NCBI GenBank assembly: GCA_028280225.1
Contig: JANQMF010000200.1
Location: 1-37,228, forward strand
DNA: 37,228 nt
Direction: 5' to 3'
Source of the DNA: Pseudomonadales bacterium
Lineage (GTDB): Bacteria; Pseudomonadota; Gammaproteobacteria; Pseudomonadales; Azotimanducaceae
The notes under the pieces were generated by a model. That model saw only the letters and a program-made list of their open reading frames with translations, did not search any database and was not told the DNA's origin. Position numbers and translations under genes: made by a program. Below, in pieces: positions 1-37,228 of the stretch. Position 1 is the stretch's first letter. The number at the start of each line of letters is the position of its first letter.

Positions 1-666
1 GCGGTGTAAAATGGGCAAGTGGTAGTAGTCCAGGTAGCCGTCGTAGGCCACCTTCCAGTTGGGCCCTTCCACGCGCTGGGTGGAGTGGTAGTGCCAATCC
101 TGAAAGCCAAATTCCGCCAGCAACTCATCGTAGCCCGACAAAAACAGATTGATATCCAGGGTTGATTCGGGATCCAGGGTGACCCAGATCAGACCGGCTT
201 TTTCCAGGCAGGGCAGGGGGGTGAGGCCGTTTGCTTTTTTGTCGATCTCACCAAATTGTTCTGCTGCATAGATGGCCACCAGATCACCTTCCGGTGAATA
301 ACTCCAGGCGTGATATGGACAGGTAAACCGATGCGCCGAACCACAGCCCTCGTTGACCAGGCGGGCACCCCGGTGGCTGCACATATTGACAAAGGCCCGC
401 ACCTGTCCGCTTTGGGTCCGGGTCAACAGGACTTGTACACCCACCGCTTCCACAGCTTTGTAATCCCCGGGCCGGGGCAGTTCCGCGGTGGCTGCCAGCA
501 ACAGAGGCAGGCGGCGAAAGATTTTTGCTTTTTCCTGTTCGTAACGTGCTTCGTCATAATAATTTTCCACGGGGATGCGCACGATCCCATCCGCTTGATC
601 CTGAGTACCCGCCCGGCCGTGGGCCAGATCCTTTTTGGCTATTTCTATCAGTTGTGCTTTAGACAT
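1..666 (-). CDS. Rieske aromatic ring-hydroxylating oxygenase, alpha subunit (3' end cut by window)
   Basis: The N-terminal 222 residues of a Rieske non-heme iron oxygenase large subunit; the gene runs off the left edge. The [2Fe-2S] motif is complete: C96-x-H98 (CSHRGARL) and C116-x2-H119 (CPYHAW). The mononuclear iron site begins at the edge: D213-x2-H216-x4-H221 within DYYHLPILH. Such subunits activate O2 for hydroxylation or demethylation of aromatic or sterol-like substrates, with electrons from a separate reductase that is not in the window. The start ATG at 666 is preceded by a G-rich Shine-Dalgarno (GCGGGGGG). It is divergent from the split-barrel gene at 863, and an AT-rich dyad lies just upstream. 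The substrate cannot be told from this part. Confidence 0.88.
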   Translation of the reverse strand, partial: MSKAQLIEIAKKDLAHGRAGTQDQADGIVRIPVENYYDEARYEQEKAKIFRRLPLLLAATAELPRPGDYKAVEAVGVQVLLTRTQSGQVRAFVNMCSHRGARLVNEGCGSAHRFTCPYHAWSYSPEGDLVAIYAAEQFGEIDKKANGLTPLPCLEKAGLIWVTLDPESTLDINLFLSGYDELLAEFGFQDWHYHSTQRVEGPNWKVAYDGYLDYYHLPILHR

Positions 667-679
667 ATTTCCCCCCGCA

Positions 680-703
680 ATATTAATTAACGGTTGTTAA
701 TAT
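680..703. promoter_or_regulatory. AT-rich imperfect dyad upstream of the Rieske gene (possible operator)
   Basis: ATATTAA (680-686) and TTAATAT (697-703) form 7-bp arms around a 10-nt centre, with 9 of 12 pairs matching over the whole 24 bp. It sits 14-37 bp upstream of the Rieske start codon, where a repressor or activator site would lie. No cognate regulator is adjacent on this side. Confidence 0.3.
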
Positions 704-862
704 AATGGATTTGAACAAAATCTGCCCACTTAAGTTAGCGCAGACCACCTCGGGGATCGTCCAGGCCGGGCAGACGCTTAGTATGTGGGTGTTCGCGGGT
801 AGTGACAAGATAATGTAACGCGTGCTATTTTTTATTCTCACCGGGGAGCACAGGAGGGTCAT

Positions 863-1453
863 ATGGCAGCGGACAATAAAAAGGCAACGGACCATGAAGT
901 GGTTTCGATCTATCGTCACAGTGACGAGCAGATCGACCGGCTGATGACCAAGGCACCCGAATGTGTGTTGATGTGGGGTACCCGGGATCATTGGCCGGTG
1001 GGTGTGGTGCACTCGTTTGTCTGGCAGGACGGCAAGATATGGGTAACCTTTGCCGCACACCGGCATCGCGCCGCGGCAATTCGCCGTGACCCGCGAGTGT
1101 CTGTGTGTGTCAGCGGCCGTACCAGTGATGATCCGGATTGTCCCCTGGGGGCCGTCACGGTAAAAGGTACCGGGGTTTTTCACGAAGACAGCCAAACCAA
1201 GGCTTGGTTCTATCGTGCCCTGGCGCAAAAGGTGGCCCAGGGTGACAAGGCGGTTGAGGATGACTTTCGTGACTTGCTGGATTCACCCTTGCGCTTGATC
1301 CTGGAAATCACGCCACAAAAGTGGATCTCCTTTGACGCGGATAAATCCGCCCGCCATCGGGCAGGATTGCTGGCGGAAGAGGAAATGTCCGAGGTGCAAA
1401 GCGCGGATGCCCAACGTCTGCATGATGAGCGGGCACGCCGGGGTTTGGATTAG
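863..1453 (+). CDS. Pyridoxamine 5'-phosphate oxidase-like (FMN/F420 split beta-barrel) protein
   Basis: A 196-residue protein of the PNPOx-like split-barrel flavin-binding superfamily. The typical order is visible: an N-terminal helix, a strand pair (VLMWGTRDHWPVGVV), the IWVTF strand followed by HRHRAAAIRRDPRVSVCV (the phosphate-binding Arg/Lys-rich turn and the following strand), then GAVTVKGTGVF and a C-terminal KWISFD strand. The family includes pyridoxamine oxidases, heme-utilisation proteins and F420- or FMN-dependent reductases; the exact reaction cannot be told. The ATG has a strong ribosome site (CAGGAGGG) a few bases upstream. It is divergent from the Rieske gene, so the two may share a control region and a catabolic role (inference). 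Confidence 0.75.
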   Translation: MAADNKKATDHEVVSIYRHSDEQIDRLMTKAPECVLMWGTRDHWPVGVVHSFVWQDGKIWVTFAAHRHRAAAIRRDPRVSVCVSGRTSDDPDCPLGAVTVKGTGVFHEDSQTKAWFYRALAQKVAQGDKAVEDDFRDLLDSPLRLILEITPQKWISFDADKSARHRAGLLAEEEMSEVQSADAQRLHDERARRGLD

Positions 1454-1674
1454 CCGCTCTGCCATAAAGGTAAAAACCCGACTTCCCAGGGTTTGGGTAT
1501 GCGATGGCTGCCGCGATCGGTATCAGTTATAGCTTCAGGCTATGTCCTTATTATAGAAAGATCTGAAGGTTGACTAAGAAACCCGGCTTTGTAAGCTGAT
1601 CTGGCGGATATCCCCGGGTGAGTCTTGTTAGTCCAGGGTCCGCAAGGGAATGGTGTTGAGGGGATTCAATCACC

Positions 1675-4428
1675 ATGCCTCACAAAAAACTGGAGAAACT
1701 TATGCGAACAATGCTAACTGTCGCTGTAATGGCGACTGCGTTGGTGCACGCTGTCCAGACCTATGCTGAAGAAGAGGGTTATATTGAAGAAATACTCGTA
1801 ACCGGTTCTTTTATCAAGCGAAAATCTCAAGCTGACAGCGTTTCACCTCTCACTAATCTGGACCGCGAGTCCATCGACGATACCGGTATTCTCACCAGCC
1901 AGGAACTGTTCCGCTGGTTACCCAGCAATACCGGCTCGGAAAACCAGGCTGATTCTCTGACCCAGGGGAATACCACCGGAACCGCCAATGTTAACCTTCG
2001 GGGCCTGGGCCTGGGCTCGACCCTGGTACTGGTTAACGGACGGCGCCAAACGGTGGCCGGGCAGGTGGCAAACGGTGGGGACACCTTTGTGGACATCAAT
2101 GCCCTGGTCCCCATGATCATGGTAGAAAATATCGAAGTCCTTAAGGATGGTGCAGCCGCGCTTTACGGTTCCGATGCGGTTGCCGGTGTGGTCAACTACA
2201 AAACGCGCAACGACTTTACGGGTTTTGAGCTGCGCGGCAACTATCAGGCCACCAGTCAAAGTGATGATCATGCGGATACCGAATGGTCGATGTTGTTTGG
2301 CACCGGCAACGACCGTACCAATATTGTAGCGGCGCTTAAATATTTTGAGCGGTCTGAGTTAACCTTGCCCGATCGTGATCTACCGACCAAGACAGAGTCG
2401 GGTTTTGGTAACCCGGGAACCTTTGTCTTGTTGGGCCCGTCGCCAACATTTCCCGGCGTGACGCCGGGAACCCAACTGGCGGATCCGGACTGTACCAGCG
2501 GAACCGGCAGCCGGGTGAACGATCTGGGTGGCGGTAATAGCGAGTGCCGATTTGACTTTGGTCCAAGCTTTACCCTGGCGCCTGATGAAAAGCGTCTGGG
2601 TGCCTATGTTGTTGCCGAGCACGACTTTAACGAAAGCCTGACTTTCTTTGGCGAATTTGGTTATGCCAAAAACGAAACTGTAGCGGGCTTTTCGCCTTCG
2701 TTCCCGGCATTCAACTTCCCGACAATTGCCGCGGATCATCCCGGCAACCCCTTTCAGACACCGGTTGTAGCGATATATCGCCCCATTGGTGACGGCACCG
2801 GTGAACCCGGCGGGAATCGCGTAGAAAACTCTGCGGACAGTGAAACCGTCCGGTTTGTCATTGGTGCCAGTGGTGAGTTTAACGCCGCCAACTGGGGTTA
2901 TGATGTGGCTTATACGTTTTCTGAAAACAGCACAGATACCACGGCAAACGACCAGGTTGCTTCGCGGCTGGATATTGCACTGGCCGGATTGGGTGGCACT
3001 GGTTGTGATTTGTTGACGCCAACCCCCGGTGCCAATGGTTGCCTTTACTACAATCCGTTTGGCACATCTTTAAACGCTCAGCCGGGGGATCCGGAATTTA
3101 ACACGCCTGAAGTGCTGGCCTTTGTCAACTCCAACAACCCCACCGGTGTTGATGTGGATTTAGATGTATGGGATGTGATTTTCTCCGGAGACCTGTTTGA
3201 GATGCCCGCAGGCACAGCAGGCTTGGCTTTCGGCTATCAACGACGCGAAGAGTCCCGTAAAACAGACCGCAGTGAAGATGCTGAACGTGAAGACTTAGCC
3301 TTTCTGGTGGGTGGCCCTGACGTCTTTGGTGAGGTAGAAGTGGATGCCTTTTTTGCGGAATTTTATTTGCCATTGTTCGACAATGATCTGGGCTCCCTGG
3401 AAACACAGTTGGCGGTACGCTACGAAGAATACGAGGCCGGCTTTGATTCCACGGATCCGAAGATTGGTCTGCTGTATCGTAAGGGTGACCGGTTTTCCGC
3501 GCGTTTTACCTGGGGAACCGCGTTTCGCGCACCCACGCTGTTCCAACAGTTTAACGAAACGACGGCGTTGAACGCCTCCCTCGATCCGGTAACCGGCCAG
3601 TTGGTGTTCATTGGTAATACGGCCCGGCCCAACCCGGACCTGGAGCCCGAGGATGCTGAAACCTTTAACGTTGGCTTTACCTATGCACCCCTGGAAAATC
3701 TTGAGTTCAGCCTCGACTACTACAATGTAGAGTATGACGACCGCCTGGTGCAGGAGTCTGGTCAGGACCTGCTGATTCAAGAGGCTGGCGCCCTTGCTGC
3801 CGCGGGGTGTACAGCCGCAGATCTGCAAACAGCACCTTGTCTTGCGGTGCGTAATCCGGCGATCTTAAGAAACGAAATTACGGGTGCACCGACCCGGATC
3901 TTTGTCAGCCGCTTTAACGCGGCAAGTGCCGAAACCGACGGTTTTGACTTTGAAGCCAAGTGGTTTATGGACAGCGATGTGGGTACCTTCAGCATCACCA
4001 ACAATTCAACCTACGTGGCCAGCTTTGATCTGCAGCAGACTGAAGGTGGCCCAACGGTGGATGGAGCCGGTTTCCGGAACGAAAACAACATTCTGGCGCG
4101 CTCCATTCCGGAATTGCGGTCCAACACCAGCTTGTCCTGGTCCAACAACAACAATCAAATGGCCAACATTATCGTGCGCTACATTGACAGCTACGAAGAA
4201 TCCACCGGTGATGAGATTGACAGTTGGACCGTTGTGGACCTTCAGTACAACTACACCATGCAGTTGTTTGAAGACCAGGAAGCCACCATTACCGTGGGGG
4301 CTTTGAATGTCTTTGATGAAGATCCGCCGGAGGTAGCCGGTTCGCTGAATGAATTTGGTTACGATACCAAGGTGCATGATGCCCGGGGTAGAATGTGGTA
4401 CGCACGCTTTGTGTACACCATTCCATAG
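1675..4428 (+). CDS. TonB-dependent outer-membrane receptor
   Basis: A 917-residue TonB-dependent receptor, or 908 if translation begins at the ATG at 1702, which has GGAG upstream and starts directly with a signal peptide (MRTMLTVAVMATALVHA...TYA). After cleavage comes a short acidic stretch with a TonB-box-like EEILVTGS, the plug domain (residues ~45-175; NLRGLGLGSTLVLVNGRR and VLKDGAAALYGSDAVAGVVN are hallmark plug motifs) and a 22-strand barrel to the C-terminus, ending in an aromatic-rich strand (WYARFVYTIP). These proteins import scarce large ligands across the outer membrane using TonB-ExbBD energy. The ITGS-type plug resembles receptors common in marine Cellvibrionales and sphingomonads for carbohydrates or hydrophobic compounds. 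The ligand is unknown. It is a single gene with its own terminator. Confidence 0.95.
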   Translation: MPHKKLEKLMRTMLTVAVMATALVHAVQTYAEEEGYIEEILVTGSFIKRKSQADSVSPLTNLDRESIDDTGILTSQELFRWLPSNTGSENQADSLTQGNTTGTANVNLRGLGLGSTLVLVNGRRQTVAGQVANGGDTFVDINALVPMIMVENIEVLKDGAAALYGSDAVAGVVNYKTRNDFTGFELRGNYQATSQSDDHADTEWSMLFGTGNDRTNIVAALKYFERSELTLPDRDLPTKTESGFGNPGTFVLLGPSPTFPGVTPGTQLADPDCTSGTGSRVNDLGGGNSECRFDFGPSFTLAPDEKRLGAYVVAEHDFNESLTFFGEFGYAKNETVAGFSPSFPAFNFPTIAADHPGNPFQTPVVAIYRPIGDGTGEPGGNRVENSADSETVRFVIGASGEFNAANWGYDVAYTFSENSTDTTANDQVASRLDIALAGLGGTGCDLLTPTPGANGCLYYNPFGTSLNAQPGDPEFNTPEVLAFVNSNNPTGVDVDLDVWDVIFSGDLFEMPAGTAGLAFGYQRREESRKTDRSEDAEREDLAFLVGGPDVFGEVEVDAFFAEFYLPLFDNDLGSLETQLAVRYEEYEAGFDSTDPKIGLLYRKGDRFSARFTWGTAFRAPTLFQQFNETTALNASLDPVTGQLVFIGNTARPNPDLEPEDAETFNVGFTYAPLENLEFSLDYYNVEYDDRLVQESGQDLLIQEAGALAAAGCTAADLQTAPCLAVRNPAILRNEITGAPTRIFVSRFNAASAETDGFDFEAKWFMDSDVGTFSITNNSTYVASFDLQQTEGGPTVDGAGFRNENNILARSIPELRSNTSLSWSNNNNQMANIIVRYIDSYEESTGDEIDSWTVVDLQYNYTMQLFEDQEATITVGALNVFDEDPPEVAGSLNEFGYDTKVHDARGRMWYARFVYTIP

Positions 4429-4461
4429 CGGCAAACCCCTAGCCAGAACATTCTACTGGCC

Positions 4462-4497
4462 AATAAAGGGCACCCATGTGGTGCCCTTTATTGTGGG
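4462..4497 (+). terminator. Terminator-like hairpin after the TonB-dependent receptor
   Basis: A perfect 13-bp inverted repeat, AATAAAGGGCACC (4462-4474) and GGTGCCCTTTATT (4480-4492), around a 5-nt loop CATGT. The A-rich and T-rich ends make it usable in both directions. It lies 34 bp after the receptor stop. Confidence 0.8.
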
Positions 4498-4601
4498 TAA
4501 ATATTGCCTAAGTCTTTGATTTGGATCATTTAATTCCGGGATTATTTGAGCTTTGGGAGCTTCGTGTTATGTTCCGGGTAAAACGGGTACCGGAGGTGAT
4601 C

Positions 4602-5024
4602 GTGGCCAAAACAGCTTTGCAAAAACTGCGGGAAAATAAGGCCCAGAAGATGGTGGTGTTGGACAAAGACTTTGCCGGGATTAAGGCGGGCCAGCGGATG
4701 CTGGTGGGTACTCCGCAGATGATCGACGAATACATGCGCAAAGTACCCCGCGGTGAGGTGCGGTCGGTGCACCGCATGCGCAATGAATTGGCACGCCGCA
4801 ACAAGTGTCATGCCACCTGTCCGGTCTCTACCGGAATTTTTGTCCGTATTGCCGCAGAGGCAGCCATAGAACAGTTACAGGCGGGTGAACCCCTGGACCA
4901 GGTTACGCCATTCTGGCGGACCATCCAGCCGGAGGACAAAGTTGCCGACAAACTCAGTCTGGGGTCCGACTGGATTCGCCACCAACGGGAATTGGAACAG
5001 GCGCTGATGGGCGAGCAGGGTTGA
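4602..5024 (+). CDS. MGMT/Atl-like small protein of unknown function
   Basis: An open frame extends back to 4521, but the best start is the GTG at 4602, preceded by a near-consensus ribosome site GGAGGTGAT (4593-4600). That gives 140 residues beginning (M)AKTALQKLREN. The C-terminal part (NKCHATCPVSTGIF, then TPFWRTIQPEDKVADKLSLG) resembles a widespread family annotated as MGMT-family or alkyltransferase-like. In that family the PCHR alkyl-acceptor site is absent and a conserved CPVTTGIF segment appears instead. I see no PCHR motif here, so alkyl transfer is unlikely; DNA binding or alkyl-base sensing would be a guess. It is convergent with the TetR gene. Family assignment is from memory of the motif pattern. 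Confidence 0.55.
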   Translation: MAKTALQKLRENKAQKMVVLDKDFAGIKAGQRMLVGTPQMIDEYMRKVPRGEVRSVHRMRNELARRNKCHATCPVSTGIFVRIAAEAAIEQLQAGEPLDQVTPFWRTIQPEDKVADKLSLGSDWIRHQRELEQALMGEQG

Positions 5025-5032
5025 CGGGCAAC

Positions 5033-5058
5033 CCGGACCATGATGTTTGACGGTCCGG
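5033..5058. terminator. Stem-loop between convergent genes
   Basis: CCGGACC (5033-5039) and GGTCCGG (5052-5058) form a perfect 7-bp stem with a 12-nt loop in the 38-bp gap between the MGMT-like gene and the TetR gene. There is no T tract on either side, so intrinsic termination would be weak. Confidence 0.4.
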
Positions 5059-5062
5059 ACCG

Positions 5063-5686
5063 CTAATTTGCCGTTGCCGGCAGGGGTACAACCAGGTTAA
5101 TGACCTGTGCGATCAGGGCCTCCTGATCCTGTGCGGCAAAGGTATCCGCTGCCAGCATGCTATCTACCAGTAACAAGGCGGCGCCCGTTGGCACCGCGTT
5201 GGTGTACAGGGTTAATAAATCCACCGGGACATCCGGGTGCCGTCCGGCTATCTGGGTGGCGGCTACCGCCTCCGTCACCACCTGAGAAAAGTCTTCAATT
5301 GCGTCTTTCAGGGCCTGATCCGCATAACGATTCACATCCGGGTGGTGCAGCGTACGGAACAATGGCCGGTGATTGAGCGCCCAGCGCAGATAACCCCGGC
5401 CCATGGCATTTAAACGCGAATGAGCATCCTGATTGGCCGCCTGATCTGCGGCATCCAGGGTGGCGGCTTTGATTTTTAACCATCCGTCAGTGGCCAAGGC
5501 TGAAAGCAGGGCCGCCTTGTTCTTGAAATGCCGGTTTGGCGCGGCATGAGAAACCTGCAGGTCTCTGGCCAAACCCCGCAAAGTCAGAGCTTCCACTCCG
5601 TCAGCGTCGATGATTTCCGCGGCGCGTTGCAAAAGCTCAGCGCGTAAATTCCCGTGGTGATAAGCCTTTTGTGTTTTTGTTGCCAT
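5063..5686 (-). CDS. TetR/AcrR family transcriptional regulator
   Basis: A 207-residue TetR-type repressor. The N-terminal helix-turn-helix (residues ~10-58) contains YHHGNLRAELL, ALTLRGLARDLQVSHAAPNRHF and KNKAALLSALA; the YHHGNLR opening is typical of the subgroup with a WHG-type C-terminal ligand domain. Residues ~75-200 form the helical ligand-binding and dimerisation part. The gene is divergent from the small membrane protein/desaturase pair. Two near-identical dyads in the gap (5715-5733, 5754-5772) are the obvious operators, so the protein most likely represses the desaturase unit, and perhaps itself, until a lipid or hydrophobic ligand binds. The ligand is unknown. Confidence 0.92.
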   Translation of the reverse strand: MATKTQKAYHHGNLRAELLQRAAEIIDADGVEALTLRGLARDLQVSHAAPNRHFKNKAALLSALATDGWLKIKAATLDAADQAANQDAHSRLNAMGRGYLRWALNHRPLFRTLHHPDVNRYADQALKDAIEDFSQVVTEAVAATQIAGRHPDVPVDLLTLYTNAVPTGAALLLVDSMLAADTFAAQDQEALIAQVINLVVPLPATAN

Positions 5687-5714
5687 AAGTTGCTGGAAGA
5701 TGTGCCCTAGGTTT

Positions 5715-5733
5715 ATGTTGACATCGTCTACAT
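5715..5733. promoter_or_regulatory. TetR operator O1 (imperfect dyad over the -35 box)
   Basis: ATGTTGACA-T-CGTCTACAT: a 19-bp site with the same right half as the perfect dyad at 5754-5772 and two mismatches in the left half. It covers the TTGACA -35 box at 5718-5723, so binding would block RNA polymerase. Confidence 0.7.
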
Positions 5734-5746
5734 TTGGGATTAAATT
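5718..5746 (+). promoter_or_regulatory. Sigma-70 promoter for the desaturase unit
   Basis: A perfect -35 box TTGACA (5718-5723), a 17-bp spacer and the -10 box TAAATT (5741-5746, 4 of 6 matches). The predicted start of transcription is near 5753, next to the second operator. The promoter is flanked and overlapped by the two TetR dyads. Confidence 0.65.
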
Positions 5747-5753
5747 ACGTTAT

Positions 5754-5772
5754 ATGTAGACGACGTCTACAT
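5754..5772. promoter_or_regulatory. TetR operator O2 (perfect 19-bp dyad)
   Basis: ATGTAGACG-A-CGTCTACAT is a perfect inverted repeat with 9-bp arms and one central base. Its centre lies 39 bp from that of O1, and it starts at the predicted transcription start, a classical repressor position. Confidence 0.75.
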
Positions 5773-5803
5773 TGGAGCTACTTTATGGTGACAGGTGTGG
5801 GAA

Positions 5804-5995
5804 ATGCAACAGTTGATCAAAGTATTCTTCTCCCCGATGGTCTTTGCCCTCGGATTTTTATGGCCCCTTAGCACACAGCTTGTGTTGGAGACCGGACTGG
5901 TCGCAAACGGCTGGGCTTGGGTGGTGGGGGTTCTGGTGGTACTGCCTTTTGCACTGATGGCGCAAATTCGCGGGAGCTGGATATGGATCAAATAG
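5804..5995 (+). CDS. Small two-helix membrane protein upstream of the desaturase
   Basis: A protein of about 63 residues (66 if the GTG at 5795 is used) with two hydrophobic segments: FFSPMVFALGFLWPLSTQLVL and WAWVVGVLVVLPFALMAQI. I do not recognise a family. It is the first gene after the TetR-controlled promoter and overlaps the desaturase start by 13 nt, so translation of the two is probably coupled. A small membrane partner or stabiliser of the desaturase is a reasonable guess, not a demonstrated role. The start is uncertain because a GGAG at 5774 points to an ATG at 5784 in another frame (28 codons). Confidence 0.55.
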   Translation: MQQLIKVFFSPMVFALGFLWPLSTQLVLETGLVANGWAWVVGVLVVLPFALMAQIRGSWIWIK

Positions 5996-6867
5996 CTCAA
6001 AGCGCAAATTTGGCGGTGGAAGGCACAGCTGAGCAGCTGGACGTGTTGGAGCGCAAAATTGCCGGTAAATACATGGGTATTGTGCCTTGGGGGGCAGTGA
6101 TCTGGGGTATCGGTAATTGCCTGGTTTTTGTGTCACTGTTTCCCCTGGTGCTCTTCGATGTCCTGCCAGTCTGGCTTGCCTTTCCCGTCGCTACCCTCAA
6201 TGTGATGTTAAGTTATCTGCCGTCCCACGAAGCTCAGCACAATATTATTGCGGGCCGGGGCAAACCCTTGAGGTGGCTTAACGAATTAGTTGGACATGTC
6301 TCGACCATTCCCCTGGTTTATCCCTACCGGGTGCTGCGGGCGACCCATATGGAGCATCATGCCCACTGTAATCATCCTGAACTGGACCCGGACTTTGACG
6401 TCCACGCCCGTTCCAGTGTGGATTATTTCTTTAATTTTCTGCGCAACGTACAACCCGGATCCGCCAGAAATGGTGCTTATCGCAGGTGCCTGGAACGGCT
6501 GGGCCAAGGCCACTTGATGCTGGATGCGCTAATTTACGAAGGGGTTTATCTGCTGGTTATGTTCACCATGGCCTGGTGCGGATATGCCATCGAAGCGGCG
6601 CTGTTGTGGTGGCTGCCTAAACTGATTGGGCAATATCATCTGTTGTACTACTTGTCCTGGGCACCCCATCATCCCGGCGAGGCCCAGGGCCGGTACCAGG
6701 ATACCCGGGCCTTTAAGTCCAGGCTGGGCAACATCATCTCCGCCGGGATGCAGTACCATATTATCCACCACCTTTATCCGCGCATCCCCCTAAGCCTGAC
6801 TCCCGCAGCCTATCGCGAGCTGAAGCCCATTCTGCTCCGGCGGGGCTGTGACCTGGGTGGGCTGTAG
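5983..6867 (+). CDS. Membrane fatty-acid desaturase / hydroxylase (di-iron) family protein
   Basis: A 294-residue integral membrane di-iron enzyme. The three histidine boxes are present: HEAQH after the first hydrophobic block, HMEHH (in RATHMEHHAH), and HIIHH (QYHIIHHLYP) near the C-terminus, with an extra APHHP. The hydrophobic segments are arranged as in fatty-acid desaturases and bacterial carotenoid hydroxylase/ketolase relatives. The start chosen is the ATG at 5983, with GGGAGC seven bases upstream; the longer frame from 5917 would add a Gly-rich stretch out of character for the family. It is under the TetR-controlled promoter at 5718 and downstream of a small membrane protein. A role in lipid desaturation controlled by a lipid-sensing repressor is likely; carotenoid hydroxylation is the alternative. 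It is convergent with the MFS gene, 3 bp away. Confidence 0.85.
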   Translation: MDQIAQSANLAVEGTAEQLDVLERKIAGKYMGIVPWGAVIWGIGNCLVFVSLFPLVLFDVLPVWLAFPVATLNVMLSYLPSHEAQHNIIAGRGKPLRWLNELVGHVSTIPLVYPYRVLRATHMEHHAHCNHPELDPDFDVHARSSVDYFFNFLRNVQPGSARNGAYRRCLERLGQGHLMLDALIYEGVYLLVMFTMAWCGYAIEAALLWWLPKLIGQYHLLYYLSWAPHHPGEAQGRYQDTRAFKSRLGNIISAGMQYHIIHHLYPRIPLSLTPAAYRELKPILLRRGCDLGGL

Positions 6868-6870
6868 TCT

Positions 6871-8166
6871 TTATTGGGCCGGCGCGGATTCACCTTCATC
6901 CTTTATGGCGTTGCTGGCAATCCAGTAACAGACAAAAGAAATCACCATGGCGATCAGGCATACCCCCAGGGCAAAGGCTAAAGAACGTATGCCAAAGCTG
7001 CTTTCGGCAGCGTCGCTGATGGCACCGACCAACAAAGGCCCTAAGCCGAGACCCAGAAGATTGGCGATTAAAAACCCAAACGAAGCTGCTAACGCGCGTT
7101 GGTGAGGGTTAACCGCGGAAAGACCAATGGATATGGAAGTACCATAACCCAGCTGATAAAAAACCAGGCCCAGACCCAGCAGGGCGGTTGCGGCTAACCA
7201 ACCGTCAGCCATGAGTCCCAGAACATAAAGGGGGACTACCAGAAGCTGGGCGTAGGCGATACAGCGGACGGCCAGCTTGCGGGAGCGGGCGATAAGACGA
7301 TCGCCAATCAAGCCGCCAACCAGCAAACCAGGCACGCCGACCAACAAGGCCATGGTTCCGATCAGTGTTCCTACTTCAGCTTGGGAGAGGTCAAATTGCC
7401 GCAGGTACAGGGCAGGTTTCCACGAAGAAAATCCGTAACCCACAAAAATGGCTGAGGTATGGCCCAGCATATTCCACAACCACAGCCGGTTTTTCACCAG
7501 TTCTCTCACAGTTGCATTAAAACCCAGCCGCTGGGCAGGTTTGACCGCGTTGTCCAGAGCGCCGCGGACGGGTTCTTTAACCGTGGTATACAACAACACC
7601 GCCAGCAGAATGCCGGGCAAGCCGACAACCGCAAATGCCCAGCGCCAGCCGTATTCCTGGGCTACCCAACCCCCGGCGGCTAAGCCGATAAAGGTGCCCA
7701 CCGTGGGTCCCATGGAGTAGATGGACATGGCCACGGACCGCTCCGTGGGATCAAAGTAATCGGATACCAGGGAATGGGAAGGGGGACCACCGCCTGCCTC
7801 CCCCACCCCCACGCCAATGCGGGCCAGAAACAAGTGCCAAAACGATCCTGCCAGACCACACACCGCGGTCATTGCGCTCCACACGGTAATGGCAATGGAA
7901 ACAATTCTGACCCGGTTGCTGCGGTCCGCCAACCGGGCAATCGGTACGCCGAGGGTGGCGTAAAATAACGCAAAGGCAATACCGGAAAGCAGCCCCAGCT
8001 GGGTATCGCTGAGGTCAAACTCCAGGCGCAGGTCTTCCAGCAGAATGGACACAATTTGCCGGTCCATAAAACTAAAGGCATAAACGATCATAAGAACACC
8101 GAGGACATACCAGCGGTAGACACCGTAACTTGTAACGGTACCGGGTGAAGTGACTTGGTCGCTCAT
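6871..8166 (-). CDS. MFS transporter, Spinster-like family
   Basis: A 431-residue, 12-helix major facilitator. Features of the Spinster-like group are visible: FMDRQ (33-37) at the end of the first helix, the loop 2-3 motif LADRSNR (79-85), and ARIGVGVGEAGGGPPSHSLV in helices 4-5. The central loop carries VKEPVRG. In proteobacteria such carriers often sit beside sterol, terpene, lipid or aromatic degradation genes; the true substrate is unknown. It is divergent from the acyl-CoA synthetase at 8313 with a 146-bp gap, suggesting shared control. The ribosome site is weak. Confidence 0.88.
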   Translation of the reverse strand: MSDQVTSPGTVTSYGVYRWYVLGVLMIVYAFSFMDRQIVSILLEDLRLEFDLSDTQLGLLSGIAFALFYATLGVPIARLADRSNRVRIVSIAITVWSAMTAVCGLAGSFWHLFLARIGVGVGEAGGGPPSHSLVSDYFDPTERSVAMSIYSMGPTVGTFIGLAAGGWVAQEYGWRWAFAVVGLPGILLAVLLYTTVKEPVRGALDNAVKPAQRLGFNATVRELVKNRLWLWNMLGHTSAIFVGYGFSSWKPALYLRQFDLSQAEVGTLIGTMALLVGVPGLLVGGLIGDRLIARSRKLAVRCIAYAQLLVVPLYVLGLMADGWLAATALLGLGLVFYQLGYGTSISIGLSAVNPHQRALAASFGFLIANLLGLGLGPLLVGAISDAAESSFGIRSLAFALGVCLIAMVISFVCYWIASNAIKDEGESAPAQ

Positions 8167-8312
8167 ATTTGTGCCTGGTAATTATCGAAGGCCAGCATCG
8201 CATATGGGTGGGCAGGGGTCTATCCCTTTGACGGGGCTGACGCCAATCATAGCTTCTTGCGGCCAAAGCAGCCGGGTATACTTATGACGCTGACGGGAAT
8301 GGGAGGTTAACA

Positions 8313-9881
8313 ATGTACCCAGGCAAATATGTGGCTGAAAACCCCGGACGCCCGGCCTTTATCATGGCCGGCACCGGTGAAGCGGTTTCTTATCGGGAAT
8401 ACGAAGCCAGAACCAATCGGCTGGCCCACTTGTTGCGCCACCAGGGTCTTGCCAGGTTGGATCACTACTCTATTTTTATGGAAAACAACAACCGCTATCT
8501 GGAGTGTTGTGGTGCGGGCGAGCGAGCGGGACTTTACTACACCTGCATCAATCACTATCTGAAGGATGACGAACTGGCCTATATTCTGACCAATAGTGAA
8601 TCGCAGATTCTTATTGTGTCGGCTGAAAAGCTGGCGGTGGCCCGGGCAGCTCTGGACCAGTGTGCCGGGGTGCGGTTGTGTCTGGTGGTTGGTGGAGACC
8701 AGGTGAGCTTGCCGGAGGATACCGCCACAACAGAGTTTCGCGACTTTACCGCGGCGGTTGCGCAATATCCGGATACTCCAATTGATGATGAAGCGTTGGG
8801 TACCTCCATGTTGTATTCGTCGGGTACCACCGGGCGTCCCAAGGGTATTCTCAGGCCTCTGCCCGAGGCCCATCCAAGTCAGTCATTACCGCTGTTTCAG
8901 TTCCTTTTTGAGCTGTGGCACTACCGCGAAGATATGATCTACCTTTCGCCGGCGCCGTTGTACCATTCCGCGCCGCAGGCGGCAACCGGTCTAACTATCC
9001 GTATGGGGGGCACGGTTGTTATCATGGAGCGTTTTGATGCACAAGATTATCTGCAATACGTCAGCCAGTACGGGATTACCCACAGTCAGTTAGTACCCAC
9101 CATGTTCAGCCGCATGTTGAAACTGCCGGAAGAGGTGAGGGCCCGGGCGGATTTGTCTTCCCTGGAAGTTGCCATACACGCGGCAGCACCCTGTCCGGTA
9201 AAAATTAAGGAGCAGATGATCGATTGGTGGGGTCCCATTATTCATGAATACTACGGTGCCACGGAAGGGCTGGGTTTTGCCGCGCTGGACAGTGAAGAAT
9301 GGCTGATACACAAAGGCAGTGTCGGCAAGGTTATCCTGGGTGAGCTGCATGTGCTGGATGAGGAAGGCAAACTCTGCCCGGAGGGTACCCCGGGAGAACT
9401 GTGGTTTAAAACCGCGTCGGAATTTACCTACTTTAACAACGCCGCTAAAACCGAAGAAGCCATGTCCGCGGACGGCACCATGAGCACGGTGGGAGACGTG
9501 GGCTATTTGCAAGACGGTTATCTCTATTTGACGGACCGTTCCACCTTTATGATTATTTCGGGTGGGGTAAATATCTATCCCCAGGAAACCGAAGACTTAC
9601 TGATCACTCATCCCAAGGTGCTTGACGCAGCGGTATTTGGGGTACCGAACGAGGACCTGGGTGAAGAAGTGAAAGCGGTGGTGCAGCTTATCGAAGGACT
9701 TGAACCTTCCGATGACATTGCCGCTGAGTTGATGGCGTTTTGCCTGGAAAATTTGTCCCGGCAAAAAAGCCCCAGGTCCATTGACTTTGAAGCTGAACTG
9801 CCACGATTGCCCACCGGAAAACTCTACAAGCGTTTGTTAAAAGACCGTTATTGGGCCAATCACAAAAGCGGCATTCTCTAA
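8313..9881 (+). CDS. Acyl-CoA synthetase (AMP-forming ligase)
   Basis: A 522-residue member of the ANL adenylating superfamily, which activates a carboxylic acid to acyl-AMP and then acyl-CoA. Motifs: the phosphate loop YSSGTTGRPKG (from about residue 168), YYGATEG (about 313-319), GDVGYLQDGYLYLTDR with the ribose-binding Asp, and the C-terminal catalytic lysine in LPTGKLYKR (about K503). Length and motif spacing resemble medium or long-chain, bile-acid or fatty-acid CoA ligases. The ATG follows GGGAGG. The acyl-CoA dehydrogenase gene is convergent 8 bp downstream; activation followed by alpha,beta-dehydrogenation suggests side-chain or fatty-acid beta-oxidation (inference). Confidence 0.93.
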   Translation: MYPGKYVAENPGRPAFIMAGTGEAVSYREYEARTNRLAHLLRHQGLARLDHYSIFMENNNRYLECCGAGERAGLYYTCINHYLKDDELAYILTNSESQILIVSAEKLAVARAALDQCAGVRLCLVVGGDQVSLPEDTATTEFRDFTAAVAQYPDTPIDDEALGTSMLYSSGTTGRPKGILRPLPEAHPSQSLPLFQFLFELWHYREDMIYLSPAPLYHSAPQAATGLTIRMGGTVVIMERFDAQDYLQYVSQYGITHSQLVPTMFSRMLKLPEEVRARADLSSLEVAIHAAAPCPVKIKEQMIDWWGPIIHEYYGATEGLGFAALDSEEWLIHKGSVGKVILGELHVLDEEGKLCPEGTPGELWFKTASEFTYFNNAAKTEEAMSADGTMSTVGDVGYLQDGYLYLTDRSTFMIISGGVNIYPQETEDLLITHPKVLDAAVFGVPNEDLGEEVKAVVQLIEGLEPSDDIAAELMAFCLENLSRQKSPRSIDFEAELPRLPTGKLYKRLLKDRYWANHKSGIL

Positions 9882-9889
9882 TCCTGAGC

Positions 9890-11092
9890 TTAAACGTAGC
9901 GTTTGATCAACTGTTTGCCCAGGGCCATCATGTGTACCTGATCAGGGCCGTCAGCCTGGCGGCACCAGCGGGCATAGTTAAATGCTTCAGCCATGGGATA
10001 GTCCTGGGTTAAACCACCCGCGCCGTGAATTTGCATACAGCGATCGATCACCGTTTGAGCCATAAGGGGGACGGTGATCTTGGCCGCGGCAATCAGATCC
10101 CGGGCATCTTTTGCGCCGACTTCGTCGATGGCCCGGGCGGTTTTTAAGGTTAACAGACGGGCCTGCTCAATTTCGCTGAAAGATGTGGCAATGTCTTCCA
10201 GTACGGATTGGTGGTCAGCCAGTTTACGGCCAAACGTTTCGCGTTGGGTGGCGCGCCGACAAGCCAGTTCCAGCGCGCGTTGGGCACTGCCGATCAGGCG
10301 CATACAGTGATGAATGCGCCCGGGCCCCAGGCGTCCCTGGGCAATTTCAAACCCCCGGCCTTCACCCAGAAGCATGTTTTCGGCAGGCACGCGGACGTTG
10401 TCAAAATGCACCTCAGCATGCCCAAGGGGGGCATCGTCATATCCCAGGGTGGTCAGCGGACGCACCAGCCTTACACCGGGGGTTGCCTTGGGCACAAGGA
10501 TCTGACTCTGCTGCAGGTGCCGGTTGGGGTTGTCCGGGTCGGACTTGCCCATCACAATCAGTATTTTGGTCCGCTCGTACAGGGCGTTGGTGATAAACCA
10601 CTTTTTGCCGTTGATCACGTACTCATCACCGTCGCGCTGGATAGAGGTCCGCACGTTGGTGGCGTCGCTGGAGGCGACGTCCGGTTCGGTCATACAGTAA
10701 GAAGAGCGGATCTCCCCGGCTAACAAGGGTGCTAACCACTGGTCTTGCTGGGCCTGAGTTGCGTATTTCAAAAATACTTCCATGTTGCCGGTATCCGGTG
10801 CATTGCAGTTAAACACCTCGGGCGACCACAGCACACGGCCCATAATCTCCGCCAGGGGGCAGTAGTCCTCGTTACTTAAGCCGCCATGATCCCTGGGCAT
10901 CCATAAGTTCCATAAACCGGCCGCCTTAGCCAGGGTTTTTAACTCCTCCATCAGGGGCACTGTTGAAAAACGATTGTCCAGGCCGGTCAGTTCCTGGTGG
11001 TAACGTAATTCGTTAGGGTAGATATGCTGATCCATGAAAGATTGCAGTTGATCCTTCAGTTGATCTATGGATTGTTCGGATGGTGTTGACAT
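9890..11092 (-). CDS. Acyl-CoA dehydrogenase family protein
   Basis: A 400-residue flavoprotein with the three ACAD domains. The FAD and substrate signature YCMTEPDVASSDATN lies at 132-146; the middle beta domain has KKWFITNA; the C-terminal helical domain contains RETFGRKLADHQSV and MQIHGAGGLTQDYPMAEAFNYAR-type sequence, the flavin-adenine contact. It catalyses alpha,beta-dehydrogenation of an acyl-CoA with electrons passed to ETF. The overall pattern is like the ACAD10/11-type branch, but chain length cannot be read. The ATG has AGGAAC upstream. A tandem 13-bp repeat lies in the promoter gap shared with the divergent GST gene. Confidence 0.92.
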   Translation of the reverse strand: MSTPSEQSIDQLKDQLQSFMDQHIYPNELRYHQELTGLDNRFSTVPLMEELKTLAKAAGLWNLWMPRDHGGLSNEDYCPLAEIMGRVLWSPEVFNCNAPDTGNMEVFLKYATQAQQDQWLAPLLAGEIRSSYCMTEPDVASSDATNVRTSIQRDGDEYVINGKKWFITNALYERTKILIVMGKSDPDNPNRHLQQSQILVPKATPGVRLVRPLTTLGYDDAPLGHAEVHFDNVRVPAENMLLGEGRGFEIAQGRLGPGRIHHCMRLIGSAQRALELACRRATQRETFGRKLADHQSVLEDIATSFSEIEQARLLTLKTARAIDEVGAKDARDLIAAAKITVPLMAQTVIDRCMQIHGAGGLTQDYPMAEAFNYARWCRQADGPDQVHMMALGKQLIKRYV

Positions 11093-11140
11093 GGGCTGTT
11101 CCTGGCCTTACCCCACCACATGCAGGTGAAGGGGTTTACT

Positions 11141-11166
11141 AAATTGATTGGATAAATTGATTAGAT
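11141..11166. repeat. Two tandem 13-bp repeats in the ACAD/GST divergent gap
   Basis: AAATTGATTGGAT (11141-11153) is followed immediately by AAATTGATTAGAT (11154-11166), with one mismatch. Direct repeats about one helical turn apart in a 249-bp divergent promoter region could bind a regulator twice on one DNA face. I saw nothing else distinctive in this gap. Confidence 0.5.
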
Positions 11167-11341
11167 AAAGAGTATAACACCCGTATCGTGGCACTGAGGT
11201 TACGCGCTTCCGTCCGTGCTGCCGGAGCGGGCCGGTTATCACGATCTTGTCCGGGTAAAAAGTAAGTATTTTGCATTTACCGGGGTCGGTCTTTATTAGG
11301 ATTCTGCTGTTAAGAAGACCACACAGGATTGAGGAAAGAAG

Positions 11342-12418
11342 ATGAAGGTATATGGTGTATCGGTTTCTTACTATACGGGTAAGCTGGAAACTTACCTGCG
11401 CTACAAGGGGATTGCTTATGATATGGAGCCCCCCTATGCCAAGGCTAAGGAAATTCTCCCCCACACCGGCGCCATTCAGGTACCGATGGTGCATCGTGAC
11501 GATGGGCGGTGGATGTCTGACAGCACCCCAATCATTGCACATTTGGAGACAGAATATTCCGATAACCCCATAATGCCTGAAGATCCGGTGGTGCGTTTTA
11601 TTGCGCTGCTGATCGAAGATTATGCGGATGAATGGCTGTGGCGGGCGGCTATGCATTATCGTTGGAGCTACGAACATGACCGTGCGCTATTGTCCAGGAT
11701 AATTGTTGACGAAGCGGTGACCCATTTGCGGCTGCCCAGGTTTCTCCGGCTTCGAACCATTGCCCGGCGGCAGCACACGAGTTTTGTCCTTAAAGACGGC
11801 GTGACCGTCCAAACCCGGGACCATGTGGAACAGGGCTACCTTAATGCCCTGGCTAACATGAGTAAAATGTTAGAGCAACACCCGTTTCTGTTGGGCACAA
11901 AACCTTCCATTGCCGACTTCGGGTTGATGGGCCCGATGCTGCGGCATTTTGGCCAGGATCCTACCCCCCAGGAAATTATGCGCAACCGGGGTCCCAAGGT
12001 TTACGCATGGGTGGCGCGGATGTGGAATGCGGCGGGTACCGGGGGGGAACTGGTCGAAGCGGTGCCGGACGCCTGTGCTGACATGCTTAAAGAAATTGCC
12101 CAGACCCACCTGGTGCAACTGGCCTGTAACGCCCGGGCTTATGCCGGCGGCAAGAAAAAATTTGATATGTCGGTACAGGGTTGCCAGTACGTGGACCTGC
12201 CGGTATCCCGCTATCGGGTTTACTGCCTTGAACGCCTCCGGGAAGAATTTGCCGGTCTTGGTGCACAGGCTCAGGAGCGGGTCAAAGGTTGGCTTGGCTT
12301 CCCCGAAGCTGAAGTGATCTGGACCAACGAACCGGTGGCTCAATCGGACTATGATGTGCAGCGTCAGGCGCCTTTTAACAAAGCCATTAATGTGTATGGC
12401 ACGGGTACACCGGAATAA
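11342..12418 (+). CDS. Glutathione S-transferase-like protein, long form
   Basis: A 358-residue protein, much longer than the usual ~210-residue GST. Residues 1-75 form a thioredoxin-like N-domain: SVSYYTGKLETYLRYKGI, the cis-proline at QVPMV (P48) and the glutathione gamma-glutamyl contact SDSTPI (59-64). Residues ~85-235 are the helical C-domain (FLLGTKPSIADFGLMGPM is the N-capping/hydrophobic staple region). About 110 further residues (ACADMLKEIAQTHLVQL... to the end) are an added tail that I do not recognise. It may conjugate or isomerise hydrophobic intermediates. The ATG follows GAGGAAAG. It is convergent with atzF, 7 bp apart. Confidence 0.82.
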   Translation: MKVYGVSVSYYTGKLETYLRYKGIAYDMEPPYAKAKEILPHTGAIQVPMVHRDDGRWMSDSTPIIAHLETEYSDNPIMPEDPVVRFIALLIEDYADEWLWRAAMHYRWSYEHDRALLSRIIVDEAVTHLRLPRFLRLRTIARRQHTSFVLKDGVTVQTRDHVEQGYLNALANMSKMLEQHPFLLGTKPSIADFGLMGPMLRHFGQDPTPQEIMRNRGPKVYAWVARMWNAAGTGGELVEAVPDACADMLKEIAQTHLVQLACNARAYAGGKKKFDMSVQGCQYVDLPVSRYRVYCLERLREEFAGLGAQAQERVKGWLGFPEAEVIWTNEPVAQSDYDVQRQAPFNKAINVYGTGTPE

Positions 12419-12425
12419 GGGTTGC

Positions 12426-14210
12426 TTATGGTTTGCGCCGCAGCCAGTTCCGCCATCCGCCAAACCGGGTAATATCCCGGGCGTTGTCGGGCACACCGTT
12501 AGCACAAACGAAACCGCTCACCCAGGTATTGTCCGCAAGCTGAACCTTGCCGATGGCCAGGGGTTCGGCTATGCCGTCCACAAATGAACCCCAGGTCTCC
12601 TGGGGTAAGGCCCACACTTCAACGTCAATGGCGGCACCTTCACCCGGGGAGCGGATCAGGGCCGGGCGTTTGCCGTCCGCCAGGGCGTATAGTCTGTAAT
12701 CATTGTGGGTTTGCGTTGTCCTGACAAGTCTGGCATTGCGGCTGGTAAGCTGCCAGTTCAGGGGCTGTCCGCTGAGGTGGGCACCACATACCACAATATC
12801 TATATTTGCCTTAAACGCTGCCGCAGGGGGAGGGAGGGTTGTCCTGGGCAGCGGACGTTGACTTGCCCCCAGGGGCAGGTTGATGTTTTGTTGCAGGGTG
12901 TTTGCAAAACTCAGCAGCCGGTAATCCCTGCACCAGTGGCTGAACAGGGTAACGCCCCAACTGGGCCCTTGGGGTAGTATCCCCACGGGTACCGCCGTGG
13001 CTGCATAGTCCAACAGGTTCATAAAGTTGGTATAAGTGCCCAATCTGGAGTTCAGATCAATGGGGTCTGCGGCCACCTGCTCGCGGGTATAGATGGTTGG
13101 CGTGGTTGGGGTAAGCACAAAGTCATTGGGGCTGACAAGATCGTCACATATTCTTTTCAGGCTTTGGAGCTGGTAAAAGGCCTCGAATGTCGCATCAGCG
13201 GTGCTTTCTGCGCTGAGAATGGTGTTGAGAACCGGCAGGCGTTTGTCCGCCTCTACGCCGGAGGTCGCCAGACGGCGTTCAGCCACCCAGGGTCCCTGGT
13301 ACAGCAGGCGCGCGGCGGCGTAGAAGGGTTCAAAGTTTATCCGATGCACCGTGCCACCCATGTCCACCAGAACCTGTACAGCGTGCTCAAAGAGGGCGGC
13401 GGTGTTTTTGTCACCGTCGAAGTCAAGCTGTTCGGGGATGGCAAAATTGAATGTGGCCGGGGTGGCACCAAAGTTGTGAATGGTGTTGTGGTGCGGATTG
13501 TCCCGGCTGAACGGATCCCCGGGATCCGCATGGATGCACTGTTCCAGGACGATGGCAATGTCGTTTGCGCTTGGTGCCATGATGGATATGCAGTCGATGG
13601 TGCGGCAGGCAGGGACCAGGCCGGTGGTGCTGATCAGGCCGTGGGAGGGTTTGTGACCCACAATGTTGTTAAAACTGGGTGGTACTCTTCCGGAACCGGC
13701 GGTGTCGGTCCCAAGGGCAAAGCTGACCTGCGCCAGGGCGGTGGCGACGGCGGAACCCGAACTGCTGCCGCCGGAAATAAAGGCGGGATTAAGCGCATTT
13801 AGGCCTTCACCAAAGGGGGAGCGTGTGCCGACCAATCCTGTGGCAAACTGGTCCAGATTTGTCTTACCCAGGGGTATTGCCCCGGCGTTAATTAGATGCT
13901 GTACCACCTGGGCCGACTCCGTGGGGGTATAGGTAAAACCCGGGCATGCGGCGGAGGTGGGTATCCCCGCCAGATCAATATTGTCCTTAATGGCGAAGGG
14001 CACACCGTACAGCGGCAGGCTTGCGGCATCCATACCTTTAAGCCGGTCCAGATAGGGGTCCAGTTCCGATGTGCTCAGGACGTAGATCCAGGCGTTGTGG
14101 GTATCCTCCCGGGCGCGCCTGGCCAGCATGTGTATGACGGTTTTGGGGTCGAAAGATCCCTGTTGATAGCCGCGCCGGAGGTTTTCTATCTGTAGCTGAT
14201 CTATATTCAT
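12426..14210 (-). CDS. atzF: Allophanate hydrolase
   Basis: A 594-residue amidase-signature enzyme that hydrolyses allophanate to ammonia and CO2, the last step of the guanidine/urea carboxylase route. The Ser-cisSer-Lys triad fits amidase spacing: K75 (FAIKDNID), S149 (ISGGSSSGSA) and S173 (DTAGSGRVPP). After the amidase core (to ~450) a C-terminal domain of about 130 residues (IDIVVCGAHLSGQPLNWQL...) matches the extra AtzF domain. It is the last gene of the operon, and its ATG overlaps the carboxylase stop by 4 nt (ATGA), so translation is coupled. Confidence 0.95.
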   Translation of the reverse strand: MNIDQLQIENLRRGYQQGSFDPKTVIHMLARRAREDTHNAWIYVLSTSELDPYLDRLKGMDAASLPLYGVPFAIKDNIDLAGIPTSAACPGFTYTPTESAQVVQHLINAGAIPLGKTNLDQFATGLVGTRSPFGEGLNALNPAFISGGSSSGSAVATALAQVSFALGTDTAGSGRVPPSFNNIVGHKPSHGLISTTGLVPACRTIDCISIMAPSANDIAIVLEQCIHADPGDPFSRDNPHHNTIHNFGATPATFNFAIPEQLDFDGDKNTAALFEHAVQVLVDMGGTVHRINFEPFYAAARLLYQGPWVAERRLATSGVEADKRLPVLNTILSAESTADATFEAFYQLQSLKRICDDLVSPNDFVLTPTTPTIYTREQVAADPIDLNSRLGTYTNFMNLLDYAATAVPVGILPQGPSWGVTLFSHWCRDYRLLSFANTLQQNINLPLGASQRPLPRTTLPPPAAAFKANIDIVVCGAHLSGQPLNWQLTSRNARLVRTTQTHNDYRLYALADGKRPALIRSPGEGAAIDVEVWALPQETWGSFVDGIAEPLAIGKVQLADNTWVSGFVCANGVPDNARDITRFGGWRNWLRRKP

Positions 14211-17200
14211 GACACGGCGGCATTATGCGGATCGATCCACATCAGCACCTGTCCACTGGTCACACCGTGTCCCTTGCCAACGTGGATGGCGGAAATCCGC
14301 CCGGCGACCGGTGCGGTGACCGGTACCTCCATTTTCATGGATTCGATCAGGCAAAGGGTTTGTCCCACTTCAACATGATCACCTTCATCCACGCTCAGCT
14401 CCCAGATAGACCCGGAAACAAGACTGTCCACGCACAGGCTGCCTTCCGGGCATTCTTCGATGTTGGCTGCTGCTTCACTTTCCTGTGCCTGGAAAACGTC
14501 CTGGCCGTTGGCGCGCCAGTTTTCCATTTCCTGATTAAAGGCGAGCAGACGTTTTTGGGAGAACGCTTGGATAGATGCCTGGTTGTTGCGCAGTTCTGTT
14601 TCGTAGTCCTGTAAGTCAAATTGCGTGGATTCGACCTTAAGATCATACTCGCCCAGCAGCACTTGTTCGCGAATAGCCTCTAGTTCTTCCGGGGTGACGG
14701 GAAAAAACCTGATCTGATCAAAAAAGCGCAACAGCCAGGGTTTTTCGAAAGTGCTGTTGCGTTGATAGCGGCTCCACATCTGGAGCGTGCGGCCGCATAG
14801 CTGATAACCTCCGGGCCCTTCCATCCCATAGATACAAAGATAGGCGCCGCCGATGCCCACGGAATTTTCCGCGGTCCAGGTTCGCGCCGGATTGTATTTG
14901 GTGGTGACCAAACGATGTCTGGGGTCCAGGGGGGTTGCCAGGGGGGCGCCCAGGTAAACATCTCCCAGGCCGAGGACCAGATAACTGGCGGAAAATACGA
15001 TGTTCTTGACGTCATCCACGCTGTCCAGGCCGTTTATCCGGCGGATAAATTCCAGGTTGTCCGGGCACCAGGGTGCATTACTGCGCACGGATTGACTGTA
15101 GTGTGTAGCCGCTTGTTTGCAAACAGCGTCATCCCAGGACAGCGGCAGATGGACAATGCGGCTGTCGATACGATTGTTTTGACCGCTGCAGGCTTGGCAG
15201 CCGGTATGGATGTGGTCCACCAGATGGGGTAGAGATATTGCCTGGCTGTTGTAGTGTACCTGCAGGGAGCGGACACCGGGGGTCAGTTCGCGCATTCCCG
15301 GCACGCGGTTTGTATCCAGCCATTGCATCAGTTGTTGGATACGCAGGCGCCGTGCAATGTCCAGCTCCGCAGTGCCCACTTCAATGAGTACAAAATGGTC
15401 TCCCGCGGCTCGTACCTGGACCTTGTCACTATGCAGGGTGGTTTCCAGTACAACGGGTGAAGTCAGCGGCCCCGTCTGTCGAGTGTGCTTGGATTTGTCA
15501 TCCGCCCCGGCCGCTTCCAGGGTGGTGGCCTCTTCCATAGAGACACTTTGGAAACGGATCCGGTGTCCCGCCCGCAACTGGCCGAGTTTCCATAAGTCAG
15601 CGGTGATCACCGTGGCGGGACAAACAAAGCCGCCCAGCGAGGGTCCATCCGGCCCGAGAATCACCGGCATATCGCCGGTAAAGTCCACGGTACCAAAGGC
15701 GTACGCAGTGTCGTGAATATTAGATGGATGCAAACCCGCATCGCCGCCACTATCGCGAACCCACTCCGGTTGTGGACCAATCAGCCGGATTCCGGTTCTG
15801 CTGGAGTTGTAGTGGATCTCCCAGGATGTGTCGAAAAACGTATTGATATAGTCAGGGGTAAAATATTCCGGGGCGCCATGGGGGCCGTAGATTACCCGGA
15901 TAGTCCACTCGCCGTTGCTGTTGGTTATTTGGCGGGTACGGTCCGAACAGGCCTGCTGCGGGCCTTGCCGGCTCTCTTCACCGGTGACGATCGGATTGCG
16001 TGCATCAACCAGGCGCAATTTATCCCCGGTGCGCAGTTCGCGGCCAACGTGCCCGCCAAATTGCCCCAGTACAAAGGTGGACTTGGAACCCAGGTAGGTG
16101 GGACAGGCGATACCGCCGGCAAAACCCAGGTAGGCGCGTGCTCCCCCCTGGTGTACTTCCCCCAGAACCAGGGTCTGGCCCCGGGTAATACTGAAAGGTG
16201 TATTCATCAGCACCGGCCGGGCACCAACGGATGCCTCAACAGGGGCGCCCGCCAGCACGATGTGGGTATCCCGGTTAAAGCGCAGCGTGGGTCCGTGCAG
16301 TGTAATTTCCAGGGCTGCGGCATCCCTGGGGTTACCCAGCAGGCTGTTAGCCCAGGCCAGACTCTTGGCGTCCATGGGGCCGGATGGCGGCACACCCACA
16401 TCCCAATAGCCCGGCCGGCCCAAATCCTGAATGGTGGTTTGTGTGCCCGGTTTGACGACCTCTATGGTCGGAGCCAGAAATTCATGGTTGGCCAGGGTGT
16501 TGGTCAACAATTCACCATTTTTGAACAGCGGCTGGCCGAGGATGCTGGCCACATAGGCAAGATTGGTTTCCACACCGTAGACGGAGGCGCTTTCCAGATA
16601 TGTTTGTAACTTTGTTAGCGCCAAAGCGCGGCTGTTACCGTAGCTGATAATTTTTGCCAGCATGGGATCGAACAGGGAGGGCACCGTTAAGCCGGGTTCT
16701 ACCCAGCTTTCCAGGCGAATGTTGGATTGCGGGGGGAAAGTAACCTCGCTGATTAAGCCCGGCGAAGGCATAAAATCGTTGTTGGGGTCTTCTGCGTAGG
16801 TGCGCACCTGGATAGCATGTCCCTTGGGTTCGAGGCGTTGCCGCCAGCCGGCCAAGTCTTCCATTTCTCCAGCGGCCAGGCGTATCATGCAGGCCACCAG
16901 ATCGATGTTCCATACCTCTTCGGTGACCCCGTGTTCCACTTGGAGCCGGGTATTTACCTCCAGAAAATAAAACTTCTGATCATCCGCGTCATAGATATAT
17001 TCCACCGTGCCGGCGCTGCGGTAATTCACGGATCCCAGCAGTGCCTCAGCGGTCCGGCAAAGTTCGCTGCGCACTCCATCAGGTAAATTGGGTGCCGGTG
17101 TTTCTTCAATCACTTTTTGATTGCGCCGTTGGGCTGAGCAATCCCGCTCACCCAGGCTGACCACGCCGCCAAGGCCATCACCAAATACCTGCACCTCAAT

Positions 17201-17821
17201 ATGTCGTGCGCGGGCGATGTATTTTTCCACAAAAACTTCACTGTTCGAAAAATAGCTCTTGCTCAGTTCCCGCACCGAGGCCCAGGCTTCGACAAGTTCA
17301 TCCTTGCTGCTGCACACCTGCATGCCGATACCCCCGCCACCCGCGGTGCTTTTGAGCATTACCGGATAACCCAGGTTTTTAGCCCAGGTCAGGGCCTGGT
17401 CTAAGGATTCGAGCAGGGCAGAGCCGGGGATACAGGGTACGTTGGTGGCTTCGGCAAGCTGGCGGGCTTCATGTTTGAGTCCAAACAAACTGATCTGCTC
17501 CGGGGTGGGCCCGATAAATGTGATGCCGGCGGTTTCGCAAGCCAGGGCAAAAGACTTGTTTTCGCTCAAAAATCCGTACCCCGGATGAATGGCATCCACG
17601 TTGTATTGGCGGGCAATCTCGAGAATCCTGTCCGCCTGCAGATAGGTCTCACTGACCCGCCCTGAACCCAGGGATACCTTATGGGTAGCCTGCCGCAGAT
17701 AGCTGGCCTGTCGGTCTTCATGGTGGTAAATGGCGACTGAGGCGAGCCCCATTGTGTTCAGGGTGCGGATGATGCGCCCCGCAATGACGCCGCGGTTGGC
17801 GACGAGAACTGTTTTAAACAT
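14207..17821 (-). CDS. Biotin-dependent guanidine/urea carboxylase
   Basis: A 1204-residue single-chain carboxylase. Order: biotin carboxylase with ATP-grasp (1-450; GGGGIG 161-166, ERDCSAQRRNQK 225-236, EVNTRLQVEHGVTE 288-301), a KipA-like and a KipI-like half forming the carboxyltransferase (~455-1050), and a C-terminal biotinyl domain with ESMKMEV, biotin lysine K1163. The family was first called urea carboxylase. Members that sit with two DUF1989 proteins and a ykkC riboswitch were later shown to prefer guanidine, giving carboxyguanidine. Both markers are present here, so guanidine is the likely substrate; I cannot confirm specificity from active-site residues. Two hairpins separate it from the upstream DUF1989 gene. 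Confidence 0.94.
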   Translation of the reverse strand: MFKTVLVANRGVIAGRIIRTLNTMGLASVAIYHHEDRQASYLRQATHKVSLGSGRVSETYLQADRILEIARQYNVDAIHPGYGFLSENKSFALACETAGITFIGPTPEQISLFGLKHEARQLAEATNVPCIPGSALLESLDQALTWAKNLGYPVMLKSTAGGGGIGMQVCSSKDELVEAWASVRELSKSYFSNSEVFVEKYIARARHIEVQVFGDGLGGVVSLGERDCSAQRRNQKVIEETPAPNLPDGVRSELCRTAEALLGSVNYRSAGTVEYIYDADDQKFYFLEVNTRLQVEHGVTEEVWNIDLVACMIRLAAGEMEDLAGWRQRLEPKGHAIQVRTYAEDPNNDFMPSPGLISEVTFPPQSNIRLESWVEPGLTVPSLFDPMLAKIISYGNSRALALTKLQTYLESASVYGVETNLAYVASILGQPLFKNGELLTNTLANHEFLAPTIEVVKPGTQTTIQDLGRPGYWDVGVPPSGPMDAKSLAWANSLLGNPRDAAALEITLHGPTLRFNRDTHIVLAGAPVEASVGARPVLMNTPFSITRGQTLVLGEVHQGGARAYLGFAGGIACPTYLGSKSTFVLGQFGGHVGRELRTGDKLRLVDARNPIVTGEESRQGPQQACSDRTRQITNSNGEWTIRVIYGPHGAPEYFTPDYINTFFDTSWEIHYNSSRTGIRLIGPQPEWVRDSGGDAGLHPSNIHDTAYAFGTVDFTGDMPVILGPDGPSLGGFVCPATVITADLWKLGQLRAGHRIRFQSVSMEEATTLEAAGADDKSKHTRQTGPLTSPVVLETTLHSDKVQVRAAGDHFVLIEVGTAELDIARRLRIQQLMQWLDTNRVPGMRELTPGVRSLQVHYNSQAISLPHLVDHIHTGCQACSGQNNRIDSRIVHLPLSWDDAVCKQAATHYSQSVRSNAPWCPDNLEFIRRINGLDSVDDVKNIVFSASYLVLGLGDVYLGAPLATPLDPRHRLVTTKYNPARTWTAENSVGIGGAYLCIYGMEGPGGYQLCGRTLQMWSRYQRNSTFEKPWLLRFFDQIRFFPVTPEELEAIREQVLLGEYDLKVESTQFDLQDYETELRNNQASIQAFSQKRLLAFNQEMENWRANGQDVFQAQESEAAANIEECPEGSLCVDSLVSGSIWELSVDEGDHVEVGQTLCLIESMKMEVPVTAPVAGRISAIHVGKGHGVTSGQVLMWIDPHNAAVS

Positions 17822-17831
17822 AGCTTACCGG

Positions 17832-17891
17832 GGTGGGCCGTCCCACCATGTATCCCAACGGGGTTGGGGTGCCGGCGGGTCGTCCCGCCGG
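17832..17891 (-). repeat. Pair of related intercistronic hairpins (BIME/REP-like)
   Basis: In the 73-bp gap between the DUF1989 gene and the carboxylase gene lie two stems with 4-nt loops: 17832-17847 (6-bp stem) and 17872-17891 (8-bp stem). On the coding strand the cores read GGTGGGACGGCCCACC and GGCGGGACGACCCGCC. They differ in paired positions, so pairing is kept. They resemble repetitive extragenic palindromes and could act as mRNA stabilisers or a partial terminator. Confidence 0.6.
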
Positions 17892-17895
17892 GATT

Positions 17896-18543
17896 TTAGT
17901 GGTTCTTTGTATCCCATATCGCCACTTCGATTGGAGTGGGGTTATATCCGTTGCAGGGATTGTTCAGTTGCGGGCAGTTCGAAATCAGGACAATCGTATC
18001 CATCAGGGCTTCGAGCTCGACATATTTGCCCGGGGCCGAAATGCCGTCGGCAAAGGTTAATTTCCCATCCGGGGTAATAGGTACGTTCATGAAGAAATTG
18101 ATGTTGTGGGTAACGTCGTCTTTGCCCAGCCCATACTCCGGATGCTCTTGAATGGCCAGCATCCAACTGTCGCGGCAAGCGTGCATGGTGCGCTTTTCCA
18201 GGTCGTAACGCACCGTATTCGATTCGGTAGCGCAAGCGCCGCCCAGCGTGTCGTGGCGGCCACAGGTGTCAGCAACAATTTTCAAGAGGTTACGGTTAAA
18301 ATTGGTTTTCAAAATTGAACCGGCTGTCAAATAAACGTTACCTTGGGTGCAAATGGTGTTGTTGGCGCAATAACGCTCCTCAGGGTTATTTGCATTAAAG
18401 AACAAGGTGTCCGCGGCTTGATTACCCTGTAAATCAACAATTCGGCAAATCGATCCTGTGGTAACACGGTGGATAAAATAATCCCCTGCATCAACAACCT
18501 GCCGAAAGTCGGCATCTGCCAGGTTTAACTTACTCTCAGACAT
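17896..18543 (-). CDS. DUF1989 protein, shorter subunit (urea carboxylase-associated / carboxyguanidine deiminase)
   Basis: A 215-residue DUF1989 protein, one of the two urea carboxylase-associated proteins (UAAP1/UAAP2) found with this carboxylase. Such pairs form the heteromeric carboxyguanidine deiminase CgdAB, which releases ammonia from carboxyguanidine and yields allophanate. Conserved features are visible: C94 and H97-D98 ([11 protein letters not shown]), C104, and the terminal [20 protein letters not shown] with C190 and C197, likely metal or catalytic ligands. The start chosen is the ATG at 18543, with GGAG upstream; it overlaps the preceding gene by 8 nt. I do not assign A or B. Confidence 0.9.
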
Positions 18544-19270
18544 GGGAGGGCTCCAGGTGATACAGGGCATTGTTGTGAAAGCCGCGGCGGTTTTCTTCGC
18601 AGTGGTTAAGACAGACGTCCGTTGGAGAAACCGGTGCGGCTTCTGACAAGATCACTTCCAACTCGCCGCGGGGATAGTGTTCAGCCCGGTCCAGCGGATG
18701 GGGACAGGTATGCAAAACCACCAGACTGTCCATTTCGAAGCGCAGGGTTACGGCAGTGTGTTTTGACGGTTTATCCCGAAGCTGCATATTCCCCGCGTCG
18801 TCAACAACGACGTGGCTGAACCAGTTTACGTTCGCGGCAAAATGCCGCGCGCCCAGGCCGTACTTGGCAAGCTCGGTCAGAAAGCTGTCCCGGCCGTTCT
18901 GGCACCATTGATTGCCTTGTTGCTGATAACTGCGTCCCTGCCATTGGCTTGCAACCCTTTCTGCGTCGCTGTTCCCGCAGACGGTGTCGTGGCCGCCGAA
19001 CTGATCGTCAATGACGGAACACAGAATTCTGCCCATATCGCTGTACAGGCAATGTCCCCGGGTCAACGTAAAGGTATGTTGGCACTTTAAGGTATCCGGT
19101 GCGTTGTACTTTTCGTGGAGCAGGTATTTGTTGTACAGGAGCATGCCGACATTAATACCGCCTTGCCGGTCTGTCATAGTCAGATTAAAACCGCGACGCA
19201 TGAAGAAGGACCAATGTTGTCCGCTTGCCAGAGTGGTTTTGTAGATTTCGTTTTGAATCGGATTGTTCAT
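18536..19270 (-). CDS. DUF1989 protein, longer subunit (urea carboxylase-associated / carboxyguanidine deiminase)
   Basis: A 244-residue DUF1989 protein, partner of the shorter paralogue downstream and probably the other half of carboxyguanidine deiminase. Key pieces: [17 protein letters not shown] near the N-terminus, [11 protein letters not shown] in the middle (HDT motif shared with the partner), [14 protein letters not shown], and [12 protein letters not shown] near the end (the CPQ region of the partner, but without its second Cys). Its ATG overlaps the stop of the ABC ATPase gene by 4 nt (ATGA), tying transporter and enzyme genes into one transcript. Assignment as subunit A or B is left open. 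Confidence 0.9.
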
Positions 19271-20076
19271 AACGCTGCTTTTTGCGGTATATCCTTGTTC
19301 AGTTCATTGGTCAGGGTGTCTTCAACCAGCCTGCGGGCATCTCCCCGTTCATCCACAGGCAAGTCGTAGGTGATGGTGCTGCCATAAAGTTCCGGTTCGT
19401 GGGGGTCGTGGCGAACTTTGTCAAATACCCAAAGCCGGGTACCTAAATAAAATCCTTCCGCAAGATCGTGGGTCACCATAAAGATTGTCAGCCGGTGGTT
19501 TTCCCACAGTTTAAGAACCAGCTGATACATGTCCTTGCGGATGCCCGGGTCCAAGGCCCCAAAAGGCTCATCCAAAAGCAATACCTGTGGCTGTTTTAAC
19601 AAAGCCTGGGCCAGGGCAAGGCGCTGTTGCATACCCCCGGAAAGTTCGTGGGGATATTTGTCAGCCGCATCCTGCAAGCCCACGGCCTTGAGCCAATGGT
19701 CTGCCTCTTCCATGGTTTGTTTACGCTTTGCGTTGAACTGCCGGCCAAAAATTCGGGTATCCTCCAGCTCCCGGCCCAGGGCAACATTCTGGCGCACGTT
19801 GAGATGGGGAAAAACGGAATACCGCTGAAAAACAATACCCCGGTCGGGACTGGGTTCAGCGTGGACCGGCGCACCGGCAATGCTCAGAGTGCCGGTGGAA
19901 ACCGCTTCGGTACCCAGCAGGAGTTTTAGAAAAGTACTTTTGCCGCAACCCGAGGTCCCCACCAGGGTGATAAATTCACTGCGGTTGACAGAGGTTGTTA
20001 TGTTCTCCAGAACACAATTGCTGTTATAAGACTTGCCTAAACGTTCCAGTTGGATAAGCGGTTCAGTATTAGTCAT
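19267..20076 (-). CDS. ABC transporter ATP-binding protein, guanidine/urea-carboxylase operon
   Basis: A 269-residue NitT/TauT-type ATPase: Walker A GTSGCGKST (40-48), Q-loop VFQRYSVFP, signature LSGGMQ (145-150), Walker B LLLDEP (166-171) and switch His in MVTHD. The roughly 45 residues after the core are longer than in simple SsuB-type subunits. It powers uptake through the permease encoded just upstream, whose gene it overlaps by 8 nt; it overlaps the next gene by 4 nt. With the binding protein at 20902 it forms the importer typical of these operons. The likely cargo is guanidine or a related amide (inference from context). Confidence 0.93.
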   Translation of the reverse strand: MTNTEPLIQLERLGKSYNSNCVLENITTSVNRSEFITLVGTSGCGKSTFLKLLLGTEAVSTGTLSIAGAPVHAEPSPDRGIVFQRYSVFPHLNVRQNVALGRELEDTRIFGRQFNAKRKQTMEEADHWLKAVGLQDAADKYPHELSGGMQQRLALAQALLKQPQVLLLDEPFGALDPGIRKDMYQLVLKLWENHRLTIFMVTHDLAEGFYLGTRLWVFDKVRHDPHEPELYGSTITYDLPVDERGDARRLVEDTLTNELNKDIPQKAAL

Positions 20077-20890
20077 CGTGATACCAGGGAAAAGATTTTT
20101 GACTGATCAGGATAAGCAGACGGTCCAGAACGAAGGCAAGGAAGGTAATCCAAACCACATAGGGGAGAATAACGTCCATGGCAAGATATCTGCGTACCAG
20201 GAAGATGCGGTAGCCCAGACCGTCGGTTGCGGCGATGGCCTCAGCGGCAATCAGAAATAACCAGGCGGAGCCCAGGCTGAGGCGCACGGCACCAATCAAT
20301 CGCGGAGCAATTTGCGGTAACAGCACCCGAAAGACAACCTGGGATGAATTGCCGCCCAGGGTCTGCGCCTTAATTAACTGCTCTGCGGGAATTTCCTTGG
20401 TTCGCAGATAAATCTCCCGGGTGATGAAGGGGCTGATACCAATAATGATCAGGACCACTTTTGACAGCTCGCCCAGACCAAAGACAATAAACAATATGGG
20501 CAGAATGGCCATGGGTGGGATTAGAGATATAGCGGTGATCACCGGGGTCGAAAGCGCATCGAACATGGGAAACGCTCCCGTTGCCAAGCCGAATGTCAGT
20601 CCCAGCAGGGCGGCTATGGCAATGCCGCTGAGTAAACGTGTCAGACTACTGGCCGTGTCCCGCCACAGCAGGTATTGCCCGGTGCGTTTACTGGGTTGAA
20701 AAGCATGTCGGTCCACGGCCGCGGACATTTCACTGAAGCTGGGCAACAGCTTGTCTTTAGGGTTTTCCGCCTTGCGTGCGTCCGACTGGTACTGATATAC
20801 CAGCAACAGTACCAGGAACGGCAGCAAGCCCAGCGTTATTTTTAAGAACATGCTGGGCTGGGCGTTAATCCAGCGTCGTGACCTGCTCAT
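20069..20890 (-). CDS. ABC transporter permease, guanidine/urea-carboxylase operon
   Basis: A 273-residue inner-membrane permease of the NitT/TauT family. It has an N-terminal helix (LKITLGLLPFLVLLLVYQY), a periplasmic stretch of about 60 residues, then five further hydrophobic segments. The cytoplasmic EAA-type loop is clear at EQLIKAQTLGGNSSQVVFRV, followed by LLPQIAPRL, and contacts the ATPase. It lies between the binding-protein gene (11-bp gap) and the ATPase gene (8-nt overlap). Confidence 0.92.
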   Translation of the reverse strand: MSRSRRWINAQPSMFLKITLGLLPFLVLLLVYQYQSDARKAENPKDKLLPSFSEMSAAVDRHAFQPSKRTGQYLLWRDTASSLTRLLSGIAIAALLGLTFGLATGAFPMFDALSTPVITAISLIPPMAILPILFIVFGLGELSKVVLIIIGISPFITREIYLRTKEIPAEQLIKAQTLGGNSSQVVFRVLLPQIAPRLIGAVRLSLGSAWLFLIAAEAIAATDGLGYRIFLVRRYLAMDVILPYVVWITFLAFVLDRLLILISQKSFPWYHDD

Positions 20891-20901
20891 TGGCGGCGTG
20901 C

Positions 20902-22002
20902 CTACAGTTTGCCGTCTGCCGCCATTTGCATATAGGTTGGATCAAAACGCAGCAGCACGTTGTCCGCGTCCCCAAAGATGCCTGCCGGTGTGGCAATGCC
21001 GATAAATCCGGCGTCAGGGGCGCCCTCTCCCAGCAAGCCGTGGGTGAACGAAAACTCGGCTACATACTGCATGGTTTGCAGAAGATCCGGGCTGTTCACG
21101 AAGTCTACCGCGTCGCCGGCGGCGTAATACATGTGGGTTGACGCCAGCTGCATTTCGTAGCCAGCCAGATCCGTACCCGATGCTTTGCCCATGGACGCTC
21201 TGACGTCAGCGCTTTCCTGCATGTTTTGCATAATCTCGTACCACGCACCTGCCAGCGCCTTACCCAGGTTTGGGTTTTCCTGCAGTGTTTGTGTATTGAT
21301 CATCAGGGTGTCGATAATTTCACCGGGGATAGAAGCTGAGTCGAATACCTTTGTGGCTCCGGGCATCTTCAGAATCTCCGCCACCAGGGGATTCCAGGTC
21401 ACTACACTGGTGACGTCCTTGGTGGTATAGGCAGAGACCATGTCCGCATCCGAGGTGTTGACAACGGTGACGTCTTTTTCGGCGAGGGAAACAGAATCCA
21501 AGGCTCTAGCCAGCAGGTAGTGGGAAACACTGAGCTCAACCAGATTAACCTTTTGCCCTTTGATTGCGGACAGAGATGTTTCATCTTTCAGGATAATGGC
21601 GTCGTTACCATTGGAAAAGTCCCCGACAATCAAGGCGGTGGTGTCAACACCGCCGGCGGAGGGAATGGTCAGGGCATCCATATTGGTCATGGTACAGGCA
21701 TCAAACTCGCCGGCGGTGTATTGGTTGATGGACTCGATGTAGTCGTTTATTTGCACCACCTCTATATCGATGCCGTATTTGTCCGCCCACTTGTTAACAA
21801 TGCCGGCCTCAGCACCATAACCCCAGGGCATCCAGCCGACGTAGATCGACCAGCATACCCGAAACGAATCCCGCTCAGCCACGGCTTGCCCCAGGGGAAC
21901 AGCAGATAGAATCAAAAGGCAGGTGGAGAATATCAGGGGAGTAAAGAAGCCGCGTTGGCGGCGGGTGGTTTGTGTTTTATGTGCCGAAAATAGCTTGTAC
22001 AT
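20902..22002 (-). CDS. ABC transporter periplasmic substrate-binding protein (urea-carboxylase region type)
   Basis: A 366-residue periplasmic binding protein, first gene of the operon. The ATG at 22002 has AGGAG eight bases upstream; a TTG one codon earlier is less likely. The signal peptide has a long positive n-region (HKTQTTRRQRG) and a hydrophobic core ending near GQAVA. The mature part has the fold of NitT/TauT solute-binding proteins (SFRVCWSIYVGWMPWGYG, GEFDACTMTNMDAL, VTWNPLVAEI) and matches the family known from urea-carboxylase gene regions. The Trp/Tyr-rich start (CWSIYVGWMPWGY) could line a pocket for a small planar cation such as guanidinium (inference). The guanidine-I riboswitch lies in its leader. 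Confidence 0.93.
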   Translation of the reverse strand: MYKLFSAHKTQTTRRQRGFFTPLIFSTCLLILSAVPLGQAVAERDSFRVCWSIYVGWMPWGYGAEAGIVNKWADKYGIDIEVVQINDYIESINQYTAGEFDACTMTNMDALTIPSAGGVDTTALIVGDFSNGNDAIILKDETSLSAIKGQKVNLVELSVSHYLLARALDSVSLAEKDVTVVNTSDADMVSAYTTKDVTSVVTWNPLVAEILKMPGATKVFDSASIPGEIIDTLMINTQTLQENPNLGKALAGAWYEIMQNMQESADVRASMGKASGTDLAGYEMQLASTHMYYAAGDAVDFVNSPDLLQTMQYVAEFSFTHGLLGEGAPDAGFIGIATPAGIFGDADNVLLRFDPTYMQMAADGKL

Positions 22003-22047
22003 CAAGGAACTCCTAACTGGTCACTAGAGAGTGTTCTGGTATGCACC

Positions 22048-22152
22048 AAAAATCTCCCGGGCTTTTATCCCTCCGTGTAACCTTAGGTCTTGTGCACCTT
22101 AACAAGGTCGACAGCTCTCGGACCAGACGCTGCATCAGCCGGAACCCTAGCT
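22048..22152 (-). ncRNA. Guanidine-I riboswitch (ykkC class)
   Basis: Read on the minus strand, the hallmark conserved segments appear in order: CTAGGGTTCCGG (22150-22139), GGTCCGAGAG (22124-22115), ACACGGAGGGA (22078-22068) and AAAAGCCCGGGAGA (22066-22053). These are the signature blocks of the ykkC/guanidine-I aptamer, which binds guanidinium and turns genes on. It lies about 50 nt before the start of the binding-protein gene and heads the whole operon. I see no clear downstream terminator hairpin; only a T run (22052-22048) follows the last conserved block, so the expression platform (early termination or ribosome access) is not settled. Confidence 0.93.
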
Positions 22153-22245
22153 ATCCATTTTATGGCTGCGTTGTCCTGTTGAACAAACAATACCAGAACG
22201 CAGTTTTGTCTAATCACGCTTATCGCAATTTTGTATGTGAGGATC

Positions 22246-22262
22246 TGCAATTCGTATGCCAA
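22246..22262 (-). promoter_or_regulatory. Sigma-54 (-24/-12) promoter of the guanidine operon
   Basis: On the minus strand TTGGCATACGAATTGCA matches the RpoN consensus YTGGCACG-N4-TTGCW, with GG and GC separated by exactly 10 bp. The predicted transcript starts near 22235, giving a leader of about 233 nt that contains the riboswitch. Two NtrC-like sites lie 118 and 149 bp upstream of that start. Confidence 0.75.
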
Positions 22263-22344
22263 CGGATGCCCGCAACGGTTTTGCCCCTTTGTGTGTGATT
22301 TTTTGCGCATTAACGGGCTTATTGGGGCGGGCGGCCCAGCAGGA

Positions 22345-22361
22345 TGCAACATTTTGGTGCA
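22345..22361. promoter_or_regulatory. NtrC-like enhancer site 1
   Basis: TGCAACA-TTT-TGGTGCA matches the NtrC consensus TGCACCA-N3-TGGTGCA at 13 of 14 arm positions. It is 31 bp (three helical turns) from site 2, centre to centre, much like the paired sites at E. coli glnAp2. Confidence 0.75.
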
Positions 22362-22375
22362 TGGGCAATGGCGAG

Positions 22376-22392
22376 TGCACCAAAACTGTGTG
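22376..22392. promoter_or_regulatory. NtrC-like enhancer site 2 (one perfect half-site)
   Basis: TGCACCA-AAA-CTGTGTG has a perfect left half and a poor right half (3 of 7). Together with site 1 it forms a 10-bp inverted repeat, TTTTGGTGCA (22352-22361) and TGCACCAAAA (22376-22385). Confidence 0.55.
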
Positions 22393-22486
22393 TATTGGTC
22401 AGGCAGGTGCCGCGCAAACGTGAAAATTGCCGGTTAAACCACCGGAGCAGAGCGCTTAAAAACGCTTTTTGATCAACTTTTGGACT

Positions 22487-22503
22487 TTGGCACAGTCTGT
22501 GCA
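22487..22503 (+). promoter_or_regulatory. Sigma-54 (-24/-12) promoter of the TorF-type porin
   Basis: TTGGCACAGTCTGTGCA has TTGGCAC intact and GG-N10-GC spacing, differing from the RpoN consensus at two positions. The predicted start is near 22514, about 90 nt before the porin ATG. The NtrC-like sites are 130 and 161 bp upstream of that start, within normal enhancer range. Confidence 0.7.
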
Positions 22504-22603
22504 GAACACCGGTTGCAAAGGCTTGGGCTGTGATCGCATGTGCATATGCCGCTTCAGTTTAAGCCCGGTTAACTACATTAGATAAAACAATAAGGGGTTT
22601 ATA

Positions 22604-23296
22604 ATGCACATTTCTAGATTGGTACGCGGAATTTTCGGGATGGCTTTGCTGTCCAGTAGCGTTGCGGTTTCCGCGGCGGAAATGTCAGGTTCTGCAACCT
22701 TGGCCACCGACTATGTATTCCGGGGTGTTTCTCAAACCAGCGAGAAAGGTGCCGTACAGGCGGGCCTTGATCTTGCTTTTGACAACGGCGCCTATATTGG
22801 CACCTGGGGATCAAACGTCGATTTTGGCTCGGAAGTGACCACGGAAATGGACTTTTTTGCCGGATATGCCTTTGATGTTGCCGAGGGTGTCACGTTAGAC
22901 CTCTCCTACATTTACTTTTACTATGCCGGGAACGAATCCGCGCTGAACTACAGCGAATATGTGGCTTCTCTGAGCGTCTCTGATGTTTCATTTACATTGG
23001 TCTATTCGCCGGACTACTTCGGTAGTGACGAAAACGCTCTGGTCTACAACATTGACTATTCCTTAAGCTTAAGCGAAAACGTCTCGTTGGATTTCCACAT
23101 TGGCTATACCGATACCGAAAGTGAAGCTCTGGGCACCGATGAAGACAGCTACATCGACTATCTTGCCGGTATCAACTATGACTGGAGTGGGACAACCTTT
23201 ACCCTGGCCGTTGCGGGTACCGATGCTGATGAAGACGAAAATTTTGGTGACGCCGGTGAAGCACGGGCTGTATTCTCAGTCAGCCGGTCTTTATAA
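22604..23296 (+). CDS. TorF family outer-membrane porin-like protein
   Basis: A 230-residue outer-membrane beta-barrel protein of the proteobacterial TIGR02001/TorF type. A signal peptide (MHISRLVRGIFGMALLSSSVAVSAAE) is followed by the family hallmark ATDYVFRGVSQTSEKGAVQ and GAYIGTWGSNVDFG, then acidic alternating strands to a terminal SRSL. Members are often found next to glnK-amtB ammonium uptake genes, pointing to passage of small nitrogen compounds. Here the gene is divergent from the guanidine operon, has its own -24/-12 promoter and shares the NtrC-like sites, so passage of guanidine or another nitrogen source across the outer membrane is plausible. The ribosome site AAGGGG is well placed. 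Confidence 0.88.
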   Translation: MHISRLVRGIFGMALLSSSVAVSAAEMSGSATLATDYVFRGVSQTSEKGAVQAGLDLAFDNGAYIGTWGSNVDFGSEVTTEMDFFAGYAFDVAEGVTLDLSYIYFYYAGNESALNYSEYVASLSVSDVSFTLVYSPDYFGSDENALVYNIDYSLSLSENVSLDFHIGYTDTESEALGTDEDSYIDYLAGINYDWSGTTFTLAVAGTDADEDENFGDAGEARAVFSVSRSL

Positions 23297-23336
23297 AAAC
23301 CGGATAAGCGCAAGCTTTTCCTAGGGGGCCGAAAGG

Positions 23337-23369
23337 GGCTGACCCACACTGTGTGGGCCAGCCTTTTTT
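23337..23369 (+). terminator. Rho-independent terminator after the porin
   Basis: GGCTG-A-CCCACAC-T-GTGTGGG-C-CAGCC (23337-23363) folds into a long GC-rich stem with one mismatch and is followed directly by six T (23364-23369). Confidence 0.9.
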
Positions 23370-23474
23370 ATGCCCCGGACCAACCCCCTTTTCCCGCCCC
23401 AAACCCTAAGCAAGACCCTGACAAACTGATTTTGTTGCTGACCGTTGAGTTTTCGTTGAGAGAAGCCGGTTAGA

Positions 23475-23502
23475 TTGACCTAAAATGTCCGCACCATAAA
23501 TT
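23475..23502 (+). promoter_or_regulatory. Candidate sigma-70 promoter for the fused ABC gene
   Basis: TTGACC (23475-23480), a 16-bp spacer and TAAATT (23497-23502). If real, transcription starts near 23509, after the TTG at 23501, which favours the GTG at 23519 as start codon. Confidence 0.4.
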
Positions 23503-23518
23503 GGGTGGAAACATCTGC

Positions 23519-25801
23519 GTGGCAAAGCTGGGTGGACAGGGTGGACACGGTGGACAGGGTAGACAGTCGGAACCGCACCGGCTTGCACTGGGGTGTTTTC
23601 TCCTTTGCCTGGGTACCTTGGTTTCCGGTGGCTGCCGGGAAGTTGAACAGGCCACCATTAACAGTGTTGAAGACATCAGATTTGCGCGGATCGGCGTCAC
23701 TACCGGGTCTACCCCGGCACAATTGGCTTACGAACGGTTTCCCGAGGCGCAGGTCAGCGAATTTGGCGATTCAACAGATTCGTTGGGTGCACTCCAGGCG
23801 GGACATATCGACGCAACCATTACCAGCATTAATGCCGGTCTGATGGCGGTGCGCCATAATCCTGACTTGAGATTGCTGGAGACCACCCTGCGCGAGGAAC
23901 AAACCTGTGCGGCGGTGCGTAAGGGCAACGAAGCACTTCGCGCTCAAGTTAACCGGGTTATCCGCAAGTTACGTCAAAACGGCACCCTGGCCGACATGAG
24001 CCGACGCTGGTTCAAGCAACAAGCAGGGCCTTACGAAGAACCCGAATATCAGTTGCCGACAACGGGAAAACCCCTGCGGGTTGGTGTCAGTGCCACCCGC
24101 GAGCCCTTTTCATTTGTAGATCAACAGGGCCGTGTTACCGGGCACGATGGTGAGCTGGCCCGTGCTCTGTCCGTGGAGCTGGGCCGGCCCCTGGAATTTA
24201 TGGACACCCGCTGGGATGCGCTGGTTCCTGCGCTGCAAGCGGGAAAAATTGACATTATTGTTACCGGGATGAGTTACTCCGCGGAAAGAGCGGAACGTAT
24301 CGACTTTACCGACAGCTATTATAACAACAAACTGGTGGTGCTCACCCGGGTACCGGCCGGACACAAACCGGCGGCCACAAAAAGGCTTGCCGCGACCGAT
24401 CTGGCCACCGCCAAGGTAGGGGTGCTGCAGGGTTCGGCCCACGATGTTTTTGCGCAGAAGAACTGGCCCGGGGCAGAGCTGCTGCACTATACCAACTATG
24501 CAGATTTGTTGGTTGCCGTAGAGGGAGGTAAGGTTGCAGGGGGGATTTCGGATATCGATCCGTTGCGTGAAGCAATGCGGACAAAACCCGGATTCCAGCC
24601 TTTGCAGCCGACGTTATTTTCTTCAGAAGTGGCTGCGGGCTTTCGCCGGGATAATGTCAGGCTCAGACGTCAATTTGACGAATTTTTGTACCGGCTTTCC
24701 GAAAGCGGTGAGCACGCCGCTTTTTTACACCGTTGGCGTGAGGCTTCCGATTTCGACATGCCGGTGCTTGACATGCCTGTTCAGGGTGAGCCCCTGCGTG
24801 TTGGTAATGCCATTTTAGGGTTACCTCAAGTAGCGGTGCGGAATGGTGAACTGGTGGGGCTGGATGTGGAGCTTGCGCAGCGGTTTGGCCTGTATCTGAA
24901 GCGGCCTGTGGAATTTGTGACGTTGGATTGGCAGGCGCTGATTCCGGCATTAACATCGGGAAAGATAGACGTGGTCATATCGTCCATGTTCGCCACCCCT
25001 GAGCGCAGGGAGCGTATTGCCTTTTCGCATCCCTACTACAAGGCGGACGTGGTTGCCTTTGTGCACCGTCCGGTGTCGGGTGTCGGCCAGCCACAAACCC
25101 AAACTCAGCCCGGCTTCTGGGCCAGTGCCGCAAGCAGTTTTCACAGCAACATTATTCGCGAAGACCGTTATCTTCTGCTGTGGGATGGGCTCAAAACAAC
25201 CATCTGGCTGTCGTTGTGGTCGACCCTGTTGGGGACTTTGTTAGGCGGTGTCGTCTGTTTCATGCGGATGTCACCCCTTAAGGTCATGCAGCTTCCGGCA
25301 AAAGTGTACATATCCGTCATGCGGGGTACACCGGTTCTGGTGCTGCTGATGTTAATCTTCTATGTCATCTTTGCCTCAAGTCAGATCAGCCCGGTGGTGG
25401 TGGCGGTTGTCGCCTTTGGTCTGAACTTTGCGGCCTATGTGGCGGAAATTTTCCGCAGCGGCGTACGCAGTATCGATCCGGGCCAGACCGAAGCAGGGCT
25501 GGCAATGGGATTCAGCAAACTGGCAACCTTTATCCACATCGTGTTACCGCAGACGGTGCAACGTATATTGCCGGTCTACAAAGGTGAATTTATTTCTCTG
25601 GTGAAGATGACTTCCATCGTGGGTTATGTTGCGGTCCATGATCTGACCAAGGCATCGGACATCATTCGCAGCCGTACCTTTGATGCCTTCTTCCCCATCA
25701 TTATGGTGGCGGTACTTTACTACTTGATTGCCGTCTTTCTGACTCACGCCCTGGAGTATGTTGAAAAGATGACCGACCCACAGCGCCGCCGGCGGATTTG
25801 A
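23519..25801 (+). CDS. Amino-acid ABC transporter: duplicated permuted substrate-binding domains fused to permease
   Basis: About 760 residues (766 from a TTG at 23501; numbering below uses that). A hydrophobic segment (LALGCFLLCLGTLVSGGC, ~28-45) looks like a lipoprotein-type signal. Then come type-2 binding-protein lobes in the order II (~56-172), I (~190-290), II (~300-425) and I (~430-530). Lobe II blocks open with IGVTTGST or VGVLQGSA; lobe I blocks with LRVG...GLDVELA and PALQAGKID. A His/Glu/Gln-type permease follows (~555-755; YISVMRGTPVLVLLMLIFY, EAA loop DPGQTEAGLAMGFSKLATF). It imports polar amino acids or similar. Natural relatives with one II-I unit plus permease exist; here the unit is doubled. 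The ATPase gene follows 9 bp later. Tandem 9-bp repeats overlie the start, so the true N-terminus is uncertain. Confidence 0.9.
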   Translation: MAKLGGQGGHGGQGRQSEPHRLALGCFLLCLGTLVSGGCREVEQATINSVEDIRFARIGVTTGSTPAQLAYERFPEAQVSEFGDSTDSLGALQAGHIDATITSINAGLMAVRHNPDLRLLETTLREEQTCAAVRKGNEALRAQVNRVIRKLRQNGTLADMSRRWFKQQAGPYEEPEYQLPTTGKPLRVGVSATREPFSFVDQQGRVTGHDGELARALSVELGRPLEFMDTRWDALVPALQAGKIDIIVTGMSYSAERAERIDFTDSYYNNKLVVLTRVPAGHKPAATKRLAATDLATAKVGVLQGSAHDVFAQKNWPGAELLHYTNYADLLVAVEGGKVAGGISDIDPLREAMRTKPGFQPLQPTLFSSEVAAGFRRDNVRLRRQFDEFLYRLSESGEHAAFLHRWREASDFDMPVLDMPVQGEPLRVGNAILGLPQVAVRNGELVGLDVELAQRFGLYLKRPVEFVTLDWQALIPALTSGKIDVVISSMFATPERRERIAFSHPYYKADVVAFVHRPVSGVGQPQTQTQPGFWASAASSFHSNIIREDRYLLLWDGLKTTIWLSLWSTLLGTLLGGVVCFMRMSPLKVMQLPAKVYISVMRGTPVLVLLMLIFYVIFASSQISPVVVAVVAFGLNFAAYVAEIFRSGVRSIDPGQTEAGLAMGFSKLATFIHIVLPQTVQRILPVYKGEFISLVKMTSIVGYVAVHDLTKASDIIRSRTFDAFFPIIMVAVLYYLIAVFLTHALEYVEKMTDPQRRRRI
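23531..23566 (+). repeat. Four tandem 9-bp repeats at the start of the fused ABC gene
   Basis: GGTGGACAG, GGTGGACAC, GGTGGACAG, GGTAGACAG in direct succession, encoding a Gly-Gln/His-rich stretch before the signal segment. Nine-base units keep frame. The low-complexity N-terminus may be untranslated or variable in copy number. Confidence 0.85.
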
Positions 25802-25810
25802 TTAAGCCAT

Positions 25811-26950
25811 ATGATTAAGATCGAGGCGTTACGCTGCAGCTATGGTGATTTGGAGGTGCTTAAAGGGGTGAGCGCTGAAATAGAAAAAGGTGAGGTGATC
25901 AGTATTATTGGTCCGTCGGGCTGCGGTAAGAGTACCTTCTTGCGTTGTCTGAATCTGCTGGAGCAACCGGACAGTGGATCCATACGTGTTGACGGCCTGG
26001 AATTGCTGGCCCCGGGTGTGGAGGTTGCCAAGATACGCCAGCGCATGAATATGGTTTTCCAGTCTTTTAACCTGTTTGAACACATGACGGTCAGGGAAAA
26101 TCTGACCCTGGCACCGGTCAAGCTGCGAGGCATGTCAAGAAGGGCGGCGGATGAAAAAGCGCTTGAGTTGCTGCGTACCGTTGGCCTGGCCGAACGTGCA
26201 GACCATTTACCCCGCGAACTTTCGGGAGGGCAAAAACAACGTGTAGCCATTGCACGGTGTTTGGCCATGGACCCGGATATCATCCTGCTGGATGAACCAA
26301 CCTCTGCCCTGGATCCAACCATGGTTGGGGAGGTGCTGGCTGTCATTCGAAACCTTGCTGAGCGTGGCCTGACCCTGCTGATTGTCACTCATGAAATGGA
26401 CTTCGCCAGGGAGGTGTCTTCCAGGGTGTTTTACATGCACCAGGGCAAAATACACGAAGCCGGGCCGCCCGATGCCATGTTCGATCAGCCGGTGCTTCGC
26501 GAAACCCGGGCTTTTGTGAAAATGGTCAAGTCGTGCCACTTGAACATAGAGTCTTCACAACCGGACTTATTTGCCCTGCATAGCCAGATAGAAAGTTTTT
26601 GTCAGAAACACCTGCTTGGCCGGAAGCAAATCCATCAGGTGCAGCTGCTTGTTGAAGAACTCATGGTGGTGTTGACACCCGAATTGAAGCTGGGATCTCA
26701 ATACCGGATGGAAATTGAGTACATTCAGGGCCAGCGAACCGTGCAGGTTAATTTGCGCGGGCTTGAGGGCACAAACACGGTTGTCGGCAGAAACACCATG
26801 CCGCTTTTTGGTCAGTCCCCACCCGCCGGCGAGGATATGTCCGAGGATCTCAGTGCCACCCTGATTTTGAATCTGGTGGAACGCCTTGAGTTCAAGGAAG
26901 ATGCCGGGGGCGCGTTCGAGTTTTTGATGAAGAAACCCGTGCCCGACTGA
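25811..26950 (+). CDS. Amino-acid ABC transporter ATP-binding protein with extra C-terminal domain
   Basis: A 379-residue protein. Residues 1-245 are a standard polar amino-acid ATPase (GlnQ/HisP type): Walker A GPSGCGKST (34-42), Q-loop FQSFNLFEH, signature LSGGQKQR (137-144), Walker B IILLDEP (157-163), switch IVTHEMDFA. Usual members end near 245. Here ~135 residues follow (from ESSQPDLFALHSQIESFCQ). They include QIHQVQLLVEELMVVL and a C-terminal ATLILNLVERLEF, with a layout reminiscent of a GHKL/RsbW-like ATPase fold lacking its N- and G-box residues; this comparison is tentative. It works with the fused binding protein/permease encoded 9 bp upstream. Confidence 0.9.
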   Translation: MIKIEALRCSYGDLEVLKGVSAEIEKGEVISIIGPSGCGKSTFLRCLNLLEQPDSGSIRVDGLELLAPGVEVAKIRQRMNMVFQSFNLFEHMTVRENLTLAPVKLRGMSRRAADEKALELLRTVGLAERADHLPRELSGGQKQRVAIARCLAMDPDIILLDEPTSALDPTMVGEVLAVIRNLAERGLTLLIVTHEMDFAREVSSRVFYMHQGKIHEAGPPDAMFDQPVLRETRAFVKMVKSCHLNIESSQPDLFALHSQIESFCQKHLLGRKQIHQVQLLVEELMVVLTPELKLGSQYRMEIEYIQGQRTVQVNLRGLEGTNTVVGRNTMPLFGQSPPAGEDMSEDLSATLILNLVERLEFKEDAGGAFEFLMKKPVPD

Positions 26951-27008
26951 GGTTGCGGGTCAGCCTGGGTCTGGTCCATTGTTGAGGGTTGCTGTCCGGA
27001 TGCCTCCG

Positions 27009-28265
27009 CTAAACAGGATGCAGGCGCACGGGGACGTTTTTTATGCCGCGGATAAAGTTATTGGGTAGACGTTCAATGTCGCCAACAACCTCTATCCAGT
27101 GAAAGCGCTGCATGATTTCTTCCCAAAGGACACGTAGCTGTAGTTCCGCCAGCCGGTTCCCCATACACCGGTGGACACCAAATCCAAAGGCAACATGAGC
27201 GCGGGCGTTAGGCCGGTCGATAATCAGTTTTTCGGGATTTTCGAAGACACTTTCGTCCCGGTTGCCGGACAGGTACCACATCACTACCTTATCACCTTCC
27301 TTTATCCGTTGGCCGCCCAACTCATAATCTTCCAGGGCAGTTCTTCTCATATGGATAACCGGGGTCTGCCAGCGAACGATTTCGGCTACCATATTGGGAA
27401 TCAGCGCCGGGTTGTCACGCAGCTTCTGATACTGGTCCGGAAACTTGTTAAGGCCAATCACGCCGCCGCTGATGCTATTGCGGGTGGTATCGTTGCCCCC
27501 CACAATAAGCAACAGAATGGTCCCCAGAAATTGTGCCGGGTCCTCGTTAAGTTTTGCGGTTTCCCGGTTGTGGATCAGCATGGAAATCAGATCAAATTGA
27601 GGGGGTTCGGTGGCGCGCTCCGTCCAAAGCTGGTAAAAGGCTGCCGCGGCACCCATCAGTTCCTCATAACGTTTGGCCATGTCGATGCTGTCATCACCGG
27701 TGACCTCGGGCACGGCGGTAGCGAGATCGGACCAATACACCAGCTTGTGGCGCTCTTCGTAGGGGAAGCCAAACAAAGTAGCTAACATTCTTGCGGTCAG
27801 TTCAATGGACACCTCCTGAACCCAGTTAAAGGTCTCGCCAACCGGCAGGTTTTCGAGAATGTCTACAGCCCGTTCGCGGATCAAGGGTTCCAGTTCTGCC
27901 AGGTTCTTTGGCGCCACGGTGGGGGTCACCGCCTGGCGCTGTTTCATGTGTTTGGGCTCGTCCATGGTAATAAAGCTCTGGCCCTGTATCTGTCCTTCAA
28001 CGGCAACATAGGGATCCACAATGGCGATGCCCCCTTTTTCCGAGGAAAACACTTTGTGATGGGTATCTACTTCCTTGATCAGTTTGTGGCTGGATACGGA
28101 CCAGAAAGGCCCGTTGGCGCTATCCGCCAGATAGTGGACCGGCGCTTCTTTGCGCAGGCGCGCAAACCAGGGCTGCCAGGTATCATGTTGAAATAGCTCC
28201 GGCCGGCTGACATCAATTTCTTCCAAAGGTGTGTTGTTAACGTCACGGGTAGTGCTGGCATTCAT
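27009..28265 (-). CDS. Cytochrome P450
   Basis: A 418-residue soluble bacterial P450 from the ATG at 28265, which has AGGAG six bases upstream (the frame extends to 28280). Oxygen-activating I-helix LLLIVGGNDTTRNSISGG, K-helix E-x-x-R in AEIVRWQTP, and the heme-binding loop FGFGVHRCMG with axial cysteine near residue 367. The GGNDTT motif and WQTPVIHMRRTA resemble CYP families of proteobacteria acting on terpenes, sterols or alkanes; the substrate is not readable. It needs a ferredoxin and reductase not seen here. It is divergent from the aldehyde dehydrogenase: hydroxylation followed by alcohol and aldehyde oxidation would be a natural sequence (inference). Confidence 0.94.
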   Translation of the reverse strand: MNASTTRDVNNTPLEEIDVSRPELFQHDTWQPWFARLRKEAPVHYLADSANGPFWSVSSHKLIKEVDTHHKVFSSEKGGIAIVDPYVAVEGQIQGQSFITMDEPKHMKQRQAVTPTVAPKNLAELEPLIRERAVDILENLPVGETFNWVQEVSIELTARMLATLFGFPYEERHKLVYWSDLATAVPEVTGDDSIDMAKRYEELMGAAAAFYQLWTERATEPPQFDLISMLIHNRETAKLNEDPAQFLGTILLLIVGGNDTTRNSISGGVIGLNKFPDQYQKLRDNPALIPNMVAEIVRWQTPVIHMRRTALEDYELGGQRIKEGDKVVMWYLSGNRDESVFENPEKLIIDRPNARAHVAFGFGVHRCMGNRLAELQLRVLWEEIMQRFHWIEVVGDIERLPNNFIRGIKNVPVRLHPV

Positions 28266-28308
28266 GGTGGCTCCTCGCAAGCGCGTATCTGCGACAACAC
28301 GCAGGTGA

Positions 28309-28337
28309 TTGACCGCCTTAAGTTAGAGGGATAAAAA
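28309..28337 (+). promoter_or_regulatory. Candidate sigma-70 promoter for the aldehyde dehydrogenase
   Basis: TTGACC (28309-28314), a 17-bp spacer and TAAAAA (28332-28337) in the 249-bp gap between the divergent P450 and aldehyde dehydrogenase genes. It would give a leader of about 170 nt. I saw no other strong signal in this gap. Confidence 0.35.
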
Positions 28338-28514
28338 TCCCGCGTCAATTCACAATGCCTCAGGTCAACACGGGTTTGGCCGGGTGTCTTGAAGACCGGC
28401 GAGACTAGCCGCAATTTACAATTCAACTTAAACTGCTTCAGCCGCAACACAAGTTGCAGAGGTCGACCCAGCGGGTTGGTACAACAAAGACATGTCATTA
28501 CGGAGGGCATATAC

Positions 28515-29933
28515 ATGCATACTTATGAAAATTTTTATATTAACGGCCAATGGCAAAAGCCGGATGGTGACGACAGAATTGAAGTCATCAACCCATCCAC
28601 CGAAGAGGTCTGTGGTGTGGTGCCATCGGGAAATGCAGCGGATGTAGACGCGGCGGTTGCCGCAGCCAAGGCAGCTTTCGTCGGCTGGTCTCAAACGTCA
28701 GCACAGCAGCGCTCGGAAATTATCAGTAATTTGGTTGATGTCCTGTCGGCCAATATGCAAAAAATCGGTGAGCTGTGTGCGGAAGAATTGGGCACACCCA
28801 TTGGGTTGAGTACACCGGTCCACGGAGGTTTGCCGGTTGGGGTGCTCACCGCCTTTAAAGAGGTGCCTTTCGAAATGGAAAAAGAGGAGCAAATTGGTAA
28901 CTCGGTTGTAATCAAGGAACCCATTGGCGTTTGTGCCTTTATTACGCCGTGGAATTTTCCGCTGCACCAGATTGTAGCCAAGGTGGCGCCGGCGTTGGCG
29001 GCGGGTTGCACTATGGTGATTAAACCCAGCTCAGATACACCTTTAACGGCATATTACTTTGCGGAGCTGGTGGATGGTTTGGGACTTCCTCCCGGGATAA
29101 TCAATGTGGTGACCGGGCCGGGCCGAACCGTGGGTGAAGCCATGGCTACCCACCCGGATGTAGATATGGTGTCCATTACCGGCTCCACGGAGGCGGGTAT
29201 TCGGGTTGCTCAGCTTGCGGCGGGTTCCGTAAAGCGGGTCAGTCAGGAACTCGGCGGCAAGTCCGCGTGTGTTGTTCTGGAAGATGCTAATGTTGCTGAA
29301 GTTGCCGGTGCTACCGCCGGGGGTATTTGCATGAACAGCGGCCAAGTGTGTGCCGCCTTGTCGCGCATGATTGTACCGCGCAGCAAACAGGACGAAGCGG
29401 TGGCAGCGGCCAAGGCGGTTGCTGAAAGTGTGGTTGTCGGCGGCGCTTTTGAGGAAGGGGTTGGCATGGGACCCGTGGCTTCCCAGGCGCAATTGGATTC
29501 GGTCAGAGCCTATATTGACCAAGGCATCAAAGAAGGGGCCACCCTGGTTACCGGCGGCACGGGCAAACCCGATGGCCGTAACGCAGGTTACTTTGTCAAG
29601 CCAACAATTTTTTCCGACGTCAGCAACGATATGGTCATTGCCCAGGAGGAAATTTTTGGTCCGGTCCTGGCCATTATTCCTTATGACAGCGAAGAGGAAG
29701 CGGTGGCGATTGCCAATGACAGCATTTTCGGCTTATCCGGTGCGGTGCACTCCGCAGATCCGGAACGGGCAAAAAGCGTGGCTAAACAAATCCGCACCGG
29801 CCAGGTCTCCGTCAACGGCGGTGGCTTCAACCCGGCAGCACCGTTCGGCGGTTATAAACAGTCCGGCAATGGCCGGGAACTTGGGCACCACGGCTTGGCG
29901 GAATACATTGAACTGAAGTCCCTGCAGCTTTAA
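28515..29933 (+). CDS. NAD(P)-dependent aldehyde dehydrogenase
   Basis: A 472-residue class-3-like ALDH. The start ATG at 28515 has GGAGGG eight bases upstream; the frame is open back to 28389 but those residues are not ALDH-like. Motifs: oxyanion Asn N147 in TPWNFP, cofactor and general base Glu E245 in SQELGGKSA, catalytic Cys C279 in NSGQVCAALSR, and the C-terminal PFGGYKQSGNGRE. It oxidises an aldehyde to the acid, which the acyl-CoA synthetase elsewhere in the window could activate (inference). Terminated by a strong hairpin. Confidence 0.94.
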   Translation: MHTYENFYINGQWQKPDGDDRIEVINPSTEEVCGVVPSGNAADVDAAVAAAKAAFVGWSQTSAQQRSEIISNLVDVLSANMQKIGELCAEELGTPIGLSTPVHGGLPVGVLTAFKEVPFEMEKEEQIGNSVVIKEPIGVCAFITPWNFPLHQIVAKVAPALAAGCTMVIKPSSDTPLTAYYFAELVDGLGLPPGIINVVTGPGRTVGEAMATHPDVDMVSITGSTEAGIRVAQLAAGSVKRVSQELGGKSACVVLEDANVAEVAGATAGGICMNSGQVCAALSRMIVPRSKQDEAVAAAKAVAESVVVGGAFEEGVGMGPVASQAQLDSVRAYIDQGIKEGATLVTGGTGKPDGRNAGYFVKPTIFSDVSNDMVIAQEEIFGPVLAIIPYDSEEEAVAIANDSIFGLSGAVHSADPERAKSVAKQIRTGQVSVNGGGFNPAAPFGGYKQSGNGRELGHHGLAEYIELKSLQL

Positions 29934-29970
29934 ACCCAAATTAGGCCCTGCGTCTAAAGCGCGTTAGCGA

Positions 29971-29999
29971 CCCCAGCCTGGTGACAGGCTGGGGTTTTT
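29971..29999 (+). terminator. Rho-independent terminator after the aldehyde dehydrogenase
   Basis: CCCCAGCCTG (29971-29980), loop GTGA, CAGGCTGGGG (29985-29994), then five T (29995-29999): a perfect 10-bp stem. Confidence 0.92.
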
Positions 30000-30059
30000 A
30001 TTGCCGGGATACCTGCGTTAGCCGGGGGCGGATTATTGGCTCTATTTATACTTGTATTA

Positions 30060-30088
30060 TTTCTAATATAGTGATTATATATTAGAAA
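30060..30088. promoter_or_regulatory. Perfect 11-bp inverted repeat in an AT-rich promoter island
   Basis: TTTCTAATATA (30060-30070) and TATATTAGAAA (30078-30088), 7-bp spacer. It overlaps plausible -10 sequences about 25-50 bp before the SDR gene and is strikingly AT-rich in a mid-50s GC genome. It is probably the operator of a dimeric repressor, but no regulator gene is adjacent. Confidence 0.6.
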
Positions 30089-30109
30089 ATATGCAAATAT
30101 AGGGTGCCT

Positions 30110-30913
30110 ATGAAAGTACTGATTACCGGTGCAACCGGCGGTTTTGGCCGGATTCTGGCAGATTTTCTGCTCCGGCAAGGTTTGCAGGTGGTGGGTACCT
30201 CCAGGCACCCTGACCGGCATGAGTGCAGCTTCCCGCTGTACCCGCTGGATGTTTCTGACGACACTTTTGTTGCTGAGGGAATACAGTACATTCTCAGCCG
30301 GGAAGAACGGATCGATGTACTTGTTAACTGCGTTAACGAACTTGTAATCGCCAGTACGGAAGAGCATCGCGTAGCGGATCTGTGTGCGCTTTATCAGACC
30401 AATGTTTTTGGGGTCATGCGCGTATCCAAGGCGATCTTACCCGCTTTTCGCCGGCAGCAAAGCGGGCTGATAATCAATATGAGTTCCCTTGGCGGACTGT
30501 TGGCTGTGCCTTATTTTGGCGCTTATACATCAGCCAAATTTGCCCTGGAAGCGCTAACCGAAGCGTTGTACCACGAGCTGAGGGATGAGCCCATTGATGT
30601 TGTCATCATGCAGCCGGTTGCCATGTATATGGAACGCCCGGCAACGGGTAGTCATCTGCGGGTAGCGGATGGTGTTGCTGCGGATTCTTTCAGCCACAAC
30701 GTGGTCAACATGATGGCCAGAGATACCGCATCGAGTAAACTGAAGCCTGAGCGGGTTGCGGCAAAAATTCACCAGATCATCCGGATGAAAAAGCGGCCCC
30801 TGCGTGTGCCCATGGACCGGGCCAGAGCCATTACCCTGGTCAAGCGGATTGCCCCGCAACGGATAATTAACGGTTTGATCGACAACCTTATGAAGAACGC
30901 GGGGGCACCATAG
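30110..30913 (+). CDS. Short-chain dehydrogenase/reductase
   Basis: A 267-residue classical SDR from the ATG at 30110 (AGGG upstream; a GTG two codons earlier is possible). Cofactor turn TGATGGFG (residues 6-13), catalytic Ser in NMSSLGG (~S126), Tyr and Lys in YTSAK (~Y139, K143), 13 residues after the Ser as expected. The usual NNAG motif after strand 4 is replaced by NCVNE, an uncommon variation. It probably interconverts an alcohol and a ketone using NAD(P)H. Its stop overlaps the next gene's GTG by 1 nt (TAGTG), so the GST is co-translated. Confidence 0.88.
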   Translation: MKVLITGATGGFGRILADFLLRQGLQVVGTSRHPDRHECSFPLYPLDVSDDTFVAEGIQYILSREERIDVLVNCVNELVIASTEEHRVADLCALYQTNVFGVMRVSKAILPAFRRQQSGLIINMSSLGGLLAVPYFGAYTSAKFALEALTEALYHELRDEPIDVVIMQPVAMYMERPATGSHLRVADGVAADSFSHNVVNMMARDTASSKLKPERVAAKIHQIIRMKKRPLRVPMDRARAITLVKRIAPQRIINGLIDNLMKNAGAP

Positions 30914-31776
30914 TGGTTCAGTTGTGCCCGGATGATGTCCGTACCCGGGAGGTGTTAACCTGGCAAGGCGTCCACCTTATACACTTCCGCAATTCCACCT
31001 GTTCGCAGAAGGTAAGAATTTTTCTCAACCTCAAGGGTATTCAATGGCACTCTCATCCGCTGAATTTGCTGCGCCAGGAAAACTATCAGCCCTGGTTTTT
31101 GGGCATTAATCCTCGGGGGTTGGTGCCGGTGTTGATTCACGACGGCCAGATTCACATAGAAAGCAACGACATACTGACCCACATCGAGGCTTGTTTTACC
31201 ACACCGGTGTTAATACCGCCGGAGCATGCGGCGGTGATCAGGACAGGCTTGGCTGCGGAAGACCGCTTACATCTGGATATTCGCGCCCTGACCATGCGTT
31301 TTTTAACACCAAAGTCTGTAGCGCTGAAAAGACCTGATTTATTGCGCCGGTATGCGCAACACACCGGCACCATTGCCGGCGCACCGGATCCCCATAAGGC
31401 GGTTGAGGTTGAGTTCTGGCGGAATTTTGCCGCCCGGGGTATTACCGATGACCAAGTTTGTTGTGCCGTTGAGAATTTCCGAGAGGCCTATACGGAATTC
31501 GACAGGCAGCTGCAAAGCGGGGAATTCCTGTGTGGCAATAAGGTATCGGTTCTGGATATCGCCTGGTTCATTTACACCCACCGTTTAACCGCAGCGGGGT
31601 ATCCTTTTGCGGAATTACACCCGCAGGTACACCACTGGTACCGGGGACTACTGGCGCAAGCGGCTTTTGCCCGGGAGGTCAGCTTGCCCGGGGCCGTGGG
31701 CCTGGCCTTGAGTGTGTTTCAGTTGGGGCAAAAACTGCGTGGCCGGTCATTGGCGCACCTTGCCGGGTTCGGTTGA
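30913..31776 (+). CDS. Glutathione S-transferase family protein
   Basis: A 287-residue GST-like protein starting at a GTG that overlaps the SDR stop. The thioredoxin-like domain begins around residue 20; STCSQKVR (28-35) carries the active-site Ser/Cys, LVPVL gives the cis-proline (P72) and ESND (83-86) the glutathione contact. The helical domain follows (GEFLCGNKVSVLDIAWF is the conserved N-cap region) and the protein ends with an additional ~40 residues. The Ser/Cys at the N-terminus fits omega-, beta- or etherase/dehalogenase-type GSTs. Paired with the SDR it recalls dehydrogenase-plus-GST couples in ether or lipophile degradation (inference). Confidence 0.85.
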   Translation: MVQLCPDDVRTREVLTWQGVHLIHFRNSTCSQKVRIFLNLKGIQWHSHPLNLLRQENYQPWFLGINPRGLVPVLIHDGQIHIESNDILTHIEACFTTPVLIPPEHAAVIRTGLAAEDRLHLDIRALTMRFLTPKSVALKRPDLLRRYAQHTGTIAGAPDPHKAVEVEFWRNFAARGITDDQVCCAVENFREAYTEFDRQLQSGEFLCGNKVSVLDIAWFIYTHRLTAAGYPFAELHPQVHHWYRGLLAQAAFAREVSLPGAVGLALSVFQLGQKLRGRSLAHLAGFG

Positions 31777-31817
31777 ATACGGCAGAGCTTTAACGGGTTA
31801 ACTACAGGATACTTATT

Positions 31818-32366
31818 ATGCAATACGAAAACCGTCACCATTGGGATCTGGACGCCTGGCCGCAGATGTACGGCAAGCTCAAGGAATTGCAGGCCATGAT
31901 TTTTTTCAGTGAACCCGGCATTGAAATTAACCTGATGACATTTACCGTGGCCAGCTTGGCTGCCGGATGCCGTCATTGCCAGGCGCATGGTGCATACGGC
32001 CTGGATAAAATAGGCTTACCCCTGGAGAAAATTCAAGCCCTGTGGGACTTTCAGACGTCTGCGCTGTTTTCCCCCCGGGAACGCGCAGCCCTGGGCCTGG
32101 GGATGGCCGGGGGTTGTTCGCCCAGTGCTGTGGAGCCGCAGCATCATGCTGACATACGCGCCCACTTCAATGATGCCCAGGCCCGCACCTTAATCAGTGT
32201 GGTGGCGCTGAGCGGCTTTATGAACCGGTACAACGATACCCTGGCCACGGTCACGGATGCCGAATCTTCGGATTGGGCGCAAACTCACCTGTCAGGTCTG
32301 GGATGGTCCCTGGATAAGCATGTGGGTGATGCACACGAACAACGCGCCGGCCCACCCGGCGGGTAA
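31818..32366 (+). CDS. Carboxymuconolactone decarboxylase / AhpD-like protein
   Basis: A 182-residue CMD/AhpD-fold protein. The redox pair is present as C51-R-H-C54 in AAGCRHCQAH, followed by H57; AhpD-type peroxidases have C-x2-C-x3-H, so the His here is one residue closer. LFSPRERAALGLGMA and ISVVALSGFMNRYNDTLA are the typical later helices. It could reduce peroxides or act on an organic hydroperoxide. It lies 41 bp after the GST gene, in the same direction, and may be the third member of that operon. The ribosome site is modest (AGGA). Confidence 0.85.
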   Translation: MQYENRHHWDLDAWPQMYGKLKELQAMIFFSEPGIEINLMTFTVASLAAGCRHCQAHGAYGLDKIGLPLEKIQALWDFQTSALFSPRERAALGLGMAGGCSPSAVEPQHHADIRAHFNDAQARTLISVVALSGFMNRYNDTLATVTDAESSDWAQTHLSGLGWSLDKHVGDAHEQRAGPPGG

Positions 32367-32466
32367 GGCGAGTCTTGCGCAAATAGGGGGTACCTGACGT
32401 ATTGGAGCGTATTTGAGGTTGATGTTGCGCAAGACAACATCATTTAACTGTGCGCCCGGCTAAATT

Positions 32467-32835
32467 TCAGGCGGCGGGCTGGGTGCAGTACAGGCGCGAA
32501 TCCTCCAGCGCATCAGCGCGAATCTGGCTGGGATAGTCCGGATCACCGGTCATGTCAAAAAAAGCCTGTAGCGTGGGGTATTCGACAAGGATCACCTCAT
32601 CCCATTCGTCAGTACCAATGACGGTAGCCGCAACATCTCCCAGGTAGCGGATTTGGGCGCCGCTGCGCTGCAGGAAGGGTGCAGCCGCTTCGCCGTAGCG
32701 CTGATAGGTTTGCCTGCCGCCATCTGCCTTGAACTTGAGCAAATTCAGCATGGTCACGGATGCCTGGGGGTCCAGAGTGCTGAGCTGCTCCAACTGCTGT
32801 GGGGACGGGGAAAGATAAGATTGAGTCATAGCCAT
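32467..32835 (-). CDS. DUF1330 family protein
   Basis: A 122-residue small ferredoxin-like alpha/beta-barrel protein of the DUF1330 type: VTMLNLLKFK opening strand, YQRYGEAAAPFLQRSGAQIRYLGDV, and DEVILVEYPTLQAFFDMTGDPDY. The family binds small ligands and is of unknown function, often next to oxidative catabolic genes. Either ATG at 32835 or 32829 may start it; no strong ribosome site was seen. Confidence 0.75.
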   Translation of the reverse strand: MAMTQSYLSPSPQQLEQLSTLDPQASVTMLNLLKFKADGGRQTYQRYGEAAAPFLQRSGAQIRYLGDVAATVIGTDEWDEVILVEYPTLQAFFDMTGDPDYPSQIRADALEDSRLYCTQPAA

Positions 32836-33059
32836 GGCCGTTGCTTAGGTCAGCAACAGTGTAACAAGTTTGTCTTAAGGGGAATCAGGAATTTCTATAC
32901 AGTTGCGCACCGCGCGTTGCAAGGCCGGATGACTGACCGTGGCCGGGGTTTTGTCCCGGGTGAACACACTTATGGGTGCTCTAGGCATAGCCTCATGCAG
33001 TTGTTAGGCTGAACCTGGCGGACATGACCCGCACGCTGTCACCCTATTGGAGATTAACC

Positions 33060-33095
33060 ATGGCGTTTCAATATATTCAGGACAATCCCTTATGA
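33060..33095 (+). CDS. 11-codon leader ORF coupled to the MBL gene
   Basis: ATG at 33060 preceded by GGAG (33049-33052), encoding MAFQYIQDNPL and stopping with TGA that overlaps the next gene's ATG (ATGA at 33092-33095). It could be a translation-coupling leader peptide. The peptide has no recognised similarity. Confidence 0.4.
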   Translation: MAFQYIQDNPL

Positions 33096-33871
33096 GCCCT
33101 TCCCGGGTGCGCCTGCATGTGCTGGGTGCGGGGCATATGACCGGTGCTATGAGTGGTTTTCTTCGTGGCGAAGCCGGCGACATTACCTTTCCAGTGCCCA
33201 TCTATGTCATCGAACACCCCCAGGGTCTGGTGCTGATCGACACGGGTTTACACCCGGAACTGATAGAGACCACGCAGCGGTTGAGACGATTGGCGGACAG
33301 TTTCCAGTTTCATCTGGCGGCAGACGGTTCCCAAGCGTGTGCGGCTGTGCTTCGTTCAGCCGGTTTTGATCCGGCCCTGGTGACCCATGTCATCCTCACC
33401 CATCTGCACTTTGATCACGGTGGTGGCCTGTTGCAAATTCCCAACGCCACCCTGCTTGTCCAGGGCCGGGAGTGGCAGGTGCTGAGTGACTCTGCCCAGG
33501 TAGAATTGGGGGCTTACAACCCCGACGATGTTGACCTGGGCCACCAGCGCATGGAGCTGGACGGGGACCACGATGTATTTGGTGACGGCACGGTTACGTG
33601 TTTGTTGACCGACGGACACACTCCGGGACATCAGTCGGTGCGGGTGCGCACAGAAACCGGTGTTTATGTGGTGTGTGGCGACTGTTGTTATCTGCGCCGG
33701 AGCCTGGAGAACGAGCATTTGCCGGCATTTTGCTACAACAGTGAGCGGCAACTGGAGAGCATCCGCAGACTTGTCCGGGAGAAGGACAAAGAAGGGGCAA
33801 CTCTATTATTTGGGCATGATCCCGAACAATTCCGCCGGATTGCCGAGGACGGTTTGAACAGCGGCGTTTGA
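33092..33871 (+). CDS. Metallo-beta-lactamase-fold hydrolase, AHL-lactonase-like
   Basis: A 259-residue MBL-fold enzyme. All metal ligands of the AiiA/AttM lactonase type are visible: H104-x-H106-x-D108-H109 (THLHFDHGGG), H180 (HTPGHQS), D197 (VCGDCC) and H242 (FGHDPEQF). These enzymes open lactone rings, such as acyl-homoserine lactones or other lactones of degradation pathways. The start is taken as the ATG at 33092, overlapping the stop of the 11-codon leader ORF; the frame is open to 33047 but without a ribosome site there. The AHL role is only one option; a catabolic lactonase is equally likely here. Confidence 0.85.
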   Translation: MSPSRVRLHVLGAGHMTGAMSGFLRGEAGDITFPVPIYVIEHPQGLVLIDTGLHPELIETTQRLRRLADSFQFHLAADGSQACAAVLRSAGFDPALVTHVILTHLHFDHGGGLLQIPNATLLVQGREWQVLSDSAQVELGAYNPDDVDLGHQRMELDGDHDVFGDGTVTCLLTDGHTPGHQSVRVRTETGVYVVCGDCCYLRRSLENEHLPAFCYNSERQLESIRRLVREKDKEGATLLFGHDPEQFRRIAEDGLNSGV

Positions 33872-33906
33872 CCGGACCGGCAATGGGAGTAAAGGGAGAT
33901 ATTGTT

Positions 33907-35370
33907 ATGGTGTCACGTATACCCGGCAGAGCTGGGCTGAGCAAAAGCCGGCGCTTCAACCAACGCTGCTTGCAACCCCCCTTGGGCACGGTGCTGGCGG
34001 TCTTGCTGGGTCTGTGTCTGAGCCAACCGGGCTGGGCAGAGTATGACCTTGCCATCACCAATGTCACGGTGATCGGTACTCATACCGCATCAGCCAGGGC
34101 AGTGCCCAACCAGACGGTATACATCAGTGGGGAGCGTATTGCGGCGGTCCGGGAGTCTGCGGCGGATTCGGTAAACGCCGGGACGGTTATTGACGGCAAG
34201 AACCGCTTTCTTATTCCCGGGCTGTGGGATATGCATGTCCATGTGGTCTACGAACCCCGGCTGACCTCGCGGATGGCGGATCTTTTTCTGGACCATGGCA
34301 TCACCAGCGTTCGCGATACAGGTGGCCTGTTGGCCCAATTGTTGCCGGAAATACAGAAGTGGCGTGCCCCGCAGACCGTGGCGCCATCCATCTATTTCAG
34401 TGGCCCGCTGCTGGACGGTGCCTTGGTGGTTTACGACGGTGATGCCCGGCCGGCTATAGGGCGCGCCAATCCCACCGTGCGAAGCGCGGCGGCCAGCGTT
34501 AAGACACTGGTTAAGGCCGGGGTGGACTTTATAAAAATATATGAATTGGTTTCGCCGGATGTATTTGCCGTGCTCGTTCAGGCGGCAAACGAACATAAAT
34601 TGCCCATCGCCGCCCATGTTCCGTTGGCGCTTGCCGCTGATCAGGCCGGGGCCAAGGTTAACTCCATGGAGCACTTGCGCAACGTGGAATTGGCCTGTGC
34701 TGATGACGCGGACGCCCTGCTGACAGCACGGCGCCGCCTGCTTGCCGCACCTGAACAGGCCACCGGCCATGCGCTGCGGGCCGGTCTGCATGCCGCATTC
34801 AGACCTCGGGCCCTGGCCACTGCGGATGTACAATCCAGCCGCTGTCAAAAAGTCATCAGCGCGCTGGCACAGACCATACAGGTGCCGACGCTGAGATTGA
34901 ACACCATCAGTCAATATCCACCGGTGGCTAGAGCAGACTGGGGGCAACAACTGAATCAGCTGCCCCGGGAATTGGCCCTGTCCTGGCAGCAAACCGCCAA
35001 CAGCTTTGTTGGCAGGGCCACACCGGATCAAATCAAAATGGCCCAATGGAGTATGGATCTGGTGACACAGATGCACCGGCAAGGCGTACCCATTGGGGCG
35101 GGCACGGATACACCCATTGGACAGGCCATCCCCGGTTACAGTTTACACACCGAACTGGAGCGATTAGTGGCTGCGGGCTTAAGTCCGGGCGCAGCTTTAC
35201 ATTCAGCGACGGTGATCCCCGCGCAGTTTTTTGGATTGCAGCACCAGCAGGGGAGTATTACTGAGGGACATGTGGCGGATCTGGTGTTGTTGGACAAAAA
35301 TCCGCTTGCCGATATTAAAAATTCACGTTCAATTGTAGCCGTGATATCCAGGGGGCAACGGGTGCGTTAG
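33907..35370 (+). CDS. Exported amidohydrolase family metal-dependent hydrolase
   Basis: A 487-residue amidohydrolase with a signal peptide (LGTVLAVLLGLCLSQPGWA). The ATG at 33907 follows GGGAG; the frame is open to 33868 but lacks a better site. Metal ligands: H110-x-H112 (DMHVHV), candidate carboxylated lysine K210 (FIKIYE), H237 (AAHVPL), H256 (MEHLRN) and D401 (GAGTDTP). The prolidase/imidazolonepropionase-like branch acts on amide, lactam or lactone bonds of small substrates in the periplasm. It lies 35 bp after the lactonase-like gene, same direction. Its stop overlaps the stop of the MFS gene on the other strand by 4 nt. Confidence 0.9.
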   Translation: MVSRIPGRAGLSKSRRFNQRCLQPPLGTVLAVLLGLCLSQPGWAEYDLAITNVTVIGTHTASARAVPNQTVYISGERIAAVRESAADSVNAGTVIDGKNRFLIPGLWDMHVHVVYEPRLTSRMADLFLDHGITSVRDTGGLLAQLLPEIQKWRAPQTVAPSIYFSGPLLDGALVVYDGDARPAIGRANPTVRSAAASVKTLVKAGVDFIKIYELVSPDVFAVLVQAANEHKLPIAAHVPLALAADQAGAKVNSMEHLRNVELACADDADALLTARRRLLAAPEQATGHALRAGLHAAFRPRALATADVQSSRCQKVISALAQTIQVPTLRLNTISQYPPVARADWGQQLNQLPRELALSWQQTANSFVGRATPDQIKMAQWSMDLVTQMHRQGVPIGAGTDTPIGQAIPGYSLHTELERLVAAGLSPGAALHSATVIPAQFFGLQHQQGSITEGHVADLVLLDKNPLADIKNSRSIVAVISRGQRVR

Positions 35371-36812
35371 GCTGCCGGCGACTCACCGTCCGCAAGGCGA
35401 CGGGCCTGGATACCGGCCTGTATTTCAGCGTAGCGTTGGTGATCAATGCGGTAGCGCAGGTAAAACAGCACACCGGTGATGGATAGCAGGCTGGTTGCCG
35501 GCCCCTCCATAAAACCCAGCCACCACAGCACGTTGTCGGGTACGGTGCCGATTTCCGCCCCCCTTGGAAAGGCGATAACATCCAGGGCCACACCGCCGAC
35601 GATGGCGCCCAGGGCGCTGGTTACCTTGTTAGCAAAGGAGCGTGAGGCATAGATCACCCCCTCGCGGCGGATACCTGTTTCCAATTCAACCTCGTCCGAG
35701 ATATCCGCAAACATGGAATTGAAGCTGGCAAAAATCACCGGCAAACAAATACCCTGTACCAGATACCGCATGAAGTAGATCCAGAAAATCCAGGGTGAGC
35801 CATTCTCGGGAAACCAGGATACATCCAACAGGCGCATGACCAGAGCCGCGTTGGCGTTAACGACGACAATAACAGCCGGTACCACCAGGGCCATGCGTTT
35901 ATCCAAACGATGGGTGATCCAGGGAGCCAGCGGCAGGCCTATCCACAAACCCAACAGGGTCCCCAGGGAGATCAGGCCAAGTTGCTCGGTGGGGATACCC
36001 CAGAAGTGCACGCCCATAAAGGGGCTCATCACCGCTTCCACGGCGATGGCAAAGGTTGTCAGCAACATGCCGAACAGGATAAGGCGGTACGACCGATTCC
36101 GGAACACCGCTTTAAAATCCTCAGCCACGTTGGCCACGGATAGGGTATTGGATTTCCGGTCCGGCTGCATAAAGGGGATTTCCTTGCGGGTGCCGAAGCA
36201 GCAGATCATGATGGCGGCAAACATCACAAAGGAGAAGAACTCGGCAAAGGGGGTATAACGGTCCGGATTCAGGGTGCCCGGATTAAACACCTCGGTTGTG
36301 GGAAAGAAATACCGGTATCCCACAAAGGAGACCGCCGCCATGGCGGTGATGGAAAAAACCGTACTGAAGGCAAACAGGGTTGAACGCTGGTGATAGTCCT
36401 GGGTCAGTTCCGCGCCCAGGGCTAAGTGGGGGACGTAGTAAAAAGTTAAGCTGCCCCGCACCAGGATGGCAAAACAGGTCATCCAAATGAAATAACTGAA
36501 TTCCTGCATCCCTTCCGGGGGAGAAAACAGTGCAATGAAAGCTATGGCCAGCGGAAAGACCGAAACAAACATAAAGGGGTGACGGCGTCCCCACCGGCTC
36601 CGGGTTCGATCGCTGAGCACCCCGGCCACCGGATCCGAGATCGCATCAAAGACCAGGGCAATACCCAGGGCAAGTCCGGCCAGGGATCCGGAAATGCCGA
36701 TGACCTGTTGATAATAAAATAACAAAAAGACGTTAAAAGCCTGATTTTTAACACCTTCTGCAACTTGTCCGATGCCAAAAGCAAACATCGTTGGCATCGA
36801 CAGTTTACGCAT
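35367..36812 (-). CDS. MFS transporter, GPH (MelB-like) cation symporter family
   Basis: A protein of about 481 residues starting at the ATG at 36812 (MRKLSMPTMFAFGIGQVAEG), the family-typical N-terminus; a TTG frame extends to 36911 without a known start signal. Twelve hydrophobic segments are present; DAISDPVAGVLSDRTRSRWGRRHPFM is the conserved loop 2-3 region of MelB-type symporters (shown as DAISDPVAG and RSRWGRRHP). Members couple cation entry to uptake of sugars or other polar compounds. It is convergent with the amidohydrolase gene and divergent from the truncated hydrolase gene at 37017. The ribosome site at the chosen start is weak, so the start is uncertain. Confidence 0.88.
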   Translation of the reverse strand: MRKLSMPTMFAFGIGQVAEGVKNQAFNVFLLFYYQQVIGISGSLAGLALGIALVFDAISDPVAGVLSDRTRSRWGRRHPFMFVSVFPLAIAFIALFSPPEGMQEFSYFIWMTCFAILVRGSLTFYYVPHLALGAELTQDYHQRSTLFAFSTVFSITAMAAVSFVGYRYFFPTTEVFNPGTLNPDRYTPFAEFFSFVMFAAIMICCFGTRKEIPFMQPDRKSNTLSVANVAEDFKAVFRNRSYRLILFGMLLTTFAIAVEAVMSPFMGVHFWGIPTEQLGLISLGTLLGLWIGLPLAPWITHRLDKRMALVVPAVIVVVNANAALVMRLLDVSWFPENGSPWIFWIYFMRYLVQGICLPVIFASFNSMFADISDEVELETGIRREGVIYASRSFANKVTSALGAIVGGVALDVIAFPRGAEIGTVPDNVLWWLGFMEGPATSLLSITGVLFYLRYRIDHQRYAEIQAGIQARRLADGESPAA

Positions 36813-37016
36813 GAACAACAGCCGGTTGGGGGCTAAACAGGTTTGTCGACGGCAAGCCAGGGTCCAGCGGTGGTGGACCAAAGACCTTGCCAGGTTGACC
36901 GGAAAGGTCAAGGGCCAAATTGTTTGCTGAAGTCAGTTGAGGAACAAAAGTCTGTCCTGCAATATGTGGTTCCTGGTGGGTGGGCTCACCTGAGGCGGAC
37001 GGGAGGAGGCACCGTG

Positions 37017-37228
37017 ATGACACAGGCAGATATAGTCATTCGTAACGCGCGAATTGTTGATGGTACCGGGGCACCCGAGCAGCCGGGAGATGTTGCGGTA
37101 AAGGATGGGCGCATTATTGCGGTAGGGCACCCGACAGATCGGCCGGCCGGCCGATCTCGAACAACCGGTAACCGTCGGCGGGCCACCCGATGGAATCGAG
37201 CAGGGCGTCCTCGTCCCGACGAGAATAG
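37017..37228 (+). CDS. N-terminal piece of an amidohydrolase / D-aminoacylase-like gene (disrupted at window end)
   Basis: An ATG with GGAGG upstream begins (M)TQADIVIRNARIVDGTGA...VAVKDGRIIAVG, the usual first strands of D-aminoacylase-type amidohydrolases. After about 37128 the translation becomes Arg-rich (RPAGRSRTTGNRRRATR) and unlike the family, while the other strand becomes protein-like. The frame stays open to the edge, but only the first ~37 codons look genuine. Confidence 0.6.
   Translation, partial: MTQADIVIRNARIVDGTGAPEQPGDVAVKDGRIIAVGHPTDRPAGRSRTTGNRRRATRWNRAGRPRPDEN
37114..37227 (-). CDS. Foreign-looking coding fragment at window edge
   Basis: Read leftwards from the edge, the minus strand gives a GC-rich, protein-like run: SRRDEDALLDSIGWP followed by ADGYRLFEIGRPADLSG, with a stop at 37114-37116. 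The codon third positions are much richer in G/C than the neighbours. The pattern recalls actinobacterial proteins, but I cannot name the family. It probably belongs to another molecule joined here. Confidence 0.4.
   Translation of the reverse strand, partial: YSRRDEDALLDSIGWPADGYRLFEIGRPADLSGALPQ
37135..37156. repeat. Perfect 22-bp GC-rich palindrome at the suspected junction
   Basis: Beginning AGATCGGCCGG and ending CCGGCCGATCT, this perfect inverted repeat sits where the amidohydrolase reading frame loses sense. It may be a natural restriction-like motif, or mark the point where two sequences were joined. Confidence 0.5.

Follow-up and report, generated by a model that had tools for sequence, protein, structure and literature searches.

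The intergenic gap at positions 22006-22603 of the window (the whole stretch of DNA analysed, 37,228 nucleotides) probably acts as a nitrogen-control hub, a reading to which we assign a probability of roughly 0.78. The gap measures 598 bp; a guanidine operon on the minus strand has its first gene on one side of it, and a porin gene on the plus strand lies on the other. Phosphorylated NtrC would open two outward-facing sigma-54 promoters within it, riboswitches would gate the leftward transcript only, and the arrangement would have been born of the juxtaposition of porin gene and operon. The features concerned are collected in Table 1.

Table 1. Positions of promoters, candidate regulator sites, RNA elements and genes in the window.
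Feature	Position	Strand	Details
Sigma-54 -24/-12 promoter, guanidine operon	22261-22246	-	TGGCATACGAATTGCA; GG-N10-GC; predicted +1 near 22235
Sigma-54 -24/-12 promoter, porin gene	22488-22503	+	TGGCACAGTCTGTGCA; GG-N10-GC; predicted +1 near 22514
NtrC site 1, palindrome	22345-22361, centre 22353	.	TGCAACATTTTGGTGCA; 1 mismatch of 14
NtrC-type site 2, essentially half-site TGCACCA	22376-22392, centre 22384	.	4 mismatches; 31 bp from centre of site 1
Helix 5' arm	22199-22190	-	GTTCTGGTAT; +36 to +45; 10/10 pairs with 3' arm
Helix 3' arm, just behind aptamer	22042-22033	-	ATACCAGAAC; pairs with 5' arm
Guanidine-I riboswitch aptamer, operon leader	22161-22052	-	RF00442, 87.4 bits (gathering 63)
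Guanidine-II riboswitch, before carboxylase gene	17891-17833	-	RF01068, 35.7 bits (gathering 32)
ABC substrate-binding protein, first gene of operon	20902..21999	-	TIGR03427, 552 bits (cut-off 334)
ABC permease	20069..20890	-	no family over cut-off; best matches taurine/sulfonate/nitrate types
ABC ATPase	19267..20076	-	top match of nitrate type, under cut-off
UAAP1, carboxyguanidine deiminase subunit by literature name	18536..19270	-	TIGR03425, 285 bits (cut-off 206)
UAAP2, carboxyguanidine deiminase subunit by literature name	17896..18570	-	TIGR03424, 313 bits (cut-off 285)
Guanidine carboxylase	14207..17821	-	TIGR02712, 1681 bits
Allophanate hydrolase	12426..14210	-	TIGR02713, 681 bits (cut-off 511)
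TorF/Gcw_chp family putative porin	22604..23296	+	TIGR02001, 170 bits (cut-off 47); PF09694, 114 bits (cut-off 24)

Sigma-54 promoters are built on a GG-N10-GC core in the context TGGCAC/TTGC, and were scored with a weight matrix based on the published consensus. The left and right promoters of the gap, with scores of 16.0 and 15.0, ranked first and second on both strands of the 37-kb window, the next score being 12.6. Since scores of at least 15 occur in first-order random sequence at approximately 0.011 per kb per strand, simple arithmetic gives a chance of about 4e-5 for two outward-facing matches in a 598-bp gap. A loose -24/-12 pattern (up to 2 mismatches) was without excess in the window, with 53 matches against 56 expected, and the weight matrix was therefore used together with conservation. 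The same matrix also picks up promoters at the glutamine synthetase, glnK-amtB and ntrB genes of this genome. Both promoters are kept in locus L002 (genome G038) and in genome G006, which apart from the window's own were the only genomes seen to have the layout, and 15 of the 16 bases of the left promoter are identical in L002. The first-pass annotation had proposed two divergent -24/-12 promoters with exact GG-N10-GC spacing; score rank, outward orientation and conservation in the related gaps, the check that it had suggested, all bear this out. Within the gap no sigma-70-like promoter was found, and no direct or inverted repeats were reported at default settings. In G006 the porin promoter is doubled, with tandem boxes TGGCACGCAAAGTGC and TGGCACGCAATGTGC (L083:880-940), an apparent local duplication.

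That the elements are chance look-alikes and that other promoters are in use would fit the frequency of the loose pattern, which is as common as chance in the window, but it is highly improbable in the face of the score ranks, the controls, the conservation, and an RNA helix that coincides with the predicted start (see below). At the level of sequence, both predicted promoters and their control by NtrC are well supported.

The leftward genes encode a transporter and the enzymes of guanidine breakdown. Asp713 of the carboxylase aligns with Asn1330 of the Kluyveromyces lactis urea amidolyase (5i8i_A), which we take to be the residue meant by the rule that separates the two kinds of enzyme. According to the available part of PMC12186494, Asp in place of Asn marks guanidine carboxylases, and Asp is the active-site residue found here. 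The guanidine-I riboswitch lies downstream of the left promoter and ahead of the first gene; neither it nor the guanidine-II riboswitch had been seen in the first-pass annotation. A guanidine-II riboswitch scored 35.6 bits in G006, while in L002 none exceeded the gathering score. The presence of both classes in one operon is already known (PMC12508155 and PMC12186494, in the portions available).

The left promoter was compared across guanidine operons, using the best 80 loci that code for a relative of the binding protein, plus the window. Of these 81 loci 78 were scored, with L003 and L060 (no aptamer motif by a simple pattern) and L070 (masked) left out. A sigma-54 score of at least 12 within 180 nt upstream of the guanidine-I aptamer was obtained for 55/78 operons, the window included, as compared with 0/78 on the antisense strand and 1/78 inside the first gene; the other 23 operons scored below 12. 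Of 68 operons (those with enough upstream DNA among the 70 loci with a promoter score of at least 9), 26 had an NtrC site with up to 3 mismatches in the interval from -220 to -70; within the gene the count was 0/68, and shuffled sequences gave an expectation of 0.32. The remaining 42/68 had no site at this threshold, by a matrix and a consensus that are both crude. Because many of the loci are related, these counts do not represent independent events. The predicted left promoter is thus of a general type among guanidine operons, located upstream of the guanidine-I riboswitch.

The promoter on the other side is likewise not peculiar to the window. PF09694 gave 36 matches in 31 of 38 genomes, and 20 of the 36 loci, window and G006 among them, were analysed. 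Upstream of the porin gene a sigma-54 score of at least 12 was reached at 18/20 loci (inside the gene, 2/20); on the opposite strand it was reached at exactly two, the window and G006, and there it marks their guanidine promoters. Among 206 genomes of the bacterial family, a close porin was found in 27, the window's own included, and the loci of the other 26 were all read. A sigma-54 promoter precedes the porin in 26/26 orthologues (inside the gene, 0/26) and an NtrC-type site with up to 3 mismatches lies in the 400 bp upstream in 20/26 (inside the gene, 0/26). A glnK-like gene follows on the same strand in 24/26, and the two orthologues lacking it are those that have a guanidine-I riboswitch in divergent orientation. 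Since glnK is the downstream gene in so many orthologues, ammonium or general nitrogen supply is indicated for the porin, which looks like a general nitrogen-starvation porin rather than a guanidine-specific one. An AlphaFold model made from two porin sequences contained strands only, with a mean pLDDT of 40. Locus L173 (genome G138) appears to be from the same organism as L002, with an identical porin promoter sequence and the same 88% porin.

The first-pass annotation had cast the porin as the outer-membrane step of guanidine use, which would make it a dedicated guanidine channel recruited for that purpose. Its position head-to-head with the operon in three genomes would suit such a role, as would its strongly acidic character (36 D+E versus 4 K+R after residue 25), fitting for a cation such as guanidinium. 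Acidity, however, is common to 20/20 Gcw_chp proteins (net charge -17 to -42), 18 of which come without the divergent layout; a search of the porin leader gave no Rfam match, and hence no guanidine riboswitch on that side. With the porin belonging to a general, NtrC-type-controlled kind that usually precedes glnK, this part of the annotation is not supported, and we regard a dedicated guanidine channel as unlikely.

The amino-acid-type ABC genes at 23501-26950 were considered as part of the porin unit and rejected: the binding/permease protein had no tblastn match in the retrieved DNA of L002 or of any other compared locus, and by ORF reading it does not follow the porin in G006. This protein (766 aa, 23501-25801) combines several family-3 solute-binding stretches with an ABC permease domain, and an ABC ATPase comes after it.

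The divergent layout was found in three genomes, namely that of the window, that of L002 (porin 88% identical) and G006 (76%). A porin profile run on 80 loci, with upstream DNA of up to 5 kb and in some cases a few hundred bases, detected no further case. In the window's genome contig C51 carries glnK-amtB, which has a sigma-54 promoter of its own (16.8) and an NtrC site with 1 mismatch but is not directly preceded by a porin gene. The simplest reading is that the porin gene, which stands before glnK in relatives, moved against the guanidine operon in the ancestor of the small clade. Since each promoter is general in its own family, two older NtrC units would have become neighbours here, an NtrC-controlled porin gene being placed head-to-head with a guanidine operon under NtrC control as well.

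Candidate NtrC sites were sought with TGCACCA-N3-TGGTGCA, which we take to be the consensus palindrome. Palindromes with at most 1 mismatch occur at three places in the 4.4-Mb assembly, site 1 of the gap among them; with at most 2 mismatches there are 37, versus 10 for a reversed control pattern. Six of the other NtrC-like palindromes of this genome (up to 2 mismatches) were read with their surroundings; they lie on contigs C134, C51 and C185, each with a sigma-54 score of at least 12 nearby, and on C46, C106 and C218, which have none; because three of the six are without such a promoter, a palindrome alone is no proof of NtrC control. The three with a promoter are located at ntrB (C134), glnK-amtB (C51) and a nitrate-type ABC gene (C185). 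A further isolated palindrome in the window (30904-30920, 2 mismatches) falls where an ORF begins (30913), and no strong sigma-54 promoter lies in its vicinity.

An NtrC-like site pair 31 bp apart in the gap had been proposed in the first-pass annotation. The centres and the spacing stood up to scrutiny; site 1 is a palindrome with 1 mismatch, while site 2 proved to be essentially a half-site, with 4 mismatches. Recomputation reproduced the claimed distances from the starts, -118/-149 on the left and -161/-130 on the right. Conservation was likewise partial: L002 retains half-sites with the 31-bp spacing, whereas G006 is re-spaced, with its best site at -87 from the guanidine start and -206 from the porin start, and a half-site at -208 and -85, respectively.

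These positions bear on whether one enhancer pair serves both promoters, as had also been claimed. Both promoters could depend on sigma-54 and NtrC through sites that are not shared, their closeness being a by-product of gene rearrangement. The arrangement in G006 favours this alternative, and since each promoter there has its own site or half-site near -86, two separate enhancers may operate in that genome; own NtrC-type sites are, moreover, common elsewhere (porins 20/26, guanidine operons 26/68). Against it, the good sites or half-sites of both the window and L002 lie between the promoters, about -97 to -161 from both starts and 31 bp apart. Such distances are within the usual range of enhancers, and enhancers of the NtrC kind work in either orientation. 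We consider unshared sites somewhat unlikely, and one enhancer common to both promoters plausible for the window and L002. Sharing is nevertheless something that we infer, because site 2 is a half-site and the sites of G006 are re-spaced, so that the geometry of the pair is not conserved throughout.

The window's assembly contains rpoN, but no ntrC over the curated cut-off. Seven proteins matched the ntrC model with more than 250 bits; judged by their neighbours and sequence ends, they are presumably PilR (the best match), two flagellar regulators, a PspF-like and a CbrB-like protein, and two others. In a search of 38 genomes ntrC exceeds the cut-off in 36, the misses being this assembly and G022, and both relatives that share the layout (G006 and G038) have the gene. 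On contig C134, ntrB starts at base 448 and extends toward base 1; the alignment covers residues 3-120 of 382 and reaches base 98. Because ntrB thus runs to the end of the contig, ntrC probably lies in an assembly gap and is not absent, and we rejected its apparent absence as an argument against NtrC control. The gene that follows ntrC in G006 gave only a 21-bit match in the window's assembly.

The seven matches without a protein over the NtrC cut-off could also mean that one or both sigma-54 promoters answer to another enhancer-binding protein. This is very unlikely given the state of ntrB and the wide occurrence of ntrC, and given that the sites in the gap match the NtrC palindrome, which this genome also has at its promoters for glutamine synthetase, ntrB and glnK-amtB. 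Sigma-54 scores there were 17.4 for glutamine synthetase (GSII type), 16.8 for glnK-amtB, 14.0 for ntrB and 13.6 for the nitrate-type ABC gene, with an NtrC-type site near each of the four (gene names read from sequence).

A gene that looks like a GSII glutamine synthetase, a label again read from sequence, precedes ntrB-ntrC in G006. The GSII-type gene (L155:1838-2854 in G006; G000:C134:1574-2581 in the window's genome) encodes 338 aa, and the proteins of the other two genomes are 87% identical to that of G006. The sigma-54 16-mer before it, TGGCACACTTCTTGCT, is identical in three genomes (L166:2767, L155:1656, L167:1088). Because no GlnA exceeded the TIGR00653 cut-off in the three genomes searched, GSII may serve as the clade's main glutamine synthetase.

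Control by NtrC from the gap would then proceed as follows. Under nitrogen limitation, phosphorylated NtrC would occupy the palindrome near 22353, with the half-site near 22384 helping, and would loop to RNA polymerase-sigma-54 at both outward promoters and open both. To the right, the TorF-family porin would be made with no further control seen; to the left, the transcript of the guanidine operon would have to pass the guanidine-I riboswitch and then the in-operon guanidine-II riboswitch before the carboxylase gene. Because riboswitches are found on the left side only, the porin would be made whenever nitrogen is short, and the guanidine enzymes only if nitrogen is short and guanidine is present. 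What the DNA sequence shows directly is the elements with their ranks, conservation and context; that NtrC binds and activates, that both promoters use the same sites, and how the genes were rearranged are steps that we infer from it.

The leaders of guanidine operons share a further feature, in that sequence immediately behind the predicted sigma-54 start can pair with sequence immediately behind the aptamer. This helix was analysed in 67 leaders, comprising 66 of 70 (four were without a simple aptamer-end pattern) and that of G006, by a gapless method that searched from 60 nt upstream of the predicted start. The best helix began at -2 to +12 in 58/67 leaders, where a uniform spread predicts 9.3, and this position lends independent support to the predicted sigma-54 starts. 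Shuffling gave p of at most 0.02 in 39/67 leaders, and 37 of these 39 helices begin within the same interval. The position profile of the 66 leaders reached 16.0, 19.7 and 16.2 at 0, +5 and +10 and stayed near 12 elsewhere (11.4-13.4), the profile of the inside-gene control being 11.0-13.0. A leader's own arms scored 28.7 on average, versus 19.3 for arms swapped among distant loci, and were better than all swaps in 29/67. The 56 accepted helices comprise 40 distinct outer sequences, in which all four kinds of Watson-Crick pair, and a few mismatches, occur within the first eight positions; because acceptance itself required pairing, it is the position and swap tests that carry weight. No other covarying partner of the 3' arm was detected between -130 and +110 around the aptamer end in 50 loci. 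A gapped duplex method was weaker (z below -2 in 24/51; own arms better than all cross pairs in 11/67), and the gapless method was used in its place, the arm positions of the gapped duplexes not being interpretable.

The window's clade does not provide the best example of this helix, because there it starts late or swapped arms score equally: it starts at +36 in the window (1/20 swaps as good), at +61 in L002 and at +12 in G006 (7/20 swaps as good). To judge from the alignment, the window and L002 probably use a promoter that lies upstream of the position used in G006. When the aptamer fold was enforced, the window's helix formed with a probability of about 0.7, its pairs having predicted values of 0.58-0.71; single-sequence folding of the window's leader did not show the helix (z = -0.9) and predicted a different fold.

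Control of translation by the helix was considered and rejected, as the predicted freedom of the ribosome-binding site was 0.22 with and 0.19 without the leader (41 loci, p = 0.33). In the window, enforcing the aptamer did not free the ribosome-binding site either (0.32 to 0.31). The start-codon region of the window became freer with the aptamer enforced, from 0.15 to 0.55, but a similar rise was seen without the leader (0.19 to 0.48), so this change is not due to the leader. The helix may act as a 5'-terminal clamp that affects RNA stability, or as a platform that forms only in the presence of ligand.

Nitrogen promoter and guanidine-I riboswitch of proteobacterial guanidine operons may form one coupled device, a proposal that we make tentatively and at slightly less than even odds. 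The 5' arm would fold over the aptamer and pair behind it, guanidine would favour closure, and the switch would work only with the correct sigma-54 start. In the window's clade the device would sit at an enhancer that also serves a general nitrogen-starvation porin, making the operon's side an AND gate (nitrogen shortage and guanidine) and leaving the porin's side to respond to nitrogen alone. In those parts of the guanidine literature that we consulted, no signal other than guanidine is discussed for these operons. Because many proteobacterial guanidine operons also stand behind predicted nitrogen-starvation promoters, the guanidine signal alone should not suffice. The helix that covaries around the guanidine-I aptamer is of interest as PMC6031431, in the part available, calls the tails not conserved in that class. 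On the porin side, a little-studied outer-membrane family becomes tied to nitrogen supply by its promoters and by glnK (26/26 and 24/26 orthologues, respectively); among the literature matches listed for the name TorF/Gcw_chp, all papers were unrelated apart from one on Shewanella.

The first-pass annotation knew of no description of such a layout for guanidine genes. As far as the sources available in part allow us to say, this stands for the head-to-head join, and nitrogen control as such has precedents in an ntrC mutant (PMC5491218) and in a prediction (PMC12316311). In the consulted part of PMC5491218, the ntrC mutant of Burkholderia cenocepacia H111 has an annotated urea carboxylase, BCAS0272, down 6-fold; its neighbours, an ABC binding protein and an aminomethyltransferase, are given as 'na(m)', taken as not detected in the mutant, and several porins are down and one is up. 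The genes of that regulon are not called guanidine genes there, and that part mentions neither a riboswitch nor a divergent porin. Sigma-54 control of COG3665 genes was predicted genome-wide in PMC12316311, whose main text, as available, has no occurrence of 'guanidin', 'porin' or 'divergent'. The accessible text of PMC12186494 likewise contains no occurrence of NtrC, sigma or porin. Among the matches listed from the openly licensed literature, no paper has as its subject guanidine riboswitch operons joined with NtrC or sigma-54, and we found no earlier description of either the head-to-head join or the promoter-riboswitch coupling.

The closest known operon is that of Vreelandella boliviensis, in which the carboxylase operon is alike in having guanidine-I at its start and guanidine-II before the carboxylase, and whose proteins are strongly up on guanidine versus ammonium (PMC12508155, in the part available); in that part NtrC and porin do not occur, and 'sigma' occurs only as a chemical supplier. 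The helix recalls P0 of the PRPP riboswitch, in which the ends of a ykkC-type aptamer pair together (PMC6031431, consulted in part), but it is longer, stands at some distance from the aptamer and begins where the transcript is predicted to start. With the porin-glnK loci of the same bacterial family the gap has in common the porin family, the sigma-54 promoter and the NtrC-type site; there glnK follows the porin gene, whereas in the window's clade glnK-amtB is located elsewhere and the neighbour that the porin gene faces is the guanidine operon. In E. coli glnAp2, two enhancer sites approximately 32 bp apart lie upstream of a sigma-54 promoter, and in divergent hyc/hyp an enhancer region bound by FhlA is common to two divergent sigma-54 promoters. 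The geometry of the gap is similar to both, with other genes and with a riboswitch added on one side.
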